DNA of 64,000 nt, from NCBI RefSeq assembly GCF_036010665.1, contig NZ_CP108581.1, forward strand, positions 3,143,501 to 3,207,500, in the 5' to 3' direction. The notes beneath the pieces were generated by a model. That model was not told the origin of the DNA. It ran no database searches and saw only the letters and a program-made list of their open reading frames with translations. This DNA comes from Microbispora sp. NBC_01189 (GTDB taxonomy: Bacteria > Actinomycetota > Actinomycetes > Streptosporangiales > Streptosporangiaceae). Shown piece by piece: positions 1-64,000 of this stretch. The position numbers and the translations under genes are program-made. Position 1 is the stretch's first letter. The number at the start of each line of letters is the position of its first letter.

Positions 1-343
1 CGAGGTTGGCGAGATAGCTGCCGCGCGGGAGCTGGTAGAAGAACGCGCCGCCGTAGTAGGGGTCCTCATAGAAAGTGACCTTGCAGCTCTGGCCGTTGTT
101 GAACAACGACGACGCGCAGTTGTCCCAGGATCCGCTCGGGCACTTGTTGGTCCAGTCGGTTCCGTAGTCGGAATCGGCGTTCTGCCACTTGCCAGGACCC
201 TTGACGAAGTTCGGGTCGGCCCAGATGCAGAACCAGCTCGATGGGCAGTCGGCCCGGCCGTCGGCGGCTGCCGGAGCCGTCAGCGTACGACATCGCCGGC
301 TATCGGCCCGGGACCGGCCGGCGGGGTCACTTCGACCAGAGGG
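1..343 (-). pseudogene. Truncated peptidase-inhibitor family I36-like secreted protein, runs off left edge
   Basis: The minus-strand frame reads a small Cys- and aromatic-rich domain (FCIWADPNFVKGPGKW, NADSDYGTDW, SCKVTFYEDPYYGG) of the kind seen in actinobacterial I36 inhibitors and beta/gamma-crystallin-like secreted proteins. The frame is open from a stop at 344-346, but between that stop and the domain there is no ATG, GTG or TTG and no signal peptide. The secretion leader therefore seems lost, and a fragment of another gene lies immediately upstream. The C-terminus lies outside the window. What is seen is the domain signature; inhibitor function is family knowledge only. Confidence 0.55.
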
Positions 344-515
344 TTATATCGGTGTCGACGTACCCCGGGTCTCCAGGGCCGGTCGGGTCGTGGACTTCCC
401 TGATCGTCACCAGGAGGTGCCGTTCGGCGGCCACCACGCAGAAAGACAGGCCGGGGCGGATGTCGGGGCCTCGTGGGTCGTCCCGGGAGTAGTCGGCACT
501 CGCCTTCCGTTTCAC
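327..515 (-). pseudogene. Short C-terminal gene fragment of unknown parent
   Basis: A 62-codon GTG-started frame contains a coding-looking stretch (LSFCVVAAERHLLVTIREVH followed by YVDTDITLW) and then a stop. It resembles the extracytoplasmic C-terminal tail of larger actinobacterial surface or kinase proteins, but I cannot name the parent family. It is wedged between the broken I36 gene and the broken lamin-tail gene, so it is most simply a rearrangement remnant. Confidence 0.3.
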
Positions 516-524
516 GGAAACCTC

Positions 525-720
525 TCAGCAGTTGACGTAGACCCTTGGGGTTGTTGTACGAGCAGGAGTCGACGAGCTTGCCGCCGGCGTCGCGCAGGTA
601 GGCATTGTCCTTGTCCTGGTTCCAGATGTAGGCGAAGGTGCCGCCGCCGCTCCGGCCCCAGTAGAGGGTGGTGGAGGTGTCCTTGCCCTTGCCGGTGCGG
701 AGGGTGACCGTCTTTCCGGC
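525..720 (-). pseudogene. Lamin-tail-domain protein, 3' part (split by IS)
   Basis: The minus frame continues the lamin tail domain whose 5' part is at 2651-2906. It reads LKAGKTVTLRTGKGKDTSTT, then YWGRSGGGTFAYIWNQDKDN, then a DSCSYNN segment. Removing the IS and one copy of the 8-bp duplication restores an unbroken frame across the junction (FGAFTLKAGKTV). Near the 3' end the frame appears shifted by a small indel, because the likely terminal residues VYVNC and their stop lie in a neighbouring frame. Lamin tail domains in actinobacteria are secreted Ig-like modules. The gene is dead here. Confidence 0.7.
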
Positions 721-728
721 CTTGAGGG

Positions 729-746
729 ACCTTGCTGGCTAACTCG
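729..746 (+). repeat. IS left terminal inverted repeat
   Basis: ACCTTGCTGGCTAACTCG is matched exactly by the reverse complement at 2625-2642. A weaker match, CACGCGG, continues a few bases further inside both ends. Confidence 0.93.
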
Positions 747-848
747 CGACACGCGGGCGATGGTTCGTGATCAGGGCGGTTGTGTCCGGGATCATGCCGT
801 ACGCGGCCGTGTCTCACCCCCGCTATCGGCTGCGGATGGAGTTATCCG

Positions 849-2621
849 ATGTCGCTGCAGCCGAGATCGTGGCCCGAACCCGTGCCCGAGGTCGCGCGGG
901 CGATCCGGGCTATGTACCGGGGCAAGCGGCAGCCTCCGTTGCCGGTCCGGGTCCGCGACGAACTCGGCGAACTGTTCGCCGACGCCCGATTCGCGGGCGC
1001 GTTCGGGGCTGAGGGCAAACCCGGCTGGTCACCCGGCCGGTTGGCGTTGATCACCGTGTTCCAGCGGGTGGAGAACCTGACCGACCGGCAGGCCGCCGAG
1101 GCCGTCCGCGCGGACCTGAGCTGGAAATACGCGCTCGGCCTGGAGTTGGACGACCCTGGGTTCGACGCATCGGTGCTCAGTGAGTTCCGCTCCCGCGTGG
1201 TCGAACACGGGCTGGAGGAACTGGCCCTGGACCTGCTGGTGGCTGCCCTCATCGAGCGGGGTCTGCTCAAGGCGGGCGGCAAGCAGCGCACCGACTCCAC
1301 CCATGTGATCAGCGCGGTGCGGGATCTGAACCGGCTGGAGTTGGCCGGGGAGTGCGTGCGAGCGGCGTTGGAAGCATTGTCGGCCGCCGCGCCGCACTGG
1401 GTGCAGCAGGTGCTTGACCTGCCCGGATGGGCCGACCGCTACCGGTCCCGGATCGATTCGTGGCGGTTGCCGGCCTCGGAGACCAAACGCGAGGAACTGG
1501 TCCGGGCCTACGGCAGCGACGGGTACGCGCTGGTCGCGGCGGTTTACGCGCCGTTCTCCCCGGCCTGGCTGCGGCAGGTGCCCGCGGTCGACGCGCTGCG
1601 GGTGATGCTGATCCAAAACTATGTGCGGACCACCGACAACAGCGGGCGGGAGGTGGTCAAGCGGCGGCGGCCCCTCGATGACGGCGGAGAGGGGCTGCCG
1701 CCCGGCAGATGGCGTCTGACCTCCCCCTATGACACCGATACCCGGTGGGCGGCCAAGGGCGACGACCTGTTCTGGAACGGTTACAAGGTCCACATCAGCG
1801 AGACCTGCCACACCGACGCCGACGCCGTCCGGGACAACGACGGCACGGACGGCACGGACGGCACGGACGGCCAGGCGGTCGCGCCGCCGAACCTGATCAC
1901 GAACGTGGCGACCACGGACGCCACCGTGCCCGATGCGGCGATGACCGAGAAGGTCCATCAGGGGTTGCAACGACGCGGGCTGCTGCCACACGAGCACTAC
2001 GTCGACTCCGGCTACGCCTCGGCGGAGCTGATCGTCGGGGCGCGGGAGGCCTACGGCCTGACACTGATTACGCCCGTACTCCTGGATCAATCGCCTCAGG
2101 CCCGTGCCCAGGCCGGGTATGACCGCACCGCGTTCGCCGTCGACTGGGATAACCAGCAGGTCGTCTGCCCCCAAGGACAGGCCAGTGCCTCGTGGAGCCC
2201 GTGCCTGCAGCGCGGCAGCGACGCAATCGTGGTCATGTTCCCCGCCACGTCCTGCCGCCCGTGTCCGGTGCGCACGCAATGCACCACCTCCAAACGCGGC
2301 AGCCGCCAGCTCACCCTGCGCCCGCAGGCCTTCCAGCAGGCCCTCGATTCCGCGCGCGCCGAGCAGACCAGCAAGCAATGGCAGGACAAGTACAAGATCC
2401 GCGCTGGTGTCGAGGGCACAATGCGGCAGGCCATCGCGGTCACCGGCGTCCGCCGCGCCCGCTACCGCGGCATCGACAAGGTCCACCTCGAACACGTCTT
2501 CTCAGCGGTCGCCCTCAACCTCATCCGCCTGGACGCCTGGTGGAACGGACATCCGCTCGACCGAGGTCACACCAGCCACCTCGCCCGCCTTGAACTGGCC
2601 GACCTCGACCTAGCCGCGTGA
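849..2621 (+). CDS. IS1182 family transposase
   Basis: This 590-residue DDE transposase mobilises the surrounding element. The N-terminal InsH-like region (PVPEVARAIRAMYRGKRQPP, then ALITVFQRVENLTDRQAAEA) is followed by a catalytic core. Candidate acidic residues are in QRTDSTHVISAVRDLNRLE, in HYVDSGYASAELI, and in the late E of RAGVEGTMRQAI. The C-terminal block (YRGIDKVHLEHVFSAVALNL) is typical of the family. I chose the ATG at 849 because family similarity starts there; the frame is open 23 codons further up. A GTDGTDGTDG stretch encoded near 1845-1870 is a microsatellite-like insertion in the acidic loop. The frame has no defects. Confidence 0.92.
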   Translation: MSLQPRSWPEPVPEVARAIRAMYRGKRQPPLPVRVRDELGELFADARFAGAFGAEGKPGWSPGRLALITVFQRVENLTDRQAAEAVRADLSWKYALGLELDDPGFDASVLSEFRSRVVEHGLEELALDLLVAALIERGLLKAGGKQRTDSTHVISAVRDLNRLELAGECVRAALEALSAAAPHWVQQVLDLPGWADRYRSRIDSWRLPASETKREELVRAYGSDGYALVAAVYAPFSPAWLRQVPAVDALRVMLIQNYVRTTDNSGREVVKRRRPLDDGGEGLPPGRWRLTSPYDTDTRWAAKGDDLFWNGYKVHISETCHTDADAVRDNDGTDGTDGTDGQAVAPPNLITNVATTDATVPDAAMTEKVHQGLQRRGLLPHEHYVDSGYASAELIVGAREAYGLTLITPVLLDQSPQARAQAGYDRTAFAVDWDNQQVVCPQGQASASWSPCLQRGSDAIVVMFPATSCRPCPVRTQCTTSKRGSRQLTLRPQAFQQALDSARAEQTSKQWQDKYKIRAGVEGTMRQAIAVTGVRRARYRGIDKVHLEHVFSAVALNLIRLDAWWNGHPLDRGHTSHLARLELADLDLAA

Positions 2622-2624
2622 GAA

Positions 2625-2642
2625 CGAGTTAGCCAGCAAGGT
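2625..2642 (-). repeat. IS right terminal inverted repeat
   Basis: This is the reverse complement of the left 18-bp end and is immediately followed by the second CTTGAGGG target copy at 2643-2650. It begins four bases after the transposase stop codon. Confidence 0.93.
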
Positions 2643-2650
2643 CTTGAGGG

Positions 2651-2906
2651 TGAACGCGCCGAACGTGTAGGCGTGGCCGGCCTGCTTCGTCTTGTCGCAC
2701 ATCGTCCACCCCTTGAGGCTGACGGCCTTCCGGGTGGTGTTCCTGATCTGCACGTACTCGCCGTTCAGGCTGCTGTTGGAGCCGGTGTCCGGCGAGCCGG
2801 GCGAGTCGTAGTAGATCTTGGTGATCCGGACTGCGCGCCGGGGCGGCTGCGCCAAGAACCGGCAGCGGGTCGGCGTCGGCGTCTCGGGTGAAAACCATGT
2901 GACATT
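2651..2906 (-). pseudogene. Lamin-tail-domain protein, 5' part (split by IS, leaderless)
   Basis: The minus frame encodes the start of a lamin tail domain (RAVRITKIYYDSPGSPDTGS, then LNGEYVQIRNTTRKAVSLKG) and runs into the IS at its 3' end. Upstream the frame stays open only to a stop at 2907-2909. It offers a TTG (2855) but no recognisable signal peptide, which such secreted proteins normally have. The gene therefore lost its leader as well as being split. The other half is at 525-720. Confidence 0.7.
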
Positions 2907-3055
2907 TCATGGCAGGTGCCGTAACTCTGGGCATGGGCGATGAGTTTTGTCGGTGGTGTCCGTCAGGCTTTCCATGAACGCAACTTCTTGCGGGGCTCAG
3001 GGCTGAGCCCCCAGCCATGCCCGCGTCATGTTCCGACGATCCTGATCGAGGTACC

Positions 3056-4516
3056 GTGTCAATCGCACAGACTGATTCCCCCGCCAAGCCTGTGGCCCCG
3101 GCCGCTTCGGGGCGCACCCCGGCTGTGATCCGGCTGCTGGTGCTCGCCACGTTCGTGGTGATCCTCAATGAGACGCTCCTGATCAACGCGATTCCGCGGC
3201 TGATGGGCGCACTGCAGATCACGGAACAGACGGCGCAGTGGTTGTCGACCGCATTCATGCTGACCATGGCAGCCGTCATCCCGATCACCGGGTGGTTCCT
3301 GCAACGGGTGTCCACTCGTGGTGCGTACGCCACCGCGATGGCATTGTTCCTGCTCGGCACGACGCTGGCCGCCGTCGCGCCGTCGTTCGAGCTGCTGCTG
3401 GGCGCCCGCATCATCCAGGCGTCCGGGACGGCCGTGATGATGCCGCTGCTGATGACGACGTTGATGCAGGTTGTGCCTGAGTCGGACCGCGGCCGTGTGA
3501 TGGGCAACGTCACGCTGGCCATCTCGGTCGCGCCCGCCATGGGCCCGGCGGTCTCGGGAGTGATCCTCCAGTTCGGGTCCTGGCGGCTGCTGTTCGCCGT
3601 GGTGCTCCCCATCGCCGCGTTGATCACGTGGAGCGGCCTGCGACAGCTCAAGAACGTCGGGGAGCCCCAGGCCAGCGCCATCGACTGGCTGAGCGTGGTG
3701 ACCGCCGCCGCCGGCTTCGGCGGCCTGGTCTACGGGCTCAGCCAGTTCGAGGGCGGCGACGTGCGCGTGGCCGCCTCGATCGTGGCGGCGGGCCTGGTCG
3801 CCATCGCCGTGTTCGTCGTCCGCCAGCTGTCGTTGCAGAAGCGCGGCGTGCCGCTGATGGACCTGCGCACCCTGCGGCACCGCACCTACACGATCGCGCT
3901 GATCCTCATGTCGGTCTCCTTCATGGCGATGCTCGGTGCGATGATCCTGCTGCCGCTGTACCTGCAGAACGTCCGGCAGCTCAGCCCCCTGGAGACCGGG
4001 CTTCTCGTGATGCCGGGCGGTCTCGCGATGGGGCTCCTCGGGCCGACCGTCGGCCGCCTGTTCGACCGGTTCGGCGGCCGGGTTCTGGTCGTCCCCGGCG
4101 CGGTCGGCATCATGTTCGCGCTCGCCGGTTTCACCCAGGTCACGATGACCATGCCGTTCTGGCAGCTCCTGGGCCTGCACGCGCTGCTGATGGTGAGCCT
4201 CGCCGCGACCTTCACCCCCGTGTTCACCCTCGGGCTCGGCGCGGTTCCCCCGCACCTGTACTCCCACGGCAGCTCGATCCTGAGCACGTTGCAGCAGGTC
4301 GCCGCGGCCTTTGGTACGGCGCTCGTGATCACCGTGATGAGCGCGCGGGCCGACGCCCTGAGGTCCGCGGGAACGACGGAGGTGCTCGCCAACCTCGGCG
4401 GCATGCGACTGGCCTTCGTCATCGGCGCGGTGCTGTCCCTGGCCGTGGTGGTCACCGCCGTGCTCCTGCCGGCCCGGGCGGACGCCGGAGCCGAGTTCCA
4501 CGGACACGGCCACTGA
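3056..4516 (+). CDS. MFS drug-efflux transporter, DHA2 (EmrB/QacA-like) family
   Basis: This is a 486-residue membrane protein with about 14 hydrophobic segments. It starts at the GTG at 3056, preceded by GAGG; an in-frame ATG at 3017 would add 13 unlikely residues. DHA2 proteins are proton-coupled exporters of hydrophobic or cationic compounds. Motif A-like VSTRGAYA and the motif C-like region VAPAMGPAVSGVIL after the fourth or fifth segment support the antiporter class. The C-terminus ends in a short GHGH tail. A WYL-type regulator lies convergent just downstream. The substrate cannot be deduced. Confidence 0.88.
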   Translation: MSIAQTDSPAKPVAPAASGRTPAVIRLLVLATFVVILNETLLINAIPRLMGALQITEQTAQWLSTAFMLTMAAVIPITGWFLQRVSTRGAYATAMALFLLGTTLAAVAPSFELLLGARIIQASGTAVMMPLLMTTLMQVVPESDRGRVMGNVTLAISVAPAMGPAVSGVILQFGSWRLLFAVVLPIAALITWSGLRQLKNVGEPQASAIDWLSVVTAAAGFGGLVYGLSQFEGGDVRVAASIVAAGLVAIAVFVVRQLSLQKRGVPLMDLRTLRHRTYTIALILMSVSFMAMLGAMILLPLYLQNVRQLSPLETGLLVMPGGLAMGLLGPTVGRLFDRFGGRVLVVPGAVGIMFALAGFTQVTMTMPFWQLLGLHALLMVSLAATFTPVFTLGLGAVPPHLYSHGSSILSTLQQVAAAFGTALVITVMSARADALRSAGTTEVLANLGGMRLAFVIGAVLSLAVVVTAVLLPARADAGAEFHGHGH

Positions 4517-4583
4517 GGCCGGGCCAGGCGACGGCGGGAGCGGGACTTGCCGGGCGGGTCGTGCCTGTCCGGCAAGCAGCAGA

Positions 4584-5576
4584 TCAGGTCCGTCGACCGG
4601 CGGAGGCCGCGAGCCGATCGGCGAGGGCGATGACGAGGGTGCGCAGCTCATCCGGTCGCTCGATGACGAACCGCAGGTCGAGTGACGCCAGCACCGGAGG
4701 CAGCCAGTCGAGCCGCTCCGCCCGCACCTCGACGCGGAGCCAGCCCTCGGTCTCCGGCTCCACGCTCCCCGTCGGCGGTTGCTCCTCCACGATCGCGACA
4801 CTGGCGGGCAGCCTGGTGCGGATCTGCTCGGCCGTCCCCTGGATTCTGAGGGTCACCTCGTGCCGGTAAGGAGCCTTGGCGAGCTCTGACAGGACGCGCT
4901 GCACCGGATCAATCCCGGCGGGTGGCTCGAACGAGCCGGGCAGGGTTCTCGCGTCCTCGATGCGATCCAGCCGGAAGGTCCGGTCCTCGCCGGCCCCGGG
5001 GTCCGCACCCGTCACGTACCACCGGCCCGAGTGGGCGACGAGCCCGTACGGGTGCAGCGTGCGTTCGCTGCGCCGGCCGTCGGCGGCGGTGTACCGGATC
5101 GAGATCGGACGACGGTGGCGCACCGCATCGGCGACGGCGAGCAGGACCGTGGTCTGCGGGGCGGGAAACTCGCCGGGCGGAGCCGTGAAGGCGAGGGACT
5201 CGAGCACGGCGTCGACCTTGCGGGCGAGCCGCTCGGGCAGTACCCGCCGGATCTTGGCAGCCGCCGTCTCGCTCGCCGTGCCCGTCGTCGTCGCCAACCC
5301 TGCCCGGCGGGCGGCGACCAGGCCGAGCAGCACGGCGAGGGCTTCGTCGTCGCTCAGCATGAGTGGAGGCATCCGGTATCCGAGGCCGAGCCGATATCCG
5401 CCGTATCGGCCGCGCACCGACTCGACGGGCACGTCGAGGTCGATGAGGTGGTCCACATACCGGCGCACGGTGCGTTCGTCGACGCCGAGCCGATCGGAGA
5501 GTTCGGCCAGCGTCCGGATGCCGCCCGACTGCAGGAGTTCGAGCAGGGTGAGCACGCGCTGAGTGGGCCGGGCCAT
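4584..5576 (-). CDS. HTH-WYL domain transcriptional regulator (YafY-like)
   Basis: The N-terminal winged helix (RVLTLLELLQSGGIRTLAEL, then DRLGVDERTVRRYVDHLIDL) binds DNA. The central and C-terminal region is a WYL ligand-sensing domain, in which the WYL tripeptide reads WYVTGAD. Length is about 330 residues, normal for the class. The start is set at the codon for MARPTQRV; three extra codons are open upstream. It is divergent from a truncated VOC gene, and WYL regulators often sit beside the VOC enzymes they control. The 95-bp gap should hold both promoters. Confidence 0.88.
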   Translation of the reverse strand: MARPTQRVLTLLELLQSGGIRTLAELSDRLGVDERTVRRYVDHLIDLDVPVESVRGRYGGYRLGLGYRMPPLMLSDDEALAVLLGLVAARRAGLATTTGTASETAAAKIRRVLPERLARKVDAVLESLAFTAPPGEFPAPQTTVLLAVADAVRHRRPISIRYTAADGRRSERTLHPYGLVAHSGRWYVTGADPGAGEDRTFRLDRIEDARTLPGSFEPPAGIDPVQRVLSELAKAPYRHEVTLRIQGTAEQIRTRLPASVAIVEEQPPTGSVEPETEGWLRVEVRAERLDWLPPVLASLDLRFVIERPDELRTLVIALADRLAASAGRRT

Positions 5577-5671
5577 ACAACACAACCTAGTGCCGATAGT
5601 GGGCCGATTCTGTCCGGTATTAGGCGTAACTTCTCCGGCGAGAACGGCCCCGCAGACCTAGGAGATCTCTC

Positions 5672-5911
5672 ATGGACTTCGCGCCCGGAGCGGCCCGTCC
5701 GGCCGACAACCACACGGTGATCATTGAGTTCCTCGTCGACGACGTGGACGGCGTGCACCGGAACCTGGCCGGGTTCGTCGCGGAGCTCGTGAAGGAACCC
5801 ACCACGATGCCGTGGGGCAACCGGTCGCTCCTCGTGCGTGACCCTGACGGCAACCTCGTCGATTTCTTCACCCCCGTCACGCCGGCCGCCATCACGAAGT
5901 TCGCTCGCTGA
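5672..5911 (+). pseudogene. Half-length VOC (glyoxalase-like) protein
   Basis: The 79-residue frame matches only the second beta-alpha-beta-beta-beta module of a VOC protein (IIEFLVDDVDGVHRNLAGFV, then PWGNRSLLVRDPDGNLVDFF); the usual length is about 120. It still has a good ribosome-binding site (AGGAG about 9 bases before ATG) and lies divergent from the WYL regulator. It could be translated, but a single module lacking its partner half is unlikely to form the normal metal site. Deletion of the first half is the simplest reading. Confidence 0.6.
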
Positions 5912-5971
5912 CGCGAGGGTGCTCTCCGTCGCCTCACCGTGGGACGCACCGACGCCCACGCTACGATCGGT

Positions 5972-6115
5972 CACTCGTTCACGATCCTGCGGTTCGGCGA
6001 GCCGGGCCTTCCCGATCTGGTCTACCTCGAACAGCTCACCAGCGCGCTCTACATCGACGAGCGCGAGGACACCGGTCTCTACACGACCGTGATGGAGAGA
6101 CTGTGCGCCCGCGCG
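5972..6115 (+). pseudogene. C-terminal fragment of a DUF5753 (Scr1-type) HTH protein
   Basis: The frame reads HSFTILRFGEPGLPDLVYLE, then QLTSALYIDEREDTGLY and MERLC. This is the characteristic C-terminal region of the DUF5753/Scr1 family of actinobacterial XRE regulators. There is no helix-turn-helix part upstream. By chance the frame stays open into the next gene, giving a misleading 787-codon ORF. Confidence 0.6.
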
Positions 6116-6189
6116 CCGGCAAGAGGGGCGGCGGTGGACATAGCGCCGGGAGGGGTTGGCGGGGTACAAACGATCCAACACATATTTCG

Positions 6190-6227
6190 CGGCTTGATAC
6201 AAGCCGCCCGCCTGAGAGAGCGCTCTC
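6190..6227. promoter_or_regulatory. LacI-type operator and adjacent inverted repeat
   Basis: GAGAGCGCTCTC (6216-6227) is a perfect 12-bp palindrome with the central CG expected of LacI-family operators. Just upstream, CGGCTTG-ATA-CAAGCCG (6190-6206) forms a second inverted repeat. Both lie about 200 bp ahead of the secreted beta-helix gene at 6422 and are the only notable features in the 6116-6421 gap. The likely role is sugar-responsive control of that gene. Confidence 0.5.
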
Positions 6228-6421
6228 ACGGAGCTTCCGCAGGTGGGCGGGGGTGCCAGGCCGTCCACCCCCTGAGTAGGCAGGTCGATGACGATCGTGA
6301 GCCACCCCGGCACCGGAACGGGCCACCGTGCCCGTCGAGGGACCCCCTACGCGGTGTCCTCCTACCCGCCGTCCACCCCCATGTCCTCCGCGTACGGCAT
6401 GGAGCGGGAAGGACGGACCGC

Positions 6422-8302
6422 ATGACGCCCCAGCCTTCCGGCCGCCGCCGGATCGGCCTCGTGTTCTCCGCCGGACTGCTGATGACAGCCGCCGCGATGT
6501 CCGTGACACCCCCGGCCGCCGTGGCCACCCCCCACAACCCGGATGCCGCCGCGCACAACCCGGGTGCCACGGATCTGGGCCCGAACGTCACCGTCTTCGA
6601 CCCGGGCATGCCGGTCGCCGACATCCAGGCCACTCTCGACGCGGCCAACGCCGCCCAGGTCGACAACGAGATGGGCACGTCCCGGCACGCCTATCTCTTC
6701 AGGCCCGGCACGTACGGCACGGCGGAGCACCCGCTCCAGATCAAGGTCGGCTACTACACCGAGATCGCCGGTCTCGGCGCCTCCCCCGGGGACGTCGTCA
6801 TCAACGGCAAGGTCGAGGTCTACAACCGCTGCCTGGAGAACAACGGCACCGGCAACTGCCTCGCGCTCGTCAACTTCTGGCGCACGCTGTCCAACCTGTC
6901 GATCAACGTCAACGGGGCCGGGCAGGACGACTGCCGGAAGGGGGCGAACTTCTGGGCCGTCTCCCAGGCCGTCTCGATGCGCCGTCTCAACGTCACCGGC
7001 GGCACGTTGTCGTTGATGGACTACTGCACCGCCGGCCCGCAGTACGCCAGCGGCGGCTTCATCGCCGACTCCAAGCTGCCGTCCGTCACCAACGGCTCGC
7101 AGCAGCAGTGGCTGACCCGCAACACCGAGATCGCCGGCTGGTCCAACGGCGTGTGGAACCAGGTCTTCTCCGGGGTCGTCGGAGCGCCGGACGAGAGCGG
7201 CTTCCCCAATCCGCCGTACACGACGCTCGACGCCACGCCGGTCAGCCGTGAGAAGCCGTACCTGTTCGCGGACGCGCAGGGCAGGTACAACGTGCGGGTG
7301 CCCGCCGCGCGGAAGAACACCCGGGGTGTCTCCTGGGCGAACGGCCTGACCCCCGGCCGTACGCTGCCGATCGGCGACTTCTTCGTCGCCAGGCCGTCGG
7401 ACTCCGTGCAGACCATCAACAGCCAGCTCGCCCGGGGCAGGCACCTGCTGCTCACGCCGGGCGTGTACGACATCGCGCGGAGCATCGAGGTCAGGCGTCC
7501 CGGCACGGTGGTCCTCGGCCTCGGGCACGCCACGCTCACCGCCGTCCACGGCTCGACCCCGATCGACGTCGCGGACGTCCCCGGCGTCGTCGTCGCCGGC
7601 GTGACCATCGACGCCGGAACGGAGAAGTCGCCGGTCCTGCTGCGCGTGGGCAAGGAGCACGGCGGGCACCGGACCTCGGCGAACGACCCGACGACCCTCT
7701 CCGACGTGTACTTCCGGGTCGGCGGACCGCACGTCGGCAAGGCCGAGGTCGCGCTGCAGGTCGACAGCGACGACGTGCTCATCGATCACACGTGGGTGTG
7801 GCGCGCCGACCACGGCGTCGAGGGTTTCACCGACACGCAGCGCTGGAAGACGAACATCGGCCGCTACGGCGTCGTCGTCAACGGCGACCACGTGACGGCG
7901 ACCGGCCTGTTCGTCGAGCACTTCCAGCGCTACAACACGGTCTGGAACGGCGACGACGGCACGACGATCCTCTACCAGAACGAGCTGCCGTACGACCCGC
8001 CGGCCCAGGCCGACTGGATGAACGGCAAGGTCAGGGGGTACGCCGGTTACAAGGTCGGCGACCGGGTGCGGGCGCATCGCCTGTACGGCGGCGGTGTCTA
8101 CGTCTTCAACCAGAACAACCCGTCGATCCACACCGAGAACGGCTTCGAGGTGCCGCGGACCCCGGGCGTGCGGCTGCACCACATCATGACGGTCAACCTC
8201 AGCGCGGGCACGATCGACCACGTCGTCAACGGCGTGGGGGACGCGGCCGACACGACCAAGGTCGGTGCGCCGGTGTACGTCACGGACTACCCGGCCCGAT
8301 AA
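6422..8302 (+). CDS. Secreted right-handed beta-helix (pectin-lyase-fold) protein
   Basis: This is a 626-residue exported protein. It starts at the ATG at 6422 with GGAAGGA upstream and carries a signal peptide (RRRIGLVFSAGLLMTAAAMS, then TPPAAVA). The body has pectate-lyase/endorhamnosidase-like entry motifs (FDPGMPVADIQATLDAAN, FRPGTYG, and a second module SVQTINSQLARGRHLLLTPG) and repeated hydrophobic-Gly strands typical of parallel beta-helices. Related actinomycete proteins are often mislabelled adenylyl cyclase or F5/8-type proteins. A polysaccharide-acting role is likely but no catalytic residues can be named. The LacI-type palindrome upstream supports carbohydrate control. Confidence 0.8.
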   Translation: MTPQPSGRRRIGLVFSAGLLMTAAAMSVTPPAAVATPHNPDAAAHNPGATDLGPNVTVFDPGMPVADIQATLDAANAAQVDNEMGTSRHAYLFRPGTYGTAEHPLQIKVGYYTEIAGLGASPGDVVINGKVEVYNRCLENNGTGNCLALVNFWRTLSNLSINVNGAGQDDCRKGANFWAVSQAVSMRRLNVTGGTLSLMDYCTAGPQYASGGFIADSKLPSVTNGSQQQWLTRNTEIAGWSNGVWNQVFSGVVGAPDESGFPNPPYTTLDATPVSREKPYLFADAQGRYNVRVPAARKNTRGVSWANGLTPGRTLPIGDFFVARPSDSVQTINSQLARGRHLLLTPGVYDIARSIEVRRPGTVVLGLGHATLTAVHGSTPIDVADVPGVVVAGVTIDAGTEKSPVLLRVGKEHGGHRTSANDPTTLSDVYFRVGGPHVGKAEVALQVDSDDVLIDHTWVWRADHGVEGFTDTQRWKTNIGRYGVVVNGDHVTATGLFVEHFQRYNTVWNGDDGTTILYQNELPYDPPAQADWMNGKVRGYAGYKVGDRVRAHRLYGGGVYVFNQNNPSIHTENGFEVPRTPGVRLHHIMTVNLSAGTIDHVVNGVGDAADTTKVGAPVYVTDYPAR

Positions 8303-8473
8303 GGCGCGAAGAGCAGCGGAAAGGTGCGGGCCGTACGCGGTCCGCACCTCACGCGGGCACGATCACCCTCACCGAGCACGGCCGCGACGAACTGGCGCGG
8401 CTGGAAGTCGTCGGCCGGTCAACGCCAGGCCGCGCCCCGCCCGCCCCGACGCCTGACTCCCGCCGAGCCGGAT

Positions 8474-9289
8474 TCAGCGGAGGCCGGCGAAGAGGTCGTC
8501 CTCCTGGTCGGGGGTGGCCACCCGAGACGTCTTCCTGATGAAGAACTCGTGCGAGAAGGCCTGCTGCTGGGCCTCGGGCGACATCTGCAGCATGGGGATG
8601 TTCTCGCCCTGGCTCGCGTGCGCCCGCGGGGCCTTCATCTTGCTCTCCACGTACGGCGAGACCTCGACGACGGAGGTGATCAGTTCCTCGGGTGTGCCGA
8701 AGTCGTCGGGGATCTCGAAGTCCTCCGGGGCCATGCCGCTCTCCCTGAGGAACTCGAACATCCGCTGGATCCGCTCACGCGGCACGGCGATGTAGTACAG
8801 CTTGTCCGGGATGCCGGTCATTTCCGCCGCGGCGACCGCGATGCGGTAGGCCTGGATGTGGTCGGGATGCCCGTAGTTGCCGTTCTCGTCATACGTGACG
8901 ATCACCTGGGGCCGGTAGCGCTCCATGAGCGCGGCGAGGCGGGCGGCGGCCGTCTCGACCGGGACGTTGGCGAACGCGTCGGCGTGGCCGTTGCCCTCCC
9001 AGCCGACCATGCCGGAGTCGCGGTAGCCGAGCAGTTCGAGATGGTCGATGCCGAGGTGGGCGACCGACTCGCGCAGTTCGGCCAGCCGCTGCTCGGCCAC
9101 CGCCGCGTCGTCGTGCCCGGGCTCGCCCGGCTTCACGCCGCCGGGCCCGTCGCCCTGCTCGCCGTTGGTGCAGGTCACCAGAACCGTACGGATGCCCTCC
9201 TGGGTGTACTTCGCCAGGACGCCGCCGGTGCCCATCACCTCGTCGTCGGGGTGGGCGTGCACGGCCATCAGGGTGAGCTCCGAGTCCAT
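8474..9289 (-). CDS. PIG-L family deacetylase, mycothiol conjugate amidase-like
   Basis: This is a zinc-dependent LmbE/PIG-L hydrolase. The metal-binding signature HAHPDDE lies near residues 11-17, with the third ligand region in YGHPDHIQAYRIA. Mca cleaves mycothiol S-conjugates and MshB deacetylates GlcNAc-inositol during mycothiol synthesis. The long C-terminal part (MKAPRAHASQ, then FSHEFFIRK) favours the Mca/MshB group over sugar deacetylases. I set the start at ATG 9289, where GGGGGAT precedes; a GTG 10 codons earlier is open. Mycothiol is actinobacterial, in line with the host. Confidence 0.83.
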   Translation of the reverse strand: MDSELTLMAVHAHPDDEVMGTGGVLAKYTQEGIRTVLVTCTNGEQGDGPGGVKPGEPGHDDAAVAEQRLAELRESVAHLGIDHLELLGYRDSGMVGWEGNGHADAFANVPVETAAARLAALMERYRPQVIVTYDENGNYGHPDHIQAYRIAVAAAEMTGIPDKLYYIAVPRERIQRMFEFLRESGMAPEDFEIPDDFGTPEELITSVVEVSPYVESKMKAPRAHASQGENIPMLQMSPEAQQQAFSHEFFIRKTSRVATPDQEDDLFAGLR

Positions 9290-9329
9290 TCCATCCCCCG
9301 TGGTGTCGTTTACCGTCACCTGGACGACC

Positions 9330-10586
9330 CTATATCCCGACTTGATCCTCAGGGCGGGGGCGAACCGGCTCAGCGGTGGCGGGGTGGGAGACCGGGGTCA
9401 TGCGGCCCGCCACGAGCCACCAGACGAGGAGCAGCGCCAGGGCCAGCGCCACGGCGAAGGGCGGCAGGGTCCAGACGCCGGCGCCCTGCGCGATCGCCCC
9501 GGCCAGCCAGGGGAACACGCCTCCGCCGACCACCGACACGCCGTTCATCAGCCCGATCGCCGTGGGCACCAGCCGGGGCACGGTGAGCCGGTGCGCCACG
9601 GCCATCGTCGTGGGGAACACCGGCCCGAGCCAGAAGCCGAGCAGCACGAAGCTCACGCCGGCCACGGCGGCGCCCGGCGCGATCCAGGCCAGCACCGTGC
9701 TCACGGTGATGCCGGCCAGGCACACGTAGGTCATCCCGGTCGCGGTCATGCCGAGCCTGGTCGCGGCCGGGCTGATGAGGAAGCGGCCGAGGGCGAGCCC
9801 GAGCCAGTAGCCGGAGACGGTGTATCCGGCGATCTGTTCGCCCTGCCCGTGCTCCTCCACCAGGAAGGTGAACCCCCAGTTGCCCACGCTGATCTCCAGG
9901 CCGACGTACACGGCCAGGAACACGGCACCCAGCAGGACGGCGGGCTGCCGTATGACGGCGGTCAGCAGGCCGGGACGCCGCGCCTGCTCCCCGTCGGCCT
10001 GCTCCCCGTCCGGCGCGGCCAACGGGATGTCGCGGGCGGGCAGGGTCAGCCGGAACCCGGCCAGCAGCGGCAGGCTCACCAGGGCGAGGACCAGCCACAC
10101 GGCCGTCCACGGCAGGGAGGTCAGGATCCAGGTGGCCAGCAGCGGCCCGAGCAGCGCGCCGACGCCGAAGAACGCGTGCAGGCGGTTGAGCAGCGTCGTC
10201 GCCCCGGGCCGGTCGGTGAGATAGGCGTTGAGCACCGATTCGAGGATGCCCGTGCCGTACCCGGCCAGAATCTGCACCGCCACAAAGGCCGCGAACGGCG
10301 GGCGTACGGCGGTGTAGAGGCCGGCCAGGGCGAACACGCCGCTGCCGACGACGAGCGAGGTGCGCACCCCGAACCGGTGGATGAGCCAGCCGGCGGTCGA
10401 CCCCGCCAGCATGAACCCGGCCGAGAAGGTGAAGAACTGGGTGCCGACGGTGGCCTTGTCGAGGCCGTAGTCGTCGATCTGCGCGGGCAGCAGCACCGCG
10501 CCCACGCCCGCGCTCAGGCCGACCAGGACGAAGGTGGCGTAGGCGAGGGCGACCGGCACCCACGATTCACGCCGCAGTGCGGACAC
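9330..10586 (-). CDS. MFS transporter, fucose-permease-like / FucP-type 12-TM
   Basis: This is a membrane protein of about 418 residues with 12 predicted segments, beginning with WVPVALAYATFVLVGLSAGV. Motif A is IHRFGVRTSLVV. It starts at the GTG at 10586, preceded by a strong GGAGG; upstream in-frame codons lack coding character. The overall pattern resembles sugar/fucose-type MFS members that mostly import. It lies just upstream of the PIG-L amidase gene on the same strand with a 40-bp gap, so the two may be cotranscribed. Substrate unknown. Confidence 0.8.
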   Translation of the reverse strand: MSALRRESWVPVALAYATFVLVGLSAGVGAVLLPAQIDDYGLDKATVGTQFFTFSAGFMLAGSTAGWLIHRFGVRTSLVVGSGVFALAGLYTAVRPPFAAFVAVQILAGYGTGILESVLNAYLTDRPGATTLLNRLHAFFGVGALLGPLLATWILTSLPWTAVWLVLALVSLPLLAGFRLTLPARDIPLAAPDGEQADGEQARRPGLLTAVIRQPAVLLGAVFLAVYVGLEISVGNWGFTFLVEEHGQGEQIAGYTVSGYWLGLALGRFLISPAATRLGMTATGMTYVCLAGITVSTVLAWIAPGAAVAGVSFVLLGFWLGPVFPTTMAVAHRLTVPRLVPTAIGLMNGVSVVGGGVFPWLAGAIAQGAGVWTLPPFAVALALALLLVWWLVAGRMTPVSHPATAEPVRPRPEDQVGI

Positions 10587-10788
10587 CCGACCTCCCGCGA
10601 TTGACGAGCAGCCTGCCGACCACCCGCGGCGCGGGAGCATCGGTCCGTGAGCACCGGTGATCCCGTTGCGGCGAACATGCTACTTGGCACACCCATCAGC
10701 ATTGAAGGGGCTTATGGGTGGTTATGGTGTCCGCCCCTCGGCATCGGCGAAGCGCGTCGCGTCCGCGAGGGCCTTCCCGGCCAGAGGG

Positions 10789-12171
10789 TCACTCCCGTGG
10801 GATCGCCGCGAGGTTCAACACCCGCAACTCGTTCCCTGGCTCGACCAGGTTCTTCTCGCAGACCCGCGCGCCCGGGGTCGGGGAGGAGGGCAGATTCTTC
10901 AGCTCGTCGGCCTGGAGAGGCCGGCAGGCCCTACGTTCCTTCAGCGGAGCGGCGTTCCAGTAGTAGACCAGGCTCGGGGAGAACGACGTGCCCTGTCCTA
11001 CCGACCAGTTCTTGCCGTCTTCGCTCCCCACCCCGATCGTCGCCGTCCGCCCGGTCTCGATGTCGTACATCCGCGTGCCGCGGCCACCGTCGAGCGCCAC
11101 GAAGCGGTCGCCGTGGATCGCGGGATCGCCCGCGCGGCCGGGCAGCTTCCGCTCGCCGGTGCCGTCGGGACGCACCACTACGAGGGAACCGCCGGATCGG
11201 CCGAGGCACCACTCCGGATGGCAACTGAGGGCACGCACCCCCTCGGGCATGGTGAGCGTGCGGCGCTCGCCGGTCTCCAGGTTCACCAGCAGGTGCTGGC
11301 CCGGGGCGCCGTCCTCGGGCATGCCCCACCGCTCCGTCAGCACATCGGTCGCGTACGGCCACGAGTCCAGCCACAGCCCGTCGGTGCCCGGGATCTTCTC
11401 GGGCGTGCCTCCGGCGAGAGGCAGGCGGTAGACGCCGCCGGTCCTCGGCGACCACACTACGTGGGAGTCGGTCACACCGACCATCGCGACGGCGGAAAGG
11501 GCCCCGGTGACCTCTCCGACGCGGACCGGCCGGCCGCCCTCGACGGGCACCGCCCAGAAGTCCGCCCACGCCTCCCCGCTGTTGGGGCGGGCGCCGTACC
11601 AGACCACGTGGTGCGGCCCGGCTTCGGCGCCCTGCATGAAGTAGTCCTCGACATGCAGGGGCATCTCGGCCAGCACCCTGCTCGTCCCGGTCGCGAGGTC
11701 GTAGACCTCCAGGCGGCCGGTCTTCTCGAACGACACCTCCGCCGCCACGAGGATCTCGGTCGGGCTCAGCGCGGTTACCGGGCGGTACGTGAAGCCGTCG
11801 GCCGTCTTCTTCGGCATCGTGAAGACCGCCTGCGGCCACACCTCGCTCGCCGGTCTCGCCCGCTTCCCCGGCGCCGGGTCCTCCGGTTCCCGGATCGGCG
11901 TCTTCGCCGTCGGGGTGGTCGCGGTCGTGGCTGTGGTCGTGGCTGTGGTGGCCGGCCGGTCGCCGATCGTGGCCCTCGGTCCCACGCTCCTGACCACCGT
12001 GGTGCCGCCCACGGCGACGGCGACCACACCCGCCACCGCCAGCGCCGTACGGTAGCGCTGCCGGGTCCGCCGCCTGCGCCGCTCGCCGAGCCCCGCCAGG
12101 AGGTCCACCGGCTCGGGCGCGCCGTCCGCCGCCTGCCGCAGCGCGGCCGTGAGATCCGCCTCGCTTCTCAC
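10789..12171 (-). CDS. Membrane-anchored beta-propeller-like protein, probable sigma-factor partner
   Basis: It begins with a short cytoplasmic segment (residues 1-45), then one membrane helix (YRTALAVAGVVAVAVGGTTV), a Thr/Pro-rich linker (TTATTTATTATTPTAK), and a large extracytoplasmic region of repeated WxVPVEGG, LVNLETGE and VVVRPDGTGE type strands resembling a TolB/WD propeller. The GTG start overlaps the TGA of the SigE-family gene, so translation is coupled. Such partners are common beside SigE-family sigma factors and may act as sensors or anti-sigma factors. No zinc anti-sigma motif is visible. Confidence 0.8.
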   Translation of the reverse strand: MRSEADLTAALRQAADGAPEPVDLLAGLGERRRRRTRQRYRTALAVAGVVAVAVGGTTVVRSVGPRATIGDRPATTATTTATTATTPTAKTPIREPEDPAPGKRARPASEVWPQAVFTMPKKTADGFTYRPVTALSPTEILVAAEVSFEKTGRLEVYDLATGTSRVLAEMPLHVEDYFMQGAEAGPHHVVWYGARPNSGEAWADFWAVPVEGGRPVRVGEVTGALSAVAMVGVTDSHVVWSPRTGGVYRLPLAGGTPEKIPGTDGLWLDSWPYATDVLTERWGMPEDGAPGQHLLVNLETGERRTLTMPEGVRALSCHPEWCLGRSGGSLVVVRPDGTGERKLPGRAGDPAIHGDRFVALDGGRGTRMYDIETGRTATIGVGSEDGKNWSVGQGTSFSPSLVYYWNAAPLKERRACRPLQADELKNLPSSPTPGARVCEKNLVEPGNELRVLNLAAIPRE

Positions 12172-12686
12172 ACTTCCTCCATGTCGGTCGTACGGCGCCG
12201 TACGCGGAGTTTGTCCAGGGCCCTGGCGGCCTGGCTGCGCACCGTCCCCGGCGAGATGCCGAGGATGCGGGCGATCTCCGCGTCGGGCAGATCCTCGTAG
12301 TAACGCAGCACCAGCACCGCCCGCTGTTTCGGCGGCAGCCCGGTGACCTCGGCCCACAGTCCCGTGTCGCCGTCCAGGCGCACGTCGATATACGCGACCT
12401 CGGGCGCCTCCGCCGTCAGCCGCTCACGCCGCCGTCGCCGCCACCAGCTGATGTGCTGACGAGCCATGATCGTGCGGACGTATCCCTCCGGATCGTCCCT
12501 GCGCACCACCCGGTGCCAGGCGTCGCCGAGGCGCAGCAACGCCTCCTGCACGAGGTCCGCCGCGTCGTCCGCGTCGCCGGTCAGCACGTACGCGTAGCGG
12601 TACAGCGCCCCGCCGCGCGCCCGGACGAAATCGTGAAAGGTGTCGTCCACGTTCCAGGGACGTACGGGCCCGTCCGTACGTTGCAC
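12168..12686 (-). CDS. SigE-family ECF RNA polymerase sigma factor
   Basis: Region 2 (FHDFVRARGGALYRYAYVLT, then DADDAADLVQEALLRLGDAW) is followed by region 4 with a helix-turn-helix (PPKQRAVLVLRYYEDLPDAE, then IARILGISPGTVRSQAARAL). Length is about 172 residues. The start may be GTG 12686 or GTG 12650 (VDDTFHDF). The stop overlaps the start of the membrane partner, so the pair forms an operon. It probably directs an envelope-response regulon, possibly including its own promoter in the gap to the divergent MBL gene. Confidence 0.88.
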   Translation of the reverse strand: MQRTDGPVRPWNVDDTFHDFVRARGGALYRYAYVLTGDADDAADLVQEALLRLGDAWHRVVRRDDPEGYVRTIMARQHISWWRRRRRERLTAEAPEVAYIDVRLDGDTGLWAEVTGLPPKQRAVLVLRYYEDLPDAEIARILGISPGTVRSQAARALDKLRVRRRTTDMEEV

Positions 12687-12764
12687 GGCCCGTCAAGCAC
12701 CCCCCACTTTCGGGTGATTTGTGGTGGTTTACGTAGCCTGAAGTTCTGGGAGAGGGGAGACACC

Positions 12765-13634
12765 ATGCCCGATCCAGCGGACGCGACCGTGTTCTTCGTG
12801 GGCAACGCCACCATGATCATCAGATCTCACGGGTTCACCCTGCTGACGGATCCGAACTTCCTGCACCGGGGCCAGTGGGCCCGTCTCGGCTACGGCCTGC
12901 GCACCCGACGCCGTACCGAGCCGGCGATGGAGGTCACGCAGCTGCCACCTGTGGACCTGGTCGTCCTGTCGCACATGCACGGCGACCACTGGGACGACAT
13001 CGCCCGCCACGGCCTCGACAAGGACCTGCCGATCGTCACCACCCGCCACGCCGCGCACCGGCTGAGGCGCCAGGGGTTCCATCGGGCCGTCGCCCTGGAC
13101 CCCTGGGAGTACCACTTCGTGCGCCGCCACGACGCCACGCTGACAGTCACCGCCACACCCGCCCGGCACGCCCCGGGCCCCGTCGAGAGGTTGATGCCGC
13201 CGGTCATGGGCAGCGTGCTCGACTTCGCGAACGCCGGGGAGGTGGACCTGCGCATGCACATCAGCGGTGACACGATCATGGACCCGTGCCTGGCCGAGAT
13301 ACCGCGCCGCTTCCCGGACATCGACGTGGGCGTCGTGCACCTCGGCGGCACCCGGATCTTCGGCGTCACGGTGACGATGGACGGTCTCCAGGGCGCGGAG
13401 TGGCTGCGGCTGATGCAGCCGGAGTCGGCCCTGCCCGTGCACTACGACGACTACGAGGCGTTCGCCTCGCCGCTCAGGGACTTCCAGCAGCACGTCCGCC
13501 GGACGGGACTGTCCCACCTTGTGCACTACATCATGCGCGGCGAGACCTACCGTCTGCCCGTACGGCAGGCCGGCCTGCGCCCGCACCGCCCGGTGACCGG
13601 TCCCGGCCGGAGCGCCGGCCCGCCGTACGGCTGA
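12765..13634 (+). CDS. MBL-fold metal-dependent hydrolase (UlaG-like)
   Basis: This is a 289-residue metallo-beta-lactamase-fold hydrolase. The metal motif is LSHMHGDHWDD, with later ligands in TPARHAPG, HISGDTIMD and LPVHYDDYEAF. Members of the UlaG/RomA branch hydrolyse lactones or phosphoesters. The ATG follows GAGGGGAG by five bases. It is divergently placed from the sigma factor gene, and an MFS gene ends close to its stop on the other strand. Physiological substrate unknown. Confidence 0.85.
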   Translation: MPDPADATVFFVGNATMIIRSHGFTLLTDPNFLHRGQWARLGYGLRTRRRTEPAMEVTQLPPVDLVVLSHMHGDHWDDIARHGLDKDLPIVTTRHAAHRLRRQGFHRAVALDPWEYHFVRRHDATLTVTATPARHAPGPVERLMPPVMGSVLDFANAGEVDLRMHISGDTIMDPCLAEIPRRFPDIDVGVVHLGGTRIFGVTVTMDGLQGAEWLRLMQPESALPVHYDDYEAFASPLRDFQQHVRRTGLSHLVHYIMRGETYRLPVRQAGLRPHRPVTGPGRSAGPPYG

Positions 13635-13648
13635 GCGCGCGGCGGGTC

Positions 13649-14728
13649 TCACCTGCGCTTGGGACGGCGTACGGTGAAGGCGAGCACCAGGTACGGCACG
13701 GCCGCGACGGCGAAGAGCGGCCCGGGGCCGGCCCACACCGATCCGGCGGCGTAGCCGCCGTAGACCGCCAGGCAGACGATCTCGACGCCGACTCCGGCCA
13801 TCGAGGTGACCGTGGCCCGCGCGCCGTCCGAGATCTCCTCCTGGAGTCGCGCGTCCAGCGTCGCCGAGGCCCACTGGACCAGGCCGAAGGAGACGGCCAC
13901 CAGCGTGACCGCCGCGGGGTGGCGCGCCGCGGCTCCCGCGGCCCCGGCGGCCAGGCAGACGGCGGCGAGCACCAGGGCCGGTGCGAGCGCGCCCTGTCCG
14001 CGGCCGGCGAACCACCCGCCGGCCATGCCACCGACACTCACCAGCAGCACGAGCAGCGGCACCGCCCCGGCGGACACCCCGGTGGCCTGGGCGAGCAGGG
14101 GCACATACTCCTCCATCGCCCCGATGACCGACATCACCGACAGGACTGTGATCGCGCGGCGGATCACCGGCCCCTCGCGCACCTGGGCGAGGCCCTCCCG
14201 CAGGACGCCCAGAGGGTTCGTAATGTCGGGGATCTCGCGGTGACGGCGCGACTCGGGGAACGTCAGCGCCACGGCGGCGCAGAGCGGTGTCACCAGAACA
14301 CTGGCCAGACCCGCCGCGCGGAGACCGCCCGCGGCGAGCACGGGCGCCGCGAGCGCGTCGGCGGCCGCGATCGCCGTGGCGCCGACGGCGGCCGACCGGC
14401 CGACGAGCACCGGGTAGCGGTCCGGCCTGCCACATCGCCCGAGTTCCTCGTACACAAGGGCCTGGACGGTGCCCGAGCGCAGCGAGCCCCCCGCCCCCCA
14501 CAGCACGAAGCCCAGCGCGAACGACCAGTAGGAGGGGACGAACGTCCACAGGGCGTACCCCGCGCCCGTGAGGAGGGGCGCGGCGGTGAGCAGCGCCCGG
14601 CGCGAGACGAGGTCGGCCCACACACCGGACGGGATCTCCAGCACGAAGCCGGTGACGGACCAGATCACGAACAGCGAGGAGATCTGGGCGGGCGACAGCC
14701 CGTTCTCGGCGAACAGCAGGGCGTACAC
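13649..14728 (-). CDS. MFS transporter, N-terminus uncertain (possible frameshift)
   Basis: It has 11-12 hydrophobic segments with LFVIWSVTGFVLEIPSGVWA as second segment plus motif A-like loop. The ORF from GTG 14728 lacks the first half of TM1. The same frame continues upstream through a good TM sequence (LAAQLYAYAFLEDFVVLYPV) to a stop near 14807 without any ATG, GTG or TTG. A TTG start (MTLTRT) lies in the neighbouring frame just above, so a one-base change in a GGGCCC run would join them. Either a frameshift or an unusual start is present. It is probably an exporter; substrate unknown. Confidence 0.7.
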   Translation of the reverse strand: MYALLFAENGLSPAQISSLFVIWSVTGFVLEIPSGVWADLVSRRALLTAAPLLTGAGYALWTFVPSYWSFALGFVLWGAGGSLRSGTVQALVYEELGRCGRPDRYPVLVGRSAAVGATAIAAADALAAPVLAAGGLRAAGLASVLVTPLCAAVALTFPESRRHREIPDITNPLGVLREGLAQVREGPVIRRAITVLSVMSVIGAMEEYVPLLAQATGVSAGAVPLLVLLVSVGGMAGGWFAGRGQGALAPALVLAAVCLAAGAAGAAARHPAAVTLVAVSFGLVQWASATLDARLQEEISDGARATVTSMAGVGVEIVCLAVYGGYAAGSVWAGPGPLFAVAAVPYLVLAFTVRRPKRR

Positions 14729-14881
14729 CGGATAGAGGACGACGAAGTCCTCGAGGAACGCGTAGGCGTACAGCTGGGCCGCGAGGGCCCGTTCGGGTGA
14801 GCGTCAATGTCGCCAGGTCATGCCGGCACCCTAAGGCCATGCCGATCCGCTCCGCATCGGGTTTTCCGGCGCGCGATCCGC

Positions 14882-16027
14882 TTACGGGCTGACGGCCAGG
14901 AGCAGGAACGCGGCGAACAACATGAGATGCACTCCGGCCTGCAGCAGGGTGGCCCGGCCGGGCACCACGGTCAGGGTGGCCACGACGACCGTGAGGCCGA
15001 GCAGCACGATGTGCGTCGGGCCGAGACCGAGCAGCAGGGGCCCCTCCAGCCACAGCGACGCCGCGGCGATCGTCGGGATGGTCAGGCCGATGCTCGCCAT
15101 GGCCGACCCGAACGCCAGGTTCAGGCTGACCTGGACCCGGGCCCGCCGTGCCGCGCGTACGGCGGCGAGGGTCTCCGGGAGCAGCACCAGCAGCGCGATC
15201 GCCACGCCCACCGCGGCCTGCGGGAGCCGTGCCGTGCGCACGACCGCCTCGATGGAGGGCGCCTCGACCTTCGCCAGCCCGACCACCGCGATGAGCGCCG
15301 CCAGCAGCAGCGCCAGGCTGACCATGGCCGCGCGGTTGGAGGAGAGATCCGCGTGCTCCGCCTCGCCCCCGTGCCTGCCCCCGTGCCTGCCCCCCTGCTT
15401 GCCGCCGCGCTCGCCGGTGGTCTCGACGGGGAGGAAGTATTCGCGGTGCCTGATCGTCTGGGTGAGGACGAACAGGCCGTACAACGTGATCGAGGCGAAT
15501 GCGGCGAACGCGAGCTGGGCGGGGGCGAAGGCGGGGCCCGACACGGTCGTGGTGAAGGCGGGCAGGACGAGGCTGAGTGTCGCGAGAGTGGCGACGGTGG
15601 CCAGGGCCGCACCGGTTCCCTCGGCGTTGAAGACCGCCACCCGCCGCCGCAGCGCGGCCATCAGCAGCGACAGACCGACGATGCCGTTGCAGGTGATCAT
15701 CACGGCGGCGAACACGGTGTCGCGGGCGAGTGACGACGCGGCCGGGCCGCCGGACACGGTGAGACTGATGATCAGCGCCACTTCGATCACCGTCACCGCC
15801 ACCGCGAGGATCAGCGACCCGAACGGTTCGCCGACCCGGTGCGCGATGACCTCCGCGTGGTGCACGGCCGCGAGCACCGCGGCCGCCAGGAAGAGCGCCG
15901 CGATCGTGACGACGAGGGGAGGAATCGTCCGGCCCCACGCCAGGGCGAGCACGATCACGGCGAGGATCGGAGCGGTCGTCGTCCAGGAGGTGGCCAGTCG
16001 GCGGAAGAACAGATTCACGCCCTTCAT
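14882..16027 (-). CDS. Calcium:proton antiporter, CaCA family (ChaA-like)
   Basis: This is a 381-residue protein with about 11 membrane segments arranged as two related halves. Each half carries an acidic alpha-repeat: GEPFGSLILAVAVTVIEVAL in the first, and a stretch spanning VQVSLNLAFGSAMASIGLTI in the second. A His/Gly/Lys-rich loop (GGKQGGRHGGRHGG) connects the halves. Family members exchange cytosolic Ca2+ (or Na+/K+) for protons. The start is ATG 16027 behind GGGCAGG; a TTG three codons upstream is alternative. Confidence 0.87.
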   Translation of the reverse strand: MKGVNLFFRRLATSWTTTAPILAVIVLALAWGRTIPPLVVTIAALFLAAAVLAAVHHAEVIAHRVGEPFGSLILAVAVTVIEVALIISLTVSGGPAASSLARDTVFAAVMITCNGIVGLSLLMAALRRRVAVFNAEGTGAALATVATLATLSLVLPAFTTTVSGPAFAPAQLAFAAFASITLYGLFVLTQTIRHREYFLPVETTGERGGKQGGRHGGRHGGEAEHADLSSNRAAMVSLALLLAALIAVVGLAKVEAPSIEAVVRTARLPQAAVGVAIALLVLLPETLAAVRAARRARVQVSLNLAFGSAMASIGLTIPTIAAASLWLEGPLLLGLGPTHIVLLGLTVVVATLTVVPGRATLLQAGVHLMLFAAFLLLAVSP

Positions 16028-16206
16028 CCTGCCCAAATAGGGCGATTTACGATGATTCGCTCATTTATGTCTGTCTGTCTGATGTGGGGCTCTGAAGACT
16101 GGTCCGCGACCGCCACCGCCACCGGTGCGGGCGGGTGCCGTGCCGGCCCGGACTCACGGCCGTGCCGACCCGCGCCGTACGGCGGTGCGGATCAGAGTGT
16201 GCGGTG

Positions 16207-17082
16207 TCAGAGCTGGCCGAGCAGCCAGCGTGGCCCGGTGACGAAGGCGCCGAGTGCCGTGACCCGTTCGCGCAGCCCGCGGTCGGCGGTGACGACGAGT
16301 GCCGTCTCCCACGGCCGTACGCCGCGCACCGTCTCCACGATCGCGTCGTCCCCGCTGCCCCCGGCCAGCACGACCGTCATGTCCCCGTTCACCGGCCCGG
16401 GGTCGGCGGCTTTGGCCGCGGCGCCCTCCAGCACCGCGAACATCCGGGGGAACCACCGCGTGAGCGCCGGCACTCCTTGCGGCATGTCGCCGACGCCCCG
16501 CACGGTCAGCGCGATCAGCTCGTTGAGCAGGCGGTTCGCGGCGCCCGCGCGGTCCTTCCACCAGCCGTGCTCGGCCCGCGCCCCGATGATGTTGGCCATG
16601 TCGAGGACGACCACGACCGGGCTCAGCGCGGCCCGGATCAGCGGCCAGGAGCCGGCGAACCCGGGATGCAACTGCCTGGCGGTGACCTCGTCCGCGGCCA
16701 CCCACCGCATGTCGAGGCTCTCGCCGTTCGCGGGCGCGGCGTCGAGCAGCCCGTCCGCCTCAGCGATCACCGTCTGGAACGACCAGCCGCCGTGGTCGTC
16801 GACGTAGAGTCCGCGTACCCGGACGAGATCGGCGCGGAGGGCCGCCTCTTCCCGAGCCTCGCGCAGCGCGCCGGTGACGGCGTCCTCGTGACTGTCGCGG
16901 GCCCCGCCGGGCAGGCCCCAGGTGCCGCCGTGATGGCTCCACCAGGCCCGTTTCTGCAGGAGCACGTACGGCATGCCGTCCAGCGTGTGGTGGACGGCGA
17001 GCAGGCCGGCGGCGCCGTGCAGTCCCCAGTGCTGGTGTCCCAGCGAGCACAGGGCCCAGCCGTCGCCGTCCATCGCCGCCAT
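16207..17082 (-). CDS. NUDIX hydrolase fused to NYN/PIN-like domain
   Basis: The N-terminal half holds a NUDIX box (GGARDSHEDAVTGALREARE plus the following EAAL) after the typical LLQKRAWWSHHGGTWGLPGG lead-in. The second half (from about residue 155, VVVVLDMANIIGARAEHGWW) begins with the D-x-(A/G)N motif of NYN/PIN-like RNases and ends with VVTADRGLRERVTALGA, which supplies a second acidic site. NUDIX cleaves nucleoside diphosphate-X compounds; NYN domains are metal-dependent RNases. The combination suggests RNA-end processing or clearance. The start is ATG 17082 (MAAMDGDG) with AGGGAC upstream. Confidence 0.82.
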   Translation of the reverse strand: MAAMDGDGWALCSLGHQHWGLHGAAGLLAVHHTLDGMPYVLLQKRAWWSHHGGTWGLPGGARDSHEDAVTGALREAREEAALRADLVRVRGLYVDDHGGWSFQTVIAEADGLLDAAPANGESLDMRWVAADEVTARQLHPGFAGSWPLIRAALSPVVVVLDMANIIGARAEHGWWKDRAGAANRLLNELIALTVRGVGDMPQGVPALTRWFPRMFAVLEGAAAKAADPGPVNGDMTVVLAGGSGDDAIVETVRGVRPWETALVVTADRGLRERVTALGAFVTGPRWLLGQL

Positions 17083-17150
17083 GTCCCTATTTTGGCGCAG
17101 CCGGGAAAGCCCTGGTCGCGCGGTGCGGAGCGGTGTTCGCCGCTCCGGTG

Positions 17151-17405
17151 TCACCAGTGGTCGACGGGCACCTCCACCCCGGCGGACAGGTCGAAGAGGG
17201 TCACGCCGTCGGCGAGGCGGATCACCTGGATCTGCGTCGCGAAGCGCAGGCCGCGAAGGCGGATGGCGGCCTCGTGCGCCCGGCGCGGGAAGTGGTAGCG
17301 GTCGGCCGCGCGGCCCCCGCCGGGAACCGGCCGGGCGGAACGGACCTCGAACCGGTCAGGAGGCCACAGAGGGGGCAAAGGCACAGATTGCTGCCAAATG
17401 GACAT
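17151..17405 (-). CDS. Conserved-looking small hypothetical protein (84 aa)
   Basis: It starts at an ATG with CAGGAGAG just upstream. The sequence is compact and charged (LWPPDRFEVRSARPVPGGGR, then FATQIQVIRLADGVTLFDLS) with no signal peptide or membrane segment. I do not recognise a named family. It lies on the same strand as the NUDIX-NYN gene, 68 bp upstream of that start, so the two may be cotranscribed. Confidence 0.6.
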   Translation of the reverse strand: MSIWQQSVPLPPLWPPDRFEVRSARPVPGGGRAADRYHFPRRAHEAAIRLRGLRFATQIQVIRLADGVTLFDLSAGVEVPVDHW

Positions 17406-17606
17406 GTCTCTCCTGTCTCGCCGTTGAGAACAAGCAGTTGACCGGTCGGGTGCGGGTGATCGCCACAGCGTGACGGCGTCGTAGGCCGATCGTTATTAAG
17501 TGGTAAGCGATCCTTCCCAAGCCGGAGTCCATAGCCCGTTAGCGTTTGTGCCCTCACTCGCGATCCCCCTTTGTCGGGAGGATCGGGAGATGTCATATCT
17601 GGAGAG

Positions 17607-17638
17607 ACGCCCGCTTCTGCGGCCGGAGAAGCGGGCGT
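17607..17638. terminator. Strong GC-rich hairpin, probable terminator
   Basis: ACGCCCGCTTCT pairs perfectly with AGAAGCGGGCGT around an 8-base loop. It sits about 80 bp beyond the stop of the M15 peptidase gene (minus strand). There is no T-run on either side, as is common for actinobacterial terminators. Confidence 0.6.
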
Positions 17639-17720
17639 TGTCCTCCACCCATCGCCCACCCCTCGCTCCACCACTCATCCCAAGCTCATCCCAGCTCGTT
17701 CCCGTTGATCGTCGGTGCCG

Positions 17721-18557
17721 TCATCGGCCGTTGACGGAGAAGTGCTGGTAGTCGCGGGCGCCCGACCAGGTGCCGCCCCAGCCCCAGCCGATGCTCGCGA
17801 AGGCGCGCACCACGCGGTCGCCCCTGTTGATCACGCCGGGCTTCTTCAGCGGTCTGTCCACGAACGCGTCCGCGTTGCGGTGCGCGTTGCTCCCGTCCGC
17901 CTCCACGTATGGGTTCTCGCGCGGGTTCAGGTCCACCGCCAGCCCGTACGCGTGGTTGGACCAGCTGCCCGATCCCGTGGCGTTGCGGCAGTTGAAGGCC
18001 GAGGTGTTGTCCGCCTCGATGGAGTCGAAGTCGCTGCCCTTGTAGACGTCGACGGGCTCCATCCGCCGGATGGGATAACGCATGTCGTACAGCTTTCCGA
18101 AGACCGACGCGACGTCCTCGGCCACCGATTTGCCGACCACGAGCGTGCCGGTGTGCGCCTTGTCGTCGAAGCCCCAGTAGGTCATCGTGATCTTCCGCAG
18201 ACCGCTCGGCGCCACCGGGCAGCCGGGCCGCCAGGAGTGCGGCAACTCGTCCCGGGACACCTTCTCGATTTTCGAGGAGAAGGCGGGCGGGCCGCTCGGG
18301 CTCGGTGTGCCGTCGTCCTCCGGAGCGGACGGGGCGGGCGTGGCCGGGGGCGTCGCGGACACGGGGTCGGTGGACACGGGCGTGACGGCGGCCGGGGAGA
18401 GCGGCGCCGCCGGTGACGTGACGGCGACGGGCGTCGACGTCCGGGCGGCTGCGGAGGCGGCGCCTCCGGCCTCGGGGCCTGCCGCGCCGCCACAGCCGGT
18501 CACGCCCACCAGCGTCGCTATCATCACCGCTGACCTGCGGTTCTTCAATAAGCCCAT
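17721..18557 (-). CDS. M15 family metallopeptidase lipoprotein (D-Ala-D-Ala carboxypeptidase-like)
   Basis: The start MGLLKNRRSAVMIATLVGVT leads into a lipobox (VTGC) near residue 19, so the protein should be lipid-anchored on the outer face. A Ser/Thr/Pro-rich spacer of about 60 residues follows. The C-terminal domain has the M15 zinc signature in SNHAYGLAVDLNPRENPY (His and Asp seven apart) and the closing DYQHFSVNG. Substrates are expected to be peptidoglycan peptides. It is divergent from an Lgt-fold gene, which is suggestive because lipoproteins need Lgt. Confidence 0.85.
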   Translation of the reverse strand: MGLLKNRRSAVMIATLVGVTGCGGAAGPEAGGAASAAARTSTPVAVTSPAAPLSPAAVTPVSTDPVSATPPATPAPSAPEDDGTPSPSGPPAFSSKIEKVSRDELPHSWRPGCPVAPSGLRKITMTYWGFDDKAHTGTLVVGKSVAEDVASVFGKLYDMRYPIRRMEPVDVYKGSDFDSIEADNTSAFNCRNATGSGSWSNHAYGLAVDLNPRENPYVEADGSNAHRNADAFVDRPLKKPGVINRGDRVVRAFASIGWGWGGTWSGARDYQHFSVNGR

Positions 18558-18733
18558 AGGCGCAGAGTACCCGCGGCCGCAGGATGCGCCGACGGTTGTG
18601 CACAACCTGTGGATAACCCGCCCCCGAAATGCTCACCCGCCTTCTCGGATGGGAGACTCCCAGGCGTGCGTACCCGGCCCGGCCCGGAAACCGAGGATCG
18701 GAAACGTCGGAAGCCGCCGCTAGGGTGGCGTGC

Positions 18734-19564
18734 GTGATCGAGGAACTGCGCTTCGGCGGGGTGAGCGTGCCGGCCCACGCTTTCTTCGTGGGCCTCGGCG
18801 TGGTCCTCGCCAGTGTGGTGTTCGTCCTGGAGGCGCGCCGCAGGGGAGCGCTGCGTGAGGAGTCGCTGGTGGCGGTCACCGGCGCGCTCGTCGGCGGAGC
18901 GGTGGGCATGCGGCTGTCCGGCTGGGCCGAGCACCTCGACCCCACGCTGAACCCCGGGATCGTCGAGGCGTGGATGTTCGGCGCCCGGAGCATCCTCGGC
19001 GGGCTGACCGGCGCTTACGTCGGCGTGCTGGTGGCGAAGCGGCTGATCGGCTACCGGGAGCGGACCGGCGACCTGTTCGCTCCCGCCGTCGCGATCGGCA
19101 TGGCCGTCGGCCGCGTCGGCTGCTTCCTCACCGAGGCCCCCGGCCGCCCCACCACTCTTCCCTGGGGAGTCCACGCGCCCGCGACCGTCCCCGAGTGCCC
19201 CGGATGCCTGGCCGGGCAGGCCATGCACCCCTCGTTCCTCTACGAGGTCGTCTTCCAGCTCGCCGCCTTCGGCGCGCTGCTGTGGGCGCGCGGCCGCCTC
19301 GACCGGCCGGGCGAGCTGTTCACCCTCTATCTGGGCGCGTACGCCGTGTTCCGGTTCCTGGTCGAGTTCACCAGGGCGAACGAGACGGTCTGGCTCGACC
19401 TGACCCGCCCGCAGTGGTTCCTGATGCCGGGCCTGGCGCTGCTCGCCGTCCGGCTGGCGTATGGCTGTCGCAAGGGGTTCTACGACAGGCTGCTCCCGGG
19501 GCGGGGTGAGCGGCCGCTCTTAACGGGAGTACGGCTTTCGCCTGTCGGCGAGGAGGACAGATGA
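18734..19564 (+). CDS. Prolipoprotein diacylglyceryl transferase-fold protein (Lgt paralogue with altered active site)
   Basis: This is a protein of about 276 residues and seven membrane segments with the Lgt layout. The Lgt signature normally reads GRIGNFINGE; here it is GRVGCFLTEAPGR, with Cys in place of the invariant Asn. The HGG motif reads LGG (RSILGGLTGAYVG). The C-terminal FRFLVEFTRANE block retains the Arg and Glu. By eye it is a divergent paralogue and may not lipidate proteins. It starts at GTG 18734 with AGGGTGG upstream. Its stop overlaps the next ATG (ATGA), beginning a coupled operon with the radical SAM gene. Confidence 0.82.
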   Translation: MIEELRFGGVSVPAHAFFVGLGVVLASVVFVLEARRRGALREESLVAVTGALVGGAVGMRLSGWAEHLDPTLNPGIVEAWMFGARSILGGLTGAYVGVLVAKRLIGYRERTGDLFAPAVAIGMAVGRVGCFLTEAPGRPTTLPWGVHAPATVPECPGCLAGQAMHPSFLYEVVFQLAAFGALLWARGRLDRPGELFTLYLGAYAVFRFLVEFTRANETVWLDLTRPQWFLMPGLALLAVRLAYGCRKGFYDRLLPGRGERPLLTGVRLSPVGEEDR

Positions 19565-20112
19565 GCACACCCCCCGAGCCGCCCGAGCGGCCCGAGCAGC
19601 CCGAGCAGCCCCAGGACCCCCGGCCGGGCGACCCACCCCCACCCCCCGACCAGCCCCCACCTCCCGGCGAAGCCCAGGGTGGCGCACCCGGTCCCGGAGG
19701 GTCATATGGTCCGGGTGGTGGTTCCGGCCCCGGCGGGCCGTACGGCCCGGACGGCGGGGCGCCCTACGCGTGGCCGCCACCGCCGCCGCGGCAGGAGAAC
19801 ACCACCGGAGTGGTGATCGCGCTGACGTTCGCGGGCGTCGTGCTCGAAGTGATCGTCAACTCGATTCTCGCCGTCGCCACCCTGGCGGCCGCCGACAGCC
19901 TCGGCGCTCACAAGGAGATAGCGGTCGTGGGCGGGGCCGTGATCCTGGCGGCGATCGTCTTCGGCGGCGGGACGCTGCTGATCCGCCGCCGGCAGCCGTG
20001 GTCACGGGGGCTCGGGCTCGGCCTGATGATCGGGTGGGCGCTCGTGACGATCCTCAGCGCCGGTTTCTGCACCGGCGTCAACACCTCGCTCTACACGGAC
20101 GGCGGACTGTGA
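19561..20112 (+). CDS. Proline-rich N-terminus membrane protein
   Basis: The first 80 residues are Pro/Gly/Glu-rich and low-complexity (PPEPPERPEQPEQPQDPRPG; GGSYGPGGGSGPGGPYGPDG). Three hydrophobic segments follow (VVIALTFAGVVLEVIVNSIL; IAVVGGAVILAAIVFGGGTL; GLGLGLMIGWALVTILSAGF). It overlaps the genes on both sides (ATGA at the front, GTGA at the end) and so is translated with them. It has no recognised family; it may anchor or scaffold the radical SAM enzyme at the membrane. Confidence 0.75.
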   Translation: MSTPPEPPERPEQPEQPQDPRPGDPPPPPDQPPPPGEAQGGAPGPGGSYGPGGGSGPGGPYGPDGGAPYAWPPPPPRQENTTGVVIALTFAGVVLEVIVNSILAVATLAAADSLGAHKEIAVVGGAVILAAIVFGGGTLLIRRRQPWSRGLGLGLMIGWALVTILSAGFCTGVNTSLYTDGGL

Positions 20113-21677
20113 CCATGGGAATGCCCCTGCGGGGGGACCGGATACTCCGCTACGTCAACGCGTTCTGCCCCCGCTGTCACGAGGAGCGGCCGGACCGCCC
20201 GCTGGCTGAGGTGCCGCGGCTGTCCGGCTGGCTGGCCGCCCGTGACGGCCGCGTCTACCTGGAGCGCGGCTGCCGGGCGCACGGCATGGTCAGGACCCTC
20301 TACGACGAGGACCCGGAGATCCTCGCCTACCTGGAGGAGTGGACCGCTCCGACCAAGGCCCACCTGCCCGACGTCGCGGGCAACTTCGACCCGATCCCGG
20401 AGGCGTACCTGCGGGGTCTGCCGGAGATGCAGACGCAGCACACGTGCACCCTCCTGGAGGACGTCGCGGAGTCGTGCAACCTGCGCTGCCCGACCTGCTT
20501 CACCGAGTCCTCGCCCGACCTGCGGGGAGTCGTCCCGGTCCGGGAGATACTCGCCAATGTCGACCAGCGGCTGTCCCGGGAGAACGGCCGGATCGACGTG
20601 CTCATGCTCAGCGGCGGCGAGCCGACGCTCCATCCCGATCTGCCCGAGTTGCTCGCCGAACTGGTGGCGCGGCCCGTCACCCGCATCCTCGTCAACACGA
20701 ACGGCCTTCTGGTGGGCAGGGACGACGCCCTGCTCGACCTGCTCACCGAGCACCGCGAGCGCGTCGAGGTCTACCTGCAGTACGACGGCGTGTCCGCCGA
20801 GGCGTCCCGGCACCACCGGGGCGGCGATCTGCGGCGGCAGAAGGCGGAGGCGCTGCGCCGGCTGTCGGAGCGGGAGATCTTCACGACCCTGGTGATGACG
20901 GCCGCGCTCGGCATCAACGACGGCGAGATCGGCGACGTGGTGCGCCTGGCTCTCGACACGCCCTACGTCGGCGGCGTGTCGATCCAGCCGCAGTTCGGCT
21001 CGGGACGGTCCGGCGCGATCGACCCCATGGACCGGCTCACCCACACCGGCGTGCTGAAGCGCCTCGGCCCCCAGACCGACGACCTGGTCACCTGGCGCGA
21101 CCTCACCGCACTGCCCTGCTCGCACCCGCACTGCTGCTCGGTCGGCTACATGGTCAGGGACGACGCCGACCGGTGGCGCTCGCTGACGGCCCTGATCGGC
21201 CACGACCGCCTCAAGGAGAACCTCGGCCTGGTCTCGAACCGGATCGCCGACCCGGAGATCCCCCGCCAGCTTCGCATGGCTGTTCAGGAGTCGCTGCTCG
21301 GCCTGTTGTCGGAGCAGTCGTCGCTGTCCCACCCCGAGATCGGGAAGGTCTGGCGCGACATCTGCGAGAACTGCGACCTCGGGCTGACGACCCTGCTGAC
21401 GCTCGCGTCGTCGGTGCTGCCCGGCCGGCAACGGCGCCTGCGGAAGCTGCTCGGCGAACGGGTCGTGCGGATCACGATCAAGCCGTTCATGGACATGTCC
21501 ACCATGCTGGAGGAGCGCCTCACCCAGTGCTGCGTACACGTCGGCACCCGTTCCGACCAGGACCAGTGCGCGCCGTTCTGCGCGGTCCAGGCCTGGCCGG
21601 CGCTCGCGCGCCAGCGCCTGTCCGCCGTCGCCTCCGCCGACACCGGCGTACGGCTGCCGCTCGTGGAGATCACGTGA
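20109..21677 (+). CDS. Radical SAM enzyme resembling tetraether lipid synthase (Tes/MJ0619-like)
   Basis: The radical SAM cluster motif CNLRCPTCF lies at about residues 123-131 and is followed by the MLSGGEPTLHPDLPELL glycine-rich SAM site. An N-terminal CPRCH pair (near residue 20) and several late Cys groups (PCSHPHCCSVGY, ICENCDLG, QCCVHVG, CAPFCAVQAW) suggest a rubredoxin-like site and auxiliary Fe-S clusters. This resembles archaeal Tes, which joins lipid tails through C-C bonds. The start is GTG 20109 overlapping the previous stop. Context with an Lgt-fold protein and two membrane proteins argues for a lipid substrate. The family call is firm; the reaction is inferred. Confidence 0.82.
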   Translation: MTMGMPLRGDRILRYVNAFCPRCHEERPDRPLAEVPRLSGWLAARDGRVYLERGCRAHGMVRTLYDEDPEILAYLEEWTAPTKAHLPDVAGNFDPIPEAYLRGLPEMQTQHTCTLLEDVAESCNLRCPTCFTESSPDLRGVVPVREILANVDQRLSRENGRIDVLMLSGGEPTLHPDLPELLAELVARPVTRILVNTNGLLVGRDDALLDLLTEHRERVEVYLQYDGVSAEASRHHRGGDLRRQKAEALRRLSEREIFTTLVMTAALGINDGEIGDVVRLALDTPYVGGVSIQPQFGSGRSGAIDPMDRLTHTGVLKRLGPQTDDLVTWRDLTALPCSHPHCCSVGYMVRDDADRWRSLTALIGHDRLKENLGLVSNRIADPEIPRQLRMAVQESLLGLLSEQSSLSHPEIGKVWRDICENCDLGLTTLLTLASSVLPGRQRRLRKLLGERVVRITIKPFMDMSTMLEERLTQCCVHVGTRSDQDQCAPFCAVQAWPALARQRLSAVASADTGVRLPLVEIT

Positions 21678-21699
21678 GCCGCCGCGGCCCGGTGCCGGC

Positions 21700-22131
21700 G
21701 TGAACCCCGGCACCGGGCCGCGGGCGGGCGACCGGCCGGGTGACCAGCGCCCGGACGACCAGCGGCCGGACGATCACCCCACCGGCGTCGCCTACGAGCA
21801 GGCCCTCGCCGCCCGGGGCCGTACGCCCGGCCAGGCCCCGGCAAACGGGCAGGCCCCGGCGGACGGAGCTCCAGCGGACGGGCCGGCGCAGCCGTACGAT
21901 CCGCTGAAGCTGTGCGTCTACGCCACGGTGGCGCTGCTCGCCTGGCTGTTCGGAGCGTGGGCGGTGCTGGCCTTCGCCGTCCTGGGCGTCGCCGGATACT
22001 GGCGGGCCCGCCGCGCGGGGCTCACGCGGAGCAAGTGCTATCTCCGCGACACCCGGCTCGTCCTCGCCTACCTGGGACTGGTCGCCCTGGCCGCCGCCGC
22101 GGCCCTCGTGCTCCCGCACGTGTCGCGTTAG
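21700..22131 (+). CDS. Small two-TM membrane protein of the radical SAM operon
   Basis: This is a 143-residue protein. A polar, repetitive N-terminus (DQRPDDQRPDDHPTG; PANGQAPADGAPADG) precedes two membrane helices (LCVYATVALLAWLFGAWAVL, AYLGLVALAAAAALVLPH) with a basic loop between them. The GTG start lies 22 bp after the radical SAM stop, on the same strand. I do not recognise the family. Position suggests a fourth member of the lipid-modification operon. Confidence 0.6.
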   Translation: MNPGTGPRAGDRPGDQRPDDQRPDDHPTGVAYEQALAARGRTPGQAPANGQAPADGAPADGPAQPYDPLKLCVYATVALLAWLFGAWAVLAFAVLGVAGYWRARRAGLTRSKCYLRDTRLVLAYLGLVALAAAAALVLPHVSR

Positions 22132-22348
22132 CCGGCATTCGGGCCGCAGCGCCTCGGGCGCCGGCACCTCGCGGCGCCGCTGTGCCTGACGGGCGCTCCG
22201 GCCCCGATGAAGCGCGCTCCGAAGTGCTGTGGACGTGTCATCGCGCCGGTCGGAAGCTCCGGTCCCCGAGAAGGCCGCTCCGCGCTTCCCACGGAATTTG
22301 TCGGTGGGCTTCGCCATGATCTGCTCAGTTACTCACCGAGGGAGCATC

Positions 22349-23317
22349 ATGGCTGTCGCCCAGAAAGCAGACTGGTCCGGCATCGGCTGGGACGACTGGA
22401 AGAGTCTGCGGCTGATCCGTGCCCGGCTCGACGCGGGCGCCGATCCGAACTCGGAGCTGTTCTTCCACGGACGGCCCCTGCACGCGGCCGCGGAACGCGG
22501 CGCTCCGGATGTGGTGGCGGAGCTGGTCCCCCGCGTCGACGACGTGGATGCCGAGCACGAGGGCCGCATGGCACTGTGGAAGGCCGTTTTCGCCAACCGT
22601 CCGGACAATGCCCGGATCCTGGCCGAGGCCGGTGCCGATCCGTGGCGGCCGATGATGAACGGCTGGTCGCCCGGACGGCTGAGCCTGGCCACGCCGACCC
22701 CTGACCTGTTCGCTCTTCCCGCAGGGCAGACGGGGCTTTCCGAAGACGAGCTCAATGCGGTGGCGGAGGCTCGGCGTCTCGTCGACGCGTTGGGCGATTT
22801 CTACTACGACGGGCTGAGCCTCGCCTGCGTGGCCGGCGTCACCGCGGCCGAGGCGGTACGCCGCCTGGAGGCCGTCCCCGTCGACGGCGCCGAAGTCGAA
22901 GAGCTCTTCGAAGACGACATCTTCGAGAACTTCGACGAGAGCCTCGAGATCGTCGGCGTCACGGATGTGCCCGGCGGTTGTGTCGTCACCCAGCCGTGGG
23001 GATACATGTCGTCCACCCCCGGCCTCACGAAGCGCCTGTCGGCGGGGACCGTCTGCTACGCCATGTACGCCAATCCCAAGAGCGGTAACCAGGGCAGTTT
23101 CACCCGGGACGGCGAGATCGTGGAGTGGGACACCCACCCCGGTGGTGGCCACCCATCGTCAGAGGACTCCGCCGAGGAGATCCTCAACAGCTACCTCTTC
23201 CGTGGACGAGCGATCGCGTACTGCTGCGCGGTCGTGGGCCTGCGGCTGACGGACGCCGACGCCGTCGAACGGCCCGGCATGTGGGTGAGGCTCCCCGAAC
23301 GCGACTACTGGAGCTGA
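22349..23317 (+). CDS. Ankyrin-repeat-like protein (322 aa)
   Basis: The first 90 residues contain ankyrin-like helices (LRLIRARLDAGADPNSELFF, then GRPLHAAAERGAPDVVAELV, then LWKAVFANRPDNARILAEAG). The remainder (from about residue 105) is acidic and of unknown fold, with EVEELFEDDIFENFDESLEI and a later VTQPWGYMSSTPG segment. Ankyrin repeats mediate protein binding. The start ATG 22349 follows GAGGGAG; the open frame extends 40 codons further up without coding character. It is probably monocistronic. Confidence 0.78.
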   Translation: MAVAQKADWSGIGWDDWKSLRLIRARLDAGADPNSELFFHGRPLHAAAERGAPDVVAELVPRVDDVDAEHEGRMALWKAVFANRPDNARILAEAGADPWRPMMNGWSPGRLSLATPTPDLFALPAGQTGLSEDELNAVAEARRLVDALGDFYYDGLSLACVAGVTAAEAVRRLEAVPVDGAEVEELFEDDIFENFDESLEIVGVTDVPGGCVVTQPWGYMSSTPGLTKRLSAGTVCYAMYANPKSGNQGSFTRDGEIVEWDTHPGGGHPSSEDSAEEILNSYLFRGRAIAYCCAVVGLRLTDADAVERPGMWVRLPERDYWS

Positions 23318-23691
23318 CCACCACGCTGAACTACGGTGTTTGGCGGAGCTTTTTCGCCGAACGCTCGCGCACATGTTCGATGAGGCGCTACAGTCTTGGG
23401 CATCGGATCGAACACGGGTTCGGTCGAGTCCCGGCAGGTGAGGAGTGTGCGATGGCTGTGCCGACGGTGTCCGCCGCCCCCGCTCCCACTCCCGCTTCCG
23501 GCCTCGCCGGCCCGGCTGCGTTGGATCGCGGCGTACCGTCCCCGGCTCCGCCCGTCGTCGTCCCGGTCGTGCCGGCCCAGGCTCCGCCCGCCGCCGTGCG
23601 GTGCGTGCCGGGGCCGCGCCGGGCGACACGCCGTAGCGCTTTCTACGGAAATCTACGACGGCCGCTATATCCCGTCATAAAGTCCGAGAGC

Positions 23692-24873
23692 GTGGACCCC
23701 GTGCGCAACCCCTACGCCCCCGGCGCCGGACAGCGCCCCCCGGAGCTCGCCGGCCGCGATCGCGAGCTCCAGCAGTTCGAGGTCGTGCTGGAGCGGGTGG
23801 CCCGGGGCCGCCCGGAGCGGAGCATGGTCCTCACCGGCCTGCGCGGTGTGGGCAAGACGGTCCTGCTCAACACCTTCAAGTCCATGGCCATGCAGCGGCT
23901 GTGGGGCACCGGGAAGATCGAGGCCAGGCCCGACCAGTCGATCCGCCGCCCGGTGGCCGCCGCGATGCACATGGCCATCAGGGAGCTCGCGCCCCGGCAC
24001 CGCGCCCCCGAGCGCATCGAGGAGTTCCTCGGCGTGCTCAAGGCGTTCGCCATGCGCGATCCCGCCGCCGCGAAGGGCACGTCCCACTGGTCGCCCGGCA
24101 TCGACGTCCCCGCCGCCCGCGGCCGGGCCGACTCCGGCGACCTGGAGATCGACCTGACCGAGCTGTTCGTCGACGCGGCGGGCGTGGCGACCGATCTCGG
24201 CGTCGGCATCGCGCTGTTCATCGACGAGATGCAGGACGTGCAGGCGCCGGACGTCTCGGCCCTCTGCGCGGCCTGCCACGAGCTGTCGCAGAGCGGCGGC
24301 CCGCTGATCGTCGTCGGCGCCGGCCTGCCGCACCTGCCGAGCGTGCTGTCGGCCAGCAAGAGCTACTCCGAGCGGCTGTTCCGGTACGCCCGCATCGACC
24401 GGCTCGACCGCGACGCCGCCGACCTGGCGCTGATCGTCCCGGCCGGCCGAGAGGACGTGGAGTTCACGCCCGACGCGCTCGACGCGCTGTACGAGGCGGC
24501 CGACGGCTACCCCTACTTCGTCCAGGCGTACGGGAAGGTCGCCTGGGACCTCGCGCCCCGCAGCCCGATCACCGCCGAGGACATCAAGGTGTCCGCGCCG
24601 GAGGCGGAGGAGGAGCTCGCCGTCGGCTTCTTCGGCAGCCGCTACGAACGGGCCACCCCCGCCGAGCGCGACTACATGCACGCGATGGCCCAGCTCGGCG
24701 ACGACCCGGTGCCGACGGCCGAGGTGGCCGAGGCGCTCGGCCGCAAGCCGTCGAGCCTGTCCCCGGCCCGCGACAGCCTGATCAAGAAGGGCCTGATCTA
24801 CAGCGCGGAGCGCGGCGTGATCGGGTTCACCGTCCCCCATTTCGGGAGGTTCCTGCGTGCCCAGCCGGTCTGA
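23692..24873 (+). CDS. AAA-family ATP-binding protein
   Basis: This is a protein of about 393 residues. The Walker A sequence is GLRGVGKTVLL (about residues 49-59) and Walker B is IALFIDEMQDV. A sensor/arginine region and a C-terminal winged-helix-like segment follow (EVAEALGRKPSSLSPARDSL, then IKKGLIYSAERGVIGFTVPH). Proteins of this layout are common, uncharacterised ATPases in actinobacteria, distantly like ORC/archaeal ATPases. I chose GTG 23692 (VDPVRNPYAPG), where conserved sequence begins. The frame is open for 189 further codons with low-complexity translation, which I regard as noncoding. Two hairpins follow the stop. Confidence 0.8.
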   Translation: MDPVRNPYAPGAGQRPPELAGRDRELQQFEVVLERVARGRPERSMVLTGLRGVGKTVLLNTFKSMAMQRLWGTGKIEARPDQSIRRPVAAAMHMAIRELAPRHRAPERIEEFLGVLKAFAMRDPAAAKGTSHWSPGIDVPAARGRADSGDLEIDLTELFVDAAGVATDLGVGIALFIDEMQDVQAPDVSALCAACHELSQSGGPLIVVGAGLPHLPSVLSASKSYSERLFRYARIDRLDRDAADLALIVPAGREDVEFTPDALDALYEAADGYPYFVQAYGKVAWDLAPRSPITAEDIKVSAPEAEEELAVGFFGSRYERATPAERDYMHAMAQLGDDPVPTAEVAEALGRKPSSLSPARDSLIKKGLIYSAERGVIGFTVPHFGRFLRAQPV

Positions 24874-24889
24874 GCGGCACGCCATCGAC

Positions 24890-24933
24890 CTCTCTACGGC
24901 TTTCTAGAGGGGAAGCTAGAGAGCCGTAGAGAG
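24890..24933. terminator. Long hairpin after the AAA ATPase gene
   Basis: CTCTCTACGGCTTTCTAG pairs with CTAGAGAGCCGTAGAGAG (one G-U type position) around an 8-base loop. It starts 17 bp after the ATPase stop and should terminate the plus-strand transcript. Confidence 0.7.
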
Positions 24934-24952
24934 CTGAAGTGAAGTCCTCGAT

Positions 24953-25004
24953 GCGGGAATCTACGCCTGTATAGCGTCAGGCCGATACAGGGGTAGATTC
25001 CCGC
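24953..25004. terminator. Second long hairpin overlapping the end of the MauE gene
   Basis: Arms 24953-24972 and 24985-25004 match at 19 of 20 positions around a 12-base loop. The right arm encodes the last residues of the minus-strand MauE-like gene, whose stop at 24977-24979 lies in the loop. The arrangement fits a bidirectional terminator between convergent genes. Confidence 0.65.
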
Positions 25005-25849
25005 AGAGAGGCGTCCGTACGGTCGCCGGTGGTGGCCGCGACGCGGCCGTCCGCCCCGACCACGGCGGCGCGGACGGCGGGACGGCGTCCGCTCAGATAC
25101 ACGGCGAAGACCACCTCGGCGCCCTCCTGGGCGGGGAACACGAAGAAGCGCCAGCACAGCTCGCGCCACATGTCGGACGGCTCACCCGTCAGCAGCGACT
25201 CCGCGTGCGCCCGCCACGCCGCACTGGCGCGTAGACGGGACAGCGCCCGCCCGGGAGGCAGCGGCCGCTGCTCGCACGGCGCCCGGTGCCGTACGCGGGC
25301 GACGACCTCGTCGACCTCCGGCGAGAGGGCGAGCAGCACCAGGACGAGGCCGCCGGCGACCCAGGCCGCCGTCCCCCGCGGCAGGCCGGCCGGCCCCATG
25401 AGCCCGGCCGAGGTGTTCAAGGTGTTGCCCACCGCGACGTTCCCCACCGCGACGAGGACCGCCATCGCCGTCAGCGCGGCGGCCCGTCCGATCGACCGCA
25501 GCCCGACCGGCGCCGCGCTGACCTCGCCGAAACAGCCGCACCCGACGTCGGGCCGCCGCCTGCGCAAATCCCACAGGACATACGTCGCGATCGCGAAGAA
25601 CACCACCGGCGACCAGCGCGTGACGGGGTGGTCCACCACCAGCGATCCGCCGGCCAGGGCGAACTCGGTCAGCGCGCAGGCGAGCATCGCGGGCCTGGCG
25701 AAGCGCTCCGGCGCGAGCGCGACCGGGCCCAGCCGGGTCAGCGCGCCCGGCGACGCCTCACGCCCGGACGTGGCCAGCTTGGCGACGCCGCCCAGTGTCA
25801 GCGTCAGGGCGAGGACCGGCAACGCGGCCGTCGCGATGATCGTAAGCAC
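24977..25849 (-). CDS. MauE/DoxX-like redox-associated membrane protein
   Basis: This is a 290-residue protein. The first 170 residues form about four membrane helices with the MauE hallmark GCGCFG between helices (DVGCGCFGEVSAAPVGLRSI). The C-terminal 110 residues are soluble and of unknown function, ending in VGADGRVAATTGDRTDASL. MauE-type proteins are linked to disulfide formation or electron transfer in the envelope. The GTG start lies 3 bp after the stop of the upstream Cys-rich gene, so the two form an operon. The end is built into a terminator hairpin. Confidence 0.78.
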   Translation of the reverse strand: MLTIIATAALPVLALTLTLGGVAKLATSGREASPGALTRLGPVALAPERFARPAMLACALTEFALAGGSLVVDHPVTRWSPVVFFAIATYVLWDLRRRRPDVGCGCFGEVSAAPVGLRSIGRAAALTAMAVLVAVGNVAVGNTLNTSAGLMGPAGLPRGTAAWVAGGLVLVLLALSPEVDEVVARVRHRAPCEQRPLPPGRALSRLRASAAWRAHAESLLTGEPSDMWRELCWRFFVFPAQEGAEVVFAVYLSGRRPAVRAAVVGADGRVAATTGDRTDASLRESTPVSA

Positions 25850-25852
25850 CGG

Positions 25853-26818
25853 TCACCCCAATCCGACGCGGGCGTTGAAGCAGCCCTTGGTCAAGTCTCC
25901 CCCGAGCGCGACGTAGGACGACGCCGACAGTTCGACGATCCTCCCGCGCGGGGAGGTGCCGCATTCCAGGCAACGGTCGCAGAACCGCCCGGCGAGGCAT
26001 CCGCACGCCACGATCGGCAGCGTGTCCGCCCGCCCGTCGCACACGTTTCGTACGCGTAGCAGCGAGCCCAGCGCGAGGTACGGCAGGCCCGCGCAGGAGA
26101 CGCCCGCGTCGTCGCAGCCGGTGTCCCCGGGTTCGAGCACGGGATAGGCCGCCCCGTCCTCCGGTAGGTCCGCCCACACGGCCGTGCCCGCGACGCTGGC
26201 CTGGACTCCTCCGTACGCCGGGGGAGCCGGGGGCGATGCCGCGGCGTGGTACGGCGGCTGCGAGGTCGCGGGGAGTTGCGCCAGCGACGTGCCCTGGTCG
26301 AGCAGGCCGATGGCGTCGAACAGATAACCGGGCTCCAGCTTCGGGTGCCGTACCCGGATCCGCCCGGAGGAGCGGTAGGGGACGACGATGGAGCGTTCCC
26401 GGCGATGCGGGCCACAGTCGAGGTCCACGGTGAGATCCCGGGTGCCGCGGACGTCGCGGATGACGCCGGTGATCCGCGTGACGTCGGCCCAGACGCGCTC
26501 GGCCACCGTGCCCGAGCGCAGCGCGCGAATGACCACCCGCGACCCGATGGGCACGTCGGCGGGCGCGACCGCGCCGCCGCGCCAGGCGGTCGCCCACGGT
26601 GCGATCACCAGGCGCCGCTGCCGGCCGTCGCCGGCCGCCACGATGATCAGATGCGGGCTGACGTCGATCACCTCGCCGTCGACCACGTCGTACGGCGCCT
26701 CCTCCTCCGGCGACCGCGGCGCGGGCCCGGGATCGCGCCCGAGCGCCGCAGCGGCCAGCACGCGCCGTCGCGCTCCGGCCCGGTGCGGTAATGACCCTTC
26801 CACGTCCTCCAGCCTCAC
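25853..26818 (-). CDS. Cys-rich protein with barrel-like C-terminus, MauE operon partner
   Basis: This 321-residue protein has no named family. The N-terminal half looks like an OB/small-barrel domain (GEVIDVSPHLIIVAAGDGRQ, IGSRVVIRALRSGTV). The C-terminal half has about ten Cys (TGCDDAGVSC, VACGCLAGRFCDRCLECG) and ends SASSYVALGGDLTKGCFNAR. That ending resembles the last strands of RlpA-type double-psi barrels. I start it at GTG 26818; the open frame above is unconvincing. No signal peptide is evident, so the location is unclear. As the neighbour of MauE it is a candidate redox substrate. Confidence 0.68.
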   Translation of the reverse strand: MRLEDVEGSLPHRAGARRRVLAAAALGRDPGPAPRSPEEEAPYDVVDGEVIDVSPHLIIVAAGDGRQRRLVIAPWATAWRGGAVAPADVPIGSRVVIRALRSGTVAERVWADVTRITGVIRDVRGTRDLTVDLDCGPHRRERSIVVPYRSSGRIRVRHPKLEPGYLFDAIGLLDQGTSLAQLPATSQPPYHAAASPPAPPAYGGVQASVAGTAVWADLPEDGAAYPVLEPGDTGCDDAGVSCAGLPYLALGSLLRVRNVCDGRADTLPIVACGCLAGRFCDRCLECGTSPRGRIVELSASSYVALGGDLTKGCFNARVGLG

Positions 26819-27083
26819 ATGCCGGGGCGGGATCGAGGGGCGGTTTTCCGGGCGATGGTGGCGTCCGGGATCAATATTCCTCCTCCCGGTGCAAGGGCTG
26901 CCACCCGCCGTGGGCAAACCACCGCCCGGGCGGGATTACGGTCCGTCCGTCCGGCCGCTACCGGCTTGTCCGGTGTTTACGCAGGCCGGGGCGAAACCTG
27001 AATTCCGGCTCAGTCGGATCCGATCGCGTGGCTGCGATTCTGGCACGAGATGCCTCTCTGGCCCGGGTTGGTGATCACTGATC

Positions 27084-27578
27084 GTGAACCACGAGGAGTT
27101 CCACACGTACGTCCAGTCCCGCGGGGCGGCGCTGCTCCGGGTCGCCAACCAGCTGACCGGCAACCCCAGCGACGCCGAGGATCTGCTGCAGACCGCCCTC
27201 GCCCGCACCTACCTCGCCTGGGACCGCATCCGCGACCGGTCGTCGCTCGACGGCTACGTGCGGCGGGCGATGGTCAACATCAACATCTCCTGGTGGCGGC
27301 GGCGCAGGCTGGAGGAGTATCCCTCCGAGGCAATTCCCGACGTACCGGCGCAGCAGGACGCGCGGCACCGGTACGACGAGCTGGAGCAGGCGCTCGACCG
27401 GCTCCCCACCCGGCAGCGGGCGGCGATCGTGCTGCGTTACTACGAGGACATGACCGAGCCCGAGATCGCCAGGACCCTGGGGATCAGCGTGGGCACGGTC
27501 AAGAGCACGGTCTCGCGGGGCATGGCGAAACTGCGCGGCGATCTGGTCGTCCCCGATCCCCGGGAACGGGTGAACTGA
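27084..27578 (+). CDS. SigE-family ECF RNA polymerase sigma factor
   Basis: Region 2 (EEFHTYVQSRGAALLRVANQ, then TGNPSDAEDLLQTALARTYL) and region 4 (PTRQRAAIVLRYYEDMTEPE, then IARTLGISVGTVKSTVSRGM) are complete in 164 residues. It begins at GTG 27084, divergent from the Cys-rich/MauE operon across about 265 bp, which may contain a promoter it recognises. No anti-sigma gene follows; the next gene is convergent. Confidence 0.87.
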   Translation: MNHEEFHTYVQSRGAALLRVANQLTGNPSDAEDLLQTALARTYLAWDRIRDRSSLDGYVRRAMVNINISWWRRRRLEEYPSEAIPDVPAQQDARHRYDELEQALDRLPTRQRAAIVLRYYEDMTEPEIARTLGISVGTVKSTVSRGMAKLRGDLVVPDPRERVN

Positions 27579-27622
27579 CCACCGCGCGGCTCACCTCTTG
27601 CGCTTCTCAGGTCTCGCGCTTC

Positions 27623-28588
27623 TCAGGTCTCGCAGACCACGCCGTCGCCGTCACGGTCGTCGTACCAGTCGTACTCGACGTCGATGCCCCGGACGTACGG
27701 CCCGTAGCCGGCCTTGTTGGCCTCCGCGCAGGTGCCGAAGTGGGGATCGAGCGAGCCGTCGTCGCCTGTCGCGGTGGGCGTGGGGGTCGGCGTGGGAGTC
27801 GGCGTCGGGGTGGGCGTGCCGCCGGTCAGCCCGTCTGGGCCGGCGGACGCGCCGGGCGCGGGGGAGGCGCCGTCGGCCGGCTCCACCGCGATGTCTCCCG
27901 ACGATCCGGGCGGGACCTGGATCGAGCCGCGCTTGTCGTAGGTGTCGGCCGCCCAGCACGGGCCCGACCACATGCCCCGGCCTTCGGCCTGGGCGCGCAT
28001 CTGCTCGGCGAACTGCCAGTCGGTGTAGCTGTGGCCGGGCAGGTAGGGCACGGCCTGGGCGAACCCGCTGCGGACCATGTCACCGTTGACGTACAGGCCC
28101 TTGGGCGACCACGTGTAGACGAGGATGCGGCCGTTCTCGGTCACCTGCTCGGCGGCCCGCACGTAGGCCGGCTTGCCGGCGGGAAGCAGCGCCTTGAGCC
28201 GCGCGACCGCGCCTTCGTACCAGCAGTCGCCCTTCTCCGGCGCGTCCGCCTCCAGGAGACCGATCCGTACGGTGCGGCCGCTGGAGGTCACCACGTCGAG
28301 GGCGTCGCCGTCCACGATCTTCTTCACCGTCACCTCGACGGCGTCCTTCGGCACGGTCTTCGGCCGGGGGGTCTTCCTGGCCTTCGCGGTCGTGCTCGGG
28401 GTGGCGCTGGGGCTCGGCGTCGCGCTCGCGCTCGGGCTGGGGGTCGCGGCCGGAGTCGGGGACGGGGTCGGCGTCGCGCTCGGACTGGGACTCGGGCTCG
28501 CGGCGGCGAAGGCGCTGGTAGACGCGGCCACGGGAACCGCGAGGACCGCGGTGGCGAGGACGGCGAGTGCGTGTGAGGGGAAACGCAC
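27623..28588 (-). CDS. Secreted thermonuclease-family protein with excalibur domain
   Basis: A signal peptide (VRFPSHALAVLATAVLAVPV, then AASTSAFA) is followed by a 45-residue Ser/Pro/Thr linker and an SNase domain (VKKIVDGDALDVVTSSGRTV, then RIGLLEADAPE). The family catalytic arginines are not all obvious, so activity is uncertain. A second low-complexity Thr/Pro repeat precedes a C-terminal excalibur Ca2+-binding motif (DRDGDGVVCE). The start is GTG 28588 with GGAG upstream. The role is an extracellular nuclease or DNA-binding surface protein. Confidence 0.83.
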   Translation of the reverse strand: MRFPSHALAVLATAVLAVPVAASTSAFAAASPSPSPSATPTPSPTPAATPSPSASATPSPSATPSTTAKARKTPRPKTVPKDAVEVTVKKIVDGDALDVVTSSGRTVRIGLLEADAPEKGDCWYEGAVARLKALLPAGKPAYVRAAEQVTENGRILVYTWSPKGLYVNGDMVRSGFAQAVPYLPGHSYTDWQFAEQMRAQAEGRGMWSGPCWAADTYDKRGSIQVPPGSSGDIAVEPADGASPAPGASAGPDGLTGGTPTPTPTPTPTPTPTATGDDGSLDPHFGTCAEANKAGYGPYVRGIDVEYDWYDDRDGDGVVCET

Positions 28589-28723
28589 GAGTGCTCCATT
28601 GGCTGGGGTACGGGGGACACGTCGGCTTCGTGGAGCCGTTTCCTGGATTACGGAGTCCACCAGAAAACGATCGTTTGCGCCAGTCCGTCCGGTCAGTTCC
28701 CTCGAATCACGATCCTGTTCGGG

Positions 28724-29221
28724 TCAGTCCGTCCTGGCCCGCGACGGCCTCCCGGCTCCGTCCGCTCCCGCGGTCGCGCAGGGCCGCACGACGTCGCGGA
28801 TCACCCGCAGGGTTCCCAGGAAGTCGGCGAGCCGGTCGTCGGTCAGCAGGCCGGTGAACCAGGTCTCGATGTCCTTGATGTGCTCGGGGAGCACCGTGCG
28901 CAACCGGTCCGCCCCCGCCTCGCTCAGCACCGCGTACGACGCGCGGCGGTCGCTCGCGCACGCGTGCCTCTCGACGAGTCCCTCACGCTCCAGGCGGTCG
29001 ACGACGCGGGTGATCCCGCTGGTGGACAGGGAGGTCTGGGCCGCGAGGTCGCTCATCCGCAGCCGCCGCTCGGGCGAGCGGGCCAGCCGGATCAGGGTCT
29101 CGAAGTCGACCTCGGACAACCCGGCGGCGACCAGGGTGGGGGTGGTCTTGGCGGCCACCCCGGTGAAGACCTCCGCGAACAGGCCCATCGCCGTGAGCCG
29201 CGGGTCGTCGAATGGATCCAT
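28724..29221 (-). CDS. MarR-family transcriptional regulator
   Basis: This is a 165-residue winged-helix protein: LRMSDLAAQTSLSTSGITRV is the recognition region and the wing follows in LEREGLVERHACASDRRASY, with the SDRR signature of MarR wings. It is divergent from yceI across about 95 bp, a common arrangement in which the MarR protein represses both genes. Confidence 0.87.
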   Translation of the reverse strand: MDPFDDPRLTAMGLFAEVFTGVAAKTTPTLVAAGLSEVDFETLIRLARSPERRLRMSDLAAQTSLSTSGITRVVDRLEREGLVERHACASDRRASYAVLSEAGADRLRTVLPEHIKDIETWFTGLLTDDRLADFLGTLRVIRDVVRPCATAGADGAGRPSRARTD

Positions 29222-29238
29222 GGTCCGAGTCTACGCCA

Positions 29239-29262
29239 GGATAGTTGACGCGAGGAATATCC
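29239..29262. promoter_or_regulatory. Possible MarR operator between marR-like and yceI-like genes
   Basis: GGATA (29239-29243) and TATCC (29258-29262) form a short inverted repeat in the divergent gap, overlapping likely promoter sequence (TTGACG within it). The arms are only five bases, so this is a weak candidate. Confidence 0.3.
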
Positions 29263-29318
29263 TCCGGTAGAAAATTGCTTAGTAAGACATCCGCACCGCA
29301 ACGATCTGGGGAGCAGCC

Positions 29319-29882
29319 ATGAGCATCCGTGAGTGGGAGGGCCTGAAGGTCCCGACGGCCGGCGAGTTCACGCTCGACAAGGCGCACACGCGCGTCGGCT
29401 TCGTCGTCAAGCACATGATGGTCAGCAAGGTCCGCGGGCACTTCGCCGACTTCGACGGCAAGATCGTCATCGCCGAGAACCCGCTTGAGTCCACCGTCGA
29501 GGTCGTCATCAAGACCGGCACGATCGAGACCGGCGCGGCCGACCGTGACGGGCACCTGCGCAGCGACGACTTCCTGGGCGCCGACAAGTTCCCCGAGATC
29601 ACCTTCCGCAGCAAGCGCGTGACCGGCCTGTCCGGCGACGAGTTCACGCTCGTCGGCGACCTGACCGTGCGCGACGTCACCAAGGAAGTCGAGCTCAAGG
29701 TCGAGTTCAACGGCGCCGCCAACAACCCGTGGGGCCAGGAGATCTTCGGCTACTCCGCCGAGACCGAGATCGACCGCGAGGACTTCGGCCTGACCTGGAA
29801 CCAGGCGCTGGAGGCCGGCGGCGTCCTCGTCGGCAAGAAGGTCAAGATCGAGATCGAGGGCGAGGCCGTCCGTCAGGCCTGA
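29319..29882 (+). CDS. YceI family protein
   Basis: This is a 187-residue lipocalin-like protein that binds polyisoprenoid or other amphiphilic lipids. Typical motifs are FTLDKAHTRVGFVVKHMMVS, VRGHFADFDGKIVI, HLRSDDFLGADKFPEITFRS and VGDLTVRDVTKEVEL. It lacks a signal peptide, as do many actinobacterial YceI proteins. The start is ATG 29319. Divergence from a MarR regulator suggests control by stress or a small ligand. Confidence 0.92.
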   Translation: MSIREWEGLKVPTAGEFTLDKAHTRVGFVVKHMMVSKVRGHFADFDGKIVIAENPLESTVEVVIKTGTIETGAADRDGHLRSDDFLGADKFPEITFRSKRVTGLSGDEFTLVGDLTVRDVTKEVELKVEFNGAANNPWGQEIFGYSAETEIDREDFGLTWNQALEAGGVLVGKKVKIEIEGEAVRQA

Positions 29883-29918
29883 GCCTGTGGACTGCACCGG
29901 CGGAAATCCACACCTTGT

Positions 29919-29957
29919 GCACAGCCGTCATCCACAGCCTGTGGACGACGGCTGTGC
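29919..29957. terminator. Hairpin terminator after yceI
   Basis: GCACAGCCGTCATCCACA and TGTGGACGACGGCTGTGC (one mismatch) flank a 3-base loop, starting about 36 bp after the yceI stop. No T-run follows. Confidence 0.65.
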
Positions 29958-30194
29958 CCTTGTAAAACCCCAGCTCACCGGGTAACGCAGGACATCCTGG
30001 CGTACGCACCGGCAAGAGCCGGCGTGCCGCCAGCCGACGCGCACAGCGGCGCCGTTGCCCGCCCTTAGCGGACCTGGTTGGGTGCCGCGAAGCGGCCCCG
30101 CGGCGGGTGGTCGAGACGACACCACACCTCACCCGGCAATCCGCTTTGCCGCGTTGAGCGATCGCCGGTACGCTGTGCTGAGCAAGCGCTACCA

Positions 30195-30284
30195 GGAGGC
30201 TTCGCCTAGTCAGGTCTATGGCGCCGCACTGCTAATGCGGTTTGGGTCTTAAGCCCATCCGGGGTTCAAATCCCCGAGCCTCCG
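30195..30284 (+). tRNA. tRNA-Ser (anticodon GCT)
   Basis: This is a 90-nt class II tRNA. Acceptor strands GGAGGCT and AGCCTCC pair; the anticodon stem CCGCA/TGCGG encloses loop CTGCTAA (GCT at 30231-30233); a long variable arm and the T-loop GTTCAAA follow. The discriminator is G and CCA is not encoded in full. A T-rich terminator follows. Confidence 0.95.
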
Positions 30285-30292
30285 CAGTTCAG

Positions 30293-30328
30293 AGCCCCTC
30301 TCGTCCTCACCGACGAGAGGGGCTTTTT
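30293..30328 (+). terminator. Rho-independent terminator of tRNA-Ser
   Basis: The 13-bp perfect stem AGCCCCTCTCGTC / GACGAGAGGGGCT has a 6-base loop and is followed by TTTTT. Confidence 0.88.
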
Positions 30329-30556
30329 GATCTCCACAGGGCCTCTGGTTGCAGTTCTGGTTGCAGTTGCCTTCAGTCCTCGCCTTATACGGGGCCGCCC
30401 CAAGCGCTGCTCGCCGCGTTCGGTGGCTTCCGCGTGAACGGCCGGGGCTCGTTCTCGGGTGTGGCGACGAGATCCCCACCCTCGCGCTAGTTGTACGCCA
30501 TCCTTCGCCCCGTATCGTCCGCATCAGTGATCCCGTCTGCGCGAGAAGGGACCGGC

Positions 30557-30919
30557 ATGTCCGACGACGTGGTACGACACGTTTTCCGATCAGTCGATTC
30601 GTTCGATCCTGAGGAGTTCGGGCGACTGCTGGCCGAGGACGCCACGCTGGTGTTCGGGAACGCCGAGCCGCTGGCGGGACGTGAATCCATTGTCGCCGGG
30701 CTCCGGGAGTTCTACTCCATCATCGGCGGCCTGCGGCACCGGGTCGTCCGGAACTGGCAGGTGGACGCCGACATCATCGCCGAGACCGAGGTGACCTACC
30801 GGAGGCTCGACGGCAGGGACGCGAGCGCCGTAGCCGTGTCGATCTGGCGCACCCGCGACGACGGCCTGATCTCCGACTACCGCATATTCGTCGATCTTGC
30901 CCCCATTTACGCGGTCTGA
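30557..30919 (+). CDS. SnoaL/NTF2-like small protein
   Basis: This 120-residue protein has an NTF2/SnoaL-like fold pattern: an N-terminal helix (FRSVDSFDPEEFGRLLAEDA), TLVFGNAEPLAGRESIVAGL, and strands ending in YRRLDGRDASAVAVSIWRTR and DYRIFVDLAPIYA. Members are polyketide cyclases, isomerases or just binding proteins. The start ATG 30557 follows GAGAAGGG; upstream in-frame codons lack support. Nothing nearby suggests a pathway. Confidence 0.8.
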   Translation: MSDDVVRHVFRSVDSFDPEEFGRLLAEDATLVFGNAEPLAGRESIVAGLREFYSIIGGLRHRVVRNWQVDADIIAETEVTYRRLDGRDASAVAVSIWRTRDDGLISDYRIFVDLAPIYAV

Positions 30920-30983
30920 TGGATCGGCTCGGCCGCGAAATCCGTTCGCCCTGGACCGGACGCCGCTGACATACCCCGGCGGC

Positions 30984-31080
30984 GTGACAGCGGACACTGC
31001 CCCGAACCTGGCGGTCGGCAACGACGACCCCGAGCTGAGCAAGCGACTCGACGACGCGCTGACCGACAGCCGCAAACAGG
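30984..31080 (+). pseudogene. GNAT acetyltransferase N-terminal remnant
   Basis: The frame contains TAPNLAVGNDDPELSKRLDD, similar to the opening of many actinobacterial GNAT proteins, then breaks down within 30 codons. The rest of 30920-31760 holds no intact gene; a coding-looking stretch around 31370-31500 (plus strand, DAHRLDEWLDDRPGQPGFKE) cannot be assigned. Confidence 0.35.
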
Positions 31081-31509
31081 GATGGGGCAGCGAGACCCCG
31101 TTCTTCTCCGCCAGTTCGTCCGAGATAGCCCAGGAGTTGTCCGACGCACTCGAGATCCACCACTTCTGGAGCCGATACCCGGGATGACGAGGAGCTGGAG
31201 CGACAAGCCCTACTCCTCTCCCGGGAAGACCACCCTGGATTGCGGGCTGTTCAGCCAATCCAGGTCCAGGTAGGCGCCGCTGTCCACCTCGACCAGTGAC
31301 ATCGCGCGTGCATGTGACAACCGGCCCCTCCACCTCGGATTCCTCGATGCCGAAGCCGGGCCCCTCAACCGACGCGGCCACATCTTCGATGCCCATCGGC
31401 TCGACGAGTGGCTGGACGACCGTCCAGGACAACCCGGCTTCAAGGAACTGGGCGACGTCAAGCAGACGCTGGTAGTGCGCGACGAGATCTTCATGTGCCA
31501 TGGTCAAAT

Positions 31510-31690
31510 GATCACAGGCTGGCTCTCATCGGGGCCAACCTCGACCCCGTGGTCGTCGGCTGCGTGACGGCGATCCGCCGGTTTCTCGACGCCGGTACGG
31601 CCGGGGCGATCGTCAACGTCTCGTCCCACCAAGCGCGGCGGCCGGTGCGCGGCTCCCCAATGTACGCGACGGCGAAGGCCGCGAAACGGC
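31510..31690 (+). pseudogene. Short-chain dehydrogenase (SDR) fragment
   Basis: A plus frame reads IRRFLDAGTAGAIVNVSSHQ then MYATAKAA. This is the SDR NVSS strand and the YxxxK catalytic block, although the Tyr-Lys spacing region is abbreviated. Both the Rossmann N-terminus and the C-terminus are missing. It is a decayed fragment just past the barstar gene's 3' end. Confidence 0.55.
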
Positions 31691-31760
31691 GCGACCGTTC
31701 CCGTCGACGGCGGACGGTCGGTGCTCGGATGCGACCCCGAAGAGGCGTGAGTCACACCGA

Positions 31761-32141
31761 TCAGGCGAGGCCCTCGGCCGTACGTCGGCGGAGTGGCGCC
31801 TCGTGGGCGGAGTCGGTGCACAGCGTCAGGGTCAGCCCGGTCGTGTCTGCATCGCCGGCCGCCCCGGCCAGTACGGCCAGCAGGGTGGCGAACTGTTCGG
31901 CGGGTTCGGCGGTGAGCAGGTCCTCAGCGTGCTCGACGACCAGATGGACCTTCCCGATGTCGCGGAGCGAGTCGGTCAGCGCGTCCCAGTTGTGGCCGAA
32001 GTAGCCGGGGAGGCGCAGCACCCGCGCCACCTCCGCGAAGAAGGCGGCACGGGTACGGCAGGCCCGCCCGTCGACGACCGCCGGGGCCCGGCCGGTGGTG
32101 ATCGTGAGCCATGCGGGCAGCGGACGCGGGGCGGAGGCCAT
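31761..32141 (-). CDS. Barstar-family RNase inhibitor
   Basis: This is a 126-residue protein with the barstar pattern: VVDGRACRTRAAFFAEVARV, then LRLPGYFGHNWDALTDSLRD and VHLVVEHAEDLL. Barstar binds and blocks barnase-type RNases in the cytoplasm. It begins 9 bp after the stop of a barnase-like secreted RNase gene on the same strand, the expected toxin-then-immunity order. Confidence 0.9.
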   Translation of the reverse strand: MASAPRPLPAWLTITTGRAPAVVDGRACRTRAAFFAEVARVLRLPGYFGHNWDALTDSLRDIGKVHLVVEHAEDLLTAEPAEQFATLLAVLAGAAGDADTTGLTLTLCTDSAHEAPLRRRTAEGLA

Positions 32142-32150
32142 GAGAGATCC

Positions 32151-32564
32151 CTAGAGCCGGTAGAAGTCGGTGTAGTGGTTCGGCGAGAACCAGGTCACGC
32201 CGGTGCTCCGGTTGACGACGATCCGGTAGGCGTCCCGCGCGGCGCCGTTCGCCCGGGAGTACACGTCGTACTCGTAGTAGGTGGCACCGCTGGGCAGCTG
32301 GCCCTCTCTGTTGTAGAAACGGCCGCCGGTGTAGTTGTACCTGCCGTCCGGCCAGGAGTACCAGCCGGCGCTGGTCGGGTATCCCTTCCCGGCCCAGATC
32401 GCGTTGACCGAGCGCGCGTCGGCGCAGCGGGAGATGGTGCAGGAACCGTAGACCGCCGCCTGGGCGGGAACGGTTCCGGTCACCGCGGTCAGGGACACGA
32501 CGGCGGCGATCAGGGCGATGAACCGGGCCGGCCAGGACGACCGGAAGCGTCGCGGAGTCCGCAC
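32151..32564 (-). CDS. Secreted barnase/N1-T1-type guanyl ribonuclease
   Basis: A signal peptide (FIALIAAVVSLTAVTGTVPA, then QA) precedes a ribonuclease N1/T1 domain of about 100 residues. The expected catalytic residues are present: Glu in YYEYDVY, Arg in DAYRIVV and His in SPNHYTDFYRL. It cleaves single-stranded RNA after guanosine. The GTG start is at 32564. Co-transcription with the barstar gene protects the producer; the enzyme may act on competitors or on extracellular RNA. Confidence 0.9.
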   Translation of the reverse strand: MRTPRRFRSSWPARFIALIAAVVSLTAVTGTVPAQAAVYGSCTISRCADARSVNAIWAGKGYPTSAGWYSWPDGRYNYTGGRFYNREGQLPSGATYYEYDVYSRANGAARDAYRIVVNRSTGVTWFSPNHYTDFYRL

Positions 32565-32794
32565 GAGACCTCCTTGCAGAGGCGAGGGGGATGGACAATC
32601 GCCAGCATCACCCCGAAATCGGGTCCAACCAAGGTAAAGATCGCCAAAGGTATGGTGAACTCCCGGCCGCGTCGCCGTACACGCTTGGTTCCTCGTGAAC
32701 GGGCGGGTGGGTATGACACCTGATAACGAGTATGCCCGGATGGTCGAGTACCGATCAGCCGGTGCTCGCCGCCGGGCGAGGATCGGGGGATCCG

Positions 32795-33310
32795 ATGCTG
32801 AGATCGCTCATCGCCACGGTCACGACTGTGGCCGCGACGCTGTCAGGGGTCACCGCCGCACACGCCGCACCACCGGATGCCAGCGACAAGGACAAGGCGT
32901 TCCTGGTCAGCGCGCATCAGGACAACCTCACGGAGATCCAGGGCGGGCAGACCGCCGAGAAGCAGGCCGCGAGCCAGGCCGTCAAGAACGCCGGAAGCCG
33001 GTTCGTCAAGGACCACACAGCCCTCGACGAGCAGGTCAGGAAGGTCGCCACCGAGTACGGGGTGGACCTGCCGAGTCAGCCGACGGAGAAACAGCAGGCC
33101 GAACTGCGGAAGTTCGCCGCCAAGAGCGGCATCGCGTTCGACCGGGCCTGGATTCCGGCGCAGGTCGAGGATCACCGCGCGACCCTGGCGGCGCTGGACA
33201 AGGAGGCGTCGACCGGTTCCTCCGAGAAGGTGCGGCAGCTCGCCCGGGACGCCATACCGGTGGTGAAGGGCCACCTCAACCTCGTGGAGAGCATCCAGCG
33301 TGGCGGGTGA
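32795..33310 (+). CDS. DUF4142 exported ferritin-like helical protein
   Basis: A signal peptide (MLRSLIATVTTVAATLSGVT, then AAHA) is followed by the four-helix DUF4142 pattern (DKAFLVSAHQDNLTEIQGGQ, SRFVKDHTALDEQVRKVATE, FDRAWIPAQVEDHRATLAAL). Function is unknown; these proteins are envelope-located and often stress-linked. The start is ATG 32795 with a GGGGGAT leader. Confidence 0.86.
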   Translation: MLRSLIATVTTVAATLSGVTAAHAAPPDASDKDKAFLVSAHQDNLTEIQGGQTAEKQAASQAVKNAGSRFVKDHTALDEQVRKVATEYGVDLPSQPTEKQQAELRKFAAKSGIAFDRAWIPAQVEDHRATLAALDKEASTGSSEKVRQLARDAIPVVKGHLNLVESIQRGG

Positions 33311-33392
33311 GGGCCGGTGCCGGCCGGGACGGAACACCTGGCCGGCACGTCCCCGGCACCCCTGAGCCACTGATCCGTCGCGGGGACGGCGC

Positions 33393-33515
33393 TCACCGGA
33401 ACAGCGTCACGATCAGCCAGATGACCAGCGCCCAGAAGACCAGACCCGCGATCACGGCCGCGACGAGTCCACGAAGGCGGTACCGCCTGCCGGGCGGGCC
33501 TGGTGGCTCGTTCAC
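33393..33515 (-). CDS. 40-residue single-TM protein
   Basis: GTG 33515 follows a near-perfect ribosome-binding site (AGGAGGGAAC). The peptide has a Pro-rich head (VNEPPGPPGRRYRLRG) and one membrane helix (LVAAVIAGLVFWALVIWLIV) and ends LFR. It follows the positive-inside rule. It stands alone between a convergent DUF4142 gene and the tRNA-Arg locus. Function unknown. Confidence 0.6.
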   Translation of the reverse strand: MNEPPGPPGRRYRLRGLVAAVIAGLVFWALVIWLIVTLFR

Positions 33516-33850
33516 GTTCCCTCCTGCGGGGCGGCCCGGTGTCCGCCTGCGTGCCCTGTCGTTCTACCCCCGGTCACGCGCCCTTTCCGTCGCGTACCAG
33601 AGTGTGACGGTAACGGAGAGCGACGGCGTGGCAAGGATCCCCTGAGGACCAGTGTGCGCATCGGCGGCGCGGCAAGGTAGCCATGCGGCCACTTCCAGAC
33701 AGCCGTTCGTCGCCGGCTCCTGCCGGGCGCGAACGGTCCCGCGTACGGGCGGCTTGACCGTGCGCAGGGCGGATTATTGGCACAAGCAGGGGTGAGGGGT
33801 CTGGTAGAGTTACACGCGTTGCCGAGCACAGCAGGTGATCAGGCAGCCAG

Positions 33851-33923
33851 GCGGCCGTAGCTCAATGGATAGAGCATCTGACTACGGATCAGAAGGTTAG
33901 GGGTTCGAGTCCTCTCGGCCGCG
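33851..33923 (+). tRNA. tRNA-Arg (anticodon ACG), AICE integration site
   Basis: This is a 73-nt tRNA with acceptor strands GCGGCCG/CGGCCGC, an anticodon stem TCTGA/TCAGA around CTACGGA (ACG), a T-loop GTTCGAG, a discriminator G and an encoded CCA (33924-33926). Its 3' half recurs at 53812-53854 and 55171-55211, so an integrated element now supplies the 3' end and keeps the gene intact. Confidence 0.96.
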
Positions 33924-33924
33924 C
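33882..33924. repeat. attL: tRNA-Arg 3' repeat, left copy
   Basis: These 43 bases from CTACGGATC to CGGCCGCGC are identical to 53812-53854. The repeat begins in the anticodon loop and runs to just beyond the discriminator base, a typical tyrosine-integrase attachment core. Confidence 0.93.
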
Positions 33925-33931
33925 CACATGG

Positions 33932-33968
33932 AAGCCCAGGTCATCTTTCGATGACCTGGGCTTTTCTT
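33932..33968 (+). terminator. Rho-independent terminator after tRNA-Arg
   Basis: AAGCCCAGGTCAT and ATGACCTGGGCTT form a perfect 13-bp stem with a CTTTCG loop, followed by TTCTT. It lies inside the element, so the AICE brings its own terminator for the host tRNA. Confidence 0.88.
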
Positions 33969-34015
33969 GTGCCTGCAAAGACTCGCAGTGTCCGGCGGCG
34001 TCCGACTGCGAACGG

Positions 34016-34141
34016 GTGTCTGCGGCTGATCATTCCCAATGCGTTCCCGAGGTTGACCTGATCCTGGGCTGGCGAGAGCTGGTGGACGAGATCAACGAGG
34101 CTCTGCAATTTTCGAACATAGTGCCGACTGTTCCTCTATGA
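34016..34141 (+). CDS. Possible 41-residue upstream ORF coupled to the HNH gene
   Basis: A GTG frame encodes ADHSQCVPEVDLILGWRELV followed by DEINEALQFS. Its TGA overlaps the ATG of the HNH gene (ATGA). There is no clear ribosome-binding site. It could be a coupled leader or the tail of a lost gene. Confidence 0.3.
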   Translation: MSAADHSQCVPEVDLILGWRELVDEINEALQFSNIVPTVPL

Positions 34142-35295
34142 TCGATCACATGCCCCCCCGTCGTGCCCTCAACGACTCAGACGCCCTATGGGTCCTGGAC
34201 AAGGCCAACTCTGGCGAGATGACGCAGGCAGAGCTAGCTGCCGAGTTCGGCGTCTCGCTGCCGATGATTAACGCGCTAGTGCAGGGACGGACGTACAAGC
34301 ACCTCCATGGTCGAGAACGCGGTGATCGCCGGCCGCTAAGCGAAGAGCGGTTTGGATTCCCTGTGACTCCCGAACGTCGGCGAGAACAGGAGGCTCGCTT
34401 TTGGGTGCGGGTTAATAGATCTGGTGGTTCTGACGCCTGCTGGCCGTTCGTAGGCGCCAAGCCTGGTAGGTACGGGTTGCTTGGGCTCGGTAATTACCTG
34501 GTTGGAAGTACGGCTGCGTTCGTAGTGGCATATAGCCTGGCTCGTGGCCTGAGTCAGGCTCCCGACTCGGCCTATGTGATCCGCCATCTTTGCAACAACA
34601 AGCCATGTTGCAATCCGGCTCATTTGCTCCTCGGTACTCATCGCGAGAACCAGATGGACAGGCTTGCTGCTGAGAGAGAGGGGATCCTTGGCCCCAAAAT
34701 TGTAGAAGACCCCGTGGCACCGCCCGAGGGTGGGTGGATTGTTGCTGTCGGCGATCCGGATGAACTGGAACGGGCGGCGCGAGCCTCGGAATTCTGGCAG
34801 CGGGTCGATAAATCAGGCGGTGAGGAGTCATGTTGGCCTTGGATAGGGGGGACGAGAAATCAATTCGGCTATGGGCAGATGAAGTGGAATGGTGCGACCA
34901 TGACCGCCCATCGCATCGCCTATCTTCTACACAACAAACTCAACCCTGAAGATGTCCCTCGGGCTACTCATATTCGTCATCGCTGTCCGCCGGGTGGGTC
35001 ACCCAGAGACTGCAATAACCCTAGGCATCTCATCTCTGGAACCGCTGCCGATAATAGGGCGGATTGCAAAGAGGATGGAAACATCCCGATGGGTGAGAAC
35101 CATCATAATGGGCGCAAGTTTCCGGACGTTATGATCCGTGGGCTTCGCGAGAGTTACTGGAGCACCCCTGTTGACTTGCGGCCGACTCTCACGGACATCG
35201 CACGCAAGCATGGTGCTGCAATCAATACTATCTCTAATTGGCTCACTGGCGAGAGCAGGCCCTCTGCGGGCGGACCGACAGCGAAGCTTCGATAG
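34138..35295 (+). CDS. Tandem-HNH endonuclease-like protein with flanking HTH motifs
   Basis: This is a 385-residue protein with two related halves. Each holds an HNH_3-type homing-endonuclease unit: HLCNNKPCCNPAHLLLGTHR at about residues 153-172, and HIRHRCPPGGSPRDCNNPRH at about 280-300. An N-terminal HTH (LAAEFGVSLPMINALVQGRT) and a C-terminal one (LTDIARKHGAAINTISNWLT) probably read DNA. It lies at the attL end, opposite in direction to int. Base composition is clearly less GC-rich than the host. It may nick DNA during transfer or act as a homing or defence nuclease. Confidence 0.75.
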   Translation: MIDHMPPRRALNDSDALWVLDKANSGEMTQAELAAEFGVSLPMINALVQGRTYKHLHGRERGDRRPLSEERFGFPVTPERRREQEARFWVRVNRSGGSDACWPFVGAKPGRYGLLGLGNYLVGSTAAFVVAYSLARGLSQAPDSAYVIRHLCNNKPCCNPAHLLLGTHRENQMDRLAAEREGILGPKIVEDPVAPPEGGWIVAVGDPDELERAARASEFWQRVDKSGGEESCWPWIGGTRNQFGYGQMKWNGATMTAHRIAYLLHNKLNPEDVPRATHIRHRCPPGGSPRDCNNPRHLISGTAADNRADCKEDGNIPMGENHHNGRKFPDVMIRGLRESYWSTPVDLRPTLTDIARKHGAAINTISNWLTGESRPSAGGPTAKLR

Positions 35296-35345
35296 ACGAG
35301 CGGGCCTGTCGCGCACGTGGACAGGCCCGTATAAGTACTGCTTGT

Positions 35346-36719
35346 TTACTGCTTCAGAATGTCACTGATTCTCTTCATTGCAGCCTCCTCTTGTCCTGCC
35401 AGGCATTTAGCGTAGGTCCGCAAGAGAACCTCGACGCTGTTGCCTGCCCATTGAGCTACCTGGGTCGCCGGAACGCCGGCACTGAGCCACGTAGAGAGGC
35501 AGGCATGCCGAAGGTCATAGGGTCGTCTGGCGAGGGGCGAGGCGTACTCTTCGGGCGTCAAGGCGTCCTGTCGCGCTCTGTCCCAGATCCGTTGGATAGT
35601 GCTCGTGGCAACGATGCCGCCGTTCGCCCCGTGGAAGACGCGCCCGCCGGGGCCAGCACCGTGCTCCTTGAGATGCTTCCGTAGGATGGCCACTAAATCC
35701 GGTGGGCAGGGCACTGGCCGGCTCTCGCCTTCTGCGCGATGCTTCAAGCCGCGCTTGTCACGTTGTTGTCCGGAGTCGGTCCATTCCTTGCCAGCGTGTG
35801 GCGTTGCGGCCGTCAGGTACAGCTCGCCCCACTCGTCAGTGGCATCCGGGAGCCTCGCGTCCTTCTCCCGCAGGTTCACGGCTTCCTCTGGTCGCAATCC
35901 TGCGTAGTAGAGCGTGGCGAAGAATGGCATGAGCAAGGCGCCGCTCGGCTTCTGGCTTGCCACAGCGGAGAGAAGGGCGCGGGCCTGGTCAGGGTTGACC
36001 ACCGAGCGTCGGTCAACCTGAAGCGTCGTCTTGGTGACCTTCCACTTGAGATCCGGAATCGGGTTTTTGTCGAGCAACCCGAGTTCCACCGCGTAGGCCA
36101 GGGCATTGGACAGTATGACGCGATGTCGTCTGTTCGAGCTGGCGGCTACGCGCTTGCCGTCCAAGCGGGTTGTTGCGGCGTTGAGCAGCGCTCGCGCAGT
36201 TGCAGCAGCCGAGAGCGCCGACACTCGTAGGGAGTTCCGCTCGACCCATTCGAGGATTCCGCGTGTTCTCTCTGGGCAGTTCGGACGCTCTTTGGTGTTG
36301 AATCCCCAGCGTCGGAGTGCCGTGCGGAGTTCCTTTGAGTTGTACGGGCAGGCGGTGGAGTCGAGCATGCCGAATGTAGCCATCGTGAGCGCGTACGCGA
36401 TGCCGGCACGATGCTTGGCGGATGCGTCGGTCCATTTCATATCCACGAACTTGCAGGCGAAGCTGTACCAACTCATGTCGGGCCGGTCGGCCCGTGCCCA
36501 GGAAACAGGCTCTCCGGTGGCAAGGTTGAAGGGCTCGCCGCTCCTCGCGGCAGTGACCAACTTGCTTCGGAAGGCGTCGGCTTGCGCTTCCTTCGGGAAC
36601 GGCCTCTTCCACATGAGCCCTGCGGTTCGCCACAGGACGCGGTATGAGGTGACCGTTCCCTTGGTGTTCTTGCGATTTTCGATCTTGTAGACGCGGACAT
36701 TGAACGTCGTGTTGCTCAT
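35346..36719 (-). CDS. int: Tyrosine-family integrase of the AICE
   Basis: This is a 457-residue site-specific recombinase. An N-terminal arm-binding and SAM-like core-binding region precedes the catalytic domain. Visible catalytic residues are Arg in YYAGLRPEEAVNLREKD, the HxxR-type block RPYDLRHACLSTWLSAGVPA, His/Trp in QVAQWAGNSVEVLL, and Tyr in RTYAKCLAG. It recombines the tRNA-Arg attachment sites. The ATG overlaps the excisionase stop (TAATG), so xis and int are coupled. It ends about 50 bp from the convergent HNH gene. Confidence 0.93.
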   Translation of the reverse strand: MSNTTFNVRVYKIENRKNTKGTVTSYRVLWRTAGLMWKRPFPKEAQADAFRSKLVTAARSGEPFNLATGEPVSWARADRPDMSWYSFACKFVDMKWTDASAKHRAGIAYALTMATFGMLDSTACPYNSKELRTALRRWGFNTKERPNCPERTRGILEWVERNSLRVSALSAAATARALLNAATTRLDGKRVAASSNRRHRVILSNALAYAVELGLLDKNPIPDLKWKVTKTTLQVDRRSVVNPDQARALLSAVASQKPSGALLMPFFATLYYAGLRPEEAVNLREKDARLPDATDEWGELYLTAATPHAGKEWTDSGQQRDKRGLKHRAEGESRPVPCPPDLVAILRKHLKEHGAGPGGRVFHGANGGIVATSTIQRIWDRARQDALTPEEYASPLARRPYDLRHACLSTWLSAGVPATQVAQWAGNSVEVLLRTYAKCLAGQEEAAMKRISDILKQ

Positions 36720-36907
36720 TAGGCGGCGTCCTCCAGGGTGGCGAGCCAGCGGTCAAGGTCGGCGCGGCGGATGCGTAGATCGCCGTTGGGGAGCTTGATG
36801 CATCTCGGGGCGCGGCCTTTGGCGCGCCAGTCGTAGAAGGTTGATCGGGAGATCCGCAGTTCGGCGCAGACCTCGGCGAGGGTGAGCTTGTCGCGGGGTG
36901 CGGTCAT
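36719..36907 (-). CDS. xis: Excisionase / MerR-like HTH DNA-binding protein
   Basis: This 62-residue protein is a single winged helix-turn-helix (LTLAEVCAELRISRSTFYDW, then RAKGRAPRCIKLPNGDLRIR) of the excisionase type that bends att DNA and biases Int toward excision. It begins at ATG 36907 and is coupled to int by a one-base overlap. Confidence 0.9.
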   Translation of the reverse strand: MTAPRDKLTLAEVCAELRISRSTFYDWRAKGRAPRCIKLPNGDLRIRRADLDRWLATLEDAA

Positions 36908-36968
36908 GGCCTTACCGGTCCTTCCGGCATCGCAAAGCGAGGGGTGGATGACGGGTTTGAGGGGGTGA

Positions 36969-37106
36969 GCCGTACCAGCCGTACCAGCCTCGTTTTTGCT
37001 GGTCAGGGCTGGTACGGCTCTTTTTGTGGTACGGCTTGAGCCGTACCAGGGATTCAAGCCGTACCGGTCTGACCTGCGGTGTTGATGCTGGTACGGCTGG
37101 TACGGC
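36969..37106. repeat. Iteron-like array of GCCGTACC, candidate AICE origin or operator
   Basis: Eight copies of the 8-mer GCCGTACC occur in 140 bp. Four are in plus orientation (36969, 36978, 37040, 37058) and four inverted (37011, 37028, 37090, 37099). Pairs form GGTACGGC-TTGA-GCCGTACC (37028-37047). The array overlaps the last codons of the DUF3631 gene and lies before xis. Iterated sites beside a replication gene are typical of an origin or autorepressor target. Confidence 0.6.
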
Positions 37107-38220
37107 TTCCCCTCTCAATCGGGACCACGGCGGCCTCGGGGAGGGGGTCGGCGGTGGGGCAGTAGCGCTCCCAGGCGTCGGCGAAATCGCCGCGGTGGTA
37201 GCCCTTGGCCTGCCCGCTCGGGAATCGGATCGTGGCCGGGCGGATGTCGTACTCACGCAGGATCGTGCCGAGCTTCATGGGGGTCAGACCGGTAGGTCCG
37301 AAGTCAGCCCAGCCGCTTTCGGGGTCGGCCTTGAGCCGTTCGAGCAGTGTGGCGGTGGGCAGGGCGGTGTCTGTGCCGAAGGCGGTGCGGCAGTCGGCCA
37401 GTAGGCGGATGCGGGTTGAGGTTTGGCCGTTGTCGTCGGCTTCGGCGGTCAGGGCCAGGGCGGCGGCGCGGGCGCGTTCGGGCCAGTGGGCGCCGGCGTG
37501 GTCGGCGACGATGACCAGGGGTTCCCAGGTGTCGGCGGCGCGGTCTTCCAGCGGCATCGGGGGTTCGGCTTTCTCCAGGGTCGGCAGGTTCGCGCGCAGC
37601 CACAGCGCGAGGTCTCCAGCGAGGCGGCGCAGGGGCGGACGGTCGCGCTTGTGCCGGTAGGGGGCGACGGTCTCGCCGGGGCCGCGGCGGCGCATGCGGA
37701 TGACGACGGCGCGGTCTTCGATGGTGTCGGGCATGGCGCCGATGCCGGCGAGCGCGGCCATGGCGAATGTGGGGATGGACTCGACACGGTTGGCCGCGGC
37801 GTCGTAGCGCTTGGCGGGGCGGTTGCGCTGATGACCGGCATTCAGCAGTCCGCGTAGGTCTTCGTTGGCGTCGGCTTTGGGGCCAAAGATGGTGTCGGCC
37901 TCGTCCACGAGCAGCGTCGGCGGGTCCTCGGTGATGGACCGGTAGACGGCGGCGGGTGAGGAGTTGACGGTGATGAACGGCTCGTGGCAGGTGGCCTCTA
38001 CGACGTCCAAAAGGCGGGACTTGCCGCAGCGCTTTTCGGGGGCGCGGATGACCAGGCGGGGGGCGTGTGCCCATGCGGGTTGGGCGTGGGTCGCGGCGAT
38101 CCACAGCGCGACGGCGTCGGCGGACTCCGGGGTCGGCAGGATGACGTACCGGGCCAGGGCGGCGCGCAAGTCATCGAGCAGCGTCCCCCCGTCGGGGGCG
38201 CGTTGAGCGGGACGGGTCAC
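37054..38220 (-). CDS. DUF3631 ATPase/helicase-like replication protein
   Basis: This 388-residue protein carries Walker A in RAPEKRCGKSRLLDVVEATC and Walker B in TLLVDEADTIF, followed by the DUF3631 region (RAVVIRMRRRGPGETVAPYR). Such proteins accompany prim-pols in AICEs and prophages and are thought to act as replicative helicases. It begins at GTG 38220, just after the prim-pol gene on the same strand. The final 17 codons run through the GCCGTACC array, making the C-terminus SRTSRTSINTAGQTGTA. Confidence 0.83.
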   Translation of the reverse strand: MTRPAQRAPDGGTLLDDLRAALARYVILPTPESADAVALWIAATHAQPAWAHAPRLVIRAPEKRCGKSRLLDVVEATCHEPFITVNSSPAAVYRSITEDPPTLLVDEADTIFGPKADANEDLRGLLNAGHQRNRPAKRYDAAANRVESIPTFAMAALAGIGAMPDTIEDRAVVIRMRRRGPGETVAPYRHKRDRPPLRRLAGDLALWLRANLPTLEKAEPPMPLEDRAADTWEPLVIVADHAGAHWPERARAAALALTAEADDNGQTSTRIRLLADCRTAFGTDTALPTATLLERLKADPESGWADFGPTGLTPMKLGTILREYDIRPATIRFPSGQAKGYHRGDFADAWERYCPTADPLPEAAVVPIERGSRTSRTSINTAGQTGTA

Positions 38221-38245
38221 GGGTGGTTCTCCCTTCGTCGGGCCG

Positions 38246-39166
38246 TCAGGCGCGCATGCCGGCGGTGATCCCGGCGGTGATGACGGCGGCGATCTCGCGG
38301 GGGCTGTTGGGGTCGCCTTGGGCGTTGGCGGCCTCGGCGGCGCTGGTGAGGGCGCGCTCGACCACCTCGCGGGGGATCACGCCGCGGCTGATGAGCTTGC
38401 CGAGTTTCCAGGCGGCGAGGTTGAGCGCGCGGTTACGGCCTCCTACGGGCGCGCCAGCGACGCGCTCGATTTCTCCGGATAGGGCGGCGTGGCCGTAGCG
38501 GGACAGTCGAGCATGGTCGAGGTGGTCGAGGTCGGCCAGGTGCGGGCGGGTGCTCGCCGGCCGGGTCGCCGGGGTCGGTGGCGGGGCGAGTCGAGCGGCG
38601 AGCCAGGCGGGCAGCGGTGCGGGCGGGGTGGGGTTGGTGATGGTGTACGTGCCGGTGCCGTCTGGCAGGGCCACGTGACTGCTGGCGCCGACGACGTAGC
38701 CGCCTCGCCCACGGGTGTCGATCAGCCGGCCTAGCCCGTTGCCCTTGTTCCCGCTGGTGTTGCCCAGGGTGATGGCGGGCGGGGCGGTGAAGTACAGGTG
38801 TGTTCCGCCGCGGCGGGTGGTCACGGTGAAGGTGTCGGCGGGGTAGGGCTGGCCGTGCCGCTCGCACAGATGGCGGAACACGTCCTGTCCGGTGGTTAGG
38901 CCAGGTTCGGCGTGGCCCGTGGGCGGGTGCTCGCCGGGCTTGGGGGTGTCGAGGTCGATCACCACGAGGTGGGACGGGCCGCAGGCTATCCCGATGTTGC
39001 AGGGGCGCCACGCCCAGAACCGTGTGATCAGGTCGGGGTCGGTGGTGGCGTGCTGTTCCCAGGCGGTGAAGCCGCGGAGCGGGTACTTGCCGCGGGGGGT
39101 GAGGGGGAAGACGTGCCAGCCGCGGGCGGCGCAGTCGAGCGCCGCGGCGATCAGGTCACGGCTCAC
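38246..39166 (-). CDS. Bifunctional DNA primase/polymerase (prim-pol)
   Basis: This is a 306-residue archaeo-eukaryotic-primase-like enzyme. The N-terminal prim-pol domain has AARGWHVFPLTPRGKYPLRG, the acidic metal motif VVIDLDTPKPGEH, and TRRGGTHLYFTAPPAITLGN with the usual basic/His motif. The C-terminal helical tail (GGRNRALNLAAWKLGKLISR) is also family-typical. It should prime and initiate replication of the excised element together with the DUF3631 protein. The start is GTG 39166 behind GAGGAG. Confidence 0.88.
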   Translation of the reverse strand: MSRDLIAAALDCAARGWHVFPLTPRGKYPLRGFTAWEQHATTDPDLITRFWAWRPCNIGIACGPSHLVVIDLDTPKPGEHPPTGHAEPGLTTGQDVFRHLCERHGQPYPADTFTVTTRRGGTHLYFTAPPAITLGNTSGNKGNGLGRLIDTRGRGGYVVGASSHVALPDGTGTYTITNPTPPAPLPAWLAARLAPPPTPATRPASTRPHLADLDHLDHARLSRYGHAALSGEIERVAGAPVGGRNRALNLAAWKLGKLISRGVIPREVVERALTSAAEAANAQGDPNSPREIAAVITAGITAGMRA

Positions 39167-39293
39167 AGAGTGCTCCTCTCGTGTGGTCGATTGGTGCCGG
39201 GGGGCGGTGGTCGAGGATGGGCCGGGCCGTCCCCCACTTGGTGGCCTTGGTGCGGTGGCTGGTAGTGCCACCAAGTGGGGGGTGGCGGGGTGG

Positions 39294-40043
39294 TCAGGCG
39301 GCCAGTGCCGCCCTGTCGCCGGCCGCAGTGGGTTGACCGGCCGTGCGGAGGGCGTTGGCGACGGCGCGGCCGATGTGCTCGGTGTAGGCGGGTGGGATGG
39401 CCTCGGCGATCTCCCGGCGCACGTTCGTCCAGGTGATGCCCATGGCGGTCTGCCATTCGGTGATGCTGCCTTTGCCGCCGCCGTCGCCGTAGACGGCGAT
39501 CATGTCGCCGTTGTGGTAGGCGCCGTGCCGCCAGCCGCGGACGCGGTGTCCGCGGTGGTTGGGGTGGTCGGGTTGGGGGACGGGGATGCCGTGCAGCTCG
39601 AACTGCCGGTGCCGGAACACCTGCAGGCCGAACATGAGCCCGCACAGCAGCAGGTCGCGGCGCATGTCGGCCTTGCCGATGGGCTGTTCGATGACCCACG
39701 GCCGGCCGGTGGCGATCAGGGCGGCGCGGACGGCGGGTAGCAGCCGGGGGTAGGTGCGCCCTTGGTTGGTGCCCGCGGTCAGGGTGCAGTCGGCTTGACA
39801 GGGCGGGGAGACGTGGATGAAGTCGAACTCTCGACCGTGGGCGCGGATGAACTCGATCGCGTCGGCGCGGTGGAAGGTGAAGGGGTAGTTGGGCTGGGGG
39901 GCGATGTCCACGCCGGTCACGTCGAATCCGGCGCGGTGGTAGCCCATCGCCGCGCCGCCGGCGCAGCAGCAGACGTCCAGCACCCGCAGACCGTTCGGCA
40001 CCCGAACCGGGGTGGGGGTCGAGTAGGCGGATGGTGTGATCAT
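39294..40043 (-). CDS. AICE-borne DNA cytosine methyltransferase-like protein
   Basis: It has a SAM-binding motif (LRVLDVCCCAGGAAMGYHRA) and a catalytic-type loop (FDFIHVSPPCQADC) as in C5 methylases, then the EQPIGKA motif in place of ENV. The target-recognition part is short, 249 residues in all. AICEs often carry such proteins, possibly to protect the element from host restriction. Its ATG overlaps the TGA of the upstream zinc-ribbon gene, so it sits in the replication/transfer operon. Confidence 0.8.
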   Translation of the reverse strand: MITPSAYSTPTPVRVPNGLRVLDVCCCAGGAAMGYHRAGFDVTGVDIAPQPNYPFTFHRADAIEFIRAHGREFDFIHVSPPCQADCTLTAGTNQGRTYPRLLPAVRAALIATGRPWVIEQPIGKADMRRDLLLCGLMFGLQVFRHRQFELHGIPVPQPDHPNHRGHRVRGWRHGAYHNGDMIAVYGDGGGKGSITEWQTAMGITWTNVRREIAEAIPPAYTEHIGRAVANALRTAGQPTAAGDRAALAA

Positions 40044-40390
40044 GCGGCGATCTGTCCTTCAGGGTCGGTGAGGATCGCGGTGGTGATGGCCTGTTCGTGG
40101 CAGACCTTGTGAACGGGGTGGCCGTCGTCGTCGCGGAGGTGGGCGGTCTTGCCGCAGTAGCGGCACGGGTCAGGCCGCGGGCCGCGGTAGGCCGTGCAGT
40201 TGGTACAGCCGGGCGGGTGCCGGGGCGGCGATCCGGGGCCGGTGGTCACGCGCACGTCGCAGCACAGGAGGCAGCCGGTTCGATGACGCAGGACGGGCCG
40301 GGCGGTGGGCTTGGCCCAGTCGAGCAGGAGTCGGCCGTTCCACATCCGGTAGCGCCGCCCGCGGTAAGTCACGATGCCCTCGGGGTCCAT
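40040..40390 (-). CDS. Small zinc-ribbon protein of the AICE
   Basis: This 116-residue protein has several CxxC pairs (TGCLLCCDVRV, PPGCTNCTAYRG, PDPCRYCGKTAHLRDDDGHP) followed by HKVCHEQ, consistent with one or two zinc ribbons. It has no other recognisable domain. Its stop overlaps the methylase start and it follows ssb closely. It is likely a nucleic-acid-binding accessory protein. Confidence 0.7.
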   Translation of the reverse strand: MDPEGIVTYRGRRYRMWNGRLLLDWAKPTARPVLRHRTGCLLCCDVRVTTGPGSPPRHPPGCTNCTAYRGPRPDPCRYCGKTAHLRDDDGHPVHKVCHEQAITTAILTDPEGQIAA

Positions 40391-40405
40391 CGGCCATCGC
40401 CGCCC

Positions 40406-40900
40406 TTAGAACGGCGGCTCGTCGCCGTCCCAGCCGCCCGACGTGCCGCCGGCGGGCGCGCCGGCCGGGGCGGGGGCGGTGGTGCTCGCCCATGGGTCGC
40501 TCCCGCTCCCGTTCGCGTTGTTGCCGCCGCGGGTGCGGGCGGTCTTCTTGACGTCGGCGGTGGCGAAGCGCAGGGACGGGCCGATCTCGTCCACGGTCAT
40601 CTCATAGACGGTGCGGCGCTCGCCCTCGTGGGTGTCGTAGGTGCGCATGCGCAGCCGCCCGGTGGCGATGACGCGGGTTCCGCGGGTCAGCGACTCACAG
40701 ACGTGTTCGGCGAGGTCGCGCCACGCGCTACAGCGCATGAACAGGGCCTCGCCGTCCTCCCACTGTTCAAGCTGCTTGTTGTAGGTGCGGGAGCTGTTGG
40801 CGATGGTGAAGCCGGCCACGGCGGTGCCGGTGTTGGTGTAGCGCAGTTCGGGATCGCCTGTCAGGTTGCCGATGATGGTGATCGTGGTCTCGCCGGACAT
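40406..40900 (-). CDS. ssb: Single-stranded DNA-binding protein
   Basis: This is a 164-residue SSB with OB-fold strands (TTITIIGNLTGDPELRYTNT, VAGFTIANSSRTYNKQLEQW, TRGTRVIATGRLRMRTYDTH), a Gly/Ala/Pro linker and an acidic C-terminal tip (DGDEPPF) that recruits partner proteins. It should coat single strands during replication of the excised AICE. Confidence 0.93.
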   Translation of the reverse strand: MSGETTITIIGNLTGDPELRYTNTGTAVAGFTIANSSRTYNKQLEQWEDGEALFMRCSAWRDLAEHVCESLTRGTRVIATGRLRMRTYDTHEGERRTVYEMTVDEIGPSLRFATADVKKTARTRGGNNANGSGSDPWASTTAPAPAGAPAGGTSGGWDGDEPPF

Positions 40901-40983
40901 GAGCGGGTCTTCCTTCCATCAGGCGGGTTGCCGGGAGCGCGCGGCGCACGGGCCGCGCCGCGGGCGCGGGTGGTCGAGCGGGG

Positions 40984-41202
40984 TCAGCGGGTGCCGTCGC
41001 GGTGCAGCCGACGCAGGTAGGTGTAGAGCTGCCAGCCGAGTCGGGGCCGCATTCCGGTGCCGTTGCAGGCGCGGCAGGTGCGGTTCTTGCCGCCGGGGGC
41101 GCACCGGACGCAGGTCCCCCACGGCGAGGCCAGACACCAACCGATGTAACCAAGGGTGACGACGGGTAGGCAGACGACGAGTAGGGCGATGAGGTGAGCC
41201 AC
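40984..41202 (-). CDS. Small TM protein with Cys-rich motif
   Basis: This 72-residue protein has one N-terminal membrane helix (LIALLVVCLPVVTLGYIGWC) and a zinc-finger-like CVRCAPGGKNRTCRACNGTG, reminiscent of DnaJ-type zinc fingers. It lies between ssb and the traB-type gene on the same strand. Similar small membrane proteins accompany AICE transfer genes; function unknown. Confidence 0.6.
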   Translation of the reverse strand: MAHLIALLVVCLPVVTLGYIGWCLASPWGTCVRCAPGGKNRTCRACNGTGMRPRLGWQLYTYLRRLHRDGTR

Positions 41203-41246
41203 AGGGGCCTCCGAGGCGGGTTTCCGGGGTTTTCGCAGGTGGCGCT

Positions 41247-41346
41247 CTAGGCGCTAGATCGCTGGTCGTTCCGGGTTTCGGGGTCTAGGGGAGCCTCTAG
41301 ACCTAGAGGGGGCGGCCTCTAGATCTAGAGGCGATCCGGGGCCTAG
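41247..41346. repeat. Cluster of eight CTAG sites with two palindromes, candidate clt/TraB target
   Basis: CTAG occurs at 41247, 41254, 41285, 41297, 41303, 41319, 41325 and 41343. GCCTCTAGATCTAGAGGC (41315-41332) is a perfect 18-bp palindrome, and CCTCTAG-AC-CTAGAGG (41294-41309) is a second one. CTAG is normally rare in high-GC actinobacteria. The cluster directly follows the translocase gene, where Streptomyces conjugative plasmids carry clt. Confidence 0.55.
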
Positions 41347-43619
41347 GAAGCGGCCTCGGTTCCCTTCCGCTTGTCACGCTCGGTGATGGCCGTGATGATG
41401 TCCGCGCGGGCGATGCCGATGCGGTTGGCGCCCTTGCCACCGCCCTCGGGCGTCCCCCACACCTGGCCCGTCTTGATGCCGTACGGCTTGAGCGCGGTGG
41501 TGAGCTGTCCCGTCTTCGCGCCGCCTTCCAGCTCGCCCCACGGCCCGTAGACCTCGGGCCGCAGTTCGGCCAGCCGGTCTACCACGGTCTCGTTCCAGAC
41601 CTTGGCCTCGGAGGCGGGGACCACGGCGGCGATGTCGGCGAGCAGGTCGAAACTCGGCGTGATCTGCTCGGGCCGCTCGCCGGCGGCGTGCCCCGACAGC
41701 GTGCCGGCGGCCTCGCGCAGGGCGCGGGCACGGCCGGCGATGCGCTGGGTGGCGGGGGTGTCGAGGTAGGCGGTGCGGACCACCTTGGGCATCGGGGTAG
41801 CGCCGACGAGGTAGCCGATGCCAGCGTCTACCTTGGGCTGGAACACGGTGGCGCGGATGCCGTTCTTGTAGGCCGACGTGCCAAGGATCATGTCGTTTTC
41901 GAGCTGGCCGGCCACCCGCAGACAGAACCGGATCGACACGTTCGCGCTGATGCCGGTCGGCAGGCTGTCACGGTCGGGCCGCTGGGTGGCAAGGATCAGG
42001 ATCACGCCCAGGGCGCGCCCCAGCTTGATGATGAACTCGGCATCATCACCGGCCTTGTCCCCGTGATCGGGGTGGGCGAACAGGTTCTGACACTCGTCGA
42101 TGATGCACACCAACGGGTGAAGCCCCAGGGTGCGCCGGTCGGCGATCTGCCGCGTGACTTTGCGGTCGGGGCACAGGTCGGCGGGCAGGGCCTTGAGCGC
42201 GGCGGCGCGGCGCATGACCTCCTTGCGCAGCAGCGTCAACGAGTCCGCGGCATACGCGATGGCCTCGTCTTCGATGCCGGACACATACCGGTGGCAGACC
42301 GGCTCCAAGGGGTCGAGGTCGCCGGTGCCCTTGAGCTCCTGAATCCACAGCTCGACCGTGGGATCGAGCGCGGCACCGGAGGCGAGCACGCGAACCGAGG
42401 CGGTTTTCCCCTGGCCGGGCTGGGAGCCGATCAAAATGTTGTGCTCGATGATCGGCACGGTGACGGCACGCCCGCGGGGGTCGGCACCGAACGGGATGCC
42501 CTTGAACACGTCATGTCCGGACGCCTTGATGAGGGGCGACTTGACCAGGGTCTTGGACAGGTCCTTGTCGCCCACCCAGAGGATCAGCCGGCCCTCGTGG
42601 ATCGTGGAATCCCCCTCAGGCCAGATGCAGCCCAGCGGGCGACGCAACGCCGAGGCGAGCCGGTCGCGCTTGTCCATCACATCGGAGACGGTCACGCCGT
42701 ACGGCAAGTCGACATCGGCGCGCCAGCCGGGGCCGTCGCGGGTGATCGGCGCCACGAACCGAATCGCGTCCTTGGCGTTCTTGGACATCGCCTGCGTGAT
42801 GCCGGCGATGCCCAGCACCGTCAACGCGCGGATCACGATGTCACTGGTCAGCTTCTCCACCGTCGTGGGGGTGACGGCGCGGTCGATCAGCGGCCGGTCC
42901 GCGGGCTTACCGGCGATGCCCAGCACGCCGAGCGCGACGGCCAGCGCCGCCCATTGTGCGAGCGTGGGCGCGTTGGCCACGATGATGCCCACGATCAGCA
43001 GCGTGACCAGCACCGCGAGCGTGACCGGCACGCGGAGCCGGACGCGGGCATCCCGCTGCCGTGACAGCTTCAGGTACGCCTCGGGGTCGGCCTTGCGGAC
43101 CGCGGCCAGCCGTACCGGCTCCCCTTCCAGGTCGAACGTCCACTTGACCATGCCGCCGGCCATGCGGACGAAACCGCGAGGCGAGCGGGCGGCCAGCCGA
43201 CCGGCGTACAGCGGGGCGCGGGTGAGCTGGAAACCGGCCACGTACGCGCTGTGCCGGCCGACCCACGTCAACGTGTCGAGGGCGTCGGCGCGGGAGCCCA
43301 GCCACGGCGGCACGATCGGCCGGCGGGTCCGGGCGCGTTCCTCCAAATCCGACAACCAGTCGCGCCGCTCGTTGCCGGGCTGGTCCACGCGGACGACGCG
43401 GCCTTCCAGCGTCGGCGCCCCCTCGTTGTCCTCGCCGGGGGTGGTCGAGGCGGGCGGGTAGGGGTGGCGGCCGGCGCGGGCGGTGTCGATGTGGACGACG
43501 TCCGCGCCCTTGCCGCCCCCGTCGCTGTCGTTGACGTCGGCGGGGCCGTCCGCGGTCGGCGGCAGTTCGGACGGGCCGGCGGGCTCGCGGTCGTTGGGCT
43601 CGTTTGGGCTGTGCGTCAT
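41343..43619 (-). CDS. FtsK/SpoIIIE-type conjugal DNA translocase (TraB/TraSA-like)
   Basis: This 758-residue motor moves double-stranded DNA between mycelial cells. An N-terminal low-complexity region is followed by two membrane helices (VTLAVLVTLLIVGIIVANAP, AALAVALGVLGIAG), then Walker A (ILIGSQPGQGKTASVRVLAS) and Walker B (LHPLVCIIDECQNLF), with the FtsK-like ILATQRPDRDSLPTGISANV motif. The C-terminal winged-helix region (TTALKPYGIKTGQVWGTPEG) probably recognises clt repeats, and a candidate repeat cluster overlaps its stop codon. This is the defining transfer gene of an AICE. Confidence 0.92.
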   Translation of the reverse strand: MTHSPNEPNDREPAGPSELPPTADGPADVNDSDGGGKGADVVHIDTARAGRHPYPPASTTPGEDNEGAPTLEGRVVRVDQPGNERRDWLSDLEERARTRRPIVPPWLGSRADALDTLTWVGRHSAYVAGFQLTRAPLYAGRLAARSPRGFVRMAGGMVKWTFDLEGEPVRLAAVRKADPEAYLKLSRQRDARVRLRVPVTLAVLVTLLIVGIIVANAPTLAQWAALAVALGVLGIAGKPADRPLIDRAVTPTTVEKLTSDIVIRALTVLGIAGITQAMSKNAKDAIRFVAPITRDGPGWRADVDLPYGVTVSDVMDKRDRLASALRRPLGCIWPEGDSTIHEGRLILWVGDKDLSKTLVKSPLIKASGHDVFKGIPFGADPRGRAVTVPIIEHNILIGSQPGQGKTASVRVLASGAALDPTVELWIQELKGTGDLDPLEPVCHRYVSGIEDEAIAYAADSLTLLRKEVMRRAAALKALPADLCPDRKVTRQIADRRTLGLHPLVCIIDECQNLFAHPDHGDKAGDDAEFIIKLGRALGVILILATQRPDRDSLPTGISANVSIRFCLRVAGQLENDMILGTSAYKNGIRATVFQPKVDAGIGYLVGATPMPKVVRTAYLDTPATQRIAGRARALREAAGTLSGHAAGERPEQITPSFDLLADIAAVVPASEAKVWNETVVDRLAELRPEVYGPWGELEGGAKTGQLTTALKPYGIKTGQVWGTPEGGGKGANRIGIARADIITAITERDKRKGTEAAS

Positions 43620-43718
43620 GATGAGGTCACCTCGTTGTGTGCAGTTGTGGCGGGGTGGCGGGCGCGTCCGGCGTGGGCGTTCTTGGCGGAGTGACCACGC
43701 TGGTACGCGCCCCTTCGA

Positions 43719-44687
43719 TCACGGCAGGTCGGCGAGCGCGTCGCGGACGGCGCGGGCGTCGTCCATGCCGCAGCGCAGACTGCGCTGAAGCCGGTAGGCG
43801 CTGGGGTGGGGCGGAAGCTCACCGGTCGCGATCAGCGTGCGCGCCCGCTCGACAAGAGCCGTCACGTCCGGGCCGGTCTCCCTTACCGGATCATCAGCGT
43901 TTGCGCCGTACGTAAGGCCGGTAAGCCCGCCGCGGCCGGCGTGGTCGAGGTCGGAGAACGCGGCCAGGATGATCGGCAGGGCGGTCACGACGGCTACCGC
44001 GACGATCGGCCCCAGCACGTGAAGCACCAACCGCGAGACGGTGAAGTCGTCGGCCACGCCGGGCAGGTGTGGCCAGGCGTTCATGCCGAGCGTCAGCCCC
44101 AGGAACAGGTACTCGATCCTGACAAGCTTGGGATGGTTGAGCGGTGTGCCGCGGGTGCCCAGATAGGCGCGGGCGCCGACCACCACCAGAAGCGCCAGGG
44201 ACATGAACGGTTCCACGAACCAGGCGAACAACCAGCCGGGCGACCACTGCGGCGCGCCGTCCGCGGCGAAGGACTGGACACCGGCGGTGGACCAGCCGAG
44301 CGCGAGCGCCAGCGACACCATGCCGGCGGTCACCAGCACCCGCCGCATCCGCGCCGCCTGCCATGCCCGCATGGCGGGGTCTTGGGCCAGTGCGTGAAGC
44401 CGGGCGGCCTCGTTGGCGGCCTTGCGGCGCTTGCGGACCTTCGGCGTGTCCACCATCAGCGGGGCGTCGTCGTCTTGCAGCCGGGCCAACTGGTGCGCCT
44501 CGGCCACCTCGGCGCGCAACCGCTGCACCCGCCGGGTTTCGCCGCTCACCGGCTCGCCGGCGGGCTCGACCTCACCCCGCAAGACGGGGGCGGTGGGTGC
44601 GGAGGCCGACAGGTGCCGCTCGATCTCGGCCAGCCCGCGCGAGATGTCCTCGGGCGTCGGCTCGGGCACAGGGGATGTGGTGCTCAC
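43719..44687 (-). CDS. Spd-like AICE membrane protein (DUF2637-type topology)
   Basis: A cytoplasmic charged N-terminus of about 120 residues is followed by four hydrophobic segments (RVLVTAGMVSLALALGWSTA; LFAWFVEPFMSLALLVVVGA; YLFLGLTLGMNAW; LHVLGPIVAVAVVTALPIIL) and a soluble C-terminus (YRLQRSLRCGMDDARAVRDA). In Streptomyces plasmids, Spd proteins of this layout promote spread through mycelium. The GTG start overlaps the preceding stop (GTGA). It lies immediately upstream of the translocase. Confidence 0.75.
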   Translation of the reverse strand: MSTTSPVPEPTPEDISRGLAEIERHLSASAPTAPVLRGEVEPAGEPVSGETRRVQRLRAEVAEAHQLARLQDDDAPLMVDTPKVRKRRKAANEAARLHALAQDPAMRAWQAARMRRVLVTAGMVSLALALGWSTAGVQSFAADGAPQWSPGWLFAWFVEPFMSLALLVVVGARAYLGTRGTPLNHPKLVRIEYLFLGLTLGMNAWPHLPGVADDFTVSRLVLHVLGPIVAVAVVTALPIILAAFSDLDHAGRGGLTGLTYGANADDPVRETGPDVTALVERARTLIATGELPPHPSAYRLQRSLRCGMDDARAVRDALADLP

Positions 44688-44857
44688 GGTTGCCCTCCCT
44701 TGGGGTGTCGGTCGGTGCCGGCGCGGCTGGATCGGGTCATGCCGCGTCTGCGAGCGGCTTCAAGGAAGCTCTCATCGGACTTCTGGTAGGTGGGGAGCTT
44801 GGCCCCATGCACGGTGATGCCGGGCCGCTTGCTCGTGTCGAGCTTCCGGCGGGTCAC
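44684..44857 (-). CDS. 57-residue basic protein in the transfer operon
   Basis: The GTG overlaps the stop of the RRQRL-type gene and its TGA overlaps the GTG of the Spd-like gene. The peptide is basic (VTRRKLDTSKRPGITVHGAK; SFLEAARRRGMTRSSRAGTD) without Cys or membrane segment. Its overlaps at both ends are the main support for expression. Function unknown. Confidence 0.65.
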   Translation of the reverse strand: MTRRKLDTSKRPGITVHGAKLPTYQKSDESFLEAARRRGMTRSSRAGTDRHPKGGQP

Positions 44858-45237
44858 GCGGCCACTCCTTCCGCGCAGTCCAGGCAGGTGCCCAGGTGGC
44901 GGGGCAGGACGTAACCGGCGTCACGGTTGCATTCGGGGCAGGTGCGGCGGGCGGCGTTCGCCTTGGCCAGCGCGTCACGCTGCCGCGCGGTGGGGGTCCG
45001 CTTCGGCAGGGCGAAGCGCACGTCGTACAGGTAGGCGGCACGCACACCGCCGCGGGCGCCGTAGCGGCGCGAGCGCCACAACACCTGAGCCTGTACGCCC
45101 TGCCCACCGGGGCGCAGCCCCATCCCGGTGAGCTGCCGCAGCGTGAGCAGATGCGCCGGCGCCATCCGCCAGGGGTAGGTAGGGATGCCGTACCGGGAGC
45201 CGGCGGGGTCCCAGAACGCCGCGCGGATGCGGCTCAT
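44854..45237 (-). CDS. RRQRL motif-containing zinc-binding-type protein
   Basis: This 127-residue protein has an N-terminal segment resembling AICE proteins named for an RRQRL motif (the motif here appears as LTLRQLTGMGLRPGGQ), then YLYDVRFALPKRTPTARQRD. It ends in a CPECNRDAGYVLPRHLGTCL zinc-ribbon-like cluster. It starts at ATG 45237, touching the stop of the WhiB-like gene. Related proteins recur next to WhiB-like genes in AICEs; function unknown. Confidence 0.72.
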   Translation of the reverse strand: MSRIRAAFWDPAGSRYGIPTYPWRMAPAHLLTLRQLTGMGLRPGGQGVQAQVLWRSRRYGARGGVRAAYLYDVRFALPKRTPTARQRDALAKANAARRTCPECNRDAGYVLPRHLGTCLDCAEGVAA

Positions 45238-45548
45238 CACGCCACCTCCAACAGGCCAGCCGATCCGGTGGCCACCTCGGGGGCGGGCACGCCAGCCCAC
45301 ACGCCCGACGTGGGGCGAACGGTACGGGCGTAGCCGGCGCACAACAGCCGGGCCGGGCACCCCTGGCAGATCTCGCGGGCGACCGCCTCGCGGGCGGCGC
45401 GCTCCTCGGCGGTCTCGATGCGATCGCGCGGGCCGGTGTGCAGTTCGGGGTCGTAGGCGCATTCCGGCATCGGCGTCTCGCCGGTGCGCCAGGCCGTTTC
45501 GAGCTGGGGAAGCGACATCAGGGACGGGTGAACGGGGCGGGTGGTCAT
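45237..45548 (-). CDS. WhiB-like Fe-S transcription factor
   Basis: This is a 103-residue protein. Four Cys in the WhiB spacing (first in MPECAYD, then ICQGCPARLLCAGYA) should hold a [4Fe-4S] cluster, followed by the GVWAGV turn typical of WhiB proteins. WhiB proteins bind sigma factors and tune transcription. It precedes and overlaps the RRQRL gene, and probably controls element genes. Confidence 0.87.
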   Translation of the reverse strand: MTTRPVHPSLMSLPQLETAWRTGETPMPECAYDPELHTGPRDRIETAEERAAREAVAREICQGCPARLLCAGYARTVRPTSGVWAGVPAPEVATGSAGLLEVA

Positions 45549-45585
45549 GACGGCGGTTGCCTTTCTGATCTCGCGGGGGGTTCGG

Positions 45586-46266
45586 TCAGCCGAGAAAGCC
45601 CGACAGCATGGCCACGTGCGCGGCGAACACCCGCCCGCGGTAGGTCGCCTTCAGGTCGGCCACCAGGGCGGGGTAACTGTCGGCCCGGACCCAGGCGGCG
45701 CGCTTGGCGTCGTCGGCCCCGACCGGCACCGGCAGATCCGCCCGGCGGATCGTGCCCAGGTGGACCGCGGCCGGCACGGTGACCATCCATGCCTCATCGC
45801 TCGCGCGGGGGTCGGGCACGTACCGCGCCGGCATCACCCGCCAGGACTCGCCAGCCAGGGCGAGGCCGGTCTCCTCTTCCAGCTCGCGGACCGCCGCCGC
45901 GGCCGGCTCCTCGCCGGACTCCACACAGCCGCCCGGAACGGCCCACCCGTGGCCGTCCCCGCGCTCGACCATCACCAGCCACCGCCGGCCGTCCTCATCG
46001 GTCGCGGTGACGAGGGCGTCGGCGGCAAGCCGCTCGCCCCAGTGACCCAACTCGTTACGGCCGTAGCGGATGCCGGTCGGGGCGAACGGGTTGAGCGGGC
46101 GACCGTCGATCACCTGAAACGGGACCGCGGCGGCGCGCTGTCTGGGCGCCCAGTCGATCCGGGCGGGGTCGAGCTCGGGATCGGCCCACCCTTCCCGCAC
46201 GCCCTTGTCGAGCACGTCGGGATGCGTGTACGTCGTCGCGTTGTCGGGCTGGGCGTTTGCCATCAT
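45586..46266 (-). CDS. NUDIX hydrolase of the AICE
   Basis: This 226-residue protein has a NUDIX box reading GGCVESGEEPAAAAVRELEE followed by ETGL, within a fold close to ADP-ribose pyrophosphatases. The N-terminal 80 residues are specific to AICE members (DKGVREGWADPELDPARIDW). Homologues appear in pSAM2-type elements, where Pif-like NUDIX proteins affect transfer between donor cells. The start is ATG 46266 (or 46263) after GGAGAAC. It may limit redundant transfer. Confidence 0.85.
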   Translation of the reverse strand: MMANAQPDNATTYTHPDVLDKGVREGWADPELDPARIDWAPRQRAAAVPFQVIDGRPLNPFAPTGIRYGRNELGHWGERLAADALVTATDEDGRRWLVMVERGDGHGWAVPGGCVESGEEPAAAAVRELEEETGLALAGESWRVMPARYVPDPRASDEAWMVTVPAAVHLGTIRRADLPVPVGADDAKRAAWVRADSYPALVADLKATYRGRVFAAHVAMLSGFLG

Positions 46267-46397
46267 GGTGTTCTCCTTGAACTCGATTGATGGGTGCGGG
46301 GAGCGCCGGGGCGGTTCGACTCTTGGCGGGGTAAACCGCCCCGGCGTCATGCGAGCGAATAGGGGCGTCGGCGCAGCTCTTGACCGATGCCGGTGAG

Positions 46398-46562
46398 CTA
46401 GCAGCCCAGGCAGGGCCACCGGCCGTTGCCGTAGACGATGACCGTCCGCTCACGCAGGTCAGGCCGCAGGCGGCGCGTGATCGCGATCCATCGCGGGCAG
46501 TCGCCCGTGTACTTCTCGCTGCCGTTGGTGCTGTAGAACTCGATCGCCTTACGCCGTTTCAC
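46398..46562 (-). CDS. 54-residue AICE protein
   Basis: It starts at GTG 46562 with AAAGG upstream and encodes VKRRKAIEFYSTNGSEKYTG, then DCPRWIAITRRLRPDLRERT, ending GRWPCLGC. It is basic with terminal Cys. It lies in the early operon between the NUDIX and RapZ-C genes; function unknown. A GGCGGGG/CCCCGCC inverted repeat just upstream (about 46600-46620) looks like a hairpin. Confidence 0.6.
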   Translation of the reverse strand: MKRRKAIEFYSTNGSEKYTGDCPRWIAITRRLRPDLRERTVIVYGNGRWPCLGC

Positions 46563-46653
46563 GGTCCGAACCTTTCGACGGAGGAGATTGGCGGTAGCGC
46601 CCGGCGGGGTTCGAACCCCGCCTACGACCATCGGGGGGCGGCGAACGCGGCGA

Positions 46654-47055
46654 TCAGCGCTCGACAACGGGCTTGTCCAGGTCACGGTGATGCAGAGCGA
46701 CCGTCAGACCCTCGCAGCGCAGGCGGTTCGCGAGATGCTCGGCGAAAACAGGGGCCCGGTGCCGCCCGCCGGCGCAACCATCAGCCACGAACACGGGGCC
46801 GGCGCTCGGACCGGACAGGAACGCGGTCACCGCCGTCACGGTGGCCTCGATCAGGTCGGCGATGCCGGTAGTGCCCAGAACCGTCGTGGCGACCGCCTCA
46901 TCACGGGCGGTCATGTAGCGCAGTTCGGGGGAAACGTGCGGGTCTTTGAAGTGCTGCCGCAGGTCGATCGTCAGATGCGCGGCCGGCGGCTCGCCGTGCA
47001 GGTAACCGAAGGACTCGATGCGGACCTGCACATCAGCGGAAGGGGTAAATGACAC
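46654..47055 (-). CDS. RapZ C-terminal-domain-like protein
   Basis: This 133-residue protein matches only the C-terminal domain of RapZ/YvcJ (VRIESFGYLHGEPPAAHLTI, DLRQHFKDPHVSPELRYMTA, VFVADGCAGGRHRAPVFAEH). The full protein has an N-terminal kinase-like domain that is absent here. The domain binds nucleotide-sugar or phosphosugar ligands. GTG 47055 follows AAGGAG and is preferred over an open codon at 47088. Stand-alone copies are common in AICEs. Confidence 0.83.
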   Translation of the reverse strand: MSFTPSADVQVRIESFGYLHGEPPAAHLTIDLRQHFKDPHVSPELRYMTARDEAVATTVLGTTGIADLIEATVTAVTAFLSGPSAGPVFVADGCAGGRHRAPVFAEHLANRLRCEGLTVALHHRDLDKPVVER

Positions 47056-47094
47056 GGTGGCGCTCCTTGACTGCGGATCCGCGATCACGGCAGA

Positions 47095-47277
47095 TCAATC
47101 GGTGGTCAGGGCCTCGGTGAAGGTGGCCAAGGTGCGGAAAGCGGCCTTGACCGCGTGAGCAGCGCCAACCGGATCGTTGATCCCGTAGACGATCGCGCCG
47201 GCCACAGCCACGAACGTGAGAAGCGGAAGCAGGCAACCGCCCCGCTTCGTCGCCTCTGCTGCGACATGTCTCGCCAT
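47095..47277 (-). CDS. 60-residue single-TM AICE protein
   Basis: From ATG 47277 it encodes ARHVAAEATKRGGCLLPLLT, then a membrane helix (FVAVAGAIVYGINDPVG) and a short amphipathic tail (AAHAVKAAFRTLATFTEALT). It is the first gene of the minus-strand early operon facing the KorSA-like regulator. Function unknown. Confidence 0.6.
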   Translation of the reverse strand: MARHVAAEATKRGGCLLPLLTFVAVAGAIVYGINDPVGAAHAVKAAFRTLATFTEALTTD

Positions 47278-47412
47278 TGGATAGCCCTCCTCAGGGGTGC
47301 GGTGATGGGGGGTTGAGCCTGTCCGCCCCAGGCCCTTGTAATCGGTGATGCGCGGGGCCGTTGCCCCTACGCAGGCCCGCCTTTTCACGGGAGGCGGTGG
47401 CCCTATCCACTG

Positions 47413-47606
47413 TTGAGTTCTCAAGGTGCGATGACCCAGCCCGTCGGCGCGCGGCTTACGCCGCCTTCCCTGGTCTTCCGGCTGGGCAAAACAGCAGCTC
47501 AGAAACTTGTAGACCTGTCTGCCAAGTTGCTTAAGCAAGAACGTAGACTCACTTGGCAGACATGTCAACAACTTCGCGGAAGTTGGCGCGTACTCCCTGG
47601 CAGACG
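47413..47606. promoter_or_regulatory. KorSA-type operator region between divergent transcription units
   Basis: TGTCTGCCAAGT (47516-47527) and ACTTGGCAGACA (47551-47562) form a perfect 12-bp inverted repeat. TTGCTTAAGCAA (47527-47538) sits between them. A third half site, CTGGCAGACG, lies at about 47597-47606, close to the regulator start, and TTGAGTTCTCAA (47413-47424) lies on the far side. No gene occupies 47278-47627, so this spacer probably controls both directions. Confidence 0.65.
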
Positions 47607-47627
47607 TGATGACAAGGAGCCGGTAAC

Positions 47628-48449
47628 GTGGCCGATGTGACCGAGAGAGACTGGCGGCCTCGGTATGTGCAGGTAGCCGAAGCACTCAGAGACAAGATCC
47701 TTAGCGGTGAGCTAGCAGCCGGCACCGCGATGCCGAGCGAGCATGTCCTGTCGGATACTTACGGCCTATCGCGAACGAGTGTTCGGAACGCAATCAAGCA
47801 ACTTAGAGACTGGGGTCTCGTGCGCGCCGAACAGGGGCGGGGAACGTACGTACGCTCCCCAAGGCAACGGGTAATCCGCAACCACACTGAGCGGTACCAA
47901 TGGGAGAAGAATCGGGCGAGACTCCCCGAAGAAGAACGCCGGAGAACAGGGGCAACGGAATTCGACACGGGGCTCGAAATGCCGGCGTTGAATTTTCGTG
48001 TTCAATACCACATGGTAAGTGCAGATGCTCAACTTGCCGAGGTCTTCGACATCCCCGAAGGTACTCAGCTTCTTAAGCGTGAATACTGGACTAGCTCAAG
48101 AGCTGAAAATACGCCGCTCAACCTCGTTCGGTCCTATCTAATGTACGAGGTTGCGGCGAAGAACGAGGATCTACTCGATGAGAGTAAGGAACCGTGGCCA
48201 GGCGGCACACAGCACCAGCTCTACACGCTGGGAATCGAGCTAGACCAGATAGTGGACAGGCTAACGGCAAGGCCGCCGCTTCCAGAAGAAGCGGAAGCGC
48301 TGGGCATTGAGCCTGGCGTGTCGGTACTCGTCCTGCATAAGACCTCCATTGATATCCACGGTCGTACCGTGGAATTCTCTGAGGTCGTTATGCCTGGCGA
48401 CCGAACCGAGGTCCTGCACGTGACGAGGCTCGAAAGGTGGGCCGATTAG
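47628..48449 (+). CDS. GntR-family regulator with UTRA domain (KorSA-like)
   Basis: The N-terminal winged helix (YVQVAEALRDKILSGELAAG, then MPSEHVLSDTYGLSRTSVRN) binds DNA. The C-terminal UTRA-like ligand domain follows (LEMPALNFRVQYHMVSADAQ onward, ending SIDIHGRTVEFSEVVMPGDR). In pSAM2, KorSA represses the activator gene pra and itself. The start is GTG 47628 with AAGGAG upstream. It is divergent from the whole replication/transfer operon across a repeat-rich operator, consistent with a master repressor of the AICE. Confidence 0.88.
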   Translation: MADVTERDWRPRYVQVAEALRDKILSGELAAGTAMPSEHVLSDTYGLSRTSVRNAIKQLRDWGLVRAEQGRGTYVRSPRQRVIRNHTERYQWEKNRARLPEEERRRTGATEFDTGLEMPALNFRVQYHMVSADAQLAEVFDIPEGTQLLKREYWTSSRAENTPLNLVRSYLMYEVAAKNEDLLDESKEPWPGGTQHQLYTLGIELDQIVDRLTARPPLPEEAEALGIEPGVSVLVLHKTSIDIHGRTVEFSEVVMPGDRTEVLHVTRLERWAD

Positions 48450-49213
48450 TGCCGCTACTATCTATCGTCACCCCTAGCTTCCGACCGGTACGTGAGCATC
48501 TTCTAGAAGCTTATGAGTCGGTTAGGTCACAGAAGCTACCCGTTGGCTGGGAACTTGAATGGGTGATCCAGGAAGACGGCGACACCGGAGAAGCCAGAGG
48601 GATTCTTCCCACTGATCCCATCGTCAAGTTCGACATGGGCCGGCGAGGCGGGGTTGCCTTGACTCGCAACCTTGCCCTTGCACGCTCAAAAGGTGAGCTG
48701 ATTAAGAATCTCGACCATGACGACATACTGACACCTGATGTGGTTGCAAGGGATATCGAGGTACTAACGTCAGACCCCACAATCCAATGGACTACTTCGC
48801 GTGTCCTCGATCTGCTTCCGGATGGGTCGATGGTTGGCTTTGACCAGGATCCGACACCAGGGCGAATCGAACCGGGATTTGTGTTCGACCATTGGCGGAA
48901 GCATAACTACCGTCTTCCAGTGCATCCGACAACGATCTGCATCCGGCGAGAGCTGGTGACTGCGCTCGGGGGATGGATGGGCATTCCAGGCTCAGACGAT
49001 AGCGGCATGTTTGTCGCGGCTAGTGTTATCAGTTACGGCTACTTCCATCAGGAAGTCGGCTTGCTATACCGGAAGTGGCCTGGGCAAGTTACAGCACAGA
49101 CAAACCACACTGCGGCGACCGAATGGAAATTGCGGATGGGCCTCATTGAGGAACGCGCGGAGGCGATACGGAAGCTGTGGGGTTTCCCCCCGCGGCACGC
49201 CCGGCAAGCCTGA
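48449..49213 (+). CDS. Family 2 glycosyltransferase in the AICE
   Basis: This 254-residue GT-A fold enzyme starts LLSIVTPSFRPVREHLLEAY, with a DxD-like NLDHDDILT and the acceptor-side acidic site PGSDDSGMF. It uses nucleotide sugars; the acceptor is unknown. The GTG overlaps the regulator's stop (TAGTG), so it is cotranscribed with korSA. A GT2 gene at this position recurs in several AICEs and may alter the surface or act in mating. Confidence 0.8.
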   Translation: MPLLSIVTPSFRPVREHLLEAYESVRSQKLPVGWELEWVIQEDGDTGEARGILPTDPIVKFDMGRRGGVALTRNLALARSKGELIKNLDHDDILTPDVVARDIEVLTSDPTIQWTTSRVLDLLPDGSMVGFDQDPTPGRIEPGFVFDHWRKHNYRLPVHPTTICIRRELVTALGGWMGIPGSDDSGMFVAASVISYGYFHQEVGLLYRKWPGQVTAQTNHTAATEWKLRMGLIEERAEAIRKLWGFPPRHARQA

Positions 49214-49623
49214 GGCGAACGGAGAGAGGTGTTCGGGCCGCGCCCTGGGAAAGGGGCACGCCCCGGCGTGGCTCGCGCATGTGGCGCTAGTGAGGGCTGC
49301 CAGTGGCAATGGCTGGGCCAGGTGGCCAACCAGGCTGCTCACATACGGTCAGTCGAGCGGACGGCCCGGATGCAGTCATAGACGGACGAGCCAGAACGTT
49401 AGCTGCCCGCCATGCAGCGGTGTAACGCTTACCCCCGCTTCACGGTCGGACCGGTGGCAGGCACTCGGTTAATAGGGTATGCGCAGGTCAGCACCCTTAC
49501 TATCTCTACAGTTGATAGCCGAGTGCAGGACAGGATCTACCCTTTTTCGTGACTCTGGTGGAAGCTAGGCTAGGCGGCCGGTGTGCCGGCTGGGGCTAGT
49601 GACTAGCGCAAGGAGTCCTTGAC
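49214..49623. other. Gene-free spacer in AICE cargo region
   Basis: No frame here has coding character. The 3' end contains AAGGAGTCC, the ribosome-binding site of the next gene, and a possible TTGATA promoter hexamer near 49515. I see no strong hairpin or repeat. Confidence 0.4.
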
Positions 49624-50196
49624 GTGGCGCTTGTTGAGCAAATCGTCGCTATCGGAGGGGTTCTCGCTGGCGCTATGGGTTCATACCTGGTCACAAGGAT
49701 GACGGAACAGGCTCGCCAAAAGCATGAGAGGCAAGCGCGCTCAGAACAGCGACGCTTCGATGCATACGTGAAGTATGTTACGACAGATAAACGGGTGATA
49801 GAGGCAGTCACTGTGCTACGCCGAGTCAGGCTGGCCGAAGATCCCGATGCCGATCTCGTTCATTGTCGACAAGTCCTAGATCTCGCTATTCAGGACCGAG
49901 GCGCAGCCTTTGAAGAGGTTGTACTCCTGGGCGATGAGGCAACTATTGAGGCGGGGCATGAATTAAATGCTTGCACTTGGCGAATGGTGACAGTAGCAAG
50001 GGATGCTAGCTATAGCTATCTTCGGCATGAGTATGACAACGTTGAGATGACGAACGGGTGGGTTGCTGCTCTCAATACCTTTCATGAGCAAGCCCGTAAG
50101 AGCCTAGGAGTCCACGGCCCGATCAAACGACGCGACGAGATGTTGTCGTTAATGACGCCTTCTGAAGCGACGGGCGCGGCGGACCGGGATGGGTGA
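49624..50196 (+). CDS. Membrane-anchored hypothetical protein (190 aa)
   Basis: One N-terminal membrane helix (VEQIVAIGGVLAGAMGSYLV) is followed by a charged, largely helical cytoplasmic body (RQKHERQARSEQRRFDAYVK; DRGAAFEEVVLLGDEATIEA). Proteins of this shape are frequent in mobile elements and have no assigned role. GTG 49624 follows AAGGAG. Lower GC than the host suggests acquired cargo. Confidence 0.65.
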   Translation: MALVEQIVAIGGVLAGAMGSYLVTRMTEQARQKHERQARSEQRRFDAYVKYVTTDKRVIEAVTVLRRVRLAEDPDADLVHCRQVLDLAIQDRGAAFEEVVLLGDEATIEAGHELNACTWRMVTVARDASYSYLRHEYDNVEMTNGWVAALNTFHEQARKSLGVHGPIKRRDEMLSLMTPSEATGAADRDG

Positions 50197-50349
50197 ACCG
50201 TAGATTCGGCGCATAGCCTCCTGTCTCAAGGGGTGGACAGAAGCGGACATTATGAGCAGTTACCACGGGTCAACGCGATGCGGCGCGACTGTCTTCTAAT
50301 CCGACCTCGGCCGCGGTGTTGCACGGCCCCCCGGCGGTAAGTCGCCGTG

Positions 50350-51447
50350 CTAAAACAGGGTGTTCTGAGCGTTTCCAGAACCTGCACCTGTAGCTCCCCG
50401 TGATGCGCTCACATGCGCAATGAGAGTTTTTCCGATGACCTCGCCTAACCGGACGGGTACGGCATTGCCAATCAAACGCCCAAGGGTGTTGAACCTGACG
50501 GGGTCGCCGTTCTTGACGAACTTATACCGACGAGGAAAGGTTTGGATCATAGCCGCTTCACGCAAGGATATCGCTCGATCCTGTTCGGGATGCCCAAATC
50601 GTCCGTTTCCGTAACCGAAGCACTGGGTAGTCATGGTTGGCGCTGGGGCGTCCCATTCCATTCGACCGTAGACGCTCGGATAGGTGGTTCCTGTAGCTTT
50701 ACGGTGGCATTCCGCTAGCAACTCTGGGTCCCAGTCTCGCCAAGTTCCTCCGGGCTTTGAAGCTCTTATGCGACGCAGATTGGTTTCGCTCAGCGACGAA
50801 GCAATGTGAAGAGGATCTGCCGCATACTGCTGGCCAGCCTCTAAGGGGGGCAGCTTTGCAATGGTCTGGCGAACTGTGCGGCGCGAGCCAAGAGCTTCCG
50901 GCATCGCTAGACCTTCATGGCCAAGCTTGGACGCGAGCAGGACCAGTCGGCGCCTTGTCTGCGGGATTCCTAGCTTAGAACACTCGACTATAGACCACGT
51001 GACCGCGTAACCGGCGAGGGTCGAAAGGAATTCCTGGAATACGGGATGATCAGCAAGTTGAGGAACGTTTTCCATCGTTACGAGAGTAGGCTGAAGGTCT
51101 CGGATTAGGCCACCAAAACTATTGACCAGCTGCCAGTCGAGACCGCGCTTTTTACTCCTGCCGGCGCGACTATAAGTGGAAAACGGCTGGCAGGGAGCGC
51201 ATCCGGCCAGCAACGATATATCCCCATCGGGGAAGTGCGGTCGCAGATCTGCTGCCGACAGCTCATTCACGTCTTTTTCAATGAACTCTGCGGAGTTGTT
51301 CGCCTCGTACGGGTACCGACATGCAGGATCAACGTCAATACCAGCGCGAACAGTGATTCCGCTGCGAACAAGACCATGAGTCAGCCCGCCAGCGCCACAG
51401 AAAAGGTCAACTGCCGATATCCTTGGAAGCGCGCTAGATTCTTCCAT
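50350..51447 (-). CDS. DNA cytosine-5 methyltransferase of a defence-type operon
   Basis: The C5-methylase motifs are complete: motif I ISAVDLFCGAGGLTHGLVRS, catalytic motif IV AGCAPCQPFSTYS, motif VI VTMENVPQLA, motif VIII IPQTRRRLVLLASKL, and motif X GRLIGNAVPVRLGEV. Motif IX is present as FPRRYKF and flanking residues. At 365 residues it is a normal single-specificity enzyme. It starts at ATG 51447, overlapping the stop of the HEPN gene (TGATG). There is no restriction endonuclease partner; HEPN and DUF262 genes occupy that place. Confidence 0.92.
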   Translation of the reverse strand: MEESSALPRISAVDLFCGAGGLTHGLVRSGITVRAGIDVDPACRYPYEANNSAEFIEKDVNELSAADLRPHFPDGDISLLAGCAPCQPFSTYSRAGRSKKRGLDWQLVNSFGGLIRDLQPTLVTMENVPQLADHPVFQEFLSTLAGYAVTWSIVECSKLGIPQTRRRLVLLASKLGHEGLAMPEALGSRRTVRQTIAKLPPLEAGQQYAADPLHIASSLSETNLRRIRASKPGGTWRDWDPELLAECHRKATGTTYPSVYGRMEWDAPAPTMTTQCFGYGNGRFGHPEQDRAISLREAAMIQTFPRRYKFVKNGDPVRFNTLGRLIGNAVPVRLGEVIGKTLIAHVSASRGATGAGSGNAQNTLF

Positions 51448-52196
51448 CACGCGACCCCCCTTGGCTTGTGCTCGGGTTTCAGATATTCGTACGAATGTAT
51501 GTGAGAGATAAAACAATCAATAACTTCTCTTAGGTACGCACCGATTGCATCAACGGTCATGCGCAGCTCCGAGACTCCGATGCCGTCCGCGCAATCAACA
51601 AAAGAAATCGATCCGTGCGCCAAGTTGTTACGCCGGTTCTTTACTAGTTTCAGGGCTCCCATATCGTCCCGCAGTGGCCTCTTAACTACGGCCTGCACTC
51701 CGGGGGAAATCGCTATTCGGCAACCGATGCGCTTGCCGATTTTGTCGATTGCCTCATCGTCCCAGTTGCCGCCTCCACCAACCTCAATCTCGAATGAGTC
51801 GATCGGAAGCTTGTCGATGAGGTGATTGCACATGGCTACTGCTTGGGCAAGGCGATTTTCTGGAGAAAGGTCAACGTGCGTCCTCGCCATAGCGCGAACC
51901 CACTCTCGTTGAAGCGCCGGATTTAAGTGCTCGGGCCGCCATTGTTGGCCGTCTTGAGCGGCCATACAGAGTGCCGATATGCATCTCGATACCGTAGCCT
52001 CAACGAGGTTGTAAAGCTGAAGATAGAGGCTTGAATAAAGGATCTTCTGCTGAGAGGCGGTAATGGGATGGGCGGATCCGACTATCTTGGGCACGCCGGA
52101 TTGCGCGGAGCGTTCCAGTTCGCCAAGAAAGTTCACATACGACTCAACCTCTTTGAGCCGGTCCGTGAAGAAGGGGAGTAGGTCGGAGGAATTCAT
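51447..52196 (-). CDS. HEPN-like nuclease, MAE_28990/MAE_18760 family
   Basis: This 249-residue all-helical protein matches the MAE_28990-type HEPN proteins (SSLYLQLYNLVEATVSRCIS early). The HEPN catalytic motif Rx4H reads KNRRNNLAHGSISF at about residues 189-202. HEPN proteins with this motif are usually metal-independent RNases in toxin or abortive-infection systems. It overlaps DUF262 upstream by four bases (ATGA) and the methylase downstream by one, so the three are coupled. Confidence 0.83.
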   Translation of the reverse strand: MNSSDLLPFFTDRLKEVESYVNFLGELERSAQSGVPKIVGSAHPITASQQKILYSSLYLQLYNLVEATVSRCISALCMAAQDGQQWRPEHLNPALQREWVRAMARTHVDLSPENRLAQAVAMCNHLIDKLPIDSFEIEVGGGGNWDDEAIDKIGKRIGCRIAISPGVQAVVKRPLRDDMGALKLVKNRRNNLAHGSISFVDCADGIGVSELRMTVDAIGAYLREVIDCFISHIHSYEYLKPEHKPRGVA

Positions 52197-53263
52197 GCCC
52201 CTGCCAAGCGCGTTCGGACGTATTCAATGCGGCCTCGCAAGCGCGATATCGCGTTGGCTCCGTCGGAACCCGTTATATTGGAGAATTCATCCCCATAGAG
52301 CCACTCTTCAACATTTATGCGGCTGGCGTCCATGCTCGCAAGTTCGGGGCGATCGCTCAGCGCCCAAAGAGATCCGATTGCGATGGATTCGAACCGTGCT
52401 CGTGGTGTCGCACGTCCTTTTGGCCCCTTAGTGAATCCGTGGGGGAATACGCGGTCCACGAAAGACATCGTTTCGGCAAATCTTGCTCGGTAGAAGCTTG
52501 CCTGCCGCGGATTTTCCTTGAATTCTACGTTCATCCTCTTTGTGTAGTTGAAGATGAAGTCCGAAGGGCGATCGCGGTATCCGTCCAAACCATCGCCATA
52601 AGCAAAGAACCGCGTGACCAACTCTTCATGGCCGCGCTCTTTTGCTTGCTTAGTGCTCATTGGAGCCAGCCGAAGAAAGAGCGGGTCTCGGGCCAGGTCA
52701 ATGATCATGGTTATAAATGGGCCGGCAAGGGCTCCTCGCCGGATTTCGGCGTGATTGGCGGTTTTGCTGCCCGTATTGATTCTTTCAAACATGTCAAGGC
52801 GGGCGGCTTCATCCGCGTGCTCGTTTAAAACGATTCCACGGATGGACCGATTCTTAATTTTCCGCTGTCGCGATTCAAGAAGATCTGAGAAGTAGCAGCC
52901 CGAGATGAGGGTTAGTTGGTCGAGGTCGCTGAGCTGCAATTCGCCGAAGATGAACTCTTCGATAGTTCGAAGTCGTTGAGATCCGTCGACTATCTCTAGT
53001 TTGCCGTCAGGCATTTCCCAGAAGAAAATGAACGGGATTGGCAAACCCATGATCACTGACTCTATGAACTTAGACTTCCGCTCCGGCTCCCAGGTAAATT
53101 CACGCTGGTATGCTGGCACCACATACTCGCGAGTGCGCATCTTGTTTGCAAGCATCTCGACCGAGTACTCGGTAATATAGAAATCTATCCGCTTCGTCTG
53201 CTCGACAATCTGTTTCTCGGCGGCCTCGATGTCCTCCGCAGCGAGGATCATGCCTTGGTTCAC
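52193..53263 (-). CDS. DUF262 (ParB/GmrSD-N-like) protein of a defence-type operon
   Basis: The N-terminal DUF262 domain is clear: VVPAYQREFTWEPERKSKFI, then ESVIMGLPIPFIFFW and the nucleotide-site motif LEIVDGSQRLRTIEEFIFG. A helical C-terminus follows, without the HNH-type DUF1524 half found in full GmrSD. DUF262 domains in GmrS and similar systems hydrolyse nucleotides and sense or gate DNA cleavage. I start at GTG 53263 (VNQGMILAAEDI); ATG 53251 is an alternative. First gene of the three-gene overlapping operon. Confidence 0.85.
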   Translation of the reverse strand: MNQGMILAAEDIEAAEKQIVEQTKRIDFYITEYSVEMLANKMRTREYVVPAYQREFTWEPERKSKFIESVIMGLPIPFIFFWEMPDGKLEIVDGSQRLRTIEEFIFGELQLSDLDQLTLISGCYFSDLLESRQRKIKNRSIRGIVLNEHADEAARLDMFERINTGSKTANHAEIRRGALAGPFITMIIDLARDPLFLRLAPMSTKQAKERGHEELVTRFFAYGDGLDGYRDRPSDFIFNYTKRMNVEFKENPRQASFYRARFAETMSFVDRVFPHGFTKGPKGRATPRARFESIAIGSLWALSDRPELASMDASRINVEEWLYGDEFSNITGSDGANAISRLRGRIEYVRTRLAGA

Positions 53264-53332
53264 CTCTGACCGCCCCTCACTCGTTACGTTGCTGCTCGAC
53301 AGGCCGGTGTACCAGGGCGCAACCGCAGACAC

Positions 53333-53811
53333 ACAACCCCACTAGATCATGTCACACCTGGGGCTCTTGTGCATCGCAGGTCCGGAGTTGGCGCCTGTAC
53401 AAGGAGCGAGCCAGACGCACTAGGGGATCACCTGGCGTGCCGGGGCGTGTACTTCCAAACGGGCTATGCTGCAAGGCTGCAGAGACGGTGTTGCGTTCAT
53501 ACAAGCCATGCCAGGTCGACGCAGCGACCGGCCGGTCGCTCAATCGACGGGATCCGCTCACGACACATCTGCCGGCCCCGACCAACCTCCTCTCGTGATC
53601 AAGCTTCAGCGAGGGTTCCATACCTGTGTGAGGCGCACTGCCGCCGGTCGTGGGTCGGCCGATAGCGTTCCACGCGTCCGCCCATGGCAGCGGTAGAGAG
53701 GCACGCGGCGATGATCATTTCCCAATGTCTTCCCGCTGGGAGGTTGCTCTCAGTTCCTGCCCCCACAATGTCGCTGGTAGATCCTCTGGCGGCCTGCCCC
53801 TGAGCCTCCCT
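53333..53811. other. Gene-free right end of the AICE, upstream of the defence operon
   Basis: No frame has convincing coding sequence. The left part should hold the promoter of the DUF262-led operon on the minus strand; the right part adjoins attR. I see no strong repeat besides the att core. Confidence 0.4.
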
Positions 53812-53854
53812 CTACGGATCAGAAGGTTAGGGGTTCGAGTCCTCTCGGCCGCGC
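53812..53854. repeat. attR of the AICE (tRNA-Arg 3' repeat, second copy)
   Basis: These 43 bases are identical to 33882-33924. Flanking bases diverge at both sides (T versus A before, A versus C after), fixing the limits. It also forms the left boundary of a decayed second element ending at 55171-55211. Confidence 0.92.
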
Positions 53855-53947
53855 ATAACTTGACCAGGGAGTCCCTTGATCCAAAGGGGCTCCTTGAGTC
53901 GTTTCTGGGGGCCGACTGTAGCAACGGCTGTAGCAACCAGGATTCGT

Positions 53948-54426
53948 TCACTGCGGTTCGGTGCCGTTCGCGCGGTACAGCTTGGCGAGCGGTCCGCTCA
54001 TCGCCGCCGCCCGCCGCTGGACTTTCTGCGACAGATGCGCATAGACCTCGGCTGTCGTCGACAGCCGCGTGTGCCGCAACGCTCCCTGGATCGTCTTCAG
54101 GTCCGTGCCCGAGCTGTGCAACCACGTCACGAAAGTGTGCCGCAGGTCATGAATCCGCACCCGCCGGCCGTTCTCCCGGGAGATCCTCGCCCCGCATGGT
54201 CCCTACGGTGCATCCTCAGCACTGTGATCAGAGACTCCGGGATCGCGACCGTCGCCTCCGACCCCTCCGTCTTGCCCTTCACCATCGCGAGACGACCGCG
54301 CCGACGGCCGGACTCCTCATCCACCTCGCCGCAGACCCGTTGCAACGACTGGCCGACCTTCGCCACCCCGGCCTCTCCGACGTTGACCGCTCGGCCCCGC
54401 GTGGTGAGTGTCGCGAGCGCGGCCAT
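53948..54426 (-). pseudogene. Broken tyrosine integrase of a second, decayed element
   Basis: The 3' frame encodes the end of an integrase: MRIHDLRHTFVTWLHSSGTD, then TIQGALRHTRLSTTAEVYAH with the catalytic Arg, His and Tyr. The preceding part (VDEESGRRRGRLAMVKGKTE, then GSEATVAIPESL) lies in a different frame at about 54200-54350, so at least one frameshift separates them. The N-terminal arm-binding part is gone. Its position just inside an att copy fits a former resident of the same tRNA-Arg. Confidence 0.8.
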
Positions 54427-54626
54427 GATTCGTTGCCGAAGGTGCTTGTCGGATTGGTAGGCGGTGAGGGAAGGCGACCTCGGTAGTACGGCGACCGGGG
54501 CCTGCGGGGCCGTGGACTTTCAGCCAAAGGGGTGTGCCGTCTTCCTCCCTGCCGATCAGGCAGGAAGACGGTGTACGGGAAGCGCACAACCTGTTGACCA
54601 GATTCGCAGCGCGCTACAGTCCCGAC

Positions 54627-55031
54627 ATGTCATTCCCCCGCCGCTTGCCCCGTTCACTCACACGTGAAGTTTCGATACGGCCTGCTTTTCTCACCACGAT
54701 CGTGGTTGGCGCCGCCCTTGTCGGGGGCGTGGTGGCGCAGAATCTGCCCATTGGAAAGGTCTCGTTGATCACCGCTGAGGGGTATGCCCAACTCGTTGCC
54801 GACGGCAGTGGCGGCTCGTTCACCCCAGACGGCGGGCAGACCATGCAGCTTCCAGCCGAGGTGCCGTGGACTGGTCGCGACGGCATGCTCCACACCGGTG
54901 ATCGCCCCGCATGCCTGTGGGGAGAAGGAGAGACCAGGAACATCGGTGCCCGGGTCGAGGCGGGTTATCGATGGATGGAGCTACCGAGCGGGGGCGGATA
55001 TCCAATGGTCGCATGGCTTCGATGCCTGTAG
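54627..55031 (+). CDS. Small membrane-anchored/exported hypothetical protein (134 aa)
   Basis: A basic N-terminus (MSFPRRLPRSLTREVSIRPA) precedes one hydrophobic helix (FLTTIVVGAALVGGVVAQ), then an extracytoplasmic region (GYAQLVADGSGGSFTPDGGQ; GRDGMLHTGDRPACLWGEGE) ending in PMVAWLRCL. The two Cys (PACLW, LRCL) may pair. It lies within the decayed element between two att copies and is the only intact gene there. Family unknown. Confidence 0.55.
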   Translation: MSFPRRLPRSLTREVSIRPAFLTTIVVGAALVGGVVAQNLPIGKVSLITAEGYAQLVADGSGGSFTPDGGQTMQLPAEVPWTGRDGMLHTGDRPACLWGEGETRNIGARVEAGYRWMELPSGGGYPMVAWLRCL

Positions 55032-55170
55032 AGCACAGGTTGTTTGGAGCCACTGTGGGAGCCACCCGGGTGAACGATCGCGAATCGAGCCCGGACGGAT
55101 CTGAACGGCCAGATCGTTGACAACCATTGCGGTGAACGACTCTGAACGAACCTGGAGATCGTTTGGGGAC

Positions 55171-55211
55171 CTACGGATCAGAAGGTTAGGGGTTCGAGTC
55201 CTCTCGGCCGC
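55171..55211. repeat. Third tRNA-Arg 3' att copy (end of the older element)
   Basis: These 41 bases match tRNA-Arg from the anticodon loop to CGGCCGC. A perfect-looking terminator 12 bases later is probably the tRNA gene's original one, so this is the outermost chromosomal junction. Confidence 0.9.
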
Positions 55212-55222
55212 ACACATCACAG

Positions 55223-55258
55223 AAGGCCCGTGACCAGTGAAACCTGGTGACGGGCCTT
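55223..55258 (+). terminator. Probable original tRNA-Arg terminator
   Basis: AAGGCCCGTGACCAG and CTGGTGACGGGCCTT (one mismatch) flank TGAAAC, followed by GGTGTTTT. It lies directly after the third att copy. Confidence 0.75.
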
Positions 55259-55605
55259 GGTGTTTTCCGGGCTCCACGCGGTGCCTTTCGCGTCTGTGGG
55301 AGCCACTCGTTCCGGTCGGCCCCAGTAGAGCGCTCGAAATGGCCACCATAGGCGCTCGCTTTGAGGCGCCCGTGTGTCTCGCTCGCCCTGAAAACACCTG
55401 TCAGGCGGCGCGTACGCCTGTACGGGGAGCCGTCCGAACAGGCTGACAACACGATCTCGTTGTGGACGGCGCGAGCGATCCGAAACCGTGGATCCGCCGC
55501 AGGACCTCACCTGCCGGCCCTCGCCACCTGGAGAAACGGTGCGGCCGCCGCCATGCGCGGCTGACCGTCCGAAACCCAGGCCGCACAGGCACGAAGGAGA
55601 ACACC
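55259..55605. other. Spacer upstream of the M23 peptidase gene
   Basis: No coding frame is convincing. It should contain a long leader for the peptidase gene. I looked for the conserved core of actinobacterial cell-wall-hydrolase riboswitches and did not find a clear match. Confidence 0.4.
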
Positions 55606-56238
55606 ATGGGAACGCTCGACAGGATCCTCACCGCGGCGGCCGCCGCGATGGTGCTCGGCGGCTACGGCGGCAGCGTCCACCAGGACTTCGCGCCCGGCGC
55701 CAAGGGCGACCTCAAGGCCGGCCTGACCAACCAGAACGCCTCCCACCAGCTCGGTCCGTCGTCACCGGTGCGCGTCAACATGTCGTACGCGCTGTACAAC
55801 GCCGCCGGCGGCCACATCAGCTGCGGCTTCGACGGTTACGTCCACACCTCCGGCCGGCACGAAGGCATCGACATCACCCGCAGCGTCGGTTCGGATGTCC
55901 ACGCCCTGGTGAGTGGTCAGATCATCAACGTCGTGCACGGGCGCGACGGCGGCTCGGGGCTCTCCACGATCGCCGTCTACAACGCCTCGCTGGACAAGAC
56001 GATCATCTACCTGCACTCCGCTCCGCTGTCCTCGCTGCGCGTGGGCCGGCAGATCTCGCGCGGCCAGGTGATCGCGAACGAGGCGTGGCACGGGGTGTCG
56101 TCCAGGAGGGCCGCGCACACCCACGTCGAGATGCGCCGCGGACGGCAGACGCGGGCGGCCAAGAGCGTCGGCGACCCGACTCTGAGCAACCCGAACCCGA
56201 CCTCGTTCTGGGTCTCCCAGGGCTACAACGTCCGCTAG
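55606..56238 (+). CDS. M23 family metallopeptidase (LytM-type)
   Basis: This 210-residue exported protein has N-terminal hydrophobic segment ILTAAAAAMVLGGYGGSVHQ. The zinc site has the expected motifs: HEGIDITRSVGSDV (His and Asp four apart) and HTHVEMRRGR. LytM-type enzymes cut peptidoglycan cross-bridges. ATG 55606 follows AAGGAGAAC. It is the first chromosomal gene beyond the tandem mobile elements. Confidence 0.88.
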   Translation: MGTLDRILTAAAAAMVLGGYGGSVHQDFAPGAKGDLKAGLTNQNASHQLGPSSPVRVNMSYALYNAAGGHISCGFDGYVHTSGRHEGIDITRSVGSDVHALVSGQIINVVHGRDGGSGLSTIAVYNASLDKTIIYLHSAPLSSLRVGRQISRGQVIANEAWHGVSSRRAAHTHVEMRRGRQTRAAKSVGDPTLSNPNPTSFWVSQGYNVR

Positions 56239-56264
56239 CGACGACGAATCCCGCGCCCCGGGCG

Positions 56265-57224
56265 TCAGCCGACGATGACCTGGAAGTTGAGCGGCCGGCC
56301 TCCGGGGAACGCGACCCGCCCCGACCCCTCCATCATCTTGAACCGCACGTAGCACAAACCCGGCTTCCTCGGCGTGGTGATGTCGGTCCGGATGTCGACC
56401 GTCTCCCCGGGTCGCGTGTCCATGACCGGTACGTCGGGGACGGTCTGACATTGATCGATTCGCTGCGGGAGGTCGAGGCGATGCAACGAATATCCCCTCC
56501 ACGGCACGGTCCCGGCGTTCTTGAGCCGCCATACCTTGGTCACGGTCCGGCGGGGACCGACGCGCGTGCAGTCGGGGAGCGTGATGTCCCCGATGAACTT
56601 CGCCGAATCACCTTCGTGCGCAGGCGGGCTCCACGGCGGGTTGGTGGCGCGCACCGGGCAGTCGGCCGCCGACAACTCGGAATTCGAGGGGCTCTCGGAC
56701 AGGTTAATGCTGTGCCCCTCCGTCCCGGAACCACGATTGACGGCGACCACGACGAGGACCACTGTCGCCGCGCCGACGGCCGCCACCGCGAGCGCGGCCG
56801 GGCGGGTCGGCGGGAAGCGCCCTCGGCCCCCTGGCGCGGAGGGGACCGGCTGGACATCGCTCGCGATCCCACCAGCGGACCGCAGGCCTCGCCACTCGGT
56901 GGCACTGTGCGCGGTGCGGCCTCCCGCGACGTCCGTGGCGAAGGCTTCGAGTCCGGTGTCCGCCGATCTGACCGCCAGGTTCGCGCTCTCCCAGCGTTCG
57001 CGATACACGGCCGGGTTTGCGCCGCAGGCCTTGACGAACTCGACGGTGGTCTCCCAACTCGGGAGCCGGTTACCTTTCGAGGCTTCGTGCAACGTGGTGT
57101 GTGAGATCGCCCCTGACCGGCCAGACATTTCTCGGAAAGGTGGGTTGCCGACCGATCTGCGTAGTGCTCGCAGTGCCGCCGCGAAGTCCTCGATCGCCTC
57201 CGCCCGTGCGGGCATGTCGTCCAC
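56265..57224 (-). CDS. XRE-type HTH protein with membrane helix and NBR1-like Ig domain
   Basis: An N-terminal XRE-like domain (FAAALRALRRSVGNPPFREM, then SGAISHTTLHEASKGNRLPS) is followed by a membrane helix (PAALAVAAVGAATVVLVVVA) and a C-terminal NBR1-type Ig-like domain (VTKVWRLKNAGTVPWRGYSL; PGETVDIRTDITTPRKPGLC; YVRFKMMEGSGRVAFPG). The domain is probably outside the cell while the HTH is inside, so it could couple surface sensing to transcription. The start is GTG 57224 or ATG 57215. This architecture recurs in Streptosporangiales. Confidence 0.83.
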   Translation of the reverse strand: MDDMPARAEAIEDFAAALRALRRSVGNPPFREMSGRSGAISHTTLHEASKGNRLPSWETTVEFVKACGANPAVYRERWESANLAVRSADTGLEAFATDVAGGRTAHSATEWRGLRSAGGIASDVQPVPSAPGGRGRFPPTRPAALAVAAVGAATVVLVVVAVNRGSGTEGHSINLSESPSNSELSAADCPVRATNPPWSPPAHEGDSAKFIGDITLPDCTRVGPRRTVTKVWRLKNAGTVPWRGYSLHRLDLPQRIDQCQTVPDVPVMDTRPGETVDIRTDITTPRKPGLCYVRFKMMEGSGRVAFPGGRPLNFQVIVG

Positions 57225-57451
57225 CGGGTGAAGCTAACAGCGCGCACGGTATTCACTCAAGTTCGGAGAGTGGCGATCATTGCTCTCTCCGGTGCTTGCA
57301 CGACGCGTGGTTGTCCACCTGGTGGAGCAGCCTCAGGGATTCCAAGCTTTGCCTGGGGAACCTGTCGAAGGCCCAGGTGGTGAGCGATTCCAGAGCCCGG
57401 CCTGCGATGCCCCGGCCGCGTGCTTCACGGGTGGTCCGGTAACCCACGGGA

Positions 57452-57748
57452 TCAGGAGCGCGCTACCGTGACTCGCCAGCGTGCATTGGCAGCGGCCAGC
57501 ATCGTGAGGCCACCCGCCACGAGAAGTACGATCGCCGGGATCCGCACGAGGTTGCGCACGTCGTCACAGGACGCTGTCAGTTCCTGCTGGGTCCCGTAAG
57601 ACAGGGTCTGCGTCTCGTCAGAGGAGAGCGCGCTTTCCCTGAACGCGGAGCCGCATTCCTGCCCTTGCGCGGTGACAGGAAGCATGCCGGTGAGAAGCCC
57701 TGAAACGATCAACACAAAAGCAACGAACGCAATCGCCTTCGCAGACAT
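57452..57748 (-). CDS. Small two-TM membrane protein (98 aa)
   Basis: Helix 1 (AIAFVAFVLIVSGLLTGMLP) and helix 2 (IPAIVLLVAGGLTMLAAANA) flank a polar loop with two Cys (GQECGSAF, ASCDDVR) that may form a disulfide outside. ATG start at 57748. Family unknown; probably monocistronic. Confidence 0.65.
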   Translation of the reverse strand: MSAKAIAFVAFVLIVSGLLTGMLPVTAQGQECGSAFRESALSSDETQTLSYGTQQELTASCDDVRNLVRIPAIVLLVAGGLTMLAAANARWRVTVARS

Positions 57749-57899
57749 GCACGTTCCCCACTGAGTTGGGCCCTGTTTGCCCAGGGATCATCCCACGGCC
57801 GCATAGCTCGGTAAATCACGATCACGCGCCGATGTCCTTTCTGACGTCGGCCGCGGGCCCGGAGTCGCGGGGACGCCGGGCCTGCGGTCATCCTTACGA

Positions 57900-58787
57900 T
57901 CAGGAGGAGCCCTTCACGCAGTCGTCGCTCCGCATGCGGGGGCCGGGGACGTCGGGACGCCTGTGCGTGGGGCCCACCAGCAGGCGGGCGCTGCCCGCCG
58001 ACCTGAGCACGCCCTCGTGGACGTACCAGGACCCGGGTACGGTGGCGCGATCACCCTCGGCGGTGACGAAGACCGCGTCCCGCACTCCCTTGGAGTGCAG
58101 GAGCGCGATGACCCGGTCCACGCGCTCGCCGCGGAACCCGGTGCAGTGCAGCGGTTCCCCGGGGGCGTCGATGGACGCGATCAGGGTGTACCGCTCGCCC
58201 TCCCGCCCCCGTCGCCCGAGTATGATGTCGATCTTCTTCGAATAGCCGATGGGGATCTTCAGGCCGATCGCACAGGGAAAGTCCGCCGTTACGCAGCCGT
58301 CGATGGTCTCGATCGCGTCCTTGCGACGTGTCCCCTCCATCGTCGGCTCGCCGCCGGTACGCACAGTGCCCTCCCAGATCCGGCCGACCAGACTCGGCGA
58401 CGCGGGGACCAGGCGCAGCGAGACGTTCAGTCCGAGGCCCCGGAGCTGTTCCTGGTACACCTCGGGATTGGCGTAGAGGTCCCTGACCATGACGACGTAG
58501 TAGCCGCCCTCCTGCCTGATGTCGAGCGCCGCGGCGGCGGGGCCCGCGCCGAGGCCGAGGATCCCCGGCCCGGCCAGGCCGAGCGCGGCGACGAGAGCGG
58601 CCACGACGGACAGCCTCCAGCGCCGCCGGCCGCGCGGGTCCCCGGGCCCCGGCTCGGCCCCGGCGGCCGCGGGCTCGTCCACCGCGTGCGCGGTGATCTC
58701 CTCGAACAGTTCCCGGCCGCCCTTGGTCATCCCCGGGCCCGGGGCGGGGGCGGTTCCCGCGAGCAGGTGGTCGATGTCGCGTCTCAT
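57900..58787 (-). CDS. Membrane-anchored partner of an ECF sigma factor
   Basis: A cytoplasmic N-terminus of about 50 residues (MRRDIDHLLAGTAPAPGPGM, GRELFEEITAHAVDE) precedes a membrane helix (LSVVAALVAALGLAGPGILG) and an extracytoplasmic domain with two Cys pairs (DGCVTADFPC). The ATG overlaps the sigma-factor stop by four bases. Position and topology suggest a membrane regulator or sensor of the sigma factor, although no zinc anti-sigma motif is visible. Confidence 0.75.
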   Translation of the reverse strand: MRRDIDHLLAGTAPAPGPGMTKGGRELFEEITAHAVDEPAAAGAEPGPGDPRGRRRWRLSVVAALVAALGLAGPGILGLGAGPAAAALDIRQEGGYYVVMVRDLYANPEVYQEQLRGLGLNVSLRLVPASPSLVGRIWEGTVRTGGEPTMEGTRRKDAIETIDGCVTADFPCAIGLKIPIGYSKKIDIILGRRGREGERYTLIASIDAPGEPLHCTGFRGERVDRVIALLHSKGVRDAVFVTAEGDRATVPGSWYVHEGVLRSAGSARLLVGPTHRRPDVPGPRMRSDDCVKGSS

Positions 58788-59335
58788 GACGTTCCCTTCG
58801 CGGGCTCGGCGGCGCGTACGCCGTAGGCGGCAAGGTCGGAACCGACGAGTTTCAGGTTGCGCGCCAGCCGTCGGCGCGCGCGGTGGAGGCGGAGGCGCAC
58901 CGCGCCGCGGGAGCAGCCCAGCAGAGTGGCGATCTCGGCCGTGTCCAGGCCCTCCCAGCCGACCAGGGCCAGCAGCTCGCGGTCCCGCTCTCCGAGCAGG
59001 CGGAACGCCCGGCGGACGGCGTCGCGGTCGTGGCCGGGGGTGGAGTCCTGCCAGGCGGTGAGCTCCGCCCGGAGCCGGGTGGCGAGCGCCGTGCGCCGGG
59101 ACGCGCCGCGCCGCTGGTTCGCGAGCACCCGCCGGGCCACGCCGTACAGCCAGAGCCTGGCCTCCCGCCCCTCGGGAAGCTCGTCGATGCGGCGCCACGC
59201 CGTCGTGAACGTCTCGGCGATGGCGTCCGCGGCGTCGTCGGGCGAGCCGGTACGCCGCCATACATAGGTCAGGAGGTCGGAGTAGTGCGCCTCGTAGATC
59301 TCCTCGAAAAGCCTTCTGCGTTCCGGGGGGCCCAT
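58784..59335 (-). CDS. ECF RNA polymerase sigma factor
   Basis: Region 2 (LFEEIYEAHYSDLLTYVWRR, then DDAADAIAETFTTAWRRIDE) and region 4 (RDRELLALVGWEGLDTAEIA, then LLGCSRGAVRLRLHRARRRL) are complete in about 183 residues. The ATG at 59335 (MGPPERRRLFEE) is preferred to the open frame above. It is coupled to its membrane partner by an ATGA overlap. Confidence 0.88.
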   Translation of the reverse strand: MGPPERRRLFEEIYEAHYSDLLTYVWRRTGSPDDAADAIAETFTTAWRRIDELPEGREARLWLYGVARRVLANQRRGASRRTALATRLRAELTAWQDSTPGHDRDAVRRAFRLLGERDRELLALVGWEGLDTAEIATLLGCSRGAVRLRLHRARRRLARNLKLVGSDLAAYGVRAAEPAKGTS

Positions 59336-59413
59336 GCGGCCGTCCTTCCTGTGGGGAGGTCGTCGGCCCCGCACATGTCCGGCTCACCCGGACGCGTTAC
59401 AGGCTCCGGCCGC

Positions 59414-60292
59414 TCACGGCACGCGCAGCAGGTCGATCACCCCCGTTGTGCCCTCGCCGTCATGGCCGTCGGCCAGTCTGCGCTCCATGAGGGTCGTGAA
59501 CGGGGTGAGCAGTTCGGGACTGACCCTCTGCTCCCCGGCCGTACGCAGCAGGGTCGCGTTGCCCCGGACCATCATCGCCAGGCTGGACGTGACGTTCCTC
59601 GTGTAGTCGCCGCTGTCCAGATGGTCGGCGACGCCGTACGCGTATGGGGTCATCGCCCTCAGCCAGCCCACGACGAGATCGGCGAACTCCTTCGGGGCGA
59701 CGTCCTCCCGGGTGAGGGCGAAGGCGTGCGCGACTCCGGCGAACATCCCGGTCATCGCGCTGAGCAGCGCGACGTCGAGGAGGGCGGCGAGCCCAGGGTC
59801 CTCCCCCGCGTAGACGGTTCCGGCGGGTACGGCCAGCGTGCCCGCGTGGTCCTCGAACAGCGCCCGGGAGCCGCTGTAGAAGACGTACGCCCCGGAGCTC
59901 GCCGTGCCGATCATTGGCGGGACCGCCATGACGCCGCCGTCCAGGAAGCGGGCACCGCGTTCGCCGGCCCACCGGGCGCGGGCGCGGGCCTCCTCCGGGG
60001 TGCCGGTGGTGAGGTCGACCAGGTCCTTGCCGGACAGGTCGGCGCCGTCGAGAACCTCGCCGGCCGAGGCGTGGTCGAGCAGGCAGACGATCACGAGGTC
60101 GCTCGCGGCCACGGCCTCGGCGGGGGTCGCGGCGACGCGGGCACCCTGGCCGGCGAGTGCTTCGGCACGCGTGGCGGTGCGGTTCCAGACGGTCAGCGGG
60201 TGGCCGGCCGTGAGCCAGGCGCGGGCGAGCGCGCCGCCCATCGCGCCCAGGCCGAGGAGAGACAGTGCGGACTTCTCAACGGTGTGGGTCAT
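59414..60292 (-). CDS. NAD(P)-dependent oxidoreductase, beta-hydroxyacid dehydrogenase/imine-reductase-like
   Basis: The Rossmann start is SLLGLGAMGGALARAWLTAG, then TVWNRTATRAEALAGQGA and DLTTGTPEEARARARWAGER, then FLDGGVMAVPPMIGTASSGA. The C-terminal helical bundle fits the 6-phosphogluconate/hydroxyisobutyrate dehydrogenase superfamily. The GxPxxxG and missing catalytic Lys suggest an imine-reductase-like member. ATG 60292 is divergent from an HxlR regulator, which probably controls it. Confidence 0.85.
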   Translation of the reverse strand: MTHTVEKSALSLLGLGAMGGALARAWLTAGHPLTVWNRTATRAEALAGQGARVAATPAEAVAASDLVIVCLLDHASAGEVLDGADLSGKDLVDLTTGTPEEARARARWAGERGARFLDGGVMAVPPMIGTASSGAYVFYSGSRALFEDHAGTLAVPAGTVYAGEDPGLAALLDVALLSAMTGMFAGVAHAFALTREDVAPKEFADLVVGWLRAMTPYAYGVADHLDSGDYTRNVTSSLAMMVRGNATLLRTAGEQRVSPELLTPFTTLMERRLADGHDGEGTTGVIDLLRVP

Positions 60293-60388
60293 GCCGGTTA
60301 GGCTGGTCGCGAACCCCGAGTCGATCAAGTACGCACTTTCGGGTGGGTGGTTACCCCGGGGTGAGCGAGCAGCCGGAAGGGGTGGGCC

Positions 60389-60760
60389 ATGCGGACCTCG
60401 CGGAGGCCGGGAGCGTCCGTCTGCGGGCTCGACGCGGCGATGGACGTGATCGGCGGGAAGTGGAAGAGCTCGATCCTCTGGGCGCTGAACGAACACGCCT
60501 GCCGTTTCGGCGAGCTGCGCAGGCTCCTCCCCGGCGTGACCGAGAAGGTGCTCGCCTCGCACCTGCGTGAGATGGAGGCGGACGGCATCGTGCACCGCGA
60601 GGTGTACGACGAGGTGCCGCCGCGGGTGGAGTACTCCCTGACCCCGCTCGGTGTCGCGCTCAACGAGGCGCTCGCCCCGCTCGGCGTGTGGGGACGGGAG
60701 CACCTGCTCGGCGGACGGGACGACCACCACGCCCCCTCCACGACCGGCGACCGTGGATAG
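60389..60760 (+). CDS. HxlR-family transcriptional regulator
   Basis: This 123-residue winged-helix protein has a conserved core DVIGGKWKSSILWALNEHAC, FGELRRLLPGVTEKVLASHL and an HREVYDEVPPRVEYSLTPLG wing. It contains two N-terminal Cys, one (VCGLDAAM) in the place of the redox or ligand-sensing Cys of the family. Divergence from the oxidoreductase gene across about 95 bp suggests local control. Confidence 0.88.
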   Translation: MRTSRRPGASVCGLDAAMDVIGGKWKSSILWALNEHACRFGELRRLLPGVTEKVLASHLREMEADGIVHREVYDEVPPRVEYSLTPLGVALNEALAPLGVWGREHLLGGRDDHHAPSTTGDRG

Positions 60761-60780
60761 CGGCGTTCGCCCGGATCCGG

Positions 60781-61239
60781 TTACGGCGTCGTCTCGTGCC
60801 CGGGCTCCCCGGGAGTGCGGCGCTGCTGTTTGAGCTCCGCCTCGAAGAGGTGGCGGCGGCCGCGGGCCAGTTCGTCGCGGGCCTGCCGCTCCAGCTCCTG
60901 GAAGACCGCGTAGTAGCCGTCGTCGTACTCCTCGACGATCTGGAAGGTCCAGCGTCCCTGGAGGACGTTGCGGCCGATGAGCTCGCGTTCGATCCGGTCG
61001 GCCCACTTGTCGTGCCCGGCCTGACGCAGCAGCCGTACGGCGTTGTCCAGCTCGAAGTCCGCCGTGCCGGTGAGCTGGTGGAAGGCGTACAGGTGGCCTC
61101 TGACGCGGTGGATCGTCTCCAGCGCCTTGCTGAGCCGGCCCAGCGCGTCGACGGTGACGTCGTCGAGGCCGGGCGGGCGGCGGTGATCGGGATCGGGCCG
61201 GGCCGGGAGGCCCTCGCCGGATTCGTCGCGTTCGGTCAT
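60781..61239 (-). CDS. Hypothetical protein (152 aa), helical
   Basis: From ATG 61239 (MTERDESGEG) it encodes an acidic N-terminus, then helices ETIHRVRGHLYAFHQLTGTA and RQAGHDKWADRIERELIGRN with FQIVEEYDDGYYAVFQELER. Actinobacterial homologues are annotated as conserved hypothetical; I cannot assign a function. It follows the CDP-alcohol phosphatidyltransferase gene on the same strand with about 60 bp between. Confidence 0.7.
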   Translation of the reverse strand: MTERDESGEGLPARPDPDHRRPPGLDDVTVDALGRLSKALETIHRVRGHLYAFHQLTGTADFELDNAVRLLRQAGHDKWADRIERELIGRNVLQGRWTFQIVEEYDDGYYAVFQELERQARDELARGRRHLFEAELKQQRRTPGEPGHETTP

Positions 61240-61302
61240 GCCCCCACCGCTACCCACCGCACCCGCGTCTCTACCAGCGTCTTCAGCAGGCAGGAGGCGG
61301 CG

Positions 61303-62181
61303 TCAGCCGGAGGCGCGGATCCCGGCGAGCACGCGGGACAGGTCGCGTGACGACAGCAGGAGCTTGTACATGATCGCGGCCTCGAACAGCAGCAGCAGGG
61401 CCGCCGCGCCGATCGTCACCGGCACGATCGCGCCGGTCAGCGGCCCGACGATGAACACCGCCATCTGGAACTCGATGCCGCTCATCAGATGGGTACGGAT
61501 CCGGTGCGCGCGCAGCCACTCCCGCAGCCGCGGATACCAGGAGAAGCGGCTGCGGAACTCCTCCTGCAGGTCGACGGTCGTGACCAGGCGCACCCTGATC
61601 TCGTCCGGGTCGTCGTCGGGGTCCTCGCGCAGCAGCGCCCGCGGAAGGGGCACGGGGTCGCCGGACGACTCGCAGTAGGCCCTCCGCACCCTGCGCCGCA
61701 TCTCCCGGCGGACCTTCGCGATCTGCAGGGCGTCGATGTAGCGGAGCATGTCGAGGAACACCACCGTGATGCCCAGCAGCGGGTAGACGTCGTCGCCGGT
61801 CGCGCGGTACTGCCCCCACACCAGCGCGATGGTGCAGGCCAGCACCCTGATCCGGTCGAAGACGTAGTCGAGCCAGCCGCCGAGGACGGTGCCCGTCCCC
61901 TTCAGCCGGGCGATCTTCCCGTCCATGCAGTCGAGGACGAAGCTCAGGTGATAGAGCACGGCCCCCGCGACCAGCCACGACCACTCCGCCCGCAGGAAGC
62001 ACCAGGCCGACCCCAGGCCGAGCGCGAAGGCGCCCCAGGTGATCTGGTTGGGGGTGACGGACGTGCGGTTGGCGGTTCCGACGACCAACCGGCCGGCCAG
62101 GGGATCGACCAGGAACACGGTCCACCAGGCGTCGCGCGCCTTGTACGTCTGTGAGCGTACGTCGTGAATAGTGAACTTCAT
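61303..62181 (-). CDS. CDP-alcohol phosphatidyltransferase family membrane enzyme
   Basis: The family signature D-x2-DG-x2-AR-x8-G-x3-D-x3-D appears in full in LDCMDGKIARLKGTGTVLGG plus WLDYVFDR. It has about six membrane helices plus a long polar loop (RRAYCESSGDPVPLPRALLR; EDPDDDPDEIRVR). The enzymes transfer a phosphatidyl-type group from CDP-activated donors to alcohols such as inositol or glycerol phosphate. The specific acceptor is not clear. Length about 292. ATG 62181. Confidence 0.9.
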   Translation of the reverse strand: MKFTIHDVRSQTYKARDAWWTVFLVDPLAGRLVVGTANRTSVTPNQITWGAFALGLGSAWCFLRAEWSWLVAGAVLYHLSFVLDCMDGKIARLKGTGTVLGGWLDYVFDRIRVLACTIALVWGQYRATGDDVYPLLGITVVFLDMLRYIDALQIAKVRREMRRRVRRAYCESSGDPVPLPRALLREDPDDDPDEIRVRLVTTVDLQEEFRSRFSWYPRLREWLRAHRIRTHLMSGIEFQMAVFIVGPLTGAIVPVTIGAAALLLLFEAAIMYKLLLSSRDLSRVLAGIRASG

Positions 62182-62243
62182 CTTTTAGGGGGGCTTTCTG
62201 GTTGTTCGGCGAGTCACGTGTTCGGCGAGTCACGGGGGAAACG

Positions 62244-62375
62244 TCAGAAATCGTCGTCCAGATCTTCCGTTTCGTCCGCTTCGTCGTCCTGGTCGAGTGC
62301 GTGCGAGTCGTCGCCCGGATGCGGCTCGTCGGCGTCGAACAGGGCGACCATCAGCAGGAGAAGAGTTCTGAGCAT
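62244..62375 (-). CDS. Possible 43-residue acidic small protein
   Basis: From ATG 62375 it encodes MLRTLLLLMVALFDADEPHP, then an Asp/Glu-rich tail ending DEADETEDLDDDF. A hydrophobic N-terminus plus acidic tail suggests a small secreted or membrane-associated peptide. The ribosome-binding site is weak (AAAGGCACAGGC). The neighbouring 62380-62560 region has no gene. Confidence 0.4.
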   Translation of the reverse strand: MLRTLLLLMVALFDADEPHPGDDSHALDQDDEADETEDLDDDF

Positions 62376-62603
62376 GCCTGTGCCTTTGGGTCGGCATTCC
62401 TTCGGCGTTTCTGCGAAGTTTCTTCGGTGCTTCTTCTGGGCTTCTTCTGGGCTTCTTTTCCTGTGGCTCATCAAAGCACTCGCCGGCCGCCTCTCGCGGC
62501 TTTTTCCCGGGGTGCCCGGGCATGCGAAATCGCCAAACAGCGATAAATGCGGATTTAAGCGGGCGCGCCTATCGGGCGCGCGCCGGCCCGTCAGGCTGGC
62601 CCG

Positions 62604-63236
62604 TCAGGCCGGCCCGCCGACGCCCCGGGCGAGGGGAGCGCGCCAGCCGTACCGCATGGCGAGGATGCGGAGCGCGAAGGCGAGCACGGCCGAGGACAGG
62701 GTGGCGGCGAATCCCCGGATGTCCATCGCGTACAGGGTGGCCATAGCCGTCGAGCCGAGCATCGCCGGCACCGCGTAGAGCTGGCGGTCGTAGAGCAGGG
62801 TCGGCATCTCGCCGGACAGGACGTCGCGGAGGACGCCGCCGCCGACGGCCGTGCAGACCCCGAGCAGCACGGCGTGCAACGGCGAGAGGCCGTACGCAAG
62901 CGCCTTGGCGGTGCCGACCGCGCAGAACAGGCCGAGGCCGGCCGCGTCGAAGACGAGCACGCCGGGCATCGCCCGCTCGACCTGCGGATGCCAGAAGAAG
63001 GCGATGGCGGTGGCCGCGATCGGCACGAGGAGATACCAGGTGTCCCGGAAGGCGGCGGGCTGCACGCCGATGAACAGGTCGCGCGTGATCCCGCCGCCGA
63101 CGGCGGTGAAGAACGCGAGCACCGCCATGCCGACCACGTCGAGCCGTTTGCGTACGCCCTGCAACGCGCCGGAAAGGGCGAAGACGAAGATTCCGGCGAG
63201 GTCGAGCGCGGGAGTCACAGCTGTGGAGTCTTCCAC
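62604..63236 (-). CDS. TRIC-type (UPF0126/YadS-like) cation channel family protein
   Basis: This 210-residue protein is an internal duplication of three membrane segments. Each half has the glycine-rich GGGITRDLFIG and GGGVLRDVLSGE motif typical of bacterial TRIC homologues. They form trimeric monovalent cation channels. The GTG start is at 63236 (or 63218). The palindromic CACAGCTGTG lies at the start and again 18 bp upstream, a possible operator. Confidence 0.88.
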   Translation of the reverse strand: MEDSTAVTPALDLAGIFVFALSGALQGVRKRLDVVGMAVLAFFTAVGGGITRDLFIGVQPAAFRDTWYLLVPIAATAIAFFWHPQVERAMPGVLVFDAAGLGLFCAVGTAKALAYGLSPLHAVLLGVCTAVGGGVLRDVLSGEMPTLLYDRQLYAVPAMLGSTAMATLYAMDIRGFAATLSSAVLAFALRILAMRYGWRAPLARGVGGPA

Positions 63237-63296
63237 ACGGCTTCCCCACAGCTGTGAGACGGCTCCGGCACGGCCGACGGCCCTACCTGGGGCGCG

Positions 63297-64000
63297 TCAC
63301 CCCTCCAGGCCGTCGGAGGTCGGGGAGGGGGACGCGGAGGGGGTGGGGGAACCGGCCGGCAGGGCGCTGCCGCGCTTCCACTGGGTCCAGTTCAGCTGCC
63401 AGTAGCTCCAGCCGTTGCGCCAGTCGAGCTTGCGCTTGGTGCCGGTGACCTGGACGACGTCGCCGCGCTGGCTGATGCCGTAGAACCACTTGGCCCCGGC
63501 GGGGGTGGCCCGCACGCAGCCGTGGCTCTGGTTCGACCTGCCGAGGAACTGGTAGGCGCCCGCGCTCTGGTGGACGTACTCGCCGCTGTCGGAGATCCGG
63601 ACCGCCCAGGGGATCTCCAGCTTGTAGTAGAGCGGGTCCTTCGGGTCGGTGACGCCGAGCCAGGACGAGGTCATGGTCTCGACTGGCTTCTTGCCCATGG
63701 CGAGGTGGACGCCGCTGGTCGTCAGGTAGACGTCGACGCCGTTCCTGACCAGGCCGCCGCGGCCCGCGCTGATCGGGATGGTCTTGGCGAGCCTGCCGTC
63801 GCGGCGCACCTTCATCACGTGCTTCTTCGTGTCGACGACCGCGATGTTGGCGGTGCCGACCGCGAAGCGGCGCGAGACGTCCTCGGCGGCCTCGTTGCCG
63901 GGGATCCGGCTCAGCAGGGCCTTGAAGAGCACCTTCTGGTGCGGCTTCCAGTAGGTCTTGGTCCGATAGACGACCTTGCGGTCGGAGACCCAGCGCCACG
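63297..64000 (-). CDS. L,D-transpeptidase (YkuD domain), N-terminus outside window
   Basis: The catalytic motif is SHGCVRATPAGAKWF with the nucleophilic Cys, and FLGRSNQSHG supplies the conserved upstream residues. An upstream Ig-like region continues past the edge (WRWVSDRKVVYRTKTYWKPH). The C-terminal tail is Trp-rich, then Ser/Pro low-complexity (SPTPSASPSPTSDGLEG). Such enzymes make 3-3 peptidoglycan cross-links or attach surface proteins. It resembles LdtMt2-type actinobacterial enzymes. Confidence 0.9.
   Translation of the reverse strand, partial: WRWVSDRKVVYRTKTYWKPHQKVLFKALLSRIPGNEAAEDVSRRFAVGTANIAVVDTKKHVMKVRRDGRLAKTIPISAGRGGLVRNGVDVYLTTSGVHLAMGKKPVETMTSSWLGVTDPKDPLYYKLEIPWAVRISDSGEYVHQSAGAYQFLGRSNQSHGCVRATPAGAKWFYGISQRGDVVQVTGTKRKLDWRNGWSYWQLNWTQWKRGSALPAGSPTPSASPSPTSDGLEG

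Follow-up and report, generated by a model that had tools for sequence, protein, structure and literature searches.

The bacterial membrane-spanning lipid synthase Mss is a radical SAM enzyme. It joins two fatty acids (PMC11868695; this and the papers cited below are quoted from the excerpts available) and is likened to the enzyme described here by description only. The archaeal tetraether lipid synthase Tes (GDGT-MAS) has been crystallized with archaetidylglycerol and carries a rubredoxin-type motif, C9/C12/C33/H36 (PMC9433317), and Escherichia coli Lgt has been crystallized with phosphatidylglycerol (PMC4728403). Tes homologues are known in bacteria, their job there not being proven (PMC11868695), and two lgt copies occur in about 1,300 genomes (PMC13251419). 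Here, we describe a locus of Microbispora sp. NBC_01189, within a window (the whole stretch of DNA analyzed) of 64,000 nucleotides, that unites one bacterial Tes homologue and one extra Lgt as a single genetic unit. The conservation of three to four neighboring genes in many actinobacteria points to a putative, undescribed bacterial lipid modification system.

A conserved gene unit and its distribution

The four genes are arranged head to tail on the plus strand (Table 1), and the spacing given in the preliminary description was confirmed, with 4-base overlaps at the first two junctions and a 22-base gap before the fourth gene. The M15 peptidase gene is divergently transcribed, as also stated there; considered as a module member, it was rejected, since it clusters within 8 genes of the radical SAM enzyme (rSAM) gene in 20 of 81 loci, all from Streptosporangiaceae genera.

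Table 1. Features of the locus (window coordinates)
Feature	Coordinates	Strand	Remarks
Lipoprotein-type M15 peptidase gene	17721-18605	-	Peptidase_M15_4 4.7e-22 (Pfam)
Lgt-fold membrane protein gene	18734..19564	+	GTG start, 276 aa; diverged homologue of prolipoprotein diacylglyceryl transferase
Altered Lgt signature GRVGCFLTEAPG (E. coli GRLGNFINGELWG)	19109..19144	+	R143 kept, N146 replaced by C
Small membrane protein (second gene)	19561..20112	+	183 aa, Pro/Gly-rich N terminus, 3 predicted TM segments (hydropathy)
Tes-superfamily radical SAM enzyme (rSAM) gene	20109..21677	+	522 aa; Pfam, NCBIfam, PDB matches
Rubredoxin-type metal site C20-x2-C23 ... C55-x2-H58	20166..20282	+	invariant in rSAM alignment
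Radical SAM cluster motif C123-x3-C127-x2-C130	20475..20498	+	invariant in both rSAM alignments
C-terminal cluster motif CC(474/475)xH...QC(487)xPFC(491)	21528..21581	+	rSAM alignments
Small membrane protein (fourth gene)	21700..22131	+	143 aa, 2 predicted TM segments (hydropathy)

One scan of genome contigs kept 80 of 346 relatives, and presence over the named loci was counted by tblastn, the rough gene caller clipping some short genes. The Lgt-like gene was found at 79 of the 80 rSAM loci, as was a homologue of the second gene, and all three genes were found together at 78, both exceptions lying at contig ends; such an arrangement is thus beyond chance. A fourth-gene homologue was present at 54 of the 80 loci and at all seven distant in-family loci (L174 to L180), and the second gene had a weak match at only two of seven distant loci. 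Gene order is altered in Nonomuraea, with every member still there. Several mycobacterial loci adjoin an enolase gene (recognized by eye, 10 loci), and eno of M. smegmatis is presumably MSMEG_5415.

Whole-genome searches covered the phylum of the window, Actinomycetota. Among 118 Mycobacterium genomes, 32 carried both orthologues, on one contig in every case, and 85 carried neither, the single other genome having only a broken Lgt-like remnant. The 10 Actinomycetota genomes with the rSAM, out of 396 sampled, were also the 10 with the Lgt-like protein, one further rSAM fragment standing alone. Altogether, the sequence data show that in the genome samples searched the Tes-superfamily rSAM and the Lgt-fold protein either co-occur, accompanied by one or two small membrane proteins that contain cysteine, or are both absent, and the coupling proposed in the preliminary description is borne out, the two being near-constant genomic partners.

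The Bacteroidota occurrence is one plasmid, of Persicobacter, which carries an overlapping Lgt-like/rSAM gene pair, with no small membrane protein gene seen between the two. Its Lgt-like protein falls with the module clade at a support of 100/99, as does its rSAM at 93/88 in one tree and at 76/81 in the other, which was built without outgroups and without the long rows L171a, L171b, and L172. Patterns drawn from the Lgt-like alignment had 51 matching stretches in viral contigs, none of them confirmed.

The encoded proteins

The Lgt-fold protein matches the Pfam family LGT (PF01790, 4.7e-32) and scores 80.1 bits against TIGR00544 of NCBIfam, below the cutoff of 118.9. Its model has seven long helices, only two segments having been picked up by a crude hydropathy scan, and 5azb is its sole fold match with an E value of <0.001; the structure models in this study were built from shallow input alignments (47 and 39 rows, 66 to 97% identity to the window protein). 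The linked Lgt-like proteins are 40 to 97% identical to that of the window. Of the phosphatidylglycerol-site residues, all 22 rSAM-linked Lgts retain the essential R143, G154, and R239 as well as E243, and 21 retain R246, with Lys in the remaining one; the HPSxLYE motif is also kept, and R127 and C130 of the Lgt-like protein are invariant in 39 of 39 alignment rows. Among the other essential residues of Lgt, Y26 is replaced by His in the linked Lgts, N146 by Cys, and H103, essential in E. coli, by Leu (Met in Persicobacter).

The preliminary description had noted that the His and Asn expected for prolipoprotein lipidation are missing. The replacements are real, LGG (L88) and GRVGCF (C130) occupying the E. 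coli H103 and N146 positions, but they speak only weakly against lipoprotein activity: the other Lgt of the same Microbispora genome has Trp at position 103, and among the 23 Lgts from outside the module (19 from genomes or places without a module orthologue or from elsewhere in a module genome, 4 from plasmids; the rSAM-linked L199 and L200 were left out), 11 have Cys at position 146. Because this loss is common to other Lgts, it is no mark of a non-Lgt and was rejected as proof of one. Judged from the alignments, what does mark the Lgt-like protein off from an ordinary Lgt is His in place of Tyr26, together with its changed signature and its linkage to the rSAM, and in the tree the linked Lgts are set apart from the 23 others at a support of 100/99. 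Where other matches were examined in genomes with the module (Microbispora, G381, G218, and G391), these genomes had another Lgt as well.

The rSAM matches Radical_SAM (PF04055, 1.7e-20) and Zn_ribbon_HMPTM (PF23545, 6.8e-10) in Pfam, and the aligned rSAMs are 61 to 97% identical to that of the window. Its best PDB match by sequence is 7tol (1.4e-28), and the top fold match of its model is 7tom (Foldseek E value of 2.4e-20, 540 columns, TM 0.59/0.61; mean pLDDT of only 58.7). The pLDDT is below 50 at residues 80 to 140, 371 to 440, and 461 to 522, and much of the model outside the barrel is unreliable, so that it gives no dependable view of the cluster loop or of any lipid pocket. Against NCBIfam, TrsS (NF045646) gave 189.3 bits for a cutoff of 490 and Tes (NF045702) 140.5 bits for a cutoff of 450, both far under. 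Of the Tes-like assignment first proposed, the Tes/GDGT-MAS superfamily and fold thus stand, whereas the Tes score falls short and that of TrsS is higher.

The CxxC, CxxxCxxC, and late Cys groups first reported for the rSAM are all there. C55 and H58 align with M. jannaschii C33 and H36, the assignment of C20 and C23 resting on spacing since the M. jannaschii fragment begins after C12; C123, C127, and C130 align with C98, C102, and C105. In the SAM site of GDGT-MAS, R210, Q268, and R275 are kept and the S271 position is Phe. The Fe4S4-N ligand positions C73, C77, and C80 are replaced in 19 of 19 actinobacterial rows and present in Persicobacter. The Met439 position (Lys458 in the window, upstream of the Tyr459 position, Val478) is Lys in 19 of 20 rows and Met in Persicobacter, and position 459 is Val in 18 rows, Ala in one, and Ile in Persicobacter. 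With Met439, Tyr459, and the Fe4S4-N cysteines of archaeal Tes replaced, the C-C joining of chains suggested in the preliminary description is not implied and cannot be inferred. In trees, the rSAM clade branches apart from M. jannaschii Tes, the sole true Tes included and one fragment on a long branch; this comes near the clustering away from Tes-type enzymes that the preliminary description had named as speaking against its reading.

Neither small transmembrane protein matched a Pfam family above the cutoff. In the motif alignment of 20 loci, the second protein has a conserved Cys170 at the end of TM3, in a GxCT...NPxxY region. The fourth protein has conserved DPLxLC and SKCxLRDTRLV motifs. 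From positive-inside reasoning, Cys170 of the second protein and Cys72 of the fourth are predicted to lie on the outer face.

A putative lipid modification module and competing readings

We tentatively propose, as a plausible rather than a probable reading, the radical modification of a phosphatidylglycerol-derived lipid by a membrane-associated module with an Lgt-fold partner, giving an unusual membrane lipid. The Lgt-fold protein would bind phosphatidylglycerol or its diacylglyceryl part via the conserved R143/R239/E243/R246 network and would be a lipid-presenting or diacylglyceryl-handling partner, not the housekeeping prolipoprotein transferase. The cytosolic rSAM would generate the 5'-deoxyadenosyl radical and take hydrogen from one of the lipid's acyl or alkyl chains; its C-terminal cluster and the rubredoxin iron would then complete the C-H functionalization, the bond type (C-C, C-S, double bond, or other) being left unspecified, and the modified lipid may be passed on to a small membrane protein, at its thiol. 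In favor of this reading, the Tes/GDGT-MAS and Lgt families work on one headgroup class, as their crystallized lipids indicate; the co-occurrence and adjacency of the two genes, the Persicobacter pair, the retained phosphatidylglycerol-site and SAM-site residues, and the fold matches also count for it. Several observations count against it: the active site of E. coli Lgt is presumably periplasm facing (PMC4728403) and the rSAM is expected to be cytosolic; most sister rSAMs adjoin a methyltransferase rather than an obvious lipid enzyme; the Tes residues Met439 and Tyr459 and the Fe4S4-N ligands, thought to matter for coupling, are replaced in the actinobacterial clade; and a single plasmid is the only case outside Actinomycetota.

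A bolder version of this lipid modification is, in our opinion, very improbable. The rSAM would use its sulfur-bearing C-terminal cluster to install a thiol or carbon radical on the chain of a phospholipid; alkylation of it by the Lgt-fold protein, with diacylglyceryl from phosphatidylglycerol, would give a bridged (thioether- or carbon-linked) double phospholipid, the nature of the alkyl group depending on the partner of the rSAM (TrsM, methyl; Lgt-like protein, diacylglyceryl). If true, this would be a new lipid class in actinobacteria, many mycobacteria included.

Among the alternatives, a protein-directed system, in which a conserved Cys of the small membrane proteins receives diacylglyceryl from the Lgt-fold protein and either the protein or its lipid is a target of the rSAM, appears unlikely. 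Both proteins offer conserved cysteines (in GxCT...NP for the second gene, in DPLxLC and SKC for the fourth), and the predicted placement of Cys170 and Cys72, inferred from the TM segments, is on the side of the Lgt active site. However, no lipobox was seen at these cysteines, neither small gene is universal (the fourth is unmatched at 26 of 80 loci, the second weakly matched at only two of seven distant ones), and the Persicobacter pair has no such gene seen between its members.

Unlikely, too, is a TrsS/TrsM-like system in which a nonlipid small molecule is the rSAM substrate and its product is alkylated by the partner, with methyl at TrsM loci and with diacylglyceryl here. TrsS is the best NCBIfam model for the rSAM, genes for DVU_1556/ArsM-like methyltransferases lie next to those of sister rSAMs in 12 of 17 outer Actinomycetota regions and in four annotated plasmid loci (one such protein scored), and these methyltransferase-linked rSAMs, where aligned, likewise lack Met439 and Tyr459. 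Against it, nothing was seen that ties Lgt folds to nonlipid donors, and no TrsS substrate was found, TrsS appearing only in a table in the excerpt of PMC13188914.

The reading of the preliminary description, a Tes-like tail-to-tail coupling in which the rSAM joins two fatty-acyl ends (diabolic-type or membrane-spanning lipids) and the Lgt-fold protein presents phosphatidylglycerol, is in our view quite unlikely. The Tes superfamily fold and the C-terminal CC...PFC motif argue for it, and a role in brGDGT synthesis has been proposed, though not shown, for Tes homologues of bacteria (PMC8941075 and PMC11868695). However, Met439 and Tyr459, invariant across 1000 archaeal homologues (PMC9433317), are Lys and Val/Ala in 19 of 19 actinobacterial rows, which have also lost the Fe4S4-N ligands; the Tes model gives 140 bits of the 450 needed; and Halobacteria have Tes homologues, yet GDGT is absent in lipid analyses (PMC8941075). 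Finally, an ordinary second Lgt of low lipoprotein activity beside an unrelated rSAM, in line with the kept R143 and R239 and with the presumed low activity of the M. smegmatis second Lgt MSMEG_5408 (Y26H N146C; PMC13251419), is most improbable given the strict co-occurrence and adjacency in distant taxa and the further Lgt in module genomes.

Many species of Mycobacterium, Nocardia, and Nonomuraea have an extra Lgt, for which the proposed lipid modification offers an alternative to low-activity lipoprotein modification, and cultured strains are named where the product of the module could be sought. Should a new lipid be found, it would serve as a biomarker for large soil genera and count among their membrane traits. 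Moreover, our data call for caution in inferring membrane-spanning lipids from bacterial Tes hits. No paper pairing Lgt with a Tes-like rSAM was found in titles and abstract openings, a search mostly outside the subscription literature, which leaves absence unproven.

Comparison with known systems

M. smegmatis MSMEG_5408 resembles the module Lgt in Y26H and N146C as reported (PMC13251419), a likeness by description rather than by sequence, and the excerpt of that paper mentions no radical SAM neighbor; our literature search met MSMEG_5408 in one paper and the tags MSMEG_5407, 5409, 5410, and 5411 in none. E. coli Lgt (5azb) shares with the Lgt-fold protein the fold, R143, G154, R239, E243, R246, and HPSxLYE, and differs from it at Y26 (His in the module), H103 (Leu or Met), and N146 (Cys), as well as in the signature and the rSAM linkage.

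TrsS, a radical SAM (seleno)protein and the closest NCBIfam model (189 bits), lacks Met439 and Tyr459 as well, and the outer Actinomycetota rSAMs likewise score slightly higher with TrsS than with Tes. The partner of TrsS is the TrsM/DVU_1556 methyltransferase, whereas that of the module rSAM is the Lgt-fold protein: in the stretches of L150, L151, L154, and L174 to L181, no TrsM-type neighbor gave a profile match at 1e-6, and an Lgt-like gene was found instead. The Fe4S4-N cysteines, lost in the actinobacterial module rSAMs, are kept in 12 of 15 aligned TrsM-linked rows (not in the three haloarchaeal ones).

Tes/GDGT-MAS (MJ0619; 7tol and 7tom) resembles the module rSAM over the full-length fold, in the rubredoxin-type site, the radical SAM cluster, R210/Q268/R275 of the SAM site, and CC...PFC. 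The two are ~20% identical in the structural alignment, Cys113, Cys337, and Cys487 of the rSAM have no counterpart in M. jannaschii Tes, and the Fe4S4-N cysteines, Met439, and Tyr459 of the latter are replaced. Unlike Tes, the module rSAM has an Lgt-fold partner and occupies a separate branch of the tree with respect to the one M. jannaschii fragment.

The four-gene module and its occurrence

The module lies in a 7.37-Mb genome of the genus Microbispora, and the positions of its head-to-tail open reading frames bore out the spacing given in the preliminary description, i.e., two overlaps of 4 bases followed by a gap of 22 bases. The divergent M15 lipoprotein peptidase gene noted there was confirmed as well, and it was clustered near the radical SAM (rSAM) gene in only 20 of 81 loci, all from Streptosporangiaceae genera. 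Other neighbors of the module are mostly family or genus specific. The AAA_16 ATPase of the window recurs near the module in 47/81 loci, all from Streptosporangiaceae genera, and the MauE-like and cysteine-rich proteins recur at most eight genes from the rSAM in 44 and 40 of the 81 loci, respectively; the cysteine-rich protein had no Pfam match at 0.01.

Features of the module, its surroundings, and related loci
Feature	Position	Strand	Basis or remark
Module of four genes	18734-22131	+	
First gene, LGT-family membrane protein		+	Pfam
Second gene, 3-TM protein, Pro/Gly-rich N terminus		+	hydropathy
Third gene, radical SAM enzyme		+	Pfam
Fourth gene, 2-TM protein		+	hydropathy
Lipoprotein-type M15_4 peptidase, long Pro/Ser/Ala linker	17721-18605	-	transcribed away from module
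Ankyrin/DUF6461 protein and AAA_16 ATPase	22349-24873	+	
MauE-like membrane protein beside cysteine-rich protein	24977-26761	-	PF07291, 1.4e-8 (MauE-like)
Third, partial PF01790 match of the window's own genome, outside the window	G000:C1:3524350-3524616	-	75.9 bits; profile positions 107-199; open frame of 134 aa
Lgt homologue L193	G430:C1:991142-991891		His at 26, Leu at 103, Asp at 146
rSAM of locus L048	811-2568	-	insertion of repeated DLARTRGRGSRGPERVVPGGSGGGGAPPEE-like units following PCSHPHC motif
Two Tes-superfamily rSAM genes of L171 (G416:C57)	1981-3414 and 3874-5373	-	close together

The rSAMs of named Microbispora records are 92 to 97% identical to that of the window. Among the best 80 of 346 relatives in the rSAM collection scan, tblastn recovered the Lgt-like gene in 79/80 loci, the second gene in 79/80, and the fourth in 54/80, the first three occurring together in 78/80; the two loci devoid of the full trio (L070 and L104) lie at contig ends. 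The gene order is TM-Lgt-rSAM in the listed Nonomuraea and Thermoactinospora loci instead of Lgt-TM-rSAM, and thus the module members stay together despite reordering. The Nonomuraea-like order was also seen in Nocardia aurea (L149), whose Lgt-like protein forms a pair in the tree with its Nonomuraea lactucae counterpart, pointing to either a recent transfer or contamination. Two contigs of one N. lactucae genome (L146 and L147) each carry an rSAM, and the module may be duplicated there.

In a sample of 118 genomes from a genus equated with Mycobacterium as defined by GTDB, 32 carry an rSAM orthologue (at least 72% identical), including one rSAM split over two frames (G516) and one truncated at a contig end, and the Lgt-like orthologue was found in the same 32, on the same contig every time. 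In one further genome (G533), a partial Lgt-like copy is broken by an in-frame stop and the rSAM orthologue is missing; this remnant and the split rSAM are signs of module decay. Across the phylum, the same ten of 396 Actinomycetota genomes carry both genes (58 to 100% identity for the rSAM and 43 to 100% for the Lgt-like protein), and in one other (G259) an rSAM fragment is interrupted by an in-frame stop and the Lgt search gave no match. The rSAM orthologue occurred in 19/60 genomes of a further sample, including 13 of the 14 remaining Microbispora genomes, and Mycobacterium avium and M. branderi also have plasmid-borne copies. Altogether, the distribution is patchy, yet the Lgt-like/rSAM pair is not split.

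Residues of the two enzymes

The nearest solved structure to the rSAM is the archaeal tetraether lipid synthase GDGT-MAS/Tes, both by sequence (7tol, 1.4e-28) and by fold (7tom, 2.4e-20). With the NCBIfam models, it scored 189 bits for TrsS, the radical SAM (seleno)protein paired with the methyltransferase TrsM, and 140 bits for Tes, both far under the cutoffs, and ten outer rSAMs likewise fell under both. We compared the GDGT-MAS motifs described in PMC9433317, and the numbering of our alignment with the Methanocaldococcus jannaschii enzyme reproduces the residues of that source. The window protein keeps the rubredoxin-site C33 and H36 (the first two cysteines of this site being placed by spacing, as the M. 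jannaschii fragment begins after them), the radical SAM CxxxCxxC, F106, R210, Q268, R275, and the C-terminal CC...PFC. In all 19 actinobacterial rows, C73, C77, and C80 are missing and Met439 is replaced by Lys, with Tyr459 being replaced by Val in 18 and Ala in 1; S271 is Phe in the window protein. Four cysteines without counterpart in M. jannaschii (C113, C337, C422, and C487) are invariant in module rSAMs, and C113 and C337 are common to most sister rSAMs in the motif alignment. These kept and changed motifs argue for a predicted enzyme of the Tes superfamily with an altered metal-site set which, by the tests made, is no Tes orthologue. The earlier proposal of a Tes-like enzyme is borne out by sequence and fold. 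Two Fe4S4 clusters and a single rubredoxin iron, rather than three clusters, are predicted for it, barring a new cluster formed from other cysteines.

In the Lgt-like protein (E. coli numbering), R143, G154, R239, and E243 are conserved in 22/22 rSAM-linked rows and R246 in 21/22 (Lys in Persicobacter). The catalytic pocket proposed for phosphatidylglycerol (PG) is made up of R143 and R239 (PMC4728403), and E. coli Lgt cannot do without Y26, H103, R143, N146, G154, and R239 (PMC13251419). Y26 is His in all 20 rSAM-linked rows covering the site, position 103 holds Leu, or Met in Persicobacter, and N146 is Cys in 22/22. The His and Asn reported as missing are indeed absent, but this is a weak sign of a non-Lgt function, since position 103 varies widely among Lgts outside the module and 11/23 of these have Cys at 146. 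Better marks are the altered signature GRxGCxLTE, the separate position in the tree, and Y26H, which only one of these 23 Lgts (L193) shares. The genome of L193 has no strong rSAM match (best, 6.8e-7). A C155-x2-C158 motif is also invariant in the window-type Lgt-like proteins (39/39 rows) and missing from distant members. A full-scoring Lgt (244 bits) is encoded elsewhere in the window's own genome, and lipoprotein lipidation is thus covered.

Ten mycobacterial module loci have a putative enolase gene, recognized by eye, a few genes away, and the eno gene of M. smegmatis is MSMEG_5415. The module Lgt-like protein of this species is thus probably MSMEG_5408, listed as a second Lgt bearing both Y26H and N146C (PMC13251419), an assignment made from the published residues and the gene numbering.

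Partners of related radical SAM enzymes

Widened flanks were searched with one profile each for Lgt-like proteins, TrsM-type methyltransferases, and rSAMs. All 17 outer Actinomycetota regions (L157 to L173) have the rSAM, and 12 have an adjoining TrsM-type gene (L157 to L162, L164 to L168, and L172); the rSAM reaches the contig end in L163 and L173, and in the flanks of L169, L170, and L171 neither an Lgt-like nor a TrsM-type partner was found. Annotated methyltransferases lie beside the rSAM in four plasmid loci (M. vanbaalenii and three haloarchaea), which match the TrsM-type profile by construction, as it was built from them. The Lgt-like gene was present, and no TrsM-type match was obtained, in eight window-clade regions (L174 to L181), two mycobacterial plasmids, and Persicobacter, the Lgt-like profile having been built from rows including most of the window clade's. 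In the rSAM tree, one change suffices for the Lgt-linked label, and the nearest rows outside this clade are the two partnerless L171 rSAMs (82/77), no partner of either kind being present in the 12 kb searched. An outer rSAM (L163) and the Lgt-linked module (L180) coexist in one genome (G309). The TrsS-like/TrsM-type pairs of one mycobacterial and three haloarchaeal plasmids (L152, L153, L155, and L156) have CcdA, DsrE, TauE, peroxiredoxin, or thioredoxin genes nearby.

The only non-actinobacterial pair in the collections searched is on a plasmid of Persicobacter psychrovividus (Bacteroidota), where an Lgt-like gene (PF01790, 7.1e-24) and a Tes-like rSAM gene share an 11-base overlap. Its Lgt groups with rSAM-linked Lgts (100/99) and its rSAM with Lgt-linked rSAMs (93/88), the latter placement being weaker (76/81) after leaving out the outgroups and three long rows; the rSAM branch is long in both trees. 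This rSAM keeps C73, C77, C80, and Met439, and does not keep Tyr459 and two C-terminal cysteines.

Candidate reactions and known systems

GDGT-MAS binds archaetidylglycerol (PMC9433317) and PG is the lipid of Lgt (PMC4728403), so that a PG-type lipid would be the factor common to both enzyme families. This shared lipid leads us to favor, tentatively, the radical modification of a PG-derived lipid, for which the Lgt-fold protein would act as the membrane partner.

Alternatively, the small membrane proteins could themselves be what is modified, which we consider unlikely. The second protein has a conserved cysteine in a GxCT...NP motif where TM3 ends, and the fourth has conserved cysteines in DPLxLC and SKCxLRDTRLV. 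According to the positive-inside rule, we infer that Cys170 (second protein) and Cys72 (fourth protein) are at the outer face, where the pocket of Lgt opens. Among seven distant in-family loci, the fourth gene was found in all, with the LC cysteine in six, and the second matched weakly in two. Roles as lipid acceptors, redox relays, or assembly factors are conceivable for these proteins. A non-lipid reaction, perhaps as in TrsS/TrsM, appears quite unlikely; TrsM-linked rSAM rows are, like the window clade, without Met439 and Tyr459. Tail-to-tail joining as in Tes is improbable, and the changed rSAM residues give it no support. An ordinary second Lgt next to an unrelated enzyme is very improbable and hard to reconcile with the co-occurrence of the pair.

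Bacterial Tes homologues, of unproven role, have already been published (PMC8941075 and PMC11868695), as have second Lgts (PMC13251419), and published Tes hits in haloarchaea may belong to the TrsS-like/TrsM-type kind. In the literature collection searched, judged mostly from titles and abstracts, we found no paper joining Lgt with a Tes-like rSAM. What we regard as new is a putative Tes-superfamily system in which both the partner and the metal-site pattern are new.
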